44,661 nucleotides of DNA, taken from the NCBI GenBank assembly GCA_030524635.1, contig JAUNGG010000033.1:1-44661 (forward strand), read 5' to 3'. How positions within the stretch are numbered: the first letter of the stretch is position 1; every line of letters begins with the position of its first letter. The notes under the pieces are model-generated. The model was not told the DNA's origin, did not search any database, and was given only the letters and a program-made list of their open reading frames with translations. Origin of the DNA: Lachnospiraceae bacterium (GTDB lineage Bacteria > Bacillota > Clostridia > Lachnospirales > Lachnospiraceae). A program made the translations under genes and the position numbers. Below are positions 1 to 44,661 of this stretch, piece after piece.

Positions 1-48
1 AAAGCTTGATTTTAAAGCATTCTACGGATTTTTGCTGTCAAAGATGGG

Positions 49-77
49 ATTATACTATATCATATTCTTTATGGCAA
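49..77 (-). promoter_or_regulatory. Candidate promoter firing off the left edge
   Basis: On the minus strand TTGCCA (-35) and TATAAT (-10) are separated by 17 bases. It would drive transcription leftwards out of the window, after the last small reading frame. The boxes are seen directly; activity is inferred, and the region is A+T-rich so chance matches are possible. Confidence 0.4.
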
Positions 78-115
78 GAAACATTTCACCTAGATTCATA
101 CAAGATATTTTTTGT

Positions 116-325
116 CTAAGGAAATGTATTTTTGTCGTTGTTTTGCGTAATTTGAGCCATATTATGCGGGAACAACTTTCCATTATTGTTCCACACCTCC
201 AGGATCCGATCCATAAGCATTCGATCCTTGTCCTCTTGTGCTGGATACTTCCTATAATTTCCAGAGTTTGTTAGATAGCTGATCATTTCTCTTTGGTAAC
301 CAAAAAGCGCTTCAAAATGTCTCAA
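116..325 (-). CDS. Small hypothetical protein, possibly a gene fragment
   Basis: A 69-codon frame that opens with TTG two bases after the TGA of the preceding fragment, with GGAGG five bases upstream, so it could be translationally coupled. The product is hydrophilic, with no membrane segment or motif that I recognise, and contains a charged stretch (PAQEDKDRM). It lies at the end of the capsule locus behind the intron insertion and may be a broken remnant rather than a working gene. No function is proposed. Confidence 0.35.
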   Translation of the reverse strand: MRHFEALFGYQREMISYLTNSGNYRKYPAQEDKDRMLMDRILEVWNNNGKLFPHNMAQITQNNDKNTFP

Positions 326-495
326 TCATGCCTCCCTGCTTTTTTCAACACCATCCAATCTCTTTATGTACTTTGTCTGCAACAAAACCTTAAATATAGA
401 TAAACCAATAAGTGCAACAGCTATAACCATTAATTCAAAAAGAGGCTTTCTTGCTTCTTCAGGAATCTTATTTGAGATGGCTTTACTTATAAGCT
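326..495 (-). pseudogene. 3' gene fragment downstream of group II intron
   Basis: This open frame continues from the intron 3' end to a TGA and encodes about 56 residues: an amphipathic start (ISKAISNKIPEEARK), one hydrophobic helix (LMVIAVALIGLSIFKVLL) and a basic tail. If the 496-1828 intron is removed, the frame joins in phase to codons just after the stop of the acyltransferase (1854-2835). No normal start codon is visible in the joined sequence. It is therefore probably the tail of a decayed membrane-protein gene. Its family is not recognisable. Confidence 0.4.
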
Positions 496-1194
496 GTCGA
501 GTAGATAAGCCCCTTACGGAGCTAATCCCTCTCAGAATCCGGACGTGCGGCTTTTGTTGGTAGACGTGCCCCTCACGAGACACACCCCCAGTAGATCCCG
601 GCGTGTAGCTTTCCTGCACCAGGCTCCCCATGTGACTAACTTGGTGAGTCTCTGTGTATCCACCACTTTTCTCCTCCGAATCAGTCGACTTATTGGTTCA
701 ATCACTGTGTATTGAATAAGTTTCTTCCAAGGATATCGTCACACGAAACCGCCTTTCCTCCTGTGGCATTACCCACATTCTTCAGTACTATGCGATTGTC
801 CGACTGCCTGTTATCCTTCCAGTTTCCTGGCACGACTGTACGCTGCACTGTTCTGCGCTTACTCCATCTGATGGCTCAACAGAGACAACAGGCTCTCTCC
901 AGTTGACTGAACATTCTTAATGTGAAGCATGATTGGAACTAATGCCTCGTGGGAGCACGTACTCCCTCACCAAATTGGTAGTATGTATGTAGCCTTCCAC
1001 CTGCGGATTGTGTCGACCTCCCAGAAGTTGCCGATTTCGGGGTCGTATCTGCCATATAACCCTACTTCCTTACTGTCTACACTTAGCAGGCATTGTTACC
1101 AAGTACCCACCCAAGACTCGCTATTGATGACTGGTTAAGTCTTAAACGTACTGGATTCCCACCAATTAGAATGTCCGCCCTTATCTGGCCGCAT
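496..1194 (-). mobile_element. Group II intron copy B (ORF-less, 3' copy)
   Basis: Second of two head-to-tail intron-like segments. Read on the minus strand it starts with ATGCGGCCAGATAAGGG, close to the GUGYG 5' consensus, and carries domain I sequences aligning with copy A (shared GAGTCTTGGGTG, TGCTAAG, GTAGACAG, CCCCGAAAT). The block CATAGTACTGA...GGTAATGCCA...GGAGG, which normally precedes the intron reverse-transcriptase ORF, is present but no ORF follows. The 3' end shows a domain VI hairpin (AGCTCC-GTAA-GGGGCT) with a candidate branch A seven bases before the terminal CTACTCGAC. Domain V seems shortened: AGCCG and CGGATT remain but the distal stem and GNRA loop are not evident. Probably an inactive relic or one dependent on help from elsewhere. 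Confidence 0.65.
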
Positions 1195-1828
1195 CCCGCA
1201 CCGGGCTCCTCCGTGATATATTTGCTAAAATGGTATCTTCCGCTGTAGTAATTCTCCATCCCTGTGTATGGTTTCCTCAGCTTATACTTTCTTAGCTTAT
1301 ATCACATGATTTCGTTGCCAGTTTCTATACGTCCCTGTGTACGTCATTTTGTTTCCGCATGTAATGCTATATCATGTAATCCCCCTTCCCTCCAATGGCA
1401 TTCCCCATCTTCATCAGTACTATGAGAATTTTCCGACTGCCTGCAACCCGTTTGCCTTCCTTCTTACGTTGTCCGGCATACCACTTATACATTATTGATA
1501 TTTACATATCTGATATGGAGATTACAAGCTCTCCCTCAGTTGATACAACGTCACTGTGTAACATGACTGACCTTAGGCCCCGTGGCGCTGCGTACATTTT
1601 CACCAAATCGATATGTACACATATTGCCTTCCGTTATGAGCAAAACGTCGGCACACCAGTTTAAACTATATTTCGGGGCTGAAATGCCTTCCGACCCTAT
1701 TACCTCGCTGTCTACGCTTAGCACGTACTGTTACCAGTACACACCCAAGACTCACTACCGGTGGTTTGGTTAGACCTTTCCGGACGGGATTTTCACCCGC
1801 TATACGTTGTACCCTTGGCTGGGCGCAC
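1195..1828 (-). mobile_element. Group II intron copy A (ORF-less, 3'-truncated)
   Basis: The minus strand begins at 1828 with GTGCGCCCAGCCAAGGGT, very like the 5' end of known bacterial group II introns (GUGCGCCCAG in Ll.LtrB). A domain I-like sequence and the pre-ORF block ACTGATGAAGATGGGG...GGAGGGAAGGG follow. No reverse transcriptase is encoded. The copy stops within the segment that in copy B reads GAGCCTGGTGCAGGAA, and runs directly into the 5' end of copy B, so domains V and VI are missing. Copies A and B are similar but clearly diverged, so this is not a recent duplication. The 5' exon lies just behind the stop codon of the acyltransferase gene. Confidence 0.65.
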
Positions 1829-1853
1829 GCTCATTTATAGTACCAATGTCATT

Positions 1854-2835
1854 TTATATACCGAATAGTTTACCAAATCTCTCTAATACCGTTCCTTTTG
1901 TAACTCTTCTAAATATTGTAACCAATGTAAGAATAAGTACAATTGTCAACATGCTAAGCAAGATTGCTTTTTCAGAATTAACTTGATGCCAAATGTCATT
2001 TATTCCAAAGAACTGTAGACACACTTTATTATACAACGTAAAAAAGTAGTATTGCATAGTCATTATAGAAAAACTATTTTTCCCTATGTAACTTAATATA
2101 TTCTCTTTACAGTCTCTAAATAGAACACTAAAGAGCCCCAGGAAAAAAACCATTCCTGAAAAAGCAGCGATGACACAAAAGAAAATATTTCCGAAATCCC
2201 CTGCATTATAACTTATTCTGCCATTTAAAAACATTCCGAAACCAACACTAACAAGAATAAGGGTAGTTAAGCTTACGTAAGTTGGAGTACCCCCCCCCTG
2301 TTAAAATCCTACACTTCTTAAATATAACGCCAGCAGCATAGGAAAACAAAGCAAGAGGCAAAAGATTTATCTTAAGGGGCAATTGAACTGTACCAATCAA
2401 CAGAAACAAAATCACAGAAAGTATTACAATCAATTCATCACTAAATGATGTTTTTTCTTTCAGGAATGAGTAGATAATCTCGGTAAAATACAATACTAAC
2501 AAAAACCAAATTGGAACATTAAAGCACAAGTTTCCTTTAAGTATAAACAGAATTGCAATAAAGCTTTTCAAACTTTGATGGTACATCACTGCACCAATTA
2601 CACTAGATATGAGATCCCACATTATAAAAGGCACAAGAAGTGTCTGAGTCTTTTTCTTCAAAGTTTCTGTAAATCTCCTATCAACAACCAAATATCCAGA
2701 TATAAGGAAAAACAAGAACATATGATATGAATAGATGTGCTTTTCAAGAAGAGGCGCAATCCCAAGATGTCCCAATGTCACCATGATTATTCCATATCCC
2801 TTCAGCATATCTACCCATACTTGTCTTTCTCTCAT
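1854..2835 (-). pseudogene. Acyltransferase-3 family membrane protein, frame broken at a G9 tract
   Basis: The 5' frame (2248-2835, MRERQVWVDMLKGYGIIMVTLGHLGI) has the start typical of acyltransferase-3 enzymes, which O-acetylate or otherwise acylate surface sugars. After ILTGGG the frame is lost at nine consecutive G residues (2290-2298 on the plus strand). One frame over it resumes as TPTYVSLTTLILVSVGFG and runs to a stop at 1854. Removing one G (or adding two) gives a continuous protein of about 326 residues with about ten hydrophobic segments, the usual size. The start ATG overlaps the stop of the cytidylyltransferase gene (TAATG). This may be a phase-variable gene in its OFF state, a simple mutation, or a homopolymer sequencing error. 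Confidence 0.8.
2290..2298 (-). repeat. G9 homopolymer within acyltransferase gene
   Basis: Nine G residues in a row on the coding strand. The acyltransferase reading frame changes exactly here: eight or eleven G would put both halves in one frame. Such tracts are classic slipped-strand contingency sites in surface-modification genes. Confidence 0.85.
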
Positions 2836-3257
2836 TATAACACCTCTTCCCCCTTGTTTAGTCTATCTCTTAAGATTGTTGAAGAAATTCCATCTGTGTG
2901 ATCCAGGTAAACCACTGTGCATCCTACTTCTGCAAACTCTTGTTCATACTTGTTCCATGCGTCGGTCCCCTTCCAATCAGATCCTACGAATACAGTATCG
3001 ACATGATACTTTTTCACTGCTGCAAGCTTATCCATATTTTCCTGAGGAACTACTTCATCTACGCACCTCAACTCTTTCACAATAGCCATTCTATCTTTTT
3101 CACAGATAATAGGATATTTCTTTTTTCTTTGATAGCAAAGAGTATCCGTTGTTACTCCTACGATAAGGTAATCACATTGAGCTTTTGCCCTTTGAAGCAC
3201 ATTTAAATGGCCTATATGAAACATATCATATACACCTGTTGTATAGCCAATAATCAT
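2835..3257 (-). CDS. Glycerol-3-phosphate cytidylyltransferase-like nucleotidyltransferase
   Basis: A 140-residue cytidylyltransferase of the TagD/GCT type, predicted to make CDP-glycerol from CTP and sn-glycerol 3-phosphate in the cytoplasm. The N-terminus MIIGYTTGVYDMFHIGHLNVL carries the HxGH nucleotide-binding motif (FHIGH), and the C-terminal DGISSTILRDR corresponds to the family's ISTT motif. The start at 3257 is preferred because AAGGAG lies seven bases upstream; a longer in-frame form adds 20 residues without this support. It lies between the glycerophosphotransferase gene, whose substrate it would make, and the acyltransferase. The exact alcohol phosphate (glycerol or another polyol) cannot be fixed from sequence alone. 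Confidence 0.85.
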   Translation of the reverse strand: MIIGYTTGVYDMFHIGHLNVLQRAKAQCDYLIVGVTTDTLCYQRKKKYPIICEKDRMAIVKELRCVDEVVPQENMDKLAAVKKYHVDTVFVGSDWKGTDAWNKYEQEFAEVGCTVVYLDHTDGISSTILRDRLNKGEEVL

Positions 3258-3270
3258 ACTGTATTCTCCT

Positions 3271-4398
3271 TTAAATAATCCCAAACTTCTTGAGAAATCG
3301 CTCGCAATTTTTGTCATCTGTAAAATCGTGCATCTCTTTACAAATTACTCGACGCTCCTCCGTGTATTCATCTTTACCCGAAAGCAAGTTGGCAAAGAAA
3401 TCATATAACTCTCTCTTCTCGTAGATCTTCTTTCCTGGCATATATCTGAGCGGATCCTTTACTGCAAAACCAATGCAATATTCATTGATATCGGGAATCG
3501 TGAAACCAATTGGTCGATCCAACAGTAGATAATCCCAAATTACCGTAGAGTAGTCAGTCAGCATAGCATCCGTCTCCACCATTATTTCATTGATGTCGAA
3601 AGACTTGCCATCTAGCGAATTATCTCTCATAAAGTAGATGTTTTTCATATCAGAGGTGCTTTCATTGGTTATCAGCTGCTGTGGATGCAGTTTAATAATC
3701 AAAAGAATTCCATTTTCCATTAAATAACGATTCAGTTGTTCTAAATCTTCTCTGTTCTGAATCAAAGGAATTCCCAGATAGTATTCTGCAGTAGAATCGT
3801 TTTCTCCATTTTGACGAGTTCTGAAAGTAGGCATCCATAGAACAGTTTTTGTGTAATTTGATATCTGAGCCTTCAGAGGATTTAAATACCCTTTCGCCGG
3901 CCGAAACAAGTAATCATTTCTGGGCTGATCGCAAATAAACAGCTTATCTGCGCTGACCGCATATTCTCTTGCTTCCCACTCCCTAGAAGCAACAGAAGGG
4001 CACAATGCAAAATCCGCAACACTATCAATAGATATCTTTCCCTGTGTGGTTTTCAGCGGCGGAACACCGTGAGTGGAATAGATACTCAATTGATCCGCTC
4101 TCTTTTTTGTCAGTGGATGATTATCCCATATAAAATATTTTGCAACATAATAGTAATATCTCTTCAAAATACTTCTGGAATCTTCATGATACACTTTAAC
4201 CTTCGGATTTGCAGCGTATTCCTTTCCACTATCCTCTCGGATCGTATTCCAAACCATGGTATATTTCTTATCATATCCATGTGCTATTAAGTACTGAAAC
4301 AGCGCTCCCGCGTTACAGTCAAAGTCATTCAAACTGCTAAACACAATCACATTTCGCAGCGGAACTCTTTCAAGTACCTTTTTTACAAACTCTTTCAC
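3271..4398 (-). CDS. CDP-glycerol glycerophosphotransferase (TagB/TagF family)
   Basis: A 375-residue protein (GTG start) of the CDP-glycerol:glycerophosphate transferase family, which transfers glycerol phosphate to a membrane-linked or polymer acceptor as in teichoic acid synthesis. Typical signatures are visible: HGVPPLK near residue 110, WMPTFRTRQNG near residue 190, IKLHPQQ near residue 235, and TDYSTVIWDYLLLDRPIGF near residue 290. There is no N-terminal glycosyltransferase extension, so it resembles the short TagB-like forms. It lies directly upstream of the cytidylyltransferase gene in the same direction, forming a substrate-enzyme pair. It probably adds glycerol phosphate to the capsule repeat unit or builds a poly-glycerol-phosphate chain. 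Confidence 0.85.
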   Translation of the reverse strand: MKEFVKKVLERVPLRNVIVFSSLNDFDCNAGALFQYLIAHGYDKKYTMVWNTIREDSGKEYAANPKVKVYHEDSRSILKRYYYYVAKYFIWDNHPLTKKRADQLSIYSTHGVPPLKTTQGKISIDSVADFALCPSVASREWEAREYAVSADKLFICDQPRNDYLFRPAKGYLNPLKAQISNYTKTVLWMPTFRTRQNGENDSTAEYYLGIPLIQNREDLEQLNRYLMENGILLIIKLHPQQLITNESTSDMKNIYFMRDNSLDGKSFDINEIMVETDAMLTDYSTVIWDYLLLDRPIGFTIPDINEYCIGFAVKDPLRYMPGKKIYEKRELYDFFANLLSGKDEYTEERRVICKEMHDFTDDKNCERFLKKFGII

Positions 4399-4415
4399 GA
4401 TATACCCTTCTTTCC

Positions 4416-5843
4416 TTATTTATTTCTTTTATGAAGTAATTGTAGAATCATATGAAAGCTCTCAATTTTTAAGAGAACCGAGCACAACACATATACAAAA
4501 ACACCAACTAGAATTTGTAATATCAAAAGGGCAACATTATTGCTAATCCAATATCCAGGAATCCCTACGGTCACTACCATCAGAACTGACGCAAGCAATG
4601 ACTTTGAAATATCCTTGATTTGCTGCGGAAACCAGTAGGAAATTGCTCGTCTATTGGGATAAGAAAAGATTACGCACGCAAAAATATTCGTAAACATAAA
4701 AGAAATGCAAACCGCCTCAACACTGATCATAAGGCCTGCCAAAAGAAGCAGCATCTGGATAACTCGTTTTACTATTTCGCATTTCAAATAATCCCCACTA
4801 TTCCCTGTTGCTTTCATAACATTGATATTCGCTGTCTGAATGGGATACGTCGCAAAACTGACACAAAACATCTGCATGAACAGAACACTTGGCAACCATT
4901 TTTCCGTAAGAACAATGGTGGTCAGAGGTTTCGCCACACAAGCTAACCCCAACATCAGAGGAAAGATTACATACGAGCTTAATGTAATGATTTTCTTTGT
5001 CTGCTGCAACAGTTTATTTTTGTCGTCTTGATTTTCCGAGAACACAGGGAGCAAGATACTGTCCAAAGAGGTATTCACATTATTGACCAATAGATTTGGC
5101 CAACTTTTTCCTTTATTATAATAAGCCAAATCAGCTGACGTATAAACTTTTCCTATACATAGCTGACTGACATTGTTATACAGAGTTCCCAAAAGCCCCG
5201 TCATTAATAATTTGGAGCCGTATCCCAACATTGCCTTTAGCCTTGAAAAAGAAAACATAAACTTTGGTCTGAACTTCACGGTAAACCACAGAATGCAGGT
5301 ATCAATTGTCGTATTGACCAACTGCTGTGCCACCAATGCCCACACACCATAGCCTTTAACCGCCATTGCAATACCAATTATTGCGGCCATTACTGTTCCG
5401 AATAATGTTGCAAAGAAGAATTTCTTAAACATCATATTCTTAGAAACATATGCCTGTTGGACATTTTTTACACCAGAAATAATAATTACTAAACCAAGCA
5501 CTCGCAGTACATCCGTGAGGATTGGATCACCATAAAATGCAGCAAATGCGGGTGCGCCCAAAAATAGAACAACATACAGGCCACAACACATAAAGATATC
5601 AAAAAAGAAGACTGTGGAATAGTCCAATATGTCGGTATCTTTTTTCTGAATCAGCGCATTGCCCAAACCGCTGTCTACAAAGACTTGGAACAAGACGATA
5701 ACAACAGATACAATCGCTAATGTTCCGTACTCACTTGGGCTAAGAACACGTGCCAAAACAACCGCTACGATAAATGCTACAATTTCAGCACCTACACGCT
5801 CGAAAAAGCGCCATAAAAAATTACTAAACACTTTTTTATTCAT
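4416..5843 (-). CDS. wzx: Polysaccharide flippase (Wzx, MOP superfamily)
   Basis: A 475-residue integral membrane protein with about twelve to fourteen hydrophobic segments. The N-terminus (NFLWRFFERVGAEIVAFIVAVVLARVLSPSEYGTLAIV) is characteristic of the polysaccharide-transporter branch of the MOP exporters. It would flip the undecaprenyl-linked repeat unit from the inner to the outer face of the membrane, where the Wzy polymerase (12566-13729) joins units. The length is normal for the family. It is the only flippase in the window, which supports a Wzx/Wzy-dependent pathway rather than an ABC exporter. Confidence 0.9.
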   Translation of the reverse strand: MNKKVFSNFLWRFFERVGAEIVAFIVAVVLARVLSPSEYGTLAIVSVVIVLFQVFVDSGLGNALIQKKDTDILDYSTVFFFDIFMCCGLYVVLFLGAPAFAAFYGDPILTDVLRVLGLVIIISGVKNVQQAYVSKNMMFKKFFFATLFGTVMAAIIGIAMAVKGYGVWALVAQQLVNTTIDTCILWFTVKFRPKFMFSFSRLKAMLGYGSKLLMTGLLGTLYNNVSQLCIGKVYTSADLAYYNKGKSWPNLLVNNVNTSLDSILLPVFSENQDDKNKLLQQTKKIITLSSYVIFPLMLGLACVAKPLTTIVLTEKWLPSVLFMQMFCVSFATYPIQTANINVMKATGNSGDYLKCEIVKRVIQMLLLLAGLMISVEAVCISFMFTNIFACVIFSYPNRRAISYWFPQQIKDISKSLLASVLMVVTVGIPGYWISNNVALLILQILVGVFVYVLCSVLLKIESFHMILQLLHKRNK

Positions 5844-5922
5844 TATTTTTCACCTTGAAATTTCGGCTTATCTATACCCATTCAAAAACATTATGCAACT
5901 ATACTCACCAATTGAACGCGTA

Positions 5923-6888
5923 TTACGAATCGTACTGCCAAAATTTCCCTTTTCCAAATTTTAACTGCATCCACTTGATTAGATTTGGGGTAATAATCTG
6001 CTCATACTTCATTTCATCCATAGAATGCTTTGCTAGATCATTAGATGCTTTCATCATAGCCGTATTTCTAATCATCACATAATATGCAATATAACGCATA
6101 GGACATTTTATGTTCAGCTTATTCAATCCAGAAGTGTAAAACCGGAATTCTACGCAGTTTTTCTTAATCATAAACTTCAGAAAATTATATAGTGTACCAT
6201 GTGTATGCATCCTATTATACTCAGGGCAATGCTCTCGCCAGTAATATTTTTTATATAGATATTCTGCATTCAGTTTATGGCTGTGGTATACACCCAGCTT
6301 TGATGTATACGCAATCTTAAGGCCTGCATCCAGAATAAGCTCAGACCACAGACCATCCTCACATGATTGTGCCACTTCATCGAATTTAATAATACTCCAA
6401 ATATTTTTTTTTAGAACACTACACGCATTGGAAACACCAATCGTTTTTTTCTCTCTGCCCTGAACCTCATCCAACTCCATCTCTGGATAGTGATAGTTCA
6501 AATCCACTTCTTCAAATGGATCCATGTCACGCATTCCAACCTGTCTTCCATACACTGCCGCCAGCTTTTTATCACTTGTCAGTATCTCAACAGCGTTATT
6601 TATAAAATGCACATCTGTCAGTATGCAGTGGCCGGAAATAATACCGATATACTCTCCCTGTGCGTTTGAAATACCAACGTTGAGCGCATAGCCCCATGTG
6701 AAATCTTCAGGACGAATTTTTACAACCCGACATCCGAAGGCTTCTGCAATTTTCAGAGTATCATCCTCTGAACCGGAATCTACGATAATTACTTCAACCT
6801 TTTCTTCAGTAACCTGGTTCTCAATTGCTTTCAGGGCATCTGGCAAAAAATTCGCTTCATTTTTTGTTCTAATCACAAACGAAAACAC
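5923..6888 (-). CDS. Glycosyltransferase family 2
   Basis: A 321-residue GT-A fold transferase with a GTG start and GGAG about ten bases upstream. The N-terminus FSFVIRTKNEANFLPDALKAI and the VIIVDSGSEDDTLKIAE segment are the nucleotide-sugar-binding region of GT2. ISGHCIL near residue 85 replaces the more usual DxD segment, and a conserved CEDGLWSELIL (ED motif) lies near residue 185. No strong membrane segment is present, so it probably acts at the inner membrane face on a lipid-linked intermediate. Donor and acceptor cannot be deduced. Confidence 0.85.
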   Translation of the reverse strand: MFSFVIRTKNEANFLPDALKAIENQVTEEKVEVIIVDSGSEDDTLKIAEAFGCRVVKIRPEDFTWGYALNVGISNAQGEYIGIISGHCILTDVHFINNAVEILTSDKKLAAVYGRQVGMRDMDPFEEVDLNYHYPEMELDEVQGREKKTIGVSNACSVLKKNIWSIIKFDEVAQSCEDGLWSELILDAGLKIAYTSKLGVYHSHKLNAEYLYKKYYWREHCPEYNRMHTHGTLYNFLKFMIKKNCVEFRFYTSGLNKLNIKCPMRYIAYYVMIRNTAMMKASNDLAKHSMDEMKYEQIITPNLIKWMQLKFGKGKFWQYDS

Positions 6889-6906
6889 TTCTATATCTCT
6901 CCCCTA

Positions 6907-7905
6907 TCAATTGACAAAACCGTATTTTCCTAAATCCCAGAAGTATTGTTCCTCATATCCTTCTGACATGACCATTGCACCAACAGTACCACCTGCACGG
7001 CCGCCAATCAGACAATTGCAATGTGACAAGATATAGATCGTGGTTAAATACTCCAAGCCTTGCAGCATCTTATCATTTTCTCTGCTGGAGCCATAGTTAT
7101 TGATTCCCTGCTTTCCGTCATACTGAACCCACTGTTTGCTATTCACAATAACCTTTCCGGGGAATGCTGCTTTAAACTCTTCATACACATCCGTATCCTC
7201 TGTTGCCAGAAAAATCTTATCGCAGTTCCACTCTGCTAGGCAAGTGTGCGCTTTCTCAATAATAACGCTGGCTTCAGGCTGGACCCAGTGTCCTACAGGC
7301 TTAAACTTTGTATAGTCGGTACCTCTACAGATCACACCAAGAATACGCTCCCCGGGTTGAAACAGCGTAGAACGCTCCTGATCCATTTTGGCCTTCACAT
7401 CTGTCCTCAGATGGATATACTTCTTATACAGGATTCTCCACTTATCTATCGCTCCGTCCTCATTCATCAGACTGCTGATGGTGCCCTCCGGAATCATATT
7501 GGGTATACCACTGTCGCTCAAAATTACGTTCTTACTCCGATAAGCTTCCTTAAGACTGATATTACCGACAGGCTCGAAAAAATAGTCCCAAGAGTTTATC
7601 TTACCCAACTCATTTGGATAGAGATAGGTATTCTCATAATTCTGCATATCCACAACAGGAATGTAACCATTCTCATCGGCTATCTTCAAATGTCCAAGCA
7701 CCGTGATAAAATAAGAAAACAGGCCACAGTTTGCATCTGCACGACGAATAACATAAATTGTCTTATCAGGGCAGTTACTTCCGAAACTCTTCTTAACCTC
7801 TCTCATTTTGTACTCAATTATTTTGCGCTTCATCACACGCAAAGGCTGTACTAGCGTTCTCAGCGCATTGTTTGAGTTCACTACATTTTTTATTTCTCTC
7901 ATCAT
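6907..7905 (-). CDS. Fucosyltransferase-like glycosyltransferase (GT23/NodZ-type resemblance)
   Basis: A 332-residue protein whose central GVICRGTDYTKFKP and the IFLATEDTDVYEEFKAAFPG segment resemble the GDP-binding half of NodZ and alpha-1,6-fucosyltransferase-like enzymes. The C-terminus has CNCLIGGRAGGTVGAMVMSEGY, a glycine-rich loop plausible for nucleotide-sugar contact. The start at 7905 is chosen because AGGAG is nine bases upstream; the longer form from 7938 lacks such a site. GDP-mannose is made by genes in this locus, but no GDP-mannose dehydratase or fucose synthase is present, so the donor may not be GDP-fucose. Family assignment is by motif resemblance only. Confidence 0.65.
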   Translation of the reverse strand: MMREIKNVVNSNNALRTLVQPLRVMKRKIIEYKMREVKKSFGSNCPDKTIYVIRRADANCGLFSYFITVLGHLKIADENGYIPVVDMQNYENTYLYPNELGKINSWDYFFEPVGNISLKEAYRSKNVILSDSGIPNMIPEGTISSLMNEDGAIDKWRILYKKYIHLRTDVKAKMDQERSTLFQPGERILGVICRGTDYTKFKPVGHWVQPEASVIIEKAHTCLAEWNCDKIFLATEDTDVYEEFKAAFPGKVIVNSKQWVQYDGKQGINNYGSSRENDKMLQGLEYLTTIYILSHCNCLIGGRAGGTVGAMVMSEGYEEQYFWDLGKYGFVN

Positions 7906-7951
7906 AATAATTGCTCTCCTTTTGCAAGATGCTTGCATGAATCAAATTCGA

Positions 7952-8719
7952 TCAGTTATCACTTTGGATGAGCAGCAGTTTTCTGGTCAAATTGTACACA
8001 TTATATAGTCTGCATCTTACCCAGAACGCAAGCTTTTTCCCTACGATTTTCTTCAATTTGCGCTCAATATCAATAATGAGCAGTTCTTCCCTGCTCATCC
8101 ATGCACCCGAATAATGGTGAATAGATACCGTATTGTCTGTGATATGAATATCACCAGTTTCATAATCCAATGGGCTCAACCATTCCGCACTCAGAAAAGC
8201 AATTCCGTTCTGAACCGTCGTTTCACCATTCAGATTAAATCCTAGTTTACGCAACACAGCACTGTTCCTCACAGGACAGGGGACGACATCAAATTTTCCA
8301 TCTTCTTTGAGAAAATGACATCCGTGATAATCCAAGAAAATCTGTTCCAGTACAGATCCATGCTTTACCGAACCGAACCCAACACCGGTATTAACATTCT
8401 CCTTATTTTCATAGCCAAAGTATGCATCATACTTCAACAATCCATCCAAAGATTTAATCAGCTCAATATCGGTATCCAGATAGATGCCACCCTCATGATA
8501 GACAATATAGAGTCGTGCATAATCCGATACAAAAGCCCACTTTTTATTCTCATACGCTTCCTTAATATAGTCGCAGGAATTTATATCGAAATTGTCCTCA
8601 TTCCACTCTTTAATTTCATATTCCGGACAATATTTCTTCCAACTGGCGATACATTTCTGAACCAATTCAGGCTTCGGATTTCTTCCAAACCAACAATAAT
8701 GAATAATCTTAGGTATCAC
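7952..8719 (-). CDS. Glycosyltransferase family 32 (DXD sugar-binding region)
   Basis: A 255-residue protein starting IPKIIHYCWFGRNPKPELV, the classic opening of capsular GT32 enzymes of the Och1/mannosyltransferase-like type. The donor-binding segment AFVSDYARLYIVYHEGGIYLDTDIE contains the conserved SDxxRxxxLxxxGGxYxDxD pattern near residues 60-90. The GTG start has AGAGG about ten bases upstream. It transfers one sugar to the growing repeat unit; with GDP-mannose available in this locus a mannosyl or galactosyl donor is plausible but unproven. Confidence 0.85.
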   Translation of the reverse strand: MIPKIIHYCWFGRNPKPELVQKCIASWKKYCPEYEIKEWNEDNFDINSCDYIKEAYENKKWAFVSDYARLYIVYHEGGIYLDTDIELIKSLDGLLKYDAYFGYENKENVNTGVGFGSVKHGSVLEQIFLDYHGCHFLKEDGKFDVVPCPVRNSAVLRKLGFNLNGETTVQNGIAFLSAEWLSPLDYETGDIHITDNTVSIHHYSGAWMSREELLIIDIERKLKKIVGKKLAFWVRCRLYNVYNLTRKLLLIQSDN

Positions 8720-9041
8720 AGCATGTCATCCTCTCTTTTCCGTTTTCAGCTACTATCCACCAATTGCTTCAGCCAAGTCCTAAAACTGTATCATTTCCCA
8801 TATATATAATAAACCACGATTCCACAGCAAGACAGATATTTGCTGCAGTCAACGCATCGGCTAGCCCCCCCCCTCGCTTGCAGTGACATTGACTGTGCCA
8901 GACATGTGCTTTTCACTGAGCATGAAGACTGCTTTTTCGGTAATGACAATCTTCTTGGCACAGAGGTTCAGTTCTTTTTCAGACGCTCTGATCAGCAACA
9001 ATATCCCATCCCAACCAAGATGAACTCATCAGTCACGAAGA
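8720..9041 (-). other. 322-base gap with a possible gene remnant and a second G9 tract
   Basis: No intact gene is seen. On the minus strand an open stretch (8995 down to 8861) encodes ELNLCAKKIVITEKAVFML and then SGTVNVTASEGGG followed directly by TAG. The GGG codons come from nine consecutive G residues (8865-8873 on the plus strand). With ten G the frame would continue for about 35 more codons. There is no convincing ribosome binding site. It is probably a decayed coding remnant between two glycosyltransferase genes. Confidence 0.4.
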
Positions 9042-10172
9042 TTACTTGATGGCATAGCATTCATCAATAATCCGTTTTGCCAGTTCGTTCCAATCCAATT
9101 GATCCCGAACCAAAGCATTTCCTTTTATTCCGATCTGTTCCAGCTCATCTTTCCGCTCAACAGCTCTCAGCAAAGCGTCTGCCAGAGAATCCACATCACC
9201 AGGTTCAGCAATAAAGCCCGTATTTCCTTCCGTCACAAACTGAGTAAACGCGGGCAAAGCAGTGGCAACAACGGGCTTGCTATATCCGTAAGCCAACTGG
9301 ATGACACCACTCTGGTACACATCGGTATAGGGCAGGACAGTTATATCCGCAGCAGAGTAATAATACTTTACTTGATCATCAGGAATATATCTGATATCAG
9401 TCCGCAAAGAATCTGCAAAATCATTTGCCTGAATAATCTCTTCACACGCAGTAAAGTCAGCCTTCCAGACACTTCCAGCAACAACAAGGAGGAGTTCAGG
9501 GTGCTGCCCCTTAATCTTCGCAAATGCCTTCAATAAGATATCCACACCCTTAACCTTTTTAATCTGACCAAAAAACAAGAGGATGGTCTTTTCTTTCGGC
9601 AGATTAAGTTTTTCTCTCGCTTCTTCGCAAGAACACTTTTCAATATAGTCCAACATATGACCGTGGGGAACCATAGTTGTCTTGTCCTTCAGTTCTGGGA
9701 ATAGCTTAGTGAAACGCTCCATATTACTGGGTGCCTGCAGAATGATAGAATCTGCCGATGCGTATAGTTTCCGGTGGAAGTACATATCATAGAACTTCTG
9801 ATTGAAAGGCAGAATATCATGAATAGTAGCCACATAGCGAATATCCATGTGTTTTTTGATCAAGCTAATAAACAGGTAATCAATCGGAGAGAATGTATAC
9901 CACTCTGTATGAAGGATGTCAAACTTTTCAGTTTTAAGTAGCTTTACAATGTACCTATAAGAAGACAAATAGTTGGTCAGCTTTCTAATCTTTCCAATAT
10001 TTTTTTCATCTGTATTAAACAGACGAATCTTTCGGCAGCCGCAGTTTTCATCCTCCTGTTTTTGATCTATTACCAGACAAACTTTCGCACCATGCTTCTC
10101 CAATCCATTTGCCAAAGGAAATGTATATTTATAATTCACTTTTGCAATCTGATCAACCAATAAGACCTTCAT
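9042..10172 (-). CDS. Glycosyltransferase family 4
   Basis: A 376-residue GT-B enzyme. The N-terminal domain begins MKVLLVDQIAKVNYKYTFPL with the acceptor-side HTEWYTFSPIDYL. The C-terminal donor domain includes PHGHMLDYIEK near residue 170, FGQIKKVKGVDILLKAFAKI near residue 205, and DITVLPYTDVYQSGVIQLA near residue 300, which holds the glutamate/glutamine-type donor contact region before the GYSKPVVAT loop. Length and architecture are normal. It ends in front of the 322-base gap and follows the GT2 gene with only three bases between. The sugar specificity is unknown. Confidence 0.87.
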   Translation of the reverse strand: MKVLLVDQIAKVNYKYTFPLANGLEKHGAKVCLVIDQKQEDENCGCRKIRLFNTDEKNIGKIRKLTNYLSSYRYIVKLLKTEKFDILHTEWYTFSPIDYLFISLIKKHMDIRYVATIHDILPFNQKFYDMYFHRKLYASADSIILQAPSNMERFTKLFPELKDKTTMVPHGHMLDYIEKCSCEEAREKLNLPKEKTILLFFGQIKKVKGVDILLKAFAKIKGQHPELLLVVAGSVWKADFTACEEIIQANDFADSLRTDIRYIPDDQVKYYYSAADITVLPYTDVYQSGVIQLAYGYSKPVVATALPAFTQFVTEGNTGFIAEPGDVDSLADALLRAVERKDELEQIGIKGNALVRDQLDWNELAKRIIDECYAIK

Positions 10173-10175
10173 CGT

Positions 10176-11075
10176 TCATTTCCTTCCTAATTTTCTCTTC
10201 TTCGTTTCTCCCTGTAAATAGCGTATCGTACCATTTACTACATTTCTTGGTTTCAATTCGCCCTTCAACATACGCTTTACCAAGAACAGTACGGTATAGC
10301 CTATTGCAATAATTGAGTTAGGCATTTTCAGATTTTTTTTGATAAGCAAGAAATGGTTTCTGACCTGATAATACTGTGACAAATCAGATCCGCCTCCAGT
10401 GCTTGCACTAACCTTATGATAGATTACAGACGATGGCACATAAAAGATCTTTTTCTTTTTTGCTGCCAGCCGCAAAGAATAGTCTGTATCTTCGTCATAG
10501 AGAAAATAATCTTCATCTAGTAGACCAACATCTTCGATTACCGCTCTGCGAATGCTCATATAACATCCTGTAGCAAAGCTGACCTGAATGGGATTATTAA
10601 TTTCATGAGCATCTTGTTTTCCATACTCATAGTGTGTGGTTCTAGTCGTAACAGGACTGACTGAACCGCCTGCATACCAAAGGGTATTTCGTTCGAATGC
10701 ATAATAGATCTTGCCGACTGCCACTGCACATTCCTCATGATTCGACTGATACCCGATCAGTTCCGTGAGAAAATCAGGATCTACCAGCGTGTCGTTATTT
10801 AGCAGCAAAACATAGTCAGCCCCATGCTCTATCGCATAACGAATGCCGATATTATTACCCGCGGAAAAACCATCATTTTCCTCTGCCACTATCAGTACAT
10901 AGTGAAGTCCATACTTCTTAATACGCAGCTGCTCGCAAGACCGATCTGTACTTTTATTATCAATAATAACGACCTCATAGTTGCGGTAATTGTTTCTCTG
11001 AATGCTCTCTAAGCACGCAAATGTGTCTGATACATTATTATAATTTACAAGGATAATAAAAACTTTGGGTTCCAT
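10176..11075 (-). CDS. Glycosyltransferase family 2, rhamnosyltransferase-like
   Basis: A 299-residue GT2 enzyme. KVFIILVNYNNVSDTFACLE and VVIIDNKSTDRSCEQL form the nucleotide-binding part, ADYVLLLNNDTLVDPDF supplies the metal-binding acidic motif near residue 95, and FLYDEDTDYSLRLAAK near residue 195 carries the catalytic-base region. This layout is common in WcaA/RfbN-like rhamnosyl- and related transferases. A GGGGGG ribosome binding site precedes the ATG. There is a moderately hydrophobic stretch near residue 260 that may touch the membrane. The donor cannot be stated with certainty. Confidence 0.85.
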   Translation of the reverse strand: MEPKVFIILVNYNNVSDTFACLESIQRNNYRNYEVVIIDNKSTDRSCEQLRIKKYGLHYVLIVAEENDGFSAGNNIGIRYAIEHGADYVLLLNNDTLVDPDFLTELIGYQSNHEECAVAVGKIYYAFERNTLWYAGGSVSPVTTRTTHYEYGKQDAHEINNPIQVSFATGCYMSIRRAVIEDVGLLDEDYFLYDEDTDYSLRLAAKKKKIFYVPSSVIYHKVSASTGGGSDLSQYYQVRNHFLLIKKNLKMPNSIIAIGYTVLFLVKRMLKGELKPRNVVNGTIRYLQGETKKRKLGRK

Positions 11076-11112
11076 TATTTATTCCCCCCTTTCTCACGAA
11101 TTTCACTTTAAT

Positions 11113-11280
11113 TTACGTTTTTTTCAAGGGAATCAAAATCCATTCATTGAAGCAGAAGCGGGCAACGACTGTACGTATCGCACCAATAACTGGCGTTAGA
11201 TAATCCCTAGCCGGGACGATTAATAAAACATATATAAGCTTTCCTTTATGAAAATCGATAACGTTATTTATATTATTCAT
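11113..11280 (-). CDS. Possible small membrane-associated protein (55 aa)
   Basis: A short open frame whose ATG overlaps the last codons of the preceding glycosyltransferase gene in another frame. It encodes one hydrophobic segment (LIYVLLIVPARDYLTPVIG) and a second amphipathic part ending ILIPLKKT. Only a weak AAAAAGG lies directly before the ATG, so expression would depend on translational coupling. It otherwise fills the 200-base space between two transferase genes. It could be a remnant of a larger gene. No family recognised. Confidence 0.25.
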   Translation of the reverse strand: MNNINNVIDFHKGKLIYVLLIVPARDYLTPVIGAIRTVVARFCFNEWILIPLKKT

Positions 11281-12529
11281 CCTTTTTCGCCAAAATCTTA
11301 CTCTTGACTTTATTTTTCATATTATCCAAGAAATAGTAATTTCTCGGACCAATCACATGCATAATCTTTATCCGTCGCTTATATGAACCACCTTTGTTGA
11401 CTACTGCGGAGACATTATAGTACTGTTTAGACTGGTTCGATGCAGCCAGCTTTGCAAAATGAATATCAAACTCAGAAGTCAAATCTCCATAATCAGGAGA
11501 GAGGTTCCTTGTTACTACCTTTTTCTCGATTAAAATCTTAGTTAATAGTTCGGATAGAGTATCCTCCTTTTTACCAGATTCCTTATAATGAGTAGAATTC
11601 GTGGTAACACCGTATATTCCAACCGGAAGGAAATCTGAAACATCCAATGGGATTGTCGGAACACCAGCACGATATGTAGTCAGTACGCTCCCTGCACAAC
11701 CAATTGCAGCGTCCATTGTATGCAGCAGACTCAATGAAACCGGATATTGAAATCCGGTATATACATATTCAATATGCTTATTATCCCGCAAACGGTTTTG
11801 TATCTTCTGCAAGTTGTTCTCATGGTATACACCACCAATTAAAAAAAGCTGAACACGACAGTTTTTTTCCTTGCAGAATGTTTCCAGCTGATCAATCATC
11901 GGCAATACGTAGGGTTTGTCAAATCGGCCGACAGAACAAATCCGATAGTCCACCTCCGGGTTACTCTTCCTTAGAAACTCAGATCCTCCCTCTTGAACTG
12001 TATTGTCACAGGGGGTCTTTAGAAAATACTTGTCACTTATATCCAGATTCTCCCACCCCTTCATAAGCATCGGGATTGTTTTCTCATTCATTCCAAACAG
12101 CTCGTACCGCTCCAGTTTAAACTTCATAAAACGGTAGAATTCATCTGTCCAGATTTTGGGATTCTCAGTCACAAGCAAATGAATATGTCTACAATTCATT
12201 GTCTGTGCGAGCGCTTCACCCCAGCAGGACAGATTATAATTGTGTGTTTCTATGATTGTTTCATTCTCATCAATATCGCGACACAACTGCTGTAACTCAT
12301 TCAGATAGCAGCGAAGGACTCCCTTTTTGTAGCTGCTCGGGTAATACTTCATAAACGGCTTATGATGTGCATACTGCTCCAAACTTTTGACATAGATCGT
12401 TCCGGTATTGGGACATATTATGAAAACACGATAACCTTTTTTTAATAGGTATTTAATTTTATTGTCAAGGTATATGACAACCCCATTGATGCCCTCAATA
12501 CCTCCTGTTAAAAAAATATAAGTCTTCAT
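11273..12529 (-). CDS. GT-B type glycosyltransferase (GT4-like)
   Basis: A 418-residue protein starting MKTYIFLTGGIEGINGVVIY, a GT-B acceptor domain with a glycine-rich loop. The C-terminal half has RICSVGRFDKPYVLPMI, VQLFLIGGVYHE and a terminal donor-binding area GCAGSVLTTYRAGVPTIPLD. The start at 12529 is selected for its GGAG eight bases upstream; the ATG at 12559 has no such signal. Similarity to standard GT4 motifs is weaker than for the neighbouring 9042-10172 protein, so the family number is tentative. The context in the repeat-unit assembly block supports a sugar-transfer role. Confidence 0.75.
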   Translation of the reverse strand: MKTYIFLTGGIEGINGVVIYLDNKIKYLLKKGYRVFIICPNTGTIYVKSLEQYAHHKPFMKYYPSSYKKGVLRCYLNELQQLCRDIDENETIIETHNYNLSCWGEALAQTMNCRHIHLLVTENPKIWTDEFYRFMKFKLERYELFGMNEKTIPMLMKGWENLDISDKYFLKTPCDNTVQEGGSEFLRKSNPEVDYRICSVGRFDKPYVLPMIDQLETFCKEKNCRVQLFLIGGVYHENNLQKIQNRLRDNKHIEYVYTGFQYPVSLSLLHTMDAAIGCAGSVLTTYRAGVPTIPLDVSDFLPVGIYGVTTNSTHYKESGKKEDTLSELLTKILIEKKVVTRNLSPDYGDLTSEFDIHFAKLAASNQSKQYYNVSAVVNKGGSYKRRIKIMHVIGPRNYYFLDNMKNKVKSKILAKKDE

Positions 12530-12565
12530 AATTTCATCTCCATAATCATGCTTATTCAATTGACA

Positions 12566-13729
12566 TCATTCTTGATATATCATATTATTGCTCGAAATCA
12601 AAAACACAAGCGGCAATACTTGTATTGGCGCTTTATTAAAAGGAGACAATGAGATAAACATTCCCAGAATCAACACAAAAATGCCGATGTTTTGATGCCT
12701 ATTGATGTTTCCGATATTTTTGATAGAAATAATCATTCCTTTTATCATGAAAAATATCGGTATCAATGACAATAGGCCATATTGACATACAGTACCTATA
12801 ATCCCAATATCTTCCAAGTAGAACTGTCCCGTGCCGCCAAATTGATTCAATCCTCCATGGATAAAGTTATAAAATTCTGCACTATAAGAAGGATCAAGAG
12901 TACCTACGCCAAACAGAGGTGCTCTTTTCAGAATATTCGCGAAATATTCAATGGTAAGTACACGCATTCTGGTTCCTATATCAAGATAAATCATAGACTT
13001 GACATAATATTGGATGATTCCAAGCACTCCAAGAATCCCAACCACTACAACCAGCAAAAAAATAGCCAATACTTTATTTTTTTTTGATAAATACTTATCA
13101 TAGAAATACATGTATACTTGTACGCTTGCAACTGCGACCAAAATTATCAAAAAAGCCATATTGGAAGACAGAAAGATTCTTACAAAAATTGACGAAACCA
13201 GTGCAGCCCAGCCTAATCTTGTATTTTTCTTATACAGTATATAAGAAATTGAAATCGGCAAGCACAATAGTATCAAATAGAAGTGTGGACAGCTCCTTCT
13301 ACCTAGTAAAAAATACTTTAGTAATGTGCCAATATTGCATAGCACAACAAATAGGACCAAATGCTGCTTTAGATCATCTGTTCTTTCCTTTGTGTTAACT
13401 AAACGTTCCAGCAGGAAATAAATCAGCATGGCAAATGAGAAGTATACCATTTTTACTCCTGTCATCAGCGGCTGGCGATACTTCAGATATGTATAAACAA
13501 CTTGCAGCAGATTTAACACAATAAACCACAAAATGCAAAGTTCAAAATTTTTCGTCTCTTCTCTTAAGCTTCTCGGTATTCCCCTGAGTGAAAAAAACGC
13601 ACACAAGGCAAGCATCTCAAGAATGATCCAGTCTAGATAGTAGATATCTGCGATATATGGACCCGCCATGAAAAAATTTGTACATACCAAAAAGTATACC
13701 AGCAAAATTAAACTAGTCTTTTTTATCAT
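12566..13729 (-). CDS. wzy: Wzy-like O-antigen/capsule polymerase
   Basis: A 387-residue very hydrophobic protein with about ten to twelve membrane segments and one longer extracytoplasmic loop (about residues 265-320, containing FGVGTLDPSYSAEFYNFIHGG) as expected for the Wzy/O-antigen ligase superfamily. It polymerises flipped repeat units on the outer face of the membrane. Start 13729 (MIKKTSLILLVYF) has GGGAG seven bases upstream; an in-frame ATG at 13777 overlaps the previous gene's stop but lacks a ribosome site. Sequence conservation in this family is low, so the call rests on topology, position and the presence of a single Wzx. Confidence 0.8.
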   Translation of the reverse strand: MIKKTSLILLVYFLVCTNFFMAGPYIADIYYLDWIILEMLALCAFFSLRGIPRSLREETKNFELCILWFIVLNLLQVVYTYLKYRQPLMTGVKMVYFSFAMLIYFLLERLVNTKERTDDLKQHLVLFVVLCNIGTLLKYFLLGRRSCPHFYLILLCLPISISYILYKKNTRLGWAALVSSIFVRIFLSSNMAFLIILVAVASVQVYMYFYDKYLSKKNKVLAIFLLVVVVGILGVLGIIQYYVKSMIYLDIGTRMRVLTIEYFANILKRAPLFGVGTLDPSYSAEFYNFIHGGLNQFGGTGQFYLEDIGIIGTVCQYGLLSLIPIFFMIKGMIISIKNIGNINRHQNIGIFVLILGMFISLSPFNKAPIQVLPLVFLISSNNMIYQE

Positions 13730-13776
13730 ACACTTCTCCCAATCATTTCGCACATTAGGACAAAATAATATCTGCA

Positions 13777-14934
13777 TTATTTTAAGAACAAATTTTCATA
13801 CATTCCGCTGATCTTTTCCCAGGTATACTCAGATGCCACTCTAGTTTTTGCCTTTTTCCCTAAATCACGTATGCTGTCCTCAGATAGAGCATCAGCCTCG
13901 TCAATCAACCTTGTCAATGCGCCTTCTTCTGGGCTCCAATAAAGCGCACCATCTTCAGCAACCTCCTTATTAAAACCAACATCAACCAAGAGATTGAGGT
14001 CAGTACTGCCAAGAGCCTCAATTAGTGAGGGATTTGTCCCGCCAACCGTATGACCGTGTAAATACGCATACGCATTCTCACGTATTTTTTTCAGTAACTC
14101 CTGATCATAAACAGTACCGACAAACTTAATTCGTTTGTCACTCCTATAGTGCAGTCGTTCTTCCAACTGTGCCTGGAATTTCTCGTCTGCAGTGGTAATG
14201 ATGGAAAAATCATGAGTAGATTTGGACTTCATAAACTCACGGATCATAATCTCAAAACTATTCTCCGGTACGAATCTGCCAACAACGAGGTAATAATCTC
14301 TTGCTTTCAAGCCCTTCTCATCGTACCATGCCAACAGTTTCTCATCGTCATTAGCCAGCTTACTGGGAGTCAGATCTGCACCATACGCAATAAATGTGGT
14401 ATGAGGCTTGCACTGTTTATATTTTTCGCATATGTATTTTTCTATATTTTTACTGTCACAGACCAATAAATCAGCGTGCTTGACCATCATCTTCTCAGAA
14501 ATTTTCCAATACTTTCTGACCGGTGCGCTCCATTTTGCGCGCATCCACTCATGCCCATCCGGATTTACATAAACAAGACCGCCTAGTTTGTGAACTTCCC
14601 TCTGAAAATGGGCTGCAAAGGGGCCGATACGACAAGCAAGAATATATACAATAGGATGCGGTACATTATTCTCCTTGATATGTCTCAGGCAATAATTTAA
14701 GGCCGCCACATCGTAATAAATTGCTTGTGCAGGGCCAATATTAGGCACCTTTATCTGGAAGCTATGTGCGCCATTATGTACAAACTCCTTTGCTTCGGTT
14801 CCTTTCCATGCGATATGATATACGATATTCTTCTTTCCCTGATGATACTCGGTCAGTTTATCCAGAAAAGTCTCATAACCGCCATAATTGCCGCAACCCT
14901 TGCTACCGACAATATAAACGTGTTGTGCTTCCAT
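13777..14934 (-). CDS. DUF1972/GT4 glycosyltransferase, Cps2T-like rhamnosyltransferase
   Basis: A 385-residue transferase. The N-terminus HVYIVGSKGCGNYGGYETFLDKLTEY is the hallmark of the DUF1972 domain found in Cps2T-like beta-1,4-rhamnosyltransferases of streptococcal capsules, which add the second sugar to the lipid-linked primer. The C-terminal GT4 part shows YYLVVGRFVPENSFEIMIRE, IKFVGTVYDQELLKKI and HGHTVGGTNPSLIEALG with the donor-binding glutamate. It lies next to rmlC, which fits use of dTDP-rhamnose. That donor pathway is damaged in this window, as rmlA and rmlD are broken. Confidence 0.8.
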   Translation of the reverse strand: MEAQHVYIVGSKGCGNYGGYETFLDKLTEYHQGKKNIVYHIAWKGTEAKEFVHNGAHSFQIKVPNIGPAQAIYYDVAALNYCLRHIKENNVPHPIVYILACRIGPFAAHFQREVHKLGGLVYVNPDGHEWMRAKWSAPVRKYWKISEKMMVKHADLLVCDSKNIEKYICEKYKQCKPHTTFIAYGADLTPSKLANDDEKLLAWYDEKGLKARDYYLVVGRFVPENSFEIMIREFMKSKSTHDFSIITTADEKFQAQLEERLHYRSDKRIKFVGTVYDQELLKKIRENAYAYLHGHTVGGTNPSLIEALGSTDLNLLVDVGFNKEVAEDGALYWSPEEGALTRLIDEADALSEDSIRDLGKKAKTRVASEYTWEKISGMYENLFLK

Positions 14935-14950
14935 TGATTTCTCCCCCTTG

Positions 14951-15496
14951 TCAGAACTTAAACGTACCCCTCAGGACAGACCACTTCTGATCTTTTAAAC
15001 GGAGGTTTAAAGAAGTGCCATCCTCTAGAGTATATCCCTCTGCGAATGCGCTGCCCTGGTGCTCGCCAACTAGCTGAAGCCAGATGATGCCGATTTCAGG
15101 ATCGTTCCAAGCCAGGCCGCCTTCGTCATTGGCATGGTAGAAATCATCGCATTTGTAGCATAATTCCGCAGTGTCGGTCAGCTCCACACCATACCATTTG
15201 CCATAGGTCGCAGAGCCTGCACGGAAACCAACTGCCACATCGAACACACTGCCTTTGATGGCACGCACAAGCTTGGTCTGAGGAAACTGCTTCTGGAAGT
15301 GTAGGCCACGCAGCACACCATTGGTCGACATACTCTGGTTGTCCTGCACGAATGGAATATTCAAACCGGCTTCTGCCATATCCCGCTGGCTGTAGGTTTC
15401 CATAAAATAACCACGATTATCACCATGGATCGCAGGTGTAATCACACATGAACCTTCTATGCCGCCTATATTTTTTTTTACAACAATTTGTCCCAT
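14951..15496 (-). CDS. rmlC: dTDP-4-dehydrorhamnose 3,5-epimerase
   Basis: A 181-residue RmlC-type cupin that epimerises C3 and C5 of dTDP-4-keto-6-deoxyglucose, the third step to dTDP-L-rhamnose. GVLRGLHFQKQFPQTKLVRA holds the conserved RGxHxQ and catalytic His region. KGSVFDVAVGFRAGSATYGKW and CDDFYHANDEGGLAWNDPEIGI are the usual following blocks. It is complete. It is separated from rmlB by an acyltransferase gene and the truncated rmlD, so the usual rml order has been rearranged. Confidence 0.92.
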   Translation of the reverse strand: MGQIVVKKNIGGIEGSCVITPAIHGDNRGYFMETYSQRDMAEAGLNIPFVQDNQSMSTNGVLRGLHFQKQFPQTKLVRAIKGSVFDVAVGFRAGSATYGKWYGVELTDTAELCYKCDDFYHANDEGGLAWNDPEIGIIWLQLVGEHQGSAFAEGYTLEDGTSLNLRLKDQKWSVLRGTFKF

Positions 15497-15594
15497 ATTT
15501 TATGTTCCTCCAAATATGTGTTAGGTTATTATCAATATACATTCACGCGTAATTACGCTGTTTAACTCGAGCTAGAGGACATACTCTAAGATTA

Positions 15595-16671
15595 TTATCT
15601 TCTGCAAACACATTCTTTTACTCGTTTAATACTAATCTGCGCTGCTACCGAGAACGCTGCTGTACCCAAGACTGTACCTAAACACATTGTTATATACGAC
15701 ATCACATCATTATCAAACACATGCGCTAAATTCAGTTTTTCTAACCCCCGATATATCGCCATATGGCAAAGGTACATTTCAAAACTGATACCGTTGATGA
15801 ATTTAGTAAATGGGTTGCTGAGTATTCCCATCTCTCTACATTCCAATGCAACAACAAGGAACGATCCGCAGGCTAAAACCATTGTTACCGTATTTTCACC
15901 AATCTTAAAATACAGAAGTAATGTGAAGAACATAAGCAGAATTGATAGCAGCTTTTTACGCTCTACAAACTGCTTCATTTTTTCTCTGTTTAAGTAAATC
16001 AGGCCGCCAACAACGAAATACACCGATGAATAGACGATATTCGATCTGTCCGTATGAAAATAGATAGTGCATAATATGTTAAATATGAATGAAACTCCCA
16101 GGGTTAAGTATGCTCTTTTCTTATTTCCCATCAGATAGCAAAAAAAGGGGAACAGTAAATAGAACACAAAAATTACGCCGAGTGTCCAGCCAACTCCAAT
16201 CACGCTCATCCGTACATTTGGGAGCAACCCAAAACATATTGTTAAATTGGCAAACATTTCATATAACACGCTTTTGCTCGGAGCTATTACCACATTCAAA
16301 ACGTTAAGCACTGCGAAGAATGGCCAAATTCTAGAGAATCTTCTGTTGTAAAACCTGTCCACAGAAATGCTTCCATTACGAATCCGATTATAATAACCGC
16401 AGCACATGCCAAACGCGCTCACCATCATGAAAAGGAAGACCAAATTATAGAATGAAGGAATCATTTTTTGACCAATGAAACCTTGTAAATCATATCCGCC
16501 ATTTGCCAAAACGTGCATGACGATAATGCCTAAAATTGCGTAGGTTCTCAGTCCATCAAGTCCTGGATATCTTTCTTTTTCTCCATTGAGAACTGAAGTG
16601 TTTCTTACACATTCCTCACTGACAACAATTCTCTTCCCAGCTTCTATTGCCCCCACATTTCTTCTTTCCAC
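15595..16671 (-). CDS. Acyltransferase-3 family membrane protein (OafA-like)
   Basis: A 358-residue membrane acyltransferase with about ten hydrophobic segments. YPGLDGLRTYAILGIIVMHV near residue 35 is the family signature with the catalytic-region His, and FYNRRFSRIWPFF gives the conserved RRxxRIxP motif. It would transfer an acyl group, usually acetyl, from the cytoplasm to a surface sugar. The GTG at 16671 is preferred as start because GAGGAGAGG lies six bases upstream; a TTG at 16722 would add 17 residues. It is intact, unlike the other acyltransferase at the left end of the locus, and is transcribed with it. Confidence 0.85.
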   Translation of the reverse strand: MERRNVGAIEAGKRIVVSEECVRNTSVLNGEKERYPGLDGLRTYAILGIIVMHVLANGGYDLQGFIGQKMIPSFYNLVFLFMMVSAFGMCCGYYNRIRNGSISVDRFYNRRFSRIWPFFAVLNVLNVVIAPSKSVLYEMFANLTICFGLLPNVRMSVIGVGWTLGVIFVFYLLFPFFCYLMGNKKRAYLTLGVSFIFNILCTIYFHTDRSNIVYSSVYFVVGGLIYLNREKMKQFVERKKLLSILLMFFTLLLYFKIGENTVTMVLACGSFLVVALECREMGILSNPFTKFINGISFEMYLCHMAIYRGLEKLNLAHVFDNDVMSYITMCLGTVLGTAAFSVAAQISIKRVKECVCRR

Positions 16672-16982
16672 TAAAGACCTCTCCTCCACAATTATTGACT
16701 CACAATTATTAATTATCAGCAAGCTTTGCCTAGGAGATATTCCACGCAGTAACCCAATAATTCTTTCCTAGGAAATCATCCCAACTATCACATGTAAAGC
16801 TATCGCTGGTTCACTATCTCGCACACCAGCCTGCTAATCATCACTCAGCACTCAGAATTTTAACTTCTCCTTCTTGTTTTCCTGGTATTTAACTGAATAC
16901 TTTGACATAGTCTTAGAAAAAATCCACCAATGATTATCTTGCACCTATCTCAAATTGTCCCTCGCTGTCTTTTCTAACAATA
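16672..16982 (-). other. Non-coding gap between rmlD remnant and acyltransferase
   Basis: About 310 bases without an intact gene. On the minus strand a fragment (16936 down to 16852) reads HWWIFSKTMSKYSVKYQENK and ends in a lysine-rich tail and stop, which resembles the C-terminal end of a lost protein. There is no start codon with a ribosome site in front of it. The area looks like debris from a past rearrangement next to the truncated rmlD. Confidence 0.35.
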
Positions 16983-17569
16983 TTACAACTGCACTTCCTT
17001 CAGGTACCGGCTGACAGCATCCTGCCAGGTAGGCAGCGGCTTAAAGCCATTCTCAACCAGCTTGCTCTTGTCCAGTCTGCTGTTGAAAGGGCGAGCTGCC
17101 TTGCTAAGGCCGTACTCCTCTGTTGTCACCGGGATAGCCTTGGTTTTCAGACCATACTGCTTATAGAACTCGCAGCAGAAGTCATACCAGCTGATGTAGC
17201 CGCCCTCATTTGTAGCGTGATAATAGCTATACTTCTCTGTCTCGCATATATCCACCAGAAGGCGGGCCAAATCGAATGTGTAGGTCGGCGTTCCGATCTG
17301 GTCATTGACAACCCGGACCTCCTCATTGGTCTTGCCTACATTGATCATGGTCTTAATGAAGTTCTTGCCATTCATACCAAACACCCAAGCAATACGGACG
17401 ATGAAGCATTTCTCCAATGTATTGGTGACTGCCAGTTCCCCTTCCAGTTTGGTCTGGCCGTAGACATTCAGTGGCTGATAATCCTTGCAATCCGGTTGCC
17501 ACGCTTCCGTTCCCTGTCCATCGAATACACAGTCCGTGGACAGATAGAGCATCTTGCAGTCAACTTCAT
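16983..17569 (-). pseudogene. rmlD: dTDP-4-dehydrorhamnose reductase remnant, N-terminal third deleted
   Basis: The open frame encodes only the C-terminal 189 residues of RmlD, starting around LYLSTDCVFDG and including YGQTKLEGELAV (catalytic YxxxK), RIAWVFGMNGKNF and SRLDKSKLVENGF. Full-length RmlD is about 280 residues; the N-terminal NADPH-binding Rossmann region with its GxxGxxG is missing. At the upstream junction, GGA ATG AAG (a normal start behind the rmlB stop) is fused out of frame to the codons for VDCKM. This indicates an internal deletion of roughly 280 bases. The protein should be unable to complete dTDP-rhamnose synthesis. Confidence 0.85.
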
Positions 17570-17572
17570 TCC

Positions 17573-18646
17573 TTATACCTCAGCCTTTGCCTTGTACATT
17601 TCTTCGTAGTATTTCTGATAATTGCCGCTGGTCACATTGTTCATCCAGTCCTCATGCTCCAGATACCAGTCAATGGTCAGGACAATGCCTTTCTCAAACG
17701 GGGTCTCCGGATACCAGCCAAGATCATTCTTGATTTTGGTCGGGTCGATGCCATAGCGGCGGTCATGGCCCAGACGATCTTCCACGTGCTTGATCAGGTC
17801 TTCGGAGATTCCTTCATCCTTCAGTCGGTCATGAAGCTGTTGGATAATGGTCTTGACGATGAAAATGTTGGGGCGCTCATTGTGACCACCCACGTTATAG
17901 ACCTTGCCGATCTTTCCATCATTGGCGACCATATCGATGGCCTTGCAGTGATCCTCCACATACAGCCAGTCACGGATCTGCATACCATCACCGTAAACCA
18001 GAAGCTGCTTGTGATGCTTGACATTGTTGATCATCAGCGGAATCAGCTTCTCTGGGAACTGGTAAGGACCGTAGTTGTTGGAGCAGCGAGTGATGTTAAT
18101 GGGCATGCCGTAGGTATCATGGAATGCCTGCACAAAGTGGTCGGCACTGGCCTTGGAAGAAGAATACGGACTGTGCGGATTAATGGGCGTAGTCTCCATG
18201 AAGTATCCCTCAGCGCCCAGAGCGCCATAAACCTCATCGGTAGAAACCTGCAGGTATTTCTTGCCCGCTTTCCAGGTCTTGGTGGCTGTGTCATACCAGG
18301 CTTCCTTTGCTCTCTGGAGCAGATTCACCGTACCCATCACATTGGTCTGGACAAAGATCTCCGGATTCGCAATGGAGCGATCCACATGGGATTCAGCTGC
18401 AAAGTTGATGACATAATCGAAATCATACTTCTCGAACAGAGAAGCAACCAATTCCTTGTCACAGATATCCCCCTGCATAAACACATGGCGCGCGTCACCC
18501 TCTACGCCCTTGAGGTTTTCCAAGTTACCAGCATAAGTCAGTTTATCCAGGTTGACCAGGAGAATATCATCGTATTTCTTCAGCATGTAGTAAACAAAGT
18601 TGGAGCCAATAAATCCGGCACAACCGGTAATCAAATATTTTTTCAT
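17573..18646 (-). CDS. rmlB: dTDP-glucose 4,6-dehydratase
   Basis: A 357-residue extended short-chain dehydrogenase. KKYLITGCAGFIGSNFVYYM carries the NAD-binding GxxGxxG, VINFAAESHVDRS follows near residue 85, STDEVYG near residue 140, and YSSSKASADHFVQAFHDTYG provides the catalytic YxxxK. It converts dTDP-glucose to dTDP-4-keto-6-deoxyglucose, the second step towards dTDP-rhamnose. The start at 18646 has AAGGAAG upstream; an open extension to 18748 overlaps rmlA and is not needed. Complete, although its partners rmlA and rmlD are damaged. Confidence 0.93.
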   Translation of the reverse strand: MKKYLITGCAGFIGSNFVYYMLKKYDDILLVNLDKLTYAGNLENLKGVEGDARHVFMQGDICDKELVASLFEKYDFDYVINFAAESHVDRSIANPEIFVQTNVMGTVNLLQRAKEAWYDTATKTWKAGKKYLQVSTDEVYGALGAEGYFMETTPINPHSPYSSSKASADHFVQAFHDTYGMPINITRCSNNYGPYQFPEKLIPLMINNVKHHKQLLVYGDGMQIRDWLYVEDHCKAIDMVANDGKIGKVYNVGGHNERPNIFIVKTIIQQLHDRLKDEGISEDLIKHVEDRLGHDRRYGIDPTKIKNDLGWYPETPFEKGIVLTIDWYLEHEDWMNNVTSGNYQKYYEEMYKAKAEV

Positions 18647-18683
18647 TGTATTTCTTCCTTTTGTTATTTTTTGAATATCGATG

Positions 18684-19606
18684 TTATTTCTGCTTAAAAT
18701 CCATAATACCATCATGGATTGCATCCAGATACTTTCCATCCAGAACATCCTTTAGGTATTGGCCATACTGGTTCTTCTTTAAAACCTCATAGACTTCCAG
18801 CACATCATCTCGGCTGATCCAGCCATTCAGAAAAGCAATTTCCTCCAGGCAGGCAATCTTGCGGTGCTGATGCTGCTCAATTGTCTTTACGAAATCTGTG
18901 GCGTCCACAAGACTTTCATGGGTGCCGGTGTCCAGCCAGGTAAAGCCTTGCCCAGCAGCTCCACGTTCAATGTCCCATCTTCCAGATAGATCCGGTTCAG
19001 ATCGGTGATTTCCAGCTCTCCACGGGCAGAAGGCTTCAGATTCTTTGCATACTCTACAACCCGGTTGTCATAGAAATGCAGGCCGGTCACACAGTAGTTA
19101 CTCTTCGGATGCGCAGGCTTTTCTTCAATAGAAATCGCCTTGCCATCCTTGTCAAATTCAACAATGCCGAAACGCTCCGGGTCGTCCACATAGTAGCCAA
19201 ACACAGTAGCACCCTTTCCGGACTCTGCATTCTCCACAGCAGCTTTCAAGAGCTTCTTCAAACCGTGTCCTGCGAAGATATTGTCGCCCAAGACCATCGC
19301 TACAGTGTCTTCACCGGTGAAGTCAGCACCGATGATAAACGCTTGGGCCAGTCCGTCCGGGGAAGGCTGAACAGCGTAGGTGAGGTTCACACCAAACTGA
19401 TGACCGTCACCCAGCAAGTCTTGGAATCGCGGTGTATCCTGTGGTGTGAATATAATCAGAATGTCCCTGATGCCCGCATTCATGAGGACAGACATGGGGT
19501 AATAGATCATAGGCTTATCATAAATCGGAAGTAACTGCTTTGAAGTCACTTTCGTCAACGGATAAAGGCGCGTGCCGGAGCCTCCGGCCAGAATGATACC
19601 TTTCAT
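18684..19606 (-). pseudogene. rmlA: Glucose-1-phosphate thymidylyltransferase, frameshifted near the C-terminus
   Basis: The 5' part ([67 protein letters not shown]) is a normal RmlA with the nucleotidyl-transfer signature GGSGTRLxPLT. After NVELLGK the frame gives ALPGWTPAP and a stop. The next frame reads [20 protein letters not shown] and continues to a stop at 18684 through QHRKIACLEEIAFLNGWIS. A single missing base around 18945-18947 explains this. The lost part holds the C-terminal helices involved in tetramer and allosteric contacts. Either a real lesion or a one-base sequencing error. GGGGG before the ATG is the ribosome site. Confidence 0.88.
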
Positions 19607-19626
19607 TTTTATCCCCCTATATGCAA

Positions 19627-20592
19627 TCAACATCTGATTTTTAACAATTCCGTGTCTCCCAGCAGATAACATCGTCCAATTCCTGCTGGTAAAAACAAAC
19701 AATCGCCTTTAACAAATCGAACTGGTTTCATTTCTCCATCTGCCGATTCAACTTGACCGTTTCCCGATAAACACAAGAGCACTTGAAATGACTCATCTTT
19801 AACAGAAAATGAAAAACCAGTCTTTACATTTATTTTCTCTGTTTCAAAATATTTACATCGACATAGCACTTCTCGTGAGCAACCAGGATAATAATGTGTC
19901 AGACAACGCTTTCTCTCCGATTGCTTTTGAGTTTTCATATTCATGATCCGAATAGCCTTATCGAAATGCAATTCTCTCTTCTGGCCGTTCTTATCTATGC
20001 GGTCATAGTCATAAACACGATAGGTCACATTGGAGCTTTCCTGGATTTCCGCAATCAAGATACCTTTTCCAATGCCATGTACCGTTCCAGCCGGGACAAA
20101 ATAGGTATCACCCTTGTGGACTTCCACTTTTTGCAAATGCTTGTCCAGCGTTCCCGTTTCAAGAGCATGACGAAGGATTTCTTCTGTCACCGTATGCTTG
20201 AAGCCATAGATCAAGCTCGCTCCTTCATCCGCGTCAATGACATACCACATCTCTGTTTTACCATTGTCGCCTTCATGGTCCTTGGCATATTCATCGTCAG
20301 GGTGAACTTGAACAGACAAATCCTTCTTGGCATCAATGAACTTCACTAGAACAGGCAGTTCACCATTCTTCACTTTTGCGCCCAAAAACTCCGGATGCTG
20401 CTTCAGCACTGTGGGAAGCGTCTGCCCCTTGAATTCACCGTTTGCAATTACACACGGCCCATCCGGGTGAACGGAACACTCCCACGTTTCCGCCAACGGT
20501 GTCAGGTTAATCTTCTTCCCGTATTCATCTCTCAGCCGTGTTCCACCCCAAAGATAGTCTTTTCCACAAGGCAGTAATTTCAATATCTCCAT
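19627..20592 (-). CDS. manA: Mannose-6-phosphate isomerase, class I
   Basis: A 321-residue cupin isomerase interconverting fructose 6-phosphate and mannose 6-phosphate, the entry to GDP-mannose. [18 protein letters not shown] opens the protein. [17 protein letters not shown] near residue 95 and [19 protein letters not shown] supply the zinc-binding Gln, His and Glu residues; [19 protein letters not shown] gives the last zinc His. The size is typical of the short Firmicutes form. It sits directly after manC and before rmlA in the nucleotide-sugar block. Confidence 0.92.
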
Positions 20593-20606
20593 TACTCTGT
20601 CACCGT

Positions 20607-21935
20607 TTAATCCAACGGGAACTGAATTTCTTCAGAGAACTTAATCTTGTCCGCCACGCTGATCTCATTACCCAACTGAACTTCTACAATGTCCAAAGGA
20701 GAAATTGCCTCAACCGTATGCTTACAGCCAGCTGCGATGGTGATCACATCACCTGTACGGAGAATCTGCTCCATGCCGTCCACAATGGCCTTACCTTTAC
20801 CAGAAACGATGGTCCAGACTTCTTCGCGGTAGTTGTGCATATGGTAGGTCATATGTTCACCGGCTTTCATAGACACCTTGACTGTCATTGATCCCGGCTG
20901 CACATCGATGACCGTGTATGTACCCCACGACTTCTCAGCATACATTGCTTCTGTCTCAATTTTCTCAACGTAAGGTTTCATATAGCCACTACGCTCTTTA
21001 TCAGAGATCAGGATGCCATCGCCGCTTGCCGCGACAACGAGGTCTTTGCATCCCATACAGAGGATTGGGATATTCAGTTCGTTCACTACGTTAGTGTTTT
21101 CGCAGGTTTCATCAAGGATAGCCTTGCCCTTGGCCTTATCAGCCATGACCTCGGCCATCATGTTCCAAGTTCCAACGTCCTTCCAATCGCCGCTAAAGCG
21201 CAACACCTGAATGCTCGTTTCCTTCTCAACAACCGCATAGTCAAAGCTAATCTTCGTAAGTGTGTCATATTTATTGAAAAGGTCTCGATAATCTTCAAAT
21301 TCAATCATGCTGTGAGCCTTATCCAGCAAATAGCCCAGCTTAAAAGCAAAGATACCGGCGTTCCAAAGGGCATTCTGAGCAAGGTATTTCTTTGCAGTTT
21401 CCTTGTTCGGCTTCTCTTTGAATTCCTTGACCTTGCTAATGTTTTCGCCATTCTCCGGGATGATGTAGCCATACTTTTCAGAAGGATAGGTCGGCTCAAT
21501 GCCCATCAGCGTGAGGTTTACGCCGCCCTGTTCCGCCAACTCGTGCAAAGTCTTTACCGCTTCGTAGTAGGTGTTGTCAACATAAGGATCAACTGGGCAG
21601 ACCACAACAGCTTCATCCTCGCCAATTCCCAGTTCGTCGTAGAGGTACGTCGCAGCTAGAGCGATTGCTGGGAAGGTGTCACGGCGGCACGGCTCCACGC
21701 AGATGGATGCTTTCTCTCCAAGCTGATTCTTGATTGCACTCGCCTGAGATTTGCTGGTCGCAATGGTAATTTTTGCGTCGACATCTACCGTTGTAATCTG
21801 TCGATATACTCGCTGCACCATCGACTCATAGTTATCGCCGTCTTTGAACAGCTTAATAAACTGCTTGCTGCGCACATCATTAGATAGAGGCCAAAGGCGC
21901 TTACCAGAACCCCCAGAAAGTAAAATAATATTCAT
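20607..21935 (-). CDS. manC: Mannose-1-phosphate guanylyltransferase (with C-terminal cupin)
   Basis: A 442-residue ManC/AlgA-type enzyme. The N-terminal nucleotidyltransferase begins NIILLSGGSGKRLWPLSNDV with the GGSGxRLWPLS signature, and VKEFKEKPNKETAKKYL matches the conserved FxEKP. The C-terminal cupin (about residues 330-440, with SWGTYTVID, HYHN-like MTYHMHNYREE and VEVQLG) corresponds to the mannose-6-phosphate isomerase half of bifunctional enzymes. It makes GDP-mannose from GTP and mannose 1-phosphate. A separate ManA is encoded next door, so the main role here is probably the guanylyl transfer. Confidence 0.92.
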   Translation of the reverse strand: MNIILLSGGSGKRLWPLSNDVRSKQFIKLFKDGDNYESMVQRVYRQITTVDVDAKITIATSKSQASAIKNQLGEKASICVEPCRRDTFPAIALAATYLYDELGIGEDEAVVVCPVDPYVDNTYYEAVKTLHELAEQGGVNLTLMGIEPTYPSEKYGYIIPENGENISKVKEFKEKPNKETAKKYLAQNALWNAGIFAFKLGYLLDKAHSMIEFEDYRDLFNKYDTLTKISFDYAVVEKETSIQVLRFSGDWKDVGTWNMMAEVMADKAKGKAILDETCENTNVVNELNIPILCMGCKDLVVAASGDGILISDKERSGYMKPYVEKIETEAMYAEKSWGTYTVIDVQPGSMTVKVSMKAGEHMTYHMHNYREEVWTIVSGKGKAIVDGMEQILRTGDVITIAAGCKHTVEAISPLDIVEVQLGNEISVADKIKFSEEIQFPLD

Positions 21936-21951
21936 TTGCTTTTGTCCCCCG

Positions 21952-23649
21952 TTATTTCAAATCAAGTTTTGTCTGAATTATATTTTTTATTTCTTCCAGC
22001 TTTTTTTCAGCTGCAGCCTTAACTGCACCCTTGATGCTGTAATAAATTTTGATCTTCGGCTCCGTGCCAGACGGACGAATCGCAATCCAAGAACCATCCT
22101 CCAGAACGTACTTTAAGACATTAGAGGTCGGCAACGTTCCAAAGCCTTCCTCTGCATCCACAGGCTTGCTGTAGTCCATCACAAACGCAGTATCCGCGAA
22201 CGGCGAACCAGATGCCCGCAGTTCCGTCATCATGGAAGCGATTTTCTCCAGACCGTCCTTACCTTTTAAAGTAAAGCTATCCAGCGCATCGCGATAATAA
22301 CCATACTCGTCATAGATTGCATTCATCTCGTCCAGAAGTGTCTTTCCGTTCGCTTTTGCTTCTGCCGCCATCTCACAGATCAACAAGCTGGACACAACAG
22401 CATCCTTATCGCGGGCATGAGTGCCAACGAGGTAACCATACGATTCCTCATAACCAAACAAGAAATCGTAGTCCTGTTCTTTATTTTCTTTTATCTTTGC
22501 CTGTTCAAACTGGGTGATCTTCTCGCCGATGAACTTGAAACCAGTCAGCGTAGAGAACACCGTAATACCGTGCTTGCGGGCAATATCTGCGCCCAGCTCT
22601 GAGGTAACAACGGTCTTGACCACAGCGGGATGCTGATATTTGCTCATATCTGTGTGCGTCAAAATGAAGTTCATCAGCAGTGCACCAACTTGATTACCAG
22701 TCATCAGCTGATACTCATCGGCTGTCTTCACCGCAATGCCCACACGGTCGCTGTCAGGGTCCGTTCCAAGGACAATATCCGCACCAGTACGTTTTGCCTG
22801 CGCTATGCCTAGCTCCAATGCACGTCTATCTTCCGGGTTCGGAGAGACGACCGTTGGAAAATTGCCATCCGGATTCACCTGGTCTGCAACGGCATCAATC
22901 TGTGTAAATCCATCCACACGGAGTACCTTCTGGACAGGAACATTACCTGTACCGTGGAGAGGCGTGTATACGATTTTCAGATTCTGTTTAGCCGCAGTAT
23001 CTTCATATTGGCTTTGTTTCAATACCGCCATAACAAAGTTATCTGTCACATCCGCCATAAAAATCAGCAAATCATCACCAGTAAAACTTATGGTGTGGTA
23101 ATCCGTGATGGCATTGACATAGCTTATAACTTGTTTCGCCTGCCCAGGAACCAGTTGGCAGCCAAACTCGTTATATACTTTGTAACCGTTATACTCTTTC
23201 GGATTGTGGCTGGCAGTAACAACAACGCCCGCCAGCGCATTCCAGAATTTCACTGAAAAAGAAAGCTGTGGAGTAGGACGGGCATGTACATGAAGATATA
23301 CACGGATACCCATTCCACTCAGCACATTCGCTGCTGTGCGGGAGAAGAATTCACTATTATTGCGGGTATCGTATCCGATGACCACACCGCGCTCTTTACA
23401 GGTTTCTGCGCCATAGGTATCCAGCAGATATCTGCCAAGACCCATCGTTGCTTTACCAACGGTGTACTTGTTCATGCGGTTGGTACCAACACCCATTACA
23501 CCGCGCAGTCCACCCGTGCCAAACTCAAGATCACGATAGAAGCGATCTTCGATTTCTTTTTCATCTTTAATGGCTTCAAGTTCCTTATGAGTTACCTCAT
23601 CGAAGAACTCATCAGTCAGCCACTGTTCGTATCTTTCCATATAGCCCAT
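21952..23649 (-). CDS. manB: Phosphomannomutase/phosphoglucomutase
   Basis: A 565-residue alpha-D-phosphohexomutase that moves the phosphate between C6 and C1 of mannose or glucose. GVVVTASHNPKEYNGYK near residue 140 holds the phosphoserine loop, LGTDPDSDRVGIAV near residue 300 the magnesium loop, GYEESYGYLVG near residue 400 the sugar loop, and IRPSGTEPKIKIYYS near residue 540 the phosphate-binding loop. The ATG at 23649 has GAGG nine bases upstream; an ATG fifteen bases earlier is less well placed. It feeds mannose 1-phosphate to ManC and could also supply glucose 1-phosphate to RmlA. Confidence 0.92.
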   Translation of the reverse strand: MGYMERYEQWLTDEFFDEVTHKELEAIKDEKEIEDRFYRDLEFGTGGLRGVMGVGTNRMNKYTVGKATMGLGRYLLDTYGAETCKERGVVIGYDTRNNSEFFSRTAANVLSGMGIRVYLHVHARPTPQLSFSVKFWNALAGVVVTASHNPKEYNGYKVYNEFGCQLVPGQAKQVISYVNAITDYHTISFTGDDLLIFMADVTDNFVMAVLKQSQYEDTAAKQNLKIVYTPLHGTGNVPVQKVLRVDGFTQIDAVADQVNPDGNFPTVVSPNPEDRRALELGIAQAKRTGADIVLGTDPDSDRVGIAVKTADEYQLMTGNQVGALLMNFILTHTDMSKYQHPAVVKTVVTSELGADIARKHGITVFSTLTGFKFIGEKITQFEQAKIKENKEQDYDFLFGYEESYGYLVGTHARDKDAVVSSLLICEMAAEAKANGKTLLDEMNAIYDEYGYYRDALDSFTLKGKDGLEKIASMMTELRASGSPFADTAFVMDYSKPVDAEEGFGTLPTSNVLKYVLEDGSWIAIRPSGTEPKIKIYYSIKGAVKAAAEKKLEEIKNIIQTKLDLK

Positions 23650-23701
23650 AGTTTCTAACCTCATTATTCTTTCAACTGTGAATAAGCTTACAAATTACTC
23701 C

Positions 23702-24346
23702 TCAATCCCTGCCGAACAGATCCCTCATGTAAACCTTGTCTTTTACATCATCCAGGCACTTGTCGTACCGGTCTACGATAATGGTGTCGCCTCTCTGCGT
23801 AGGTATCGAGTTCATTGAAATATGCGACGCGCAGTGCAAGATAGGTGTTGGCAAACAGCTTGACCGCCTCTGCCTCGGTGAAGCCCATAAACAGCGTGTC
23901 TATATTCTCTCTGATTGCGCCATCTTGGAGTAGCTCAATGAAGGTGTGTGCGGCCTGTGTCAGTCGCTCATCTTCGATATCTGTGCCAACGATTATCCTG
24001 CTGGGGTACAAATTGTCATAGAAGGCTTTACTCTCACGCAAGAATTCAGGTCTGAAGATGATGTTCTTGCAGTCGTACTTCTCCCAGACGGAAGCCGTAT
24101 ATCCAACCGGCACTGTGGACTTGATGACCAGATAGCGTTCGGATTTATTTTTATGACCAGATCAATCTTTTCGGCCAAATACTTCTCGATATATTCATCC
24201 TGAATCGGGGCTTTTCGATTGTTAATCAGTTCAACTTTCTGCAGGATAATATCCACAGCATAAACTTTGTGATGCTAAACCAGCAGCGTGGCAATGAAAA
24301 GACCTACATAACCCATATCGGAAACCGCGATTGTGTAATTCTTCAT
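23702..24346 (-). pseudogene. ugd: UDP-glucose 6-dehydrogenase relic with deletions and frameshifts
   Basis: Pieces of one Ugd gene appear in different frames. The start ATG at 24346 (MKNYTIAVSDMGYVGL, with GAGGAGAG upstream) is followed by VELINNRKAPIQDEYIEKYL, then [49 protein letters not shown] and [19 protein letters not shown]. It then jumps to [20 protein letters not shown] and a stop at 23702. A complete Ugd of this type is near 400 residues; the relic spans only 645 bases, so the middle, including the catalytic Cys segment, has gone in at least two deletions. UDP-glucuronate cannot be made from this copy. Confidence 0.85.
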
Positions 24347-24529
24347 GATATCTCTCCTCATCTGTACCGAGCAAGGCTGAGAATTCAACCAAGCCAGTAT
24401 TACATTTTCTATGTTTAATCATTGTGGTTATTATTCGGGATGAAAACTTCATGTAAAATGCTATTAAAGACTCCCATCATCCATAGTCCACAACTATTCA
24501 ACTGAAAATTGAGAAACAACCATCACCAA

Positions 24530-26674
24530 CTAATCCACAATCAGTTCCTCCGGCTCAACCACTCCAGCCACGCCATTATCTCCAAAAGTAGTAATCTCTC
24601 CGCTTCCAGATACCACCCACTCCTGGTCCATTCCGTCTTTTACTTTCGTTCCCTTCATGACTTTACCTGAAGAATTCACCAATCGTTTCCCCACGTTAGG
24701 GATATCAAACACCTGGTATTTCACATCTTTCTCTGCGGTCTGCAATCTACCCTTGTAATAGAAATATCCATTTTGGATTCCCGTGACTCCTTTACTGTTT
24801 GAATCAAAGTAATAAACCACATTGCTGTCTACTCCATCTTCAATGGTAATACGTCCACTGGCGCCTTCTAATCCATTAGTACCTTTTCCAAAATAATAAA
24901 ATTCGCCATCTAGTTCTACCAATCCTCGACGGGCTTTTCCAAACTCATCAAATAAATAATTCTTTCCATTAATCTTGCGAATACCAAATTCTTTTCCTGC
25001 TGGTGCTGCATATGCATACCCGTTTGAACCAAAGTAGTACCATCCGGATTCACCGGAACCATCTAATTCTTCTGGATCTTTCAAATATCTCCACTGAGAA
25101 AGAACAGAATTTCCTGCCTGTTCTTCTGCATCGTCAACTGTTTCAAAATATCGATATCCGGATACTGCAGGATTCTTTGAAGAATACTTTACCCATCCTG
25201 TCTGCATAATCCCATAATTATCAAAACAATATTCCTTCTTATCGATTTCCATGACTTTATATCTGCCAGAGGTAGCATATTTCTTTTTCCCAGTATTTGG
25301 ATGGAAGTAAAAATAGGCCTTATCTCCATGGTCACTGACGTAATCTGAAATATAATCATCATCCGATATCCAGTCCTCTGGTATCTCCAAATACTGCCAG
25401 CCTTTCAGGGCCGCTCCATTGTCTCCACAAAAGGCGATCTTATCATCCACCCAGCCAGTTGTAATCCGGCCGCTCCTGCTAAGGTAATAGCGCTCACCAT
25501 TAATCGTGCTCCATTTGCTTTTTTCGCTTCGATGAACATAACCAGAGGCGTCTGCATAATACCAGTTATCTACATCATTTCCTTCTTCATCCTTTGTAAC
25601 GACATTAAACCAACCCTGTGTCGTAATTACGCCATTTTCATCTGCATAGAGGGAACGATTATCGTTTTTGGTAATCCAGCGATTTTTATACATCAGACCA
25701 TTTGCATCGAATCCATATCGTTTGCCGTCAATCGTTTCATAGCAATCGGTATACACGTTGCCGTCTGGTTTAGCATAATACCAGTTTTCATATTTTACTC
25801 CCTGGCTATTTTCACCGGTGATGGCAAACCAGCCATCATCTTCTAATACACCATCTTCCTTCAGATAATAGCGCTGCTTCGTATCGGGATCCACATACCA
25901 TCGTTTCCGATAGTTAAAACCGTTTGCATCAAAGAAATACCAATCATTCTCTAATTGGAACCAGCAGCCTCGTACCAAAACCCCATTATTTCCAGCAAGA
26001 TACCATTTTTCATATTTTACTCCCTGAGCATCCTCACCTGTGATGGCAAACCAGCCTGTCTGCTGAATGCCTTTTTCATCCACGTAGTAACGGTCTGTGC
26101 CTACGTTGACCCAGTTCTTTCTAGGTGAGTTTCCACTTCCATCAAAATAATATTGATTTCCATCGATGTTGTACCAGCCATTTCGATACAACACACCGTC
26201 TGACTTAGCATAATACCAGTTTGTATATTCCACACCTTTTGCATTTACATTTGTAATGGAAAACCAACCATCCTGTTTCCGAATGCCCTGCTCGTCTGCA
26301 TAATAACGGTCATCGCCGATTGTTACCCAATTTTTTCGGACATTAACGCCGCCGCCATTGAAATAATAAAAATTGCCATCGATCTCATACCAGCCATTTT
26401 TATAGACAGCCCCATCTGAGCCGGCATAATACCAGTCTGTCACGATTTCATCTTCTTTGACCAGATCAGAGGGAAGCTTCTGCTGATAATGGACTTCCCG
26501 CTCCAGGCTAAACCATTGACCGGTTAATCGCTGTTCATTTTGTATGTAATAACTCTTTCCATCTTCCTGCTTCCAGCCGTCAGCAGCGAAGGCAGGATGG
26601 CAATTTAGACAAATAGCTGCACCGGCAGCCGCCAATAAACCTATTTTTTTAATTCTTGTTTCTCTAATTATCAT
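24530..26674 (-). CDS. Secreted cell-wall-binding repeat protein
   Basis: A 714-residue protein with a signal peptide (KKIGLLAAAGAAICL, cleavage likely after PAFA near residue 30). Almost all of the rest consists of imperfect aromatic repeats of about 20 residues of the glucan/choline-binding type (for example GWYEIDGNFYYFNGGG, GWYNIDGNQYYFDGSG, GWFAITGENSQGVKYENWYY). No catalytic domain is visible. Such repeats bind choline or polysaccharide on the cell wall. It lies between loaP and the sugar-nucleotide genes, with only three bases to loaP, so it is probably co-transcribed with the capsule. It might anchor or organise the polymer at the surface; that role is inferred from position only. Confidence 0.85.
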   Translation of the reverse strand: MIIRETRIKKIGLLAAAGAAICLNCHPAFAADGWKQEDGKSYYIQNEQRLTGQWFSLEREVHYQQKLPSDLVKEDEIVTDWYYAGSDGAVYKNGWYEIDGNFYYFNGGGVNVRKNWVTIGDDRYYADEQGIRKQDGWFSITNVNAKGVEYTNWYYAKSDGVLYRNGWYNIDGNQYYFDGSGNSPRKNWVNVGTDRYYVDEKGIQQTGWFAITGEDAQGVKYEKWYLAGNNGVLVRGCWFQLENDWYFFDANGFNYRKRWYVDPDTKQRYYLKEDGVLEDDGWFAITGENSQGVKYENWYYAKPDGNVYTDCYETIDGKRYGFDANGLMYKNRWITKNDNRSLYADENGVITTQGWFNVVTKDEEGNDVDNWYYADASGYVHRSEKSKWSTINGERYYLSRSGRITTGWVDDKIAFCGDNGAALKGWQYLEIPEDWISDDDYISDYVSDHGDKAYFYFHPNTGKKKYATSGRYKVMEIDKKEYCFDNYGIMQTGWVKYSSKNPAVSGYRYFETVDDAEEQAGNSVLSQWRYLKDPEELDGSGESGWYYFGSNGYAYAAPAGKEFGIRKINGKNYLFDEFGKARRGLVELDGEFYYFGKGTNGLEGASGRITIEDGVDSNVVYYFDSNSKGVTGIQNGYFYYKGRLQTAEKDVKYQVFDIPNVGKRLVNSSGKVMKGTKVKDGMDQEWVVSGSGEITTFGDNGVAGVVEPEELIVD

Positions 26675-26677
26675 TTT

Positions 26678-27220
26678 TTATTCCTTTTTATTTTTCATGC
26701 AAGATGAGTTTTTTCCAACCTCCCCCAACACCTCCACTCCCATCTGCACTTCCATCAATCTCCCAAACATCTGCACCTCCACCACAGCCACTCTCTTGTG
26801 CCGGTTGATCTTCTTGATCTTTCCGCCCATTCCTTTCATTGGCCCGCTTTGGATCACAACTTCATCATTCTCCAGATATCCAAGAGACATTTCCACCAGA
26901 TGCTCTTCATTTCCGATGGACTTCAGAAACTCTTCTTCCTCCTTATGGATGGGAATAAACTCGCTTCCATCCCCAAGGATTTTCGTCATTGCCGGAATTG
27001 TCCTTAATTTCTTATGTACATCCTCAATTTTCTCTGTAACTAAAAACAGATATCCTGGAAACATTGGGACCTGCATTTTGTGCCATTTCCCTTCATACCG
27101 CTTCATCCGTTCTGTCTTTGGAATGAAGCATTCTTCCAGAACATCTTCTTGAACGATCCGCCTGCATGCACAGGCAACCTCTTCTTCCTTACCAGTTCTC
27201 ACCTGTAAGGCGTACCACAT
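26678..27220 (-). CDS. loaP: LoaP-type NusG paralogue, transcription antiterminator
   Basis: A 180-residue NusG-family protein. MWYALQVRTGKEEEVACACR begins the NGN domain, VPMFPGYLFLVTEKIEDVHK follows near residue 60, and the C-terminal KOW domain contains NDEVVIQSGPMKGMGGKIKK and HKRVAVVEVQMFG. Specialised paralogues of this kind bind RNA polymerase and allow long biosynthetic operons to be read past terminators. The start at 27220 has GGAGG eight bases upstream. It is the first gene of the roughly 25-kb minus-strand capsule operon, the position expected for such a regulator. The LoaP rather than RfaH label rests on the Firmicutes context. Confidence 0.85.
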   Translation of the reverse strand: MWYALQVRTGKEEEVACACRRIVQEDVLEECFIPKTERMKRYEGKWHKMQVPMFPGYLFLVTEKIEDVHKKLRTIPAMTKILGDGSEFIPIHKEEEEFLKSIGNEEHLVEMSLGYLENDEVVIQSGPMKGMGGKIKKINRHKRVAVVEVQMFGRLMEVQMGVEVLGEVGKNSSCMKNKKE

Positions 27221-27489
27221 ACTTGTTTCCTCCCCCTGGCGAATCTCATAACCTGGCTTCAAAATTTCTAAAAGACATTGTTATCTGAACTGCTGCCAAT
27301 TTTGAGCAGGCTTCGCCATTTCGACCAGATCGATAAGACTTTTTCCTGTGTTTTGTATCTTGCATCTGCTTATCTTCTGCCCGAATGAAATCCTTTATCT
27401 ATATTGACTGTCCTGGCAAAACGCGGCAATGCGACGATTTTACCTGGACAATCTTTGTAGGATAACCTGATTCCTTAAACCAAATCAAT
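27221..27489 (-). promoter_or_regulatory. Leader/regulatory region of the capsule operon
   Basis: These 269 bases between the recombinase-like gene and loaP carry no gene. They hold an imperfect inverted repeat at 27409-27450. A second weak stem (minus strand TGCTCAAAATTGGCAGCA, near 27290-27307) lies closer to loaP. I see no clean -35/-10 pair with 16-18 base spacing in front of loaP, so the operon may start further upstream or use an activator-dependent promoter. Confidence 0.4.
27409..27450. repeat. Imperfect inverted repeat upstream of loaP
   Basis: The arms TGTCCTGGCAAAA (27409-27421) and TTTTACCTGGACA (27438-27450) are inverted copies with two differences, separated by 16 bases. In RNA they would form a 12-pair stem including one G-U. 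The layout suits a protein-binding site for a dimer, a recombinase-type arm site, or an RNA hairpin in the leader. No U-run follows on either strand, so it is not a standard terminator. Confidence 0.5.
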
Positions 27490-28407
27490 TTAACTGCACT
27501 GCTCTACCAACAGCTCCTTGGCATATCGCTTCATGCTGTTCTTCAGATCCTTCGGTGTGCATTCCTTTTCAATTCCCGCCCGTACCCGGTACTTTTCAAA
27601 GATATTGATGACCATCTTCATGGAAAGAGGTCTTCCCAGCTTGGACAGAAACATTCGGTTGTGGTATTCGCCGCCGTGTTCGAAGTACTCATGTTCTGAC
27701 AGCCATTGTTCCATCTGTTCCCGAAGAGAGGAGGAAAACAGATGAACCGTGCAGTCTTTTTCTCTTTTTCTGCGTATAATAAGAATGGCAGTTTTTCGGT
27801 TGTAGTCCGATACTTCCATTCGCAGCAGCTCGCTGACTTCAATGCCGTGATAAAATAACAGCTCCATCATGACCCGGTCGCGGAGGCAGACTCGCCGGCG
27901 GAAATCGCTGTCCAGTCCTGCGTATTCCCGGTCTAATGCATGGAAGAATGCGTCTACCTCCTGCTTGGAAAGCAGGTTGTCGGCCGGTTCTTCCTTGGTC
28001 TGGCAGACCAGCTTCAAAGGACGGCAGCCTGGAAGGAATCCCTGTGCGACCAGATAGGATAAGTAGTAACCGAACACCCGGTATTTTCTGGATACGGTGG
28101 AGAAACGGAGACCTTTTTCTCTGGAAAGGTAATTCAGATAGGTTTCCATTTTTTCTTCCCAGCTGAAATTGGAGGAAAATGCACCCTCTTCTGCGGTGCC
28201 TGTCGCGGTATCCGCATCAGCCCCTCCTTCTTTCGTTGTGGCTATGGCCGGATCCTGCTCCAGCCACGTATACAGATGCTCCAGATCCAATCGGTATGCC
28301 TTGGCGGTTCGCTCGTCCAGTCCACGTTTGGTGACCTGGCTGGTGATGAATTCTTCTATCAGATTTTGGGAATTCGGGTCTGGGGAATTCGAATTTGAAG
28401 CCTTCAA
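27490..28407 (-). CDS. Tyrosine-recombinase-like protein lacking catalytic residues
   Basis: A 305-residue protein with the two-domain layout of XerC/XerD-type recombinases: an N-terminal SAM-like core-binding domain (residues 15-125, interrupted by a Gly/Ala/Thr-rich insert near 55-77) and a C-terminal catalytic-domain fold (about 145-300). The usual GLRVSEL reads GIEVSEL, putting Glu at the first catalytic Arg (residue 190). The usual HxLRH box reads KDLKNS (residues 286-291), losing His and Arg. The chain ends soon after, without the GH box or Tyr nucleophile. It should be unable to recombine DNA and more likely binds it. TTG start with GGAGG seven bases upstream. It lies directly upstream of loaP in the same direction. 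Confidence 0.85.
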   Translation of the reverse strand: MKASNSNSPDPNSQNLIEEFITSQVTKRGLDERTAKAYRLDLEHLYTWLEQDPAIATTKEGGADADTATGTAEEGAFSSNFSWEEKMETYLNYLSREKGLRFSTVSRKYRVFGYYLSYLVAQGFLPGCRPLKLVCQTKEEPADNLLSKQEVDAFFHALDREYAGLDSDFRRRVCLRDRVMMELLFYHGIEVSELLRMEVSDYNRKTAILIIRRKREKDCTVHLFSSSLREQMEQWLSEHEYFEHGGEYHNRMFLSKLGRPLSMKMVINIFEKYRVRAGIEKECTPKDLKNSMKRYAKELLVEQCS

Positions 28408-28474
28408 GCGATACCTCCATTTCGTTAAATTATCTGGCGATTTTAGTCACTTTATGAGTTTTTATAACTTTTTC

Positions 28475-28490
28475 AGGTATCATTATACCT
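28475..28490. promoter_or_regulatory. Palindromic operator candidate overlapping the -10 box
   Basis: AGGTAT-CATT-ATACCT forms a six-base inverted repeat centred on the -10 box of the recombinase-like gene promoter. A repressor bound here would block that promoter. The divergent Xre-type protein (28643-29023) or the recombinase-like protein itself are the obvious candidates; this is inference. Confidence 0.5.
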
Positions 28491-28510
28491 TTTATGAATA
28501 TTAGAGTCAA
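28482..28510 (-). promoter_or_regulatory. Sigma-70/SigA promoter of the recombinase-like gene
   Basis: On the minus strand TTGACT (28510-28505) and TATAAT (28487-28482) are separated by exactly 17 bases, near consensus. The start codon of the recombinase-like protein is about 75 bases downstream. Confidence 0.8.
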
Positions 28511-28642
28511 TCATTTTTTCATAGAATAAAGGAATATGAAATGTTTTCTTTTTAATACTTTTTACTAATTTGTGACTCTCACCAAAATTAATTTGTTATT
28601 ATTCGCCGCCTTTCGGGGTGGAAGTCTCAATCGGAGGGAACG

Positions 28643-29023
28643 ATGAATCGAATTGCAGAATTAAGGAAAGAGAAAAATATGAGTCAGATCAGCCTGGGGA
28701 TGAAGCTGAATGTTTCCCAGAAGATGATCAGTGCGTATGAGAATGGAAAGAATGAACCCAGCATCGATCTACTGATGCGGATGGCTGATATTTTTCATGC
28801 ATCGATTGACTATATTGTAGGATATTCGGAGAATCGTTATCCGGAATACCGGATTTCGGGAAATGATTATTCCAGCCCGTCGAAAAAGGATATTACCCGA
28901 ATTTTTGGTGATCTGTCAGACAAGAATCAGTGGATCGCTCAGGGCGTGCTTCTGGGGCTTCTGGCAAGCCAGCAGGCGGAGACGGAAGACGGCATGGAGA
29001 ATGGGGATGGGAAGGAATCCTGA
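28643..29023 (+). CDS. Xre-family HTH transcriptional regulator
   Basis: A 126-residue regulator. The N-terminal helix-turn-helix (RIAELRKEKNMSQISLGMKL, then VSQKMISAYENGKNEPSIDL) is the Cro/C1 type, followed by LMRMADIFHASIDYIVGYSE, the usual end of the domain. The C-terminal 60 residues are short and acidic without a known effector domain. GGAGG lies in front of the ATG. It is divergent from the recombinase-like gene and shares its 235-base intergenic region, where a possible TTGTGA/TGTTAT pair with 18-base spacing (28570-28599) might be its promoter. It may control itself and the neighbour. Confidence 0.88.
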   Translation: MNRIAELRKEKNMSQISLGMKLNVSQKMISAYENGKNEPSIDLLMRMADIFHASIDYIVGYSENRYPEYRISGNDYSSPSKKDITRIFGDLSDKNQWIAQGVLLGLLASQQAETEDGMENGDGKES

Positions 29024-29064
29024 GGGGATAAGGATGAATTTTGATTCAGACCAATATAGGAAGG

Positions 29065-29093
29065 AACGAGGCACGCTTTGTGCCTCGTTTTTT
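29065..29093 (+). terminator. Rho-independent terminator after the Xre gene
   Basis: A perfect ten-base stem (AACGAGGCAC / GTGCCTCGTT) with loop GCTTT followed by a T run. It lies about 40 bases after the stop codon. Confidence 0.92.
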
Positions 29094-29241
29094 GCGTTTA
29101 TGCTTTTTGAACCAGTCAGTTATGTCTGTTTATTACACAGCTGCGGGTTGTTTCCCTTCAACATAAGCCCAATGTCTGACAGCCTTCTGCTGCCTTTATT
29201 ACCGAATTTCCGAATTTTTCCTTATTTTTAGGCCTGCTTGC

Positions 29242-29270
29242 TTGCAATTTGACTTAGGCAATGGTAGAAT
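29242..29270 (+). promoter_or_regulatory. Candidate promoter of the Rpn-family gene
   Basis: TTGCAA and TAGAAT are separated by 17 bases, ending about 33 bases before the TTG start codon of the next gene. The rest of the 29094-29241 gap shows nothing recognisable. Confidence 0.5.
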
Positions 29271-29302
29271 GAAAAGGAATACAGGAAATGAGGTGATCCC
29301 AC

Positions 29303-30163
29303 TTGATAAAAATTGCTGATACGCTTGAAGCAGCTGCAGATCCAATCCATAGGCAGCCGATCGAGGATGAAAGCGTTATAAAGGCCCGTGAGCGCCGCAT
29401 TGCGGAAGCGAGAAGCTTAACCTTGTTCAGCGATGTATTTATGACCGTAGCCTTGAAGGATAAGGCTGCCTGTCAGCATGTGCTGCGTGTGCTGACCGGT
29501 ATTAAGACGCTTATCGTAAAGGAGGTCCGGACTCAATACCGCATTGCACATATCTCGTCCCACGATGCGGTGCTTGATGTGCTGGCGGAAGACGGGGATA
29601 AACGTCTGATCAACCTGGAAGTACAGAGGGCTGATACCATCGACCATGCCAGACGGACAAGGTTCTACGGCTCCATGATTGACAGCGAATACCTACAGAA
29701 GGGAAAGACATACAGTGAAATGCCTGACGTGCATATCATATATATCAGCGAGACGGATCTGTGGGAAGCTGGGAAAACAACTTACCAGGTAAAGAAATAT
29801 TTTGAAAATACAGACGTGCCATATGACGATGGGATCTACATCCTGTATGTAAATGCAGCGGTAGATGATGGCAGTGATACAGCAAGGCTGATGGAATATT
29901 TTAAGACCACAGATCCAAATGACTTAAGCCAGGGTGATCTGTCAAAACGTGTCCACGTATTAAAATGTGAGGAAGGAGGGTATCTGGAAATGTGTGAAAT
30001 CAGTGAGAAATGGTATACCGAAGGTAGAATCGAACAGGCCAAAGAAACCGCCTATGCCCTTGCAGACCGAAAGATGACGCCTGAGACAATTTCTGAGATT
30101 ATTAAGGTCAGCTTGAGTACGGTAAAGCAGTGGCTTGCCGACCGGCCCATTACAGCAAGATAA
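29303..30163 (+). CDS. Rpn/PD-(D/E)XK nuclease-family transposase-like protein
   Basis: A 286-residue protein of the Rpn/YhgA-like group, recombination-promoting nucleases related to PD-(D/E)XK enzymes. LFSDVFMTVALKDKAACQHV begins the domain, and LINLEVQRADTIDHARRTRF near residue 105 carries the acidic/ExQ nuclease core followed by basic residues. The middle DVHIIYISETDLWE and the C-terminal EGRIEQAKETAYALADRKM are common in Clostridia. The extreme C-terminus (TPETISEIIKVSLSTVKQWL) looks like a small DNA-binding helix-turn-helix. TTG start with AGGTG upstream. Its role in the cell is unclear; transposase labels of this family are historical. Confidence 0.85.
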   Translation: MIKIADTLEAAADPIHRQPIEDESVIKARERRIAEARSLTLFSDVFMTVALKDKAACQHVLRVLTGIKTLIVKEVRTQYRIAHISSHDAVLDVLAEDGDKRLINLEVQRADTIDHARRTRFYGSMIDSEYLQKGKTYSEMPDVHIIYISETDLWEAGKTTYQVKKYFENTDVPYDDGIYILYVNAAVDDGSDTARLMEYFKTTDPNDLSQGDLSKRVHVLKCEEGGYLEMCEISEKWYTEGRIEQAKETAYALADRKMTPETISEIIKVSLSTVKQWLADRPITAR

Positions 30164-30192
30164 GAAATAAAAATAACTGGAGGAACAGAAAC

Positions 30193-31224
30193 ATGTATTG
30201 CTTTAATAATGACTACAGCGAGGGAGCGCACCCACGGATTATGGAGACCATGATTGAGGCCAGCTTAGACCAGCATGCCGGTTACAGCATGGACACCCAC
30301 ACGGAGCATGCGAAGGAGCTGATCAAGAAGGAGATCCGGCGGGATGATGTGGATATCCACATCATTGTAGGCGGCACCCAGACGAATATGATCACTATCA
30401 GCGCTGCGCTCCGCCCGCATCAGGCGGTGATCGCTGCGGAGACCGGGCACATTAATGTCCATGAAACTGGTTCGATTGAATCTACTGGCCACAAGGTTTT
30501 GACTCAGCCTGCACCGGACGGAAAATTAACGCCGGAGCTGATTCAGAAGACTCTGGACTGGCATACAGATGAGCATATGGTGCAGCCGAAGATGGTTTAT
30601 ATTTCTAATACCACTGAGATCGGCACTCAGTACACGTTGGCAGAGCTGGAGGCTTTGTCCCGTTACTGCAGGCAGCATGATTTATATCTGTTCCTGGACG
30701 GTGCCCGTTTAGGTGTTGCTCTCACTAGCTCCATCAATGATCTGTCCCTGGCGGATATTGCCCGCCTGACAGATGTGTTCTACATTGGCGGCACGAAGAA
30801 TGGCGCTTTGTTTGGGGAAGCACTGGTGATCACACACCCGGATCTGAAGCCAGATTTCCGTTTTATGATCAAACAGAAGGGTGCTATGCTGGCAAAGGGA
30901 TTTTTGCTGGGAATCCAGTTTGAGGAGCTGTTCCAGAATCACCTGTTTTATGAGATGGCCTCCCACGCAAATGAGATGGCTATAATCTTAAAGAAGGCTT
31001 TTGTAGAATGCGGATTTGCTTTTTTCTCAGATTCTGCCACCAACCAGCAATTTCCCATCCTGCCAAATGACCTGATTGAAAAGCTTCGTGAGAATTATCA
31101 GTTCCAGAATCAGCAGGCGATTGATGCAGATCATACCGCTGTCCGTTTTGTTACCTCCTGGGCTACGAAGGAGGAAGCTGTCCGGCAGTTTGTGGCGGAT
31201 TTGAAAAAATTGGCTGAAATATGA
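30193..31224 (+). CDS. Low-specificity L-threonine aldolase
   Basis: A 343-residue fold-type I PLP enzyme of the beta-eliminating lyase group, cleaving threonine to glycine and acetaldehyde. NNDYSEGAHPRIMETMIEAS is the N-terminal substrate region, GGTQTNMITISAALRPHQAV near residue 60 the cofactor loop, HDLYLFLDGARLGVALTSS near residue 165 the PLP-contacting Asp and Arg, and FYIGGTKNGALFGEAL near residue 205 contains the Schiff-base Lys. The start at 30193 has GGAGG upstream; an open extension to 30130 overlaps the Rpn gene. The short spacing suggests co-transcription with that gene. Confidence 0.92.
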   Translation: MYCFNNDYSEGAHPRIMETMIEASLDQHAGYSMDTHTEHAKELIKKEIRRDDVDIHIIVGGTQTNMITISAALRPHQAVIAAETGHINVHETGSIESTGHKVLTQPAPDGKLTPELIQKTLDWHTDEHMVQPKMVYISNTTEIGTQYTLAELEALSRYCRQHDLYLFLDGARLGVALTSSINDLSLADIARLTDVFYIGGTKNGALFGEALVITHPDLKPDFRFMIKQKGAMLAKGFLLGIQFEELFQNHLFYEMASHANEMAIILKKAFVECGFAFFSDSATNQQFPILPNDLIEKLRENYQFQNQQAIDADHTAVRFVTSWATKEEAVRQFVADLKKLAEI

Positions 31225-31256
31225 TAATAACAATGTGATGACTGGAGAAGCAAATA

Positions 31257-31303
31257 AAGCTCCTGCTAATGGCTTGCTGGCCATTGGCAGGAGCTTTTGT
31301 TCC
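31257..31303 (+). terminator. Terminator after threonine aldolase
   Basis: A 16-base stem (AAGCTCCTGCTAATGG / CCATTGGCAGGAGCTT, one G-U) with an eight-base loop and T-rich tail. The S41 protease gene on the minus strand ends nearby, so it may serve both directions. Confidence 0.9.
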
Positions 31304-31373
31304 TTCTTTAACATGCAAAAATACCTTGATGGATTTTTCACAGCGCTCTGTTTCATCTGCTCATCCTTAATCC

Positions 31374-32798
31374 CTACGCTGCCGGCACCAGGCTGCTGAT
31401 TCCGTTTCCATCTCCAGCCTTCCGTGCTTCCTCAACCTTCTCCTTCAGAACCTCCAGACCCTTCTCAAGCTGATTATCCGGCAGTTCTTCTTCTCCTGCG
31501 CCGGCTTCACTGCCGTCGCCCTCATTCCCTCCATCACCAACCTGATTTGCCTCCTCTGGATACTCATATTCTACTTCCACGTCTGGCTCCAGGCCCACTC
31601 CGTGGAGATCAAAGCCGCTTGGACTATAGTAGTGGGCTGTGGTCAGCTTCACCGCGGAGCCATCGCCTAAGGGCAGCAGACTCTGCACGATTCCTTTTCC
31701 AAAGCTGGTGGTGCCTACCAGGTCGGCCCGGTCATAGTCGCGCATGGCTCCGGCGAATACCTCGGATGCGCTGGCGGAGTTTCCATCCATCAGAATCACT
31801 ACCGGAATATCCACGCTGTGGCCGTCCTTGCAGTAATATTTCTCTCCCTGCTCGTTCCGGTCTGCAATGGATACGATCAGAGTTTTTCCCTTGTTGGCTC
31901 CGTCCCCTTCGGAATACTGTCCCAGATCGTCCGGCAGCATGTAGTCCAGCATATCCACTGCAGTGTCCAGTACGCCCCCTGGATTTCCCCGCAGGTCGAT
32001 AAGCAGGCCTTCAATTCCCTGGCTTTCCAGGTCGCTGATGGCAGCTTTAAACTGCTCTGTGGTCACATCGTCGAACTGGCTTACCATGATGTATCCTAGG
32101 TGATCTGCCTTCATCTCATATTCTACAGTGGGAACCTCGATCTGGCGTCTTATCACATCCATCTCCACGTAGTCCTCGTCAGAGGGGCGGTACATCTTCA
32201 GATGGACGGTAGTGCCCTCCTCGCCCTTTACGTGCTGCTTTACCAGAATATCCAGGTCCATGTCGGAGGTTACCTCCACATCCCCCACCTGGTAAAAGAT
32301 ATCGCCGTTGCGCAGTCCGGCTTCCTCTGCCGGGCTTCCTTTAAAGACCTTGGCAATGGAAACCGTTCCCGTCACCATGTTCTTGGTCACCATGGCGCCG
32401 ATGCCGCAGTATTCTCCGGTGGTGTCCTCCATCAGATCGTTAAACTCTTCCTCCGTGTAGTAAACGGAATAGGGGTCGTCCAGGCCGGCCATCAGGCCCT
32501 TATAGATATATTCCTCCACCTGTTTTCCGTCTTCATCGAACAGAAAGTACTGCTGGATGATGGACTGGATCCGTTTTGCCTTGTACTGTACCTGGCTCCA
32601 GTCGATATTTGCGCTGTTCCCGGTGCCGGTTCCAGTCCCGGAGCCGCCGTTCTGGGCCTGGGTCTGGATCTGGTTTCGGATCACGCTTCTTCCTACCAGA
32701 AAGATCCCTGCCGACATTCCCACGATCAAAAGACCGGCGAATGCGGTCACCAGCGCACCGATGAGAACGCCCTTCCAAAATTTATTTTTACTTTCCAA
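31374..32798 (-). CDS. ctpA: S41-family carboxyl-terminal processing protease
   Basis: A 474-residue membrane-anchored protease. A hydrophobic segment (VLIGALVTAFAGLLIVGMSA) near residues 10-35 anchors it, with the rest outside the cell. A PDZ domain (about 140-220; TVSIAKVFKGSPAEEAGLRN) precedes the S41 catalytic domain. LLIDLRGNPGGVLDTAVDML is followed by DGNSASASEVFAGAMRDYD with the catalytic Ser, and TTSFGKGIVQSLLPL with the catalytic Lys. The C-terminus is acidic and glycine-rich. TTG start with AGGAG upstream. It ends the ftsE-ftsX-M23 group and may process cell-envelope proteins around division; that link is contextual. Confidence 0.92.
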   Translation of the reverse strand: MESKNKFWKGVLIGALVTAFAGLLIVGMSAGIFLVGRSVIRNQIQTQAQNGGSGTGTGTGNSANIDWSQVQYKAKRIQSIIQQYFLFDEDGKQVEEYIYKGLMAGLDDPYSVYYTEEEFNDLMEDTTGEYCGIGAMVTKNMVTGTVSIAKVFKGSPAEEAGLRNGDIFYQVGDVEVTSDMDLDILVKQHVKGEEGTTVHLKMYRPSDEDYVEMDVIRRQIEVPTVEYEMKADHLGYIMVSQFDDVTTEQFKAAISDLESQGIEGLLIDLRGNPGGVLDTAVDMLDYMLPDDLGQYSEGDGANKGKTLIVSIADRNEQGEKYYCKDGHSVDIPVVILMDGNSASASEVFAGAMRDYDRADLVGTTSFGKGIVQSLLPLGDGSAVKLTTAHYYSPSGFDLHGVGLEPDVEVEYEYPEEANQVGDGGNEGDGSEAGAGEEELPDNQLEKGLEVLKEKVEEARKAGDGNGISSLVPAA

Positions 32799-32838
32799 TT
32801 TTCTCGTCTCCTAACTTTTTGGCCTCTTTTTTCCCTTC

Positions 32839-34095
32839 CTACGGACTTACATATTTCGTAGGGTTCACATAGGTCCCGCCGCTGCGGACTCCGAAGTGCA
32901 GGTGGGGCCCGGTGGAATATCCGGTGGAGCCTACCTTGGCGATCACCTGTCCCTGCTTCACTGACTGTCCGGTGGAAACATTTAACTTGGAGCAGTGCAT
33001 GTACACCGTGGAAAGACCGCCGCCATGGCTGATCATCACATAGTTTCCTGCGGATGCGCTGTAGGTAGCAATGCTGACTACGCCGTCTGCCGCTGCCACA
33101 ATGCTGCTTCCGGTGCTGGCTCCGATATCGATCCCCTTATGGTTGCTGGAAGCGCCCTCTGTGGGTGAACTTCTGCCGCCGAACCCGGAGGTGACCCGAC
33201 GGCTGGAGGGGCAGGGCCATATAAACTTAGTATTTCCTGAGCTGGCGATACTATTCGAATTATTGGACGAATTTGCTGCCAATGCCTTCTTTTTCGCTTC
33301 TTCTGCCTTCCGTTTTTCTTCCTCCGCCTTTCGTTTGGCTTCCTCCTCTTCCTTCCGCTTGATCTCTGCCTCGATCTGCTTGATCTTCTCCTCCTGAGCC
33401 TCAATGTCCTTCTCATATTCATTGATCTGGCCCTGGGCAGATGCGATCTTGGTCTCGTAATTCTTCAGCTCGTTCTGCTTTACGGAAAGAAGCTGCTCCA
33501 CCGATGCATGCTTCGCCTCGGTGGATTCCTGAAGGGTGAGAAGCTCCTGCCGCTCTCCCTCCAGCTTGACCTCATGGTCTGCGATGGCCTGCTTGGTGGC
33601 GGCGTAGGCGTCCAGCTGCTGCCGGTCATACTCGGAGATCTTGCTGATATATTCCGCCCGGTTTAACAGCTCAGAGAAATTCTTTGCCTCCAGCAGCATA
33701 TCGATAAAGCTGGTGTCGCCCTTCTCGTACATATATTTGATCCGCAGCTTCATGGCGACATACTGCTTCTCCTCCGTCTTCCTGGCTTCCTCCAGCTCCT
33801 CCTGGGTCACCGCGATCTCCTCCTCCTTGGAGGTAATCTGCCCATTCAGCGTATCCAGCTCATCACTCAGCTCTTCCAGATTCTTATCCAGCTGCTTCAC
33901 ATAGCTGGCAGTATCCGCCTTCTGCCCTTCCAGGTTCTTAAGGGTCTGCTCTACCTTCTTCTTTTCCTCTTCCAGCGCGGTGGCTCTGCTCTTCGCCGCC
34001 TCCACGTCCTTTTTTGTTCCATAAGCAGGAAAAGAGAGGTTCACTGCCAGCAGCAAGGCTGCTGCCGCAATTCCTCCCCGTTTCCATAATTTCAT
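32839..34095 (-). CDS. EnvC/PcsB-like M23 murein hydrolase with coiled coil
   Basis: A 418-residue secreted protein. The signal peptide (LWKRGGIAAAALLLAVNLSF) ends near residue 28. A long charged coiled coil runs to about residue 275, with strings of KRKEEEEAKRKAEEEKRK. A LytM/M23 domain follows at about 300-418: NHKGIDIGASTGSSI (HxxxD) and STGPHLHFGVRSGG (HxH) keep the zinc ligands, so it may be active rather than only an activator. It follows ftsX, and coiled-coil proteins of this type are controlled by FtsEX at the septum. Start 34095 has GAGG eight bases upstream. Confidence 0.92.
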   Translation of the reverse strand: MKLWKRGGIAAAALLLAVNLSFPAYGTKKDVEAAKSRATALEEEKKKVEQTLKNLEGQKADTASYVKQLDKNLEELSDELDTLNGQITSKEEEIAVTQEELEEARKTEEKQYVAMKLRIKYMYEKGDTSFIDMLLEAKNFSELLNRAEYISKISEYDRQQLDAYAATKQAIADHEVKLEGERQELLTLQESTEAKHASVEQLLSVKQNELKNYETKIASAQGQINEYEKDIEAQEEKIKQIEAEIKRKEEEEAKRKAEEEKRKAEEAKKKALAANSSNNSNSIASSGNTKFIWPCPSSRRVTSGFGGRSSPTEGASSNHKGIDIGASTGSSIVAAADGVVSIATYSASAGNYVMISHGGGLSTVYMHCSKLNVSTGQSVKQGQVIAKVGSTGYSTGPHLHFGVRSGGTYVNPTKYVSP

Positions 34096-34116
34096 CTGCT
34101 TCACCTCTGTCTATAT

Positions 34117-35025
34117 TTACACCTTTAAATGCTTCCGAATGGTAAAGAAGCTTCCAAAGAATCCGATCCCGCCGCCCAGCATCAGCGCCACAGCCACCAT
34201 AGACGGCAGCAGCATCTCGATGGGCAGGGGCTTAAAGATTCCTGTCATAATAATATAATTGGCCACAATATAAGATACCGCCTTTTTATACAGAACATAC
34301 ATCACCAGCAGCGGAATCCCGGCGCCTACCAGTCCGATGAGAACGCCTTCTACCACAAAGGGCGCACGGATCATGTTATTGGTTGCGCCGATCAGCTTCA
34401 TGATCTGGTTCTCGCTTTTCCGGAATGCGGCCGCCACGGAGATGGTGTTGCTGATCAGGAAAATGGCAACGGCCAGCAGCACGGCAATGATCACAGCAGA
34501 TACCATCCCGATCATCCGGTTCATGCTGTTGAGTCCGGCTGCGGCTGCATTGGAGTAATTCACCTTCCGCACTCCCTCCAGGGAGGAGATGAATTCTACC
34601 ATTTTATTCTGTGTGCTGATATCCTTTAAAAATACCTCAAAGGAAGCGGAGCCTGCCAGAGGGTTATCATCAGCAAAGCCCTCTGCCAGATTTTCCATAT
34701 CTGCGAAATATTCTGTCTTAAATTTCTCCCAGGCCTCATCTGCGGAGATATAGTTCATCTTCTGGACCTCGCTTCTGGCCTTGATCTGGCTGCCGATGGC
34801 CTGGATCTGCTCTTCGCTTAGGTTTTCGTCAAAAAATACGGTGATTCCCACCGTAGTCTCGGCTGACTTGGCAAAATGCCTTACATTGCCCACGATCGCG
34901 TAAAACAGGCAAAACAAAAAAATACACGCAGAAATCGTGGCTGCGGAAGCCAGCGAATGAAGAAAATTTCTGCGTATATTGATAATTCCCTGTTTCAGGC
35001 AATAGATAAATGTACTGAATCTCAT
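34117..35025 (-). CDS. ftsX: Cell division protein FtsX
   Basis: A 302-residue membrane protein. After a basic N-terminus (IYCLKQGIINIRRNFLHSLA) there is a first membrane helix (ATISACIFLFCLFYAIVGNV), an extracellular domain (about 45-165), and three more helices (AVIIAVLLAVAIFLISNTIS, VVEGVLIGLVGAGIPLLVM, MLLPSMVAVALMLGGGIGFF). This is the four-helix FtsX/MacB layout. The conserved FRKSENQIMKLIGATNNMIR is the cytoplasmic coupling region for FtsE. The start overlaps the ftsE stop (ATGA). With FtsE it transmits ATP-driven changes to the extracellular hydrolase encoded next. Confidence 0.95.
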   Translation of the reverse strand: MRFSTFIYCLKQGIINIRRNFLHSLASAATISACIFLFCLFYAIVGNVRHFAKSAETTVGITVFFDENLSEEQIQAIGSQIKARSEVQKMNYISADEAWEKFKTEYFADMENLAEGFADDNPLAGSASFEVFLKDISTQNKMVEFISSLEGVRKVNYSNAAAAGLNSMNRMIGMVSAVIIAVLLAVAIFLISNTISVAAAFRKSENQIMKLIGATNNMIRAPFVVEGVLIGLVGAGIPLLVMYVLYKKAVSYIVANYIIMTGIFKPLPIEMLLPSMVAVALMLGGGIGFFGSFFTIRKHLKV

Positions 35026-35696
35026 ATTGATACCGCCTTCTCATCGCTGACTACCTGACCGCGGTCCATGGTAATCACCCGTTTTTTCATCGTTTCCACC
35101 ATCTCATGGCTGTGGGTCACCACGATCACTGTGGTGCCCTGGCGATTGATCTCCTCCAGAAGCTTCATGATCTCGCCGGTGTTGAAGCTGTCCAGATTTC
35201 CGGTGGGCTCATCGGCCAGGAGAACCTCCGGCCGGTTGATCAGCGCCCTTGCGATGGCAACTCGCTGCTGTTCGCCGCCGGACAGCTGTCTGGGATACAC
35301 CTTGTACTTGGAGGACAGGCCTACCAATTGGAGCATCCTGGGAACGGATTCCTTAATGGTGCGGGTGGACTCTCCGATCACCCGCTGGGCAAAGGCTACA
35401 TTTTCAAAGACGGTGCGGTCCTTCAGGAGCCTGAAATCCTGAAAGACCACCCCTAATTTTCTGCGGTACTTGGGAACATACCGTCTAGGCATCTTCCCCA
35501 GATCCATCTCATTGACCACGATCCGGCCGGAGGTAGGCTCCAGCTCCTTTAACAGAAGCTTGATCAGGGTCGATTTCCCGGAGCCGCTCCGCCCTACAAT
35601 GAAGACGAATTCACCGTCGTCAATGGTAATGGTTACGTTTTTTAATGCTTTATTTCCAGTCTCGTAAGTCTTGCAGACATTGGTAAGTTCGATCAT
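35022..35696 (-). CDS. ftsE: Cell division ATP-binding protein FtsE
   Basis: A 224-residue ABC ATPase. FVFIVGRSGSGKSTLIKLLL holds Walker A, YPRQLSGGEQQRVAIARALI the ABC signature, PEVLLADEPTGNLDSFNTGE Walker B, and VIVVTHSHEMVETMKKRVI the H-loop. The QDFRLLKDRTVFENVAFAQ segment is typical of FtsE. It works with FtsX at the division site. It starts just three bases after the regulator gene and overlaps ftsX by four bases, so the group is one operon. Confidence 0.95.
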   Translation of the reverse strand: MIELTNVCKTYETGNKALKNVTITIDDGEFVFIVGRSGSGKSTLIKLLLKELEPTSGRIVVNEMDLGKMPRRYVPKYRRKLGVVFQDFRLLKDRTVFENVAFAQRVIGESTRTIKESVPRMLQLVGLSSKYKVYPRQLSGGEQQRVAIARALINRPEVLLADEPTGNLDSFNTGEIMKLLEEINRQGTTVIVVTHSHEMVETMKKRVITMDRGQVVSDEKAVSI

Positions 35697-35699
35697 AGT

Positions 35700-36788
35700 T
35701 TAGTATTCCAGACTTTCCATATACTTCATGTACTTCACAACCATCAATGCGATCTTGAAGGTAATGGCATCCTCAAATACCCGAAGGTCCAGGCCGGTGC
35801 TCTTCTGAAGCTTGTCCAAACGGTAAACCAGAGTGTTCCGGTGGATGTAGAGCTGTCTGGATGTCTCGGATACGTTCAGGCTGTTCTCAAAGAATTTATT
35901 GATGGTGGTCAAGGTCTCCTCGTCAAAGTCGTCCGGGGACTTATTGTCGAAGATCTCCTTGATAAACATCCGGCACAGCGGCAGCGGAAGCTGATAGATC
36001 AGACGGCCGATGCCTAAATGGGAGTATGCCACCACGTTCTTATTGCTGTAGAAGATCTTTCCTACATCCAGCGCCATCTTTGCTTCCTTATAAGAACGGG
36101 AAACTTCCTTGATCTCGTTTACAATGGTGCCGAAGGCTACATGAACCTTGGTCATAGCCTCAGTGTTCAGCATATCCAGAATGGTGCTGGCGGTCTTTTC
36201 CAGATCCTCGTAGGTCTCGCCCGGCTTAACCTCCTTCACCAGGATGATATTCTTCTCATCCACAGCGGTGATAAAGTCCTTGGTCTTGGCTGCAAACAGG
36301 CTTCTCACCGTCTCCAGTGCATTCACATCCTTCTCATGCTGGGTCTCGATCAGGTAAACCACACGCTTTACATTGGTCTCAATGTGAAGCTTCTTGGCCC
36401 GATTGTAGATGTCCACCAGCAGCAGGTTATCCAGCAGCAGGTTCTTGATGAAGTTGTCCTTATCAAAGCGCTCCTTGTAGGCTACCAGCAGGTTCTGTAC
36501 CTGGAAGGCTGCCAGCTTTCCTACCATATATACGTCATCACTGCCGCCCTTGGCTAACAGAATGTACTCTAACTGATGCTCGTCAAATACCTTAAAAAAC
36601 TGATATCCCTGAATCACCTGGCTGTCTGCCGGAGAGTCCACGAATGCTAAGATGGAGCTTTCATATTCTTCTGCATCGTTAAATGTGGTTGCCAGCACTT
36701 TGCCTTCTGTATCACAGATGCACAAATCGATTCTGGTGATTCCCTTTAAGCCCTCAATAGTCGTCTGAAGTATCTGATTTGAAATCAT
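35700..36788 (-). CDS. CdaR/PucR-type helix-turn-helix regulator
   Basis: A 362-residue protein. The N-terminus (ISNQILQTTIEGLKGITRID) begins a sensory domain like that of sugar-diacid regulators. The C-terminal region FFENSLNVSETSRQLYIHRN followed by TLVYRLDKLQKSTGLDL is the PucR-type HTH_30 found at the end of CdaR-like activators. The middle part resembles a GGDEF-related linker of that family. The start at 36788 has GGAG seven bases upstream. It is transcribed with ftsE; whether it controls the division genes or a distant target cannot be told from the sequence. Confidence 0.85.
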   Translation of the reverse strand: MISNQILQTTIEGLKGITRIDLCICDTEGKVLATTFNDAEEYESSILAFVDSPADSQVIQGYQFFKVFDEHQLEYILLAKGGSDDVYMVGKLAAFQVQNLLVAYKERFDKDNFIKNLLLDNLLLVDIYNRAKKLHIETNVKRVVYLIETQHEKDVNALETVRSLFAAKTKDFITAVDEKNIILVKEVKPGETYEDLEKTASTILDMLNTEAMTKVHVAFGTIVNEIKEVSRSYKEAKMALDVGKIFYSNKNVVAYSHLGIGRLIYQLPLPLCRMFIKEIFDNKSPDDFDEETLTTINKFFENSLNVSETSRQLYIHRNTLVYRLDKLQKSTGLDLRVFEDAITFKIALMVVKYMKYMESLEY

Positions 36789-36922
36789 GCCAATTCTCTC
36801 CTTTATCATGCTTTTTATATAATGCGTTGCCGCTTTTCATCATTTATTTTTCAGAAGGTTTTCTTCCTGATTTTAAAAGTACTGAATAATCACCTTTCTT
36901 TATATATATTAATGCAAATGGA

Positions 36923-36957
36923 TAAAAAAAGCAAGCGAGTATCACACTCGCCTGCTT
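36923..36957 (-). terminator. Terminator after ugpC
   Basis: On the minus strand AAGCAGGCGAGT-GTGAT-ACTCGCTTGCTT forms a 12-base stem with one G-U pair and is followed by a run of T. It lies about 30 bases after the ugpC stop codon. Confidence 0.92.
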
Positions 36958-36988
36958 AATTTTTCATTACAATGTTCTGGTTTCAGAA

Positions 36989-38101
36989 TTAGTTCAGAAC
37001 AACCTTCTCAGTTTCCTTATCGAATACATGAACCTTGGTTAAATCCATAGCTAACTTAACGGTATCGCCAACTCTTGCGGAGGTACGCGGATTTACACGA
37101 GCGGTGCAGTTGGTCTCGTTGATATCGAAGTATAAGAATACCTCAGCACCTAACATCTCGTATACACGGATGGTAGCGGTCAGAACAGCCTTTGGATTAG
37201 CAGCTAACCAAGCCTCATCATCATGTAAATCTTCTGGGCGGATACCCATGGTAACGGTCTTTCCAACATAGCCTGCAGCTTCCAGCTTCTTAGCCTTCTC
37301 TGCCGGTAATGCGATGGTGTTGCCGCCGAAGGATAAGGTTACATCAGAACCGCTCTTGCCAACGGTTGCATCTACCAGGTTCATCTGAGGAGATCCGATG
37401 AAGCCTGCAACGAACTTGTTAGCTGGCTTGTCGTATAAGTTCTGAGGAGAATCTACCTGCTGAACAATACCGTCCTTCATAACTACGATTCTGGTACCTA
37501 AGGTCATAGCCTCGGTCTGGTCATGGGTTACGTAGATGATGGTTGCTTCCAGTCTCTGATGCAGCTTGGAGATCTCGATTCTCATCTGGCCTCTTAACTT
37601 AGCATCCAGGTTGGACAGAGGCTCGTCCATTAAGAATACCTTCGGGCTACGAACGATGGCACGACCCATAGCAACACGCTGTCTCTGACCACCAGACAGA
37701 GCCTTTGGCTTTCTGTCTAATAAGTGGGACAGGTCAAGGATTCTTGCAGCTTCCTGAACCAGCTTGTCGATCTCATCCTTTGGAGTCTTTCTTAACTTTA
37801 AGCCGAATGCCATGTTGTCATATACGGACATATGAGGATACAGAGCATAGTTCTGGAATACCATTGCGATATCACGATCCTTCGGCTCTACATCATTAAC
37901 CAGCTTACCATCGATATATAATTCACCAGAAGAAATATCCTCCAGACCAGCGATCATACGAAGAGTGGTGGACTTACCACATCCAGATGGTCCTACGAAG
38001 ATGACAAACTCCTTATCAGCGATTTCCAGGTTGAAGTCCTTTACTGCAACGAATCCATTCGGGTATCTCTTTTCAATGTGTCTTAAAGATAAACTAGCCA
38101 T
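36989..38101 (-). CDS. ugpC: ABC transporter ATP-binding protein UgpC/MsmK
   Basis: A 370-residue sugar-importer ATPase. VIFVGPSGCGKSTTLRMIAG holds Walker A, KALSGGQRQRVAMGRAIV the signature, KVFLMDEPLSNLDAKLRGQM Walker B, and IIYVTHDQTEAMTLGTRIV the H-loop. The C-terminal TOBE/OB region (about 240-370, TMGIRPEDLHDDEAWL) is the MalK-type regulatory domain. No permease or binding protein is next to it, which fits a shared ATPase serving several carbohydrate importers, as known for MsmK in Gram-positives. It has its own terminator and is probably transcribed alone. Confidence 0.93.
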   Translation of the reverse strand: MASLSLRHIEKRYPNGFVAVKDFNLEIADKEFVIFVGPSGCGKSTTLRMIAGLEDISSGELYIDGKLVNDVEPKDRDIAMVFQNYALYPHMSVYDNMAFGLKLRKTPKDEIDKLVQEAARILDLSHLLDRKPKALSGGQRQRVAMGRAIVRSPKVFLMDEPLSNLDAKLRGQMRIEISKLHQRLEATIIYVTHDQTEAMTLGTRIVVMKDGIVQQVDSPQNLYDKPANKFVAGFIGSPQMNLVDATVGKSGSDVTLSFGGNTIALPAEKAKKLEAAGYVGKTVTMGIRPEDLHDDEAWLAANPKAVLTATIRVYEMLGAEVFLYFDINETNCTARVNPRTSARVGDTVKLAMDLTKVHVFDKETEKVVLN

Positions 38102-38488
38102 TACTATTCCTCCTACTTTTTCTAAGAAATTAATTTAATCATCAATGAAACAGTGAAGCGCTCCGGCCCCCACCGGCCGCTTTTTGTATCTGTTGTAATC
38201 ATACTTGAAATTGAGATTTTTTACTATACCGGAAATAGACAAAAAGAATTTTTTTATTTTGGCTAATCTGTATATCCAAATTAAAAAATATCCGATATGT
38301 CAAAATTCTCCGGAAAATCTTTCATTTAGCTTGGCAATATTGTTGCAGTTCTTTCATTTTAAAAAAGTGAAGTTCCATTTCCTTTAAAATTTTGTTAACA
38401 AAGCACAAATTACGTTCCTTTTTTATCGAAATAAATCCACAAAACCAGGGAAATCCCATGGACAAAACAGCAGCATAAAACAGGCCCT
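38102..38488. other. 387-base intergenic region with ugpC leader
   Basis: No gene is seen. The minus strand contains TTGACA followed after 19 bases by TGGATA, and a TATAGT further downstream; either may serve as ugpC promoter. Between these and the gene lies a hairpin (38156-38182). The remainder is A+T-rich. Confidence 0.4.
38156..38187 (+). terminator. Terminator-like hairpin, antisense to the ugpC leader
   Basis: AAGCGCTCCGG and CCGGCCGCTT form a G+C-rich stem followed on the plus strand by TTTTTGT. In the ugpC transcript the U-run is on the wrong side, so there it would act only as a leader stem. It may stop opposing transcripts. Confidence 0.5.
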
Positions 38489-39331
38489 TTATGATTCAAT
38501 AAAGCCCTCTCCAAGTACCTCACGCACATCGCTTACGATCACAAATGCACCTTGGTCCACTTCCCGGACGATCTCCTTTAACTGGCTGATCTCCTTCTTT
38601 GACACCACGCAGCAGAGCATGTTCCGCGCCTTGCCGGAATACATTCCCCGGGCGCTTAATCCGGTCACGCCCCGGGACATTTCATTCATGATCCGGTCTG
38701 CGATCCTTCCGCTCTGCTCCGAGATGATCAGCACCATCTTGGAGAACTTAAGGCCTTCAATCAGGCCGTCAGATACCCGTGCCAGGCCGTAAATGGCGAT
38801 CAAGGCATACAGCGCCGGGCGGATGCCGAACACAGCAGCGCCGGCCAGCACGATCAGGGCATCCAAAACCTGCATGATCTGGGAAAGGGTGTAATGGGGC
38901 AGCGTTTTCTGGATCAGCGCCGCCAGCATATCGGTGCCCCCGGTGGTGGACTGGGCCAGAAATACCATGCCGGTGCCCACGCCGCTGATCAGGCCGCCGA
39001 ACAGTGCGATCAGCAGCAGGTCATCTTTGGGGATCAGAGCCATTTCCGGGATCACATACAGCGATACCGACAAAGCAGCGGTGGCCACAAAGGTGCGCTT
39101 TAAAAAACGCCAGCCCTTCAGCTTCAGGGATGCCAGAAACAGCGGGATATTCAGCGCCGTATTGGTGCACCACAGCGGGATCCCTGCCTGATCCTTTAAA
39201 ATGATGGCAAGGCCGGACACGCCGCCCGTTACCAGCCCTGCCGGGTCGTAAATATTTTTAATTGCAAATCCCATAATAAATGATCCTAAAATCATAAGGA
39301 TATAATCTGCTGCCGGTGTTCTTCGATTCAT
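38489..39331 (-). CDS. YitT-family membrane protein
   Basis: A 280-residue protein of the YitT/YpjC group. About five or six membrane helices fill residues 5-190 (YILMILGSFIMGFAIKNIY, GLVTGGVSGLAIILKD, LLLIALFGGLISGVGTGMVF). A soluble C-terminal DUF2179 domain follows (LIISEQSGRIADRIMNEMSR, RGVTGLSARGMYSG, FVIVSDVREVLGEGF). The function of the family is unknown. The start at 39331 has GGAGG nine bases upstream. No clear functional tie to its neighbours. Confidence 0.9.
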   Translation of the reverse strand: MNRRTPAADYILMILGSFIMGFAIKNIYDPAGLVTGGVSGLAIILKDQAGIPLWCTNTALNIPLFLASLKLKGWRFLKRTFVATAALSVSLYVIPEMALIPKDDLLLIALFGGLISGVGTGMVFLAQSTTGGTDMLAALIQKTLPHYTLSQIMQVLDALIVLAGAAVFGIRPALYALIAIYGLARVSDGLIEGLKFSKMVLIISEQSGRIADRIMNEMSRGVTGLSARGMYSGKARNMLCCVVSKKEISQLKEIVREVDQGAFVIVSDVREVLGEGFIES

Positions 39332-39481
39332 GCTGACTGCCTCCTTCATATTTTCTATCCGCCTGGGGCCGTTCTGGCCTGGGCTTATCCAACAACTGCG
39401 GAAAAGAAAAAGGCAGCCAACATTCTGACCGCCTTATAATTGGAATCCGCTTCTGTTTTCGTTTCCGCTTCTATCCCAGTA

Positions 39482-40066
39482 TTACCGTTTTCTTGCTAAT
39501 ATATTAATCCACTGTGTATTTGGATGATTAGACCGTGAATCTTTTGACACCCATTCCTTCACTACCCGGAAATATCGGTCCGATTCTACTAAAGAACACA
39601 GCTCCCGCTCTGAGAACGCATTGAAATACCGCTCCCCTCTGAAACCGTCGGAATCTCCCAGTCTCATGGAAAGATAGAACACACCGTCCTCCTCCAGCGC
39701 CTTCGCCACCTTCTTAAAAATATCCGGCAGCTCTTTCTTCGGCGTATGGATCAGCGCTCCGCAGGCCCATACACCGTCAAATGCACCGTCAAAGTCCATC
39801 TCCTCGTATGTCATCTGCAGTACATCCAGGCCGGTATGTACCTCAGCCAGCCTGCACATCTCCTCAGCTCCGTCAAGAGGCGTCACGTCATAGCCCAGCT
39901 CGTAAAAGGTCAGACTGTCCCGCCCGGAGCCGCATCCCATATCCAGGATGGTATCTCCTTCCTCTAAGAGAGCTAAAAATTCCCGGATGGCCGGCTCCAT
40001 GTCCTGTTCCACTGTATCTTCAAAAACATTCGCTGCGTACTTATTATAATAATCTATCGGGTCCAC
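39482..40066 (-). CDS. Class I SAM-dependent methyltransferase
   Basis: A 194-residue methyltransferase. DTILDMGCGSGRDSLTFYEL near residue 40 is motif I binding S-adenosylmethionine, VTPLDGAEEMCRLAE gives the acidic motif II region, and MDFDGAFDGVWACGALIH the post-II segment. GTG start with GGAG upstream. The substrate is not evident; small stand-alone enzymes of this kind modify varied metabolites. It follows cvfB by nine bases in the same direction. Confidence 0.88.
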   Translation of the reverse strand: MDPIDYYNKYAANVFEDTVEQDMEPAIREFLALLEEGDTILDMGCGSGRDSLTFYELGYDVTPLDGAEEMCRLAEVHTGLDVLQMTYEEMDFDGAFDGVWACGALIHTPKKELPDIFKKVAKALEEDGVFYLSMRLGDSDGFRGERYFNAFSERELCSLVESDRYFRVVKEWVSKDSRSNHPNTQWINILARKR

Positions 40067-40075
40067 TTTCTCCTC

Positions 40076-40909
40076 CTACAACCTTTCAATGGTTTTTTCT
40101 GTTATCCGTATTCTGCCTTCCTTTAAAAGCCGTCCCACTGCCCGCTTAAATGCGTTCTTGCTCATGTGTAACTCCCGCTTGATGGTCTCCGGGCTGGCCT
40201 TGTCGTTAAAGGGCAGAACGCCGTCAAACTCGTCAATAACCTTCATGACCTGCTCCACATCTGTGTCCATCTGGATATACGCCTTTTTCCGGGGACTTAA
40301 ATCCAGCTTTCCGTCATCCCGCACCTTGGTGACGCGGCAGGCCACCTCATCTCCTTCCCGGTAATTATCAAACAGCTCCTTCTTCGGAATCAGTCCGTAA
40401 TATTTATGATCTACAGCCACAAATGCGCCCAGATTCTCACTTATCTCATAAATGCGCCCTGTAACCTCATCATCCTGATGATAAGGAGACTGATTGCTCA
40501 TATGAGAATATACCTTCATGGTAGCGGCAAGGCGCTTGCTCTTGTCCACATATAAGGCTACCAGACAGGACTCGCCCTTCCTCACCGGATGGCTCTGCTC
40601 TTTAAATGGAAGGAGAAGATCCTTCTCCAGCCCCATATCCAGGAAGGCTCCGATCTTTGAAATGTCCTTCACCGTCAGCACGGCACATTCTCCTACCTGA
40701 AGCTTCGGCACGCCGGTGGTGGCGATCAGACGGTCCTCCGAATCCTTGTAGATAAATACACTCAGCTTATCTCCGATCTTTGTTCCTGGCGGAACCTGTT
40801 TTTTCGGAAGGAGTACGCTGGACTCACTTTTCCTATTCTCACTCAGGTACACGCCGAACTCCTTCGTCCGGACTACCTCCAACTCCTGCACTTTTCCTAA
40901 TTCAATCAT
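40076..40909 (-). CDS. cvfB: CvfB/YitL-family S1 RNA-binding protein
   Basis: A 277-residue protein with tandem S1/OB folds. KVQELEVVRTKEFGVYLSEN begins the first, VLTVKDISKIGAFLDMGLEK near residue 75 the second, and VTGRIYEISENLGAFVAVDH near residue 145 the third. A C-terminal winged-helix (SPETIKRELHMSKNAFKRAV, LLKEGRIRIT) completes the CvfB layout. In staphylococci CvfB binds RNA and affects virulence gene expression. It overlaps the end of the thioesterase gene by eight bases, so the two are co-transcribed. Confidence 0.92.
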   Translation of the reverse strand: MIELGKVQELEVVRTKEFGVYLSENRKSESSVLLPKKQVPPGTKIGDKLSVFIYKDSEDRLIATTGVPKLQVGECAVLTVKDISKIGAFLDMGLEKDLLLPFKEQSHPVRKGESCLVALYVDKSKRLAATMKVYSHMSNQSPYHQDDEVTGRIYEISENLGAFVAVDHKYYGLIPKKELFDNYREGDEVACRVTKVRDDGKLDLSPRKKAYIQMDTDVEQVMKVIDEFDGVLPFNDKASPETIKRELHMSKNAFKRAVGRLLKEGRIRITEKTIERL

Positions 40910-41627
40910 TCTTTTCCTCTCCTGCCTTCATCCACACAACGGCACAGGCTTCTCCCTGTCCATTGTGCAAAGCAACTGTAACTGCAGTCCCATCCCAGCT
41001 GATCTTGGGGCAGATCACATCCCCCAGGACCGCTGCCTTTTTATAGTCCACGCGGAGCTCACGGACGGGCAGGCGGCTGTCAGCCGCTTCCCTGGCCATC
41101 TCCACGTACTGTGCATTATTCACATGATGATTGGTATCGATGTGGTGGGTGCTGACTGTGATCGGCGCTCCCTCCTCATAAGCAGGAGGAAGGACCAGCT
41201 TTCTCGGAGCCGCTTCCATGGGAATCCGGCTTCCCGGCACTCCGTATGGAGCAACATCTGCTTCCATCACCCGGCATGGAAGTCCATTTTCCAGATTCAA
41301 AAGAAACCAGGTGGAATCTGCTTCCACCAGCCGACTGCCGGCTTCGTCCTCCATCACAAAATTTCGATATCCATAAATTCCCTTGTTTCCACATGGCCAT
41401 GTCCCGACCGTGATCCTCTCACCAAACTCCGGATACCGGTGGATCAAAATCCGCCAGGAGGAGAGCATCCATGCCTTCCCCTGTTCCTCCAGGTATTGGA
41501 TCCCTACGCCGCAGTCCTCAGACTGGAATGTACTGCAGTCCTGAAAATAGTTGATCACGCTGGTCAGTGTCAGCCTTCCGTCTTCGCCGATCTCACTGTA
41601 GCGAATCCGGCTGTTATATTGATACAT
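40902..41627 (-). CDS. Acyl-ACP thioesterase
   Basis: A 241-residue double hot-dog thioesterase that releases fatty acids from acyl carrier protein. YNSRIRYSEIGEDGRLTLTS is the usual start, YGYRNFVMEDEAGSRLVEAD the middle, and VSTHHIDTNHHVNNAQYVEM near residue 165 holds the catalytic Asn/His segment (HxxxNxHVNN). The start at 41627 has AGGAG nine bases upstream. It has its own promoter and a 100-base leader with a perfect palindrome, and is followed by overlapping cvfB. It is common in gut Clostridia. Confidence 0.9.
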   Translation of the reverse strand: MYQYNSRIRYSEIGEDGRLTLTSVINYFQDCSTFQSEDCGVGIQYLEEQGKAWMLSSWRILIHRYPEFGERITVGTWPCGNKGIYGYRNFVMEDEAGSRLVEADSTWFLLNLENGLPCRVMEADVAPYGVPGSRIPMEAAPRKLVLPPAYEEGAPITVSTHHIDTNHHVNNAQYVEMAREAADSRLPVRELRVDYKKAAVLGDVICPKISWDGTAVTVALHNGQGEACAVVWMKAGEEKND

Positions 41628-41649
41628 ATAAAAAACTCTCCTGTTGTTC

Positions 41650-41669
41650 AAGACTCCCTCGGGAGTCTT
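41650..41669. repeat. Perfect 20-base palindrome in the thioesterase leader
   Basis: AAGACTCCCTCGGGAGTCTT is its own reverse complement. It lies about 20 bases in front of the thioesterase start codon and downstream of its promoter, so it could be an operator or a transcript hairpin near the ribosome site. No T-run follows on the minus strand. Confidence 0.8.
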
Positions 41670-41729
41670 CCCCTGTCTGATATAACAGCCTGCCCCTGGG
41701 CAATGCTGATAAAAAACAAAATCAGTATC

Positions 41730-41758
41730 ATTATATATGATTCCTGCCGGATTGTCCA
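41730..41758 (-). promoter_or_regulatory. Promoter of the thioesterase-cvfB unit
   Basis: On the minus strand TGGACA and TATAAT are separated by 17 bases, ending about 100 bases before the thioesterase start. Confidence 0.75.
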
Positions 41759-41779
41759 GTTAAGATATCACGAGAAACC

Positions 41780-41808
41780 TTTACTTTCCCCACTTTTTTT
41801 GTTATGAT
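41780..41808 (+). promoter_or_regulatory. Promoter of the GntR-family gene
   Basis: TTTACT and TATGAT are separated by 17 bases, 28 bases before the ATG at 41837. It is arranged back to back with the thioesterase promoter. Confidence 0.65.
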
Positions 41809-41836
41809 TAGTCCAGACAAAGGATGGAGAATACGC

Positions 41837-42463
41837 ATGAAACAAAAAAACAGTTTAAAATCAATCGTTTATCAGGAAACCCTGGACGGAATCATTCGGG
41901 GAGAATATAAGGCAAATCAGATCATCAATGAGCAGGAGCTGGTGGAAAAGTTCGGCTTCAGCAAGGCGCCGATCCGGGAAGCCCTGCTGTCTCTGTGCAA
42001 CGAAGGCGTTCTTCACAATATTCCCCGATATGGATATGAAGTGGTCCGCCTGACCAGCGAGGATGCCGCCCACATCCTCCGCTTCCGCTTTCATCTGGAG
42101 GGCGGTTTTTTAAAGGACTGCTATCAGCGGATCACAGAGAGCCAGTTAGAGGAGCTGGCCCAGTTGGATGAGCTGTGCAATGCCTCCAGCCATGACCTGT
42201 GGCTTCACTGGGAACACAATACCAATTTCCATCTGAAGCTGATCTCCTGCGCTGGAAATGAATACGCCTCCAGGGAGCTTCAGCGCTCCATGGACATTTT
42301 AAAGCGCGCCTACGCCCAGACCTACTGGAACCGTTGGAATAATATTTACAATCCTATGGATATGCGTTACCACAAACAGATCCTGTCCTGCATCCGCAGC
42401 AGGGATATTGACAGTGCGCTTCACTATCTGGAGCTGGACTTAAAAGACTTCGGCTGTATGTAG
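41837..42463 (+). CDS. GntR-family transcriptional regulator (FadR/FCD-type)
   Basis: A 208-residue regulator. The N-terminal winged helix (LDGIIRGEYKANQIINEQEL, EKFGFSKAPIREALLSLCNE, VLHNIPRYGYEVVRLTSEDA) is the GntR pattern. The C-terminal helical domain (about 80-208; FHLEGGFLKDCYQRITESQL, NTNFHLKLISCAGNEYASRE, DMRYHKQILSCIRSRDIDSA) fits the FCD ligand-binding type with metal-binding His residues. The start at 41837 has GGAG seven bases upstream. Divergent from the thioesterase gene, whose leader carries a palindrome; control of that gene is possible but unproven. Confidence 0.88.
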   Translation: MKQKNSLKSIVYQETLDGIIRGEYKANQIINEQELVEKFGFSKAPIREALLSLCNEGVLHNIPRYGYEVVRLTSEDAAHILRFRFHLEGGFLKDCYQRITESQLEELAQLDELCNASSHDLWLHWEHNTNFHLKLISCAGNEYASRELQRSMDILKRAYAQTYWNRWNNIYNPMDMRYHKQILSCIRSRDIDSALHYLELDLKDFGCM

Positions 42464-42504
42464 GGCGAATTGTCAGTTATTTTCTCTTTTCTCTGTAATT
42501 ATAC

Positions 42505-42533
42505 TTGACAATACTTCTTCTGAAATTTACACT
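42505..42533 (+). promoter_or_regulatory. Promoter of the small wall-binding protein gene
   Basis: TTGACA and TACACT are separated by 17 bases, 37 bases before the ATG at 42570. Confidence 0.7.
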
Positions 42534-42569
42534 TATAGTATCGAAGTGTATTTGGGAAAGGAGAATCAT

Positions 42570-42896
42570 ATGAAACGGTATAAGAAGGGAATCGCTGCAC
42601 TGGGCTTGGCAGCGGCTATGGCAATGGGAACCAGTATGATCAGCTTTGCAGGCGTCTGGCAGCATGACGGCATCGGCTGGTGGTATCTGAAGGATGACAA
42701 TTCCTACTTAAAAGATACTTTCTGGACAGATGAGAACAACAATACCTACTATTTCACCGGCAGAGGCTACATGGTAACCGGATGGAAACAGATCCAGAAC
42801 AACTGGTACTACTTTACAGAAAGCGGCGCCATGCTGAAGGAGGCACAGACTCCTGACGGATACTGGGTTGGTGCGGATGGCATCTGGGTTCAGTAA
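42570..42896 (+). CDS. Small secreted cell-wall-binding repeat protein
   Basis: A 108-residue protein with a clear signal peptide (RYKKGIAALGLAAAMAMGTS, cleavage likely after SFA-G near residue 29). The mature part is about three wall-binding repeats with Trp/Tyr/Gly pattern (GWWYLKDDNSYLKDTFW, NTYYFTGRGYMVTGWKQIQ, NWYYFTESGAMLKEAQTPD). No enzymatic domain. GGAG in front of the ATG, its own promoter and a strong terminator make it a single-gene unit. It is related in repeat type to the 714-residue protein of the capsule operon. Confidence 0.9.
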   Translation: MKRYKKGIAALGLAAAMAMGTSMISFAGVWQHDGIGWWYLKDDNSYLKDTFWTDENNNTYYFTGRGYMVTGWKQIQNNWYYFTESGAMLKEAQTPDGYWVGADGIWVQ

Positions 42897-42920
42897 TCGT
42901 AAATAAATGAAACTTGAATC

Positions 42921-42983
42921 AGAGCCGCAGCACGCGCTTCTGGAGGATCCGATGATCACTCCGGCGCGGGCTGCGGCTCTTTG
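42921..42983 (+). terminator. Terminator after the small wall-binding protein gene
   Basis: AGAGCCGCAGC (42921-42931) pairs with GCTGCGGCTCT (42970-42980); further pairing of GCGC/GCGC extends the stem. TTTG follows on the plus strand. The large loop (over 25 bases) is unusual. Confidence 0.75.
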
Positions 42984-43028
42984 TCTGATTATATTCTGCT
43001 TGAATCTGCTCTTTCGTTAACTCTTCTG

Positions 43029-44327
43029 TCACATTTTATCCACATCTACCCGGTCGATCATAATGTTTAAGATCTCTGTATCGGTCATCTTCATTCCAAC
43101 CCGTCCGATGTAGCCCATGCTCTTAATGGTTCCCTCTAAATCCTCCTGTACAATGCCTTCTCCCGGCTGGAAGGATACATGCTTCATAGCCATGTAATGC
43201 GCCAGGATCGCTGCATCCACCGCCGAGGCGATCTTAGCCGCGCAGGAGGATTTGGCGCCGTCACAGACGATACCGCCTACATTGCCGATGGTATTGATGA
43301 TGGTCAGCCCTACCTCCTCGTAGGTGCCGCCCCGCAGGTAGGTGATGGCAGCTCCGGCTCCGCAGGCTGCACTGACTGCTCCGCAGTAAGCAGAAAGGCT
43401 GCCGATGTACTTTTTCTGATGGATGGAGATCAGGTTGCCTACTACAAGAGCACGGTACAGCTGCTCCTTGGTCGCCTCATACTCCTTGGCATACTCGATC
43501 ACCGGCAGGGAGACAGTCATTCCCTGATTGCCGCTTCCGGAATTGATCACTACCGGCATGGAGCAGCCTCCCATACGGGCATCAGATCCTGCCGCTGCCT
43601 TCGCCCTGGCCCTGGTTCTTACATCATTTCCAAACACATCCAGCAGGGTCCGGCCGATCTGTGCGCCGTAGGGATGGATCACACCTTCCTGGGAAATCGC
43701 CGTATTCTTCTCGATCTGGTCACGGATCACTGCCTCGATATCCTCCAGGGCAACGGTGTCTGCAAAGGTAAGGATATCCTTTACATTCAGAAGAGATTTA
43801 TCCCCCTTCTCCGATGCGCTCTCGCTGATCTGATGCTCATAAATCACCGCATCATCCTTTACGATCTTGGTAATCAGGGTATGACGGTTGATAATAGTAA
43901 CCTCCGCGCTGTGTTCTCCTGCAAAAACCTTTGCCACAATGTAAAGGTTCTCCACGCCTTCCTGAAGTGTACACTGGCAAAAGCCCTGCTTTACCAGCTT
44001 CTTTGTCTCCTCAATGTGCGCCTCTGTCACCCCTTCCAGTACCTCCAGCTCCTTCGCGGCATCTCCGCCTACCACACCTAAGGTAGCCGCCACATCAATT
44101 CCCTTTAATCCGCCGGAATTGGGAACGGTAACGCCCTTTACATTTTTAATAATATTTCCGCTGCAGCACATCTCCATGGATTCCGGCATAACCCCCAGCA
44201 CCTCTCTGGCTTTCGCGGCAGCATATGCAATTGCGATGGGCTCTGTACAGCCTAAGGCCGGAACCAGCTCGTTCTTTAAAATCATGACGTAATTATCATA
44301 AATGTTGGCATCTAATGGCTTCTTCAT
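43029..44327 (-). CDS. L-cysteine desulfidase / serine dehydratase alpha family (UPF0597)
   Basis: A 432-residue protein of the CyuA/YhaM type, an iron-sulfur enzyme that breaks cysteine into pyruvate, ammonia and sulfide. ELVPALGCTEPIAIAYAAAK near residue 20 and EMCCSGNIIKNVKGVTVPNS near residue 55 hold the first conserved Cys residues. SGSGNQGMTVSLPVIEYAKE near residue 265 is the serine-dehydratase-alpha loop. GAVSAACGAGAAITYL and GIVCDGAKSSCAAKIASAVD near 315-370 give the remaining Cys ligands. Length is normal. It has its own promoter with an inverted repeat upstream. Confidence 0.9.
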   Translation of the reverse strand: MKKPLDANIYDNYVMILKNELVPALGCTEPIAIAYAAAKAREVLGVMPESMEMCCSGNIIKNVKGVTVPNSGGLKGIDVAATLGVVGGDAAKELEVLEGVTEAHIEETKKLVKQGFCQCTLQEGVENLYIVAKVFAGEHSAEVTIINRHTLITKIVKDDAVIYEHQISESASEKGDKSLLNVKDILTFADTVALEDIEAVIRDQIEKNTAISQEGVIHPYGAQIGRTLLDVFGNDVRTRARAKAAAGSDARMGGCSMPVVINSGSGNQGMTVSLPVIEYAKEYEATKEQLYRALVVGNLISIHQKKYIGSLSAYCGAVSAACGAGAAITYLRGGTYEEVGLTIINTIGNVGGIVCDGAKSSCAAKIASAVDAAILAHYMAMKHVSFQPGEGIVQEDLEGTIKSMGYIGRVGMKMTDTEILNIMIDRVDVDKM

Positions 44328-44389
44328 AACTTCCTCCGATTTGTATGATCTTATCTGTCGTTCTGTTCACATTTTTATTCATATCTCTG

Positions 44390-44418
44390 ATTATATTAAT
44401 ATTCATATCAATTGTCAA
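44390..44418 (-). promoter_or_regulatory. Promoter of the cysteine desulfidase gene
   Basis: On the minus strand TTGACA and TATAAT match consensus with 17 bases between them, about 65 bases before the start codon. Confidence 0.88.
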
Positions 44419-44444
44419 TACCGGAAATCTTGTTTATTCCGGTA
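44419..44444. promoter_or_regulatory. Inverted repeat next to the -35 box of the desulfidase promoter
   Basis: TACCGGAA and TTCCGGTA are perfect inverted arms separated by ten bases and abut the -35 box. This is a likely binding site for an activator or repressor of unknown identity. Confidence 0.6.
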
Positions 44445-44515
44445 ATGCAATCAGGAAAAACAATTCGGGGAAATTCGGGAAATTTGAAAAAATCAAAAAA
44501 ATTTCAAAAAAGTGC

Positions 44516-44544
44516 TTGACGAATCGCCATAATATGAGTATAAT
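44516..44544 (+). promoter_or_regulatory. Promoter of tRNA-Gln
   Basis: TTGACG and TATAAT are separated by 17 bases, about 41 bases upstream of the tRNA. Confidence 0.88.
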
Positions 44545-44585
44545 AACTTTCGCAGTCGCAAATAAGACAGCAATCAACAAAATAA

Positions 44586-44658
44586 TGGGCTATCGCCAAA
44601 TGGTAAGGCAACGGACTCTGACTCCGTCATTTTCAAGGTTCGAATCCTTGTAGCCCAG
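44586..44658 (+). tRNA. tRNA-Gln (anticodon CUG)
   Basis: The acceptor stem TGGGCTA/TAGCCCA, D arm, anticodon stem ACGGA/TCCGT with loop CTCTGAC, and T arm (AAGG-TTCGAAT-CCTT) are all present. The loop gives anticodon CUG. The 3' CCA is not encoded (the discriminator G is followed by CTT). It ends three bases before the window edge; further tRNA genes may follow. Confidence 0.95.
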
Positions 44659-44661
44659 CTT

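What the first reader, a model, noticed from the sequence alone, without database searches (positions are those of the whole stretch)
27490..28407. Catalytically dead tyrosine-recombinase fold at the head of a LoaP capsule operon
The protein keeps the XerC/XerD fold, but the first catalytic Arg is Glu (GIEVSEL), the HxLRH box reads KDLKNS, and the chain ends before the GH box and Tyr nucleophile. The frame is open, has a consensus promoter, a good ribosome site and normal folding motifs, so it does not look like decay. Together with loaP directly downstream it suggests that a recombinase fold has been reused as a DNA-binding regulator of surface polysaccharide. In Bacteroides, active recombinases and NusG-like UpxY proteins control capsule operons; this would be a non-recombining Firmicutes counterpart.
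Basis: partly seen in the sequence, partly recalled or inferred. Interest (0 to 1): 0.75.

Follow-up and report, generated by a model that had tools for sequence, protein, structure and literature searches.

The report
Dead recombinases heading capsule gene operons
A gut bacterial genus carries a multiplied family of DNA-cutting enzymes that have lost their cutting parts and sit first in sugar-coat gene clusters, where they most likely act as switches that bind the DNA site their active ancestors cut.

Summary
The ORF (window 27490-28407, minus strand, 305 aa) is a tyrosine-recombinase homologue without its catalytic residues. I collected 54 such loci, in the window's Lachnospiraceae genus and in further MAGs whose genus I did not establish. 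In 54 of 54 both catalytic Arg, the HxLRH His, the GH-box His and the Tyr are gone, the Lys is kept, and selection is purifying. They head glycan operons (glycosyltransferase relative downstream, same strand, in 48 of 54). LoaP was seen beside the window copy only. Thirty-two of 54 lie behind a candidate invertible segment, 13 of these with an intact integrase inside; 16, the window's included, behind a divergent XRE-type regulator. Leaders of 27 of 54 carry TAACTWCAAATAAY, whose core matches a core site near intact relatives of the dead protein (7 of 10 loci). Exact copies in 11 genus genomes (18) occur only in the 6 with the dead gene: 13 in its leaders, 4 in other polysaccharide loci. Best reading: a recombinase turned site-bound regulator of surface glycans, like MrpR. 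Binding and its effect are inferred.

The parts
27490..28407 (-). dead tyrosine-recombinase homologue, probable regulator (305 aa; R to E, HxLRH to KDLKN, no GH box, no Tyr; Lys kept)
28414..28418 (-). ribosome-binding site GGAGG before the TTG start
   Evidence: read from sequence
28482..28510 (-). promoter TTGACT-17-TATAAT of the dead recombinase gene; near-identical sequence upstream of the XRE-linked relatives L049, L076, L098
28475..28490 (.). palindrome AGGTATcattATACCT over the -10 hexamer; probable operator of the divergent XRE regulator (inferred)
   Evidence: read
28643..29023 (+). divergent XRE/Cro-type regulator; copies 82-87% identical beside dead recombinases L049, L076, L098 and 66% beside L066
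26678..27262 (-). loaP antiterminator (likely true start at the ATG near 27220, by eye)
   Evidence: NF033641 183.7 bits against 125
24530..26674 (-). choline-binding-repeat surface protein, next gene on the strand
4416..23664 (-). glycan biosynthesis genes on the same strand: phosphohexomutase, nucleotidyl transferases, dTDP-sugar enzymes, DUF1972 and family 1 and 2 glycosyltransferases, polysaccharide exporter (10 of the ORFs scanned)
   Evidence: ORFs

Best explanation
The protein is a former Xer-like tyrosine recombinase that can no longer cut DNA and now acts as a sequence-specific DNA-binding regulator of surface-glycan operons. It most likely still recognises its ancestor's core half-site, TAACTWCAAATAAY. 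In half of the 54 loci that site lies in the leader of the protein's own operon, downstream of a candidate invertible promoter or cassette, so the protein, made first when the operon is on, would bind its own leader and equivalent leaders elsewhere. I think the usual outcome is repression or a transcription roadblock, giving autoregulation and cross-locus exclusion of capsules. The window copy is a variant: a divergent XRE-type regulator probably controls it, its leader lacks the site, and its likely target is in trans, the single exact site in its genome, at the end of a cps gene series on contig C77. Shown: loss of catalytic residues in all 54, purifying selection, operon-head position, inverted-repeat segments, element-to-gene co-occurrence, element shared with intact relatives. 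Inferred: binding, direction of regulation, cross-locus action.
For: Catalytic residues: 54 of 54 lack R1 (E 51, Q 2, D 1), His (K 51, R 3), R2 (K 54), GH-His and Tyr (53 end before them; L066, longer, has V and F in the aligned columns); Lys kept 54 of 54; 10 of 10 intact relatives have all six. dN far below dS in eight of nine pairs, the ninth saturated. Operon heads: 48 of 54 with a glycosyltransferase relative downstream on the same strand within 10 kb, 0 of 54 on the other strand (families). Leader element at 0-1 mismatch within 420 bp: type III 9 of 9, short contigs 6 of 6, II 6 of 9, I 6 of 13, XRE-linked 0 of 16, L005 0 of 1; all 34 hits on the + strand; 0 hits in 744,747 bases elsewhere in the same loci. 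Exact hits in 11 genus genomes: 18, in the 6 with the dead gene and none in the 5 without; reversed control 2. 13 of 18 are dead-gene leaders; 4 of the other 5 lie in polysaccharide loci. Core CAAATAAT-N4-ATTATT lies near 7 of 10 intact-relative loci, once in a 62-bp inverted pair round the gene. Precedent for the mechanism: MrpR (PMC10516654).
Against: No binding or expression data. 27 of 54 loci lack the element at 0-1 mismatch: all 16 XRE-linked ones (window included; two have a 2-mismatch hit), L005, 7 of 13 type I and 3 of 9 type II. In the own genome there is one exact site, and hits at up to one mismatch (5) do not exceed the reversed control (8). The element could be bound by another protein; the intact relative was found in only 2 of 11 genus genomes (E up to 1e-50), so it hardly explains all sites, but an unknown factor could. 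Three of 10 intact-relative loci showed no such site (L159, L160; L188 in a 3.9-kb piece), and four of the 10 loci come in same-genus pairs. Type III leaders have half-sites without the right arm. One of the extra sites, L162, points away from the operon it precedes, and one, L177, lies beside a methylase-like gene (by eye). The fit of promoter type to protein clade may be plain inheritance of the module. No structure model could be made.
Confidence: 0.66

Rival explanations
1. The dead protein is an accessory or dominant-negative subunit that tunes inversion by the active recombinases: it binds recombination sites, blocks or directs synapsis and so locks the orientation of capsule promoters, and does not act on transcription itself.
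For: 32 of 54 copies lie just downstream of segments with long inverted repeats; an intact integrase lies in that segment in 13; switch type and protein clade are clustered (12 changes against 27.9 in shuffles).
Against: The leader element lies outside the inverted repeats and differs from them in sequence. The same family heads operons with three kinds of upstream control, including 16 XRE-linked loci with no convincing inverted repeat. The intact cousin that would share its site was not found in 9 of 11 genus genomes.
Confidence: 0.17
2. The leader element belongs to another regulator, and the dead recombinase has some other role in the operon.
For: The element also occurs at four polysaccharide loci without the gene next to it and is missing at 0-1 mismatch in 27 of 54 loci that have the gene.
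Against: The exact element is present only in genomes with the gene (6 of 6 against 0 of 5) and its core equals the core site near intact relatives of that very protein.
Confidence: 0.12
3. LoaP-specific partner: the dead recombinase works with LoaP at this operon.
For: loaP follows it in the window; RNA of the gap before loaP folds somewhat better than shuffles (z -2.29, 3 of 200 as good).
Against: No LoaP-like gene beside the other 53 copies within the stretches examined; only the window's LoaP passes the family cut-off in 11 genus genomes.
Confidence: 0.03
4. Decaying pseudogene copies of a recombinase.
For: The shortened C-terminus and lost catalytic residues alone would fit decay.
Against: Uniform losses in 54 of 54, an alternative conserved C-terminus (TPKDLK...YA.E), open frames, dN far below dS.
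Confidence: 0.02

Closest known systems
MrpR (YopR), master repressor of Bacillus prophage SPbeta, PDB 8A0A (PMC10516654: outline with abstract, and passages seen)
   Same: Tyrosine-recombinase fold without recombination; catalytic Arg and His replaced; Lys (K169) kept; acts as DNA-binding repressor at repeated elements.
   Different: MrpR keeps a Tyr (Y304) and rules a prophage; here the Tyr segment is missing, the proteins are multiplied up to 16 per genome and head glycan operons. The family profile did not list 8A0A among its 18 PDB matches up to E=10.
Bacteroides multi-capsule control: invertible promoters, UpxY antiterminator, UpxZ cross-locus inhibitor (PMC12632263: passages seen)
   Same: Several glycan loci per genome, invertible segments upstream, a regulator-like gene first in the operon.
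   Different: The first gene is a dead tyrosine recombinase and not a NusG-like protein; a DNA element shared across leaders; different phylum; antitermination and cross-locus inhibition not shown.
Xer-type tyrosine recombinases (XerC/XerD; intact relatives in L153-L160, L180, L188)
   Same: Sequence homology over both domains, conserved region around the KYR segment, matching core half-site.
   Different: No catalytic residue except Lys; chain stops before GH box and Tyr.
LoaP (NF033641)
   Same: The next gene in the window is a LoaP by the family cut-off.
   Different: Not part of the conserved arrangement.
Invertons of gut bacteria incl. Clostridia (PMC11892184: passages seen)
   Same: Invertible segments linked to tyrosine-type recombinase/integrase genes in Clostridia.
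   Different: The terms Lachnospiraceae, Hungatella and catalytic have no occurrence in its text; the passages seen say nothing of inactive recombinases as operon-head regulators.

Membership tests
Active tyrosine recombinase | R-K-H-R-(H/W)-Y catalytic set | tested here: not met
   only K kept, 54 of 54; 10 of 10 intact relatives have all six
Tyrosine-recombinase superfamily (by descent) | sequence homology to SAM-like and catalytic domains | tested here: met
   (SAM-like Pfam matches are below their cut-offs for the window protein; catalytic-domain and XerD matches are clear)
Tyrosine-recombinase superfamily (by descent) | same 3D fold | not testable with these tools
   structure prediction switched off
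MrpR-like dead-recombinase repressor | recombinase homology with lost catalytic Arg/His | tested here: met
   residues; fold inferred from sequence only
MrpR-like dead-recombinase repressor | binds a repeated DNA element and represses | tested here: inconclusive
   repeated element found; binding and repression not testable here
MrpR-like dead-recombinase repressor | detectable sequence kinship with MrpR | tested here: not met
   8A0A not among 18 PDB matches up to E=10
UpxY/UpxZ capsule regulators | NusG-like (UpxY) protein as first gene | tested here: not met
   first gene is a recombinase homologue; LoaP seen only beside the window copy
Phase-variable invertible-promoter loci | inverted repeats round an upstream promoter | tested here: inconclusive
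   32 of 54 loci have the repeats. In type III a conserved promoter faces the gene in 5 and away in 7 of 13 type-III-like loci, not found in 1; in types I/II no promoter above shuffles. Inversion within one strain was not observed
Phase-variable invertible-promoter loci (window locus) | inverted repeats round an upstream promoter | tested here: not met
LoaP antiterminator (window 26678-27262) | NF033641 over curated cut-off | tested here: met
   183.7 against 125 bits

The most novel reading that the evidence does not exclude
A cellular capsule-choice circuit built from multiplied dead recombinases: each operon's first gene makes a non-cutting copy of the ancestral recombinase that binds ancestral recombination half-sites, now used as operators, in the leaders of its own and rival capsule loci, so that the capsule switched on by promoter inversion silences the others in trans.
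Probability: 0.35. Interest if true: 0.87.

Novelty: new variant of a known kind. Interest (0 to 1): 0.75.

Why it matters
It shows a recombinase turned probable regulator as a conserved, multiplied family (up to 16 copies in one genome) at surface-glycan operons, beyond the phage case MrpR, with the inherited recombination core reused as a probable operator. It also points to a Bacteroides-like multi-locus, phase-variable glycan system in gut Lachnospiraceae with a different molecular part in the regulator's place, and offers a short DNA element that makes binding and cross-regulation directly testable. I saw no description of it in the listings of ten full-text searches of an open-access library (searches gave no paper, one search showed 12 of 20, one search showed 13 of 14); subscription papers and bioRxiv were not covered.

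Tried and rejected
Rejected: LoaP as the defining partner. Rejected: a lone mutant copy. Rejected: decay. Looked for an invertible segment at the window locus: none convincing. Looked for the leader element in the window: none at up to 2 mismatches. Tested whether near-matches to the element are enriched in the own genome: no (5 hits at up to one mismatch against 8 for the reversed control). Generic sigma-70 promoter scan in the candidate invertible segments: mostly not above shuffles; a family-specific promoter pattern is conserved in type III. Looked for inverted repeats in short pieces round intact relatives: little; longer pieces gave the core sites. A sequence link to MrpR was not found. 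The scan of genome contigs used two family-specific peptide patterns, so remoter dead relatives could be missed. The profile search of 397 family genomes (E up to 1e-38) matched six genomes of other genera; the four read then and, all six are intact enzymes. The other paper searches gave nothing on this system; PMC13174815 (passages seen) concerns megabase inversions of capsule clusters and LoaP in Eggerthella lenta, a different arrangement.

Dropped rows: six loci with short upstream sequence were not typed for inverted repeats (L072, L039, L045, L055, L056, L059).

Full report
Observation. The ORF lies on the minus strand, 27490-28407, 305 aa, TTG start. Pfam Phage_integrase matches with 59.6 bits but only to profile position 134 of 172; XerD is the best PDB match. 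The first catalytic Arg is Glu, HxLRH reads KDLKN, and the chain stops before the GH box and Tyr. A promoter with 11 of 12 consensus matches lies at 28510-28482. loaP follows (NF033641 183.7 bits, cut-off 125), then a choline-binding-repeat protein and a long set of glycan genes on the same strand (10 ORFs between 4416 and 23664 scanned, all with polysaccharide-type families).

Not a lone mutant. The own genome has a second copy on contig C70, 72% identical by the alignment, with the same losses. Six of 11 genomes of the genus carry matches (E up to 1e-20), 34 in all, 16 in one genome, G305. A scan of 84,980 species with two family-specific peptide patterns found 52 loci, in MAGs labelled Lachnospiraceae, Hungatella, Clostridiaceae, one Candidatus Cottocaccamicrobium, and one 3.6-kb contig labelled Bacilli, possibly misbinned; by the isolate names most look like mouse-gut catalogues (recalled). 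Without repeats the set is 54: 34 and 20. In a 64-row alignment, 54 of 54 have E, Q or D for the first Arg, K or R for the His, K for the second Arg, and neither GH-His nor Tyr, while the Lys is kept in all; 10 of 10 intact relatives (two in this genus, eight in others) have all six residues. dN is 0.07-0.23 where dS is 0.78-2.5 (eight pairs); for window against L005 dN is 0.25 and dS saturated. So the gene is maintained. Among 299 family genomes a protein search at 1e-40 hit only the own genome; a profile search of 397 at 1e-38 added six genomes of other genera, all with intact enzymes.

Where they sit. A glycosyltransferase relative (two rounds of BLAST from five representatives) lies downstream on the same strand within 10 kb in 48 of 54 loci, two or more in 35, and on the opposite strand in none. 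The six misses are the window (its glycosyltransferases start further down), L005 (near a contig end) and L035, L047, L082, L111. First downstream genes include 18 of 54 Glycos_transf_1, 12 Alg14-like, 8 DUF1972 (families overlap, so these do not add up); second downstream genes are similar. A LoaP query hit beside the window copy only, among the 54 (first 34 also); in 11 genus genomes only the window's LoaP passes the cut-off.

What controls them. I sorted the loci by their upstream region. Type I (13): an integrase upstream with intact R, HxLRH, GH and Tyr motifs in 13 of 13, and 19-30-bp inverted repeats (TTTCGCAGA and variants such as TTTCGTGGA, facing TCTGCGAAA) flanking a 1.4-2.0-kb segment that holds it; the integrase faces the other way in 2 of 13. 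Type II (9): repeats of the same kind round 0.29-0.40 kb. Type III (9): other repeats (GTATAC- or TATAGG-like in most) round 73-121 bp; among these and four short-contig relatives the conserved promoter TTGAC-N-TAGTA faces the gene in 5, away in 7 and was not found in 1 of 13. One locus (L005) has a 25-bp repeat pair of its own and a 340-aa recombinase that looks intact by eye. Sixteen loci, the window's included, have a divergent XRE-type regulator and no convincing inverted repeat. Six contigs were too short to type. Inversion was not observed within a strain; opposite orientations between loci are the evidence. Types are clustered on the protein tree (12 changes; shuffled mean 27.9; 0 of 200 as low), and type III is one clade (100/98); inheritance of a module would give this too. 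The perfect form of the type I/II site, TTTCGCAGA-N5-11-TCTGCGAAA, occurs in 5 of 11 genus genomes, among them G111, which has no dead gene.

The leader element. K-mer counts upstream of the 54 genes showed TAACTWCAAATAAY. Within 420 bp at 0-1 mismatch it occurs in 27 of 54 loci: type III 9 of 9, short 6 of 6, II 6 of 9, I 6 of 13, XRE-linked 0 of 16, L005 0 of 1; all 34 hits point the same way, and none occurred in 744,747 bases elsewhere in these loci (at two mismatches the background is 47). The motif was found and counted on the same loci, many of them paralogues; the whole-genome scan is the more independent check. There, exact copies number 18, all in the 6 genomes with the dead gene, 0 in the 5 without; the reversed pattern gives 2. 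Thirteen of 18 are dead-gene leaders. Of the other five: L162/L180 lies about 150 bp before a glycosyltransferase-headed operon (element on the other strand); L164/L181 about 200 bp before another; L161/L182 about 570 bp before a UDP-sugar dehydrogenase and glycosyltransferase, behind a cps series; L163/L179 (own genome, C77) behind CpsB/CapC, Wzz, an AAA_31 protein, a bacterial sugar transferase and a LytR_cpsA_psr protein, at a contig end; L177 beside a methylase-like gene.

Link to the ancestor. In 13 type I, II and short leaders the element (two of them at two mismatches) is the left arm of a core with dif-like inner symmetry, C(A/G)AATAA-N6-7-TTATTT (dif recalled). Intact relatives in other genera have CAAATAAT-N4-ATTATT cores nearby (L153 and L154 at about -210; L155, L156, L157 1.3-1.7 kb after the start), and in L158 a 62-bp inverted pair holding such a core flanks the gene. 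In the genus itself, L180 holds an intact relative about 1.3 kb from TAACTACAAATAATTGTTATTATT, and L189 of the same genome holds TAACTACAAATAATTGTTATTATTTGAAGTTTA. Three of 10 intact-relative loci (L159, L160, L188) showed no site. The KYR region before the lost catalytic segment, where tyrosine recombinases place a DNA-contacting helix (recalled), is among the best conserved parts of the dead family.

Mechanism. Best reading: the dead protein binds the inherited half-site in leaders and regulates transcription, most likely negatively, in cis and across loci. MrpR shows that such a conversion happens: recombinase fold, catalytic residues lost, repressor of SPbeta (PMC10516654, outline with abstract and passages). 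[quoted passage not shown]). The window copy is the XRE-linked form: promoter shared with L049, L076, L098, no leader element, one exact site in its genome behind the C77 cps genes, so any action through this element would be in trans. Binding, sign of regulation and cross-locus action are not shown.

Verdict. Observation confirmed; interpretation partly supported; new variant of a known kind (dead recombinase as regulator), with an unusual, testable regulon.

Noticed in passing
L035, L037, L038, L041, L050, L052, L054, L058, L064 and other type I loci, upstream of the dead gene: An intact integrase (MARHGENIRKRKDGRWEGRY...) sits inside its own candidate invertible cassette and faces either way between loci (2 of 13 reversed).
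   Followed up: partly
type II loci such as L070, L077, L082, L092, L094, upstream of the dead gene: The segments hold TTTATGGTCA-type repeats (GACCATAAA in 8 of 9 type II loci) resembling the 3' end of that integrase gene (FYGQIYGQ codons), as if the small switches arose by loss of the integrase gene.
   Followed up: no
L042, L057, L081, L089 (also L065, L103, L110), between the XRE gene and the dead gene: By eye, a small ORF of roughly 40-50 aa that resembles the C-terminal part of XRE regulators; a possible partner or antirepressor.
   Followed up: no
window 935-1159 and 1568-1793, minus strand: Two group II intron domain matches (RF02005, 109.6 and 139.7 bits) close together at the end of the glycan cluster.
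   Followed up: no
L129, L132, L133 (G111, same genus): Two LoaP/NusG-like genes in tandem before what looks like a polysaccharide gene (by eye), in a genome without the dead recombinase; below the LoaP cut-off.
   Followed up: no
L062, upstream 300-1800 bp: Nested large inverted repeats (489- and 367-bp arms) around a type III switch.
   Followed up: no
L158: A 62-bp inverted repeat pair flanks a 4.3-kb segment holding an intact relative of the dead protein, with the CAAATAAT core inside each arm.
   Followed up: partly
G111:C16:49587-49613, G305:C1:74-1774, G305:C37, G306:C59, G307:C42: Perfect type I/II recombination sites away from any dead gene fetched here; other phase-variable loci may share the recombinase.
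   Followed up: no
window 27215-27495, minus strand: The stretch between the dead gene and loaP folds better than shuffles (z -2.29, 3 of 200 as good); could hold an RNA element for LoaP.
   Followed up: no
window 29303-30163, plus strand: PD-(D/E)XK (PDDEXK_2 / Rpn-type) family protein next to the XRE gene.
   Followed up: no
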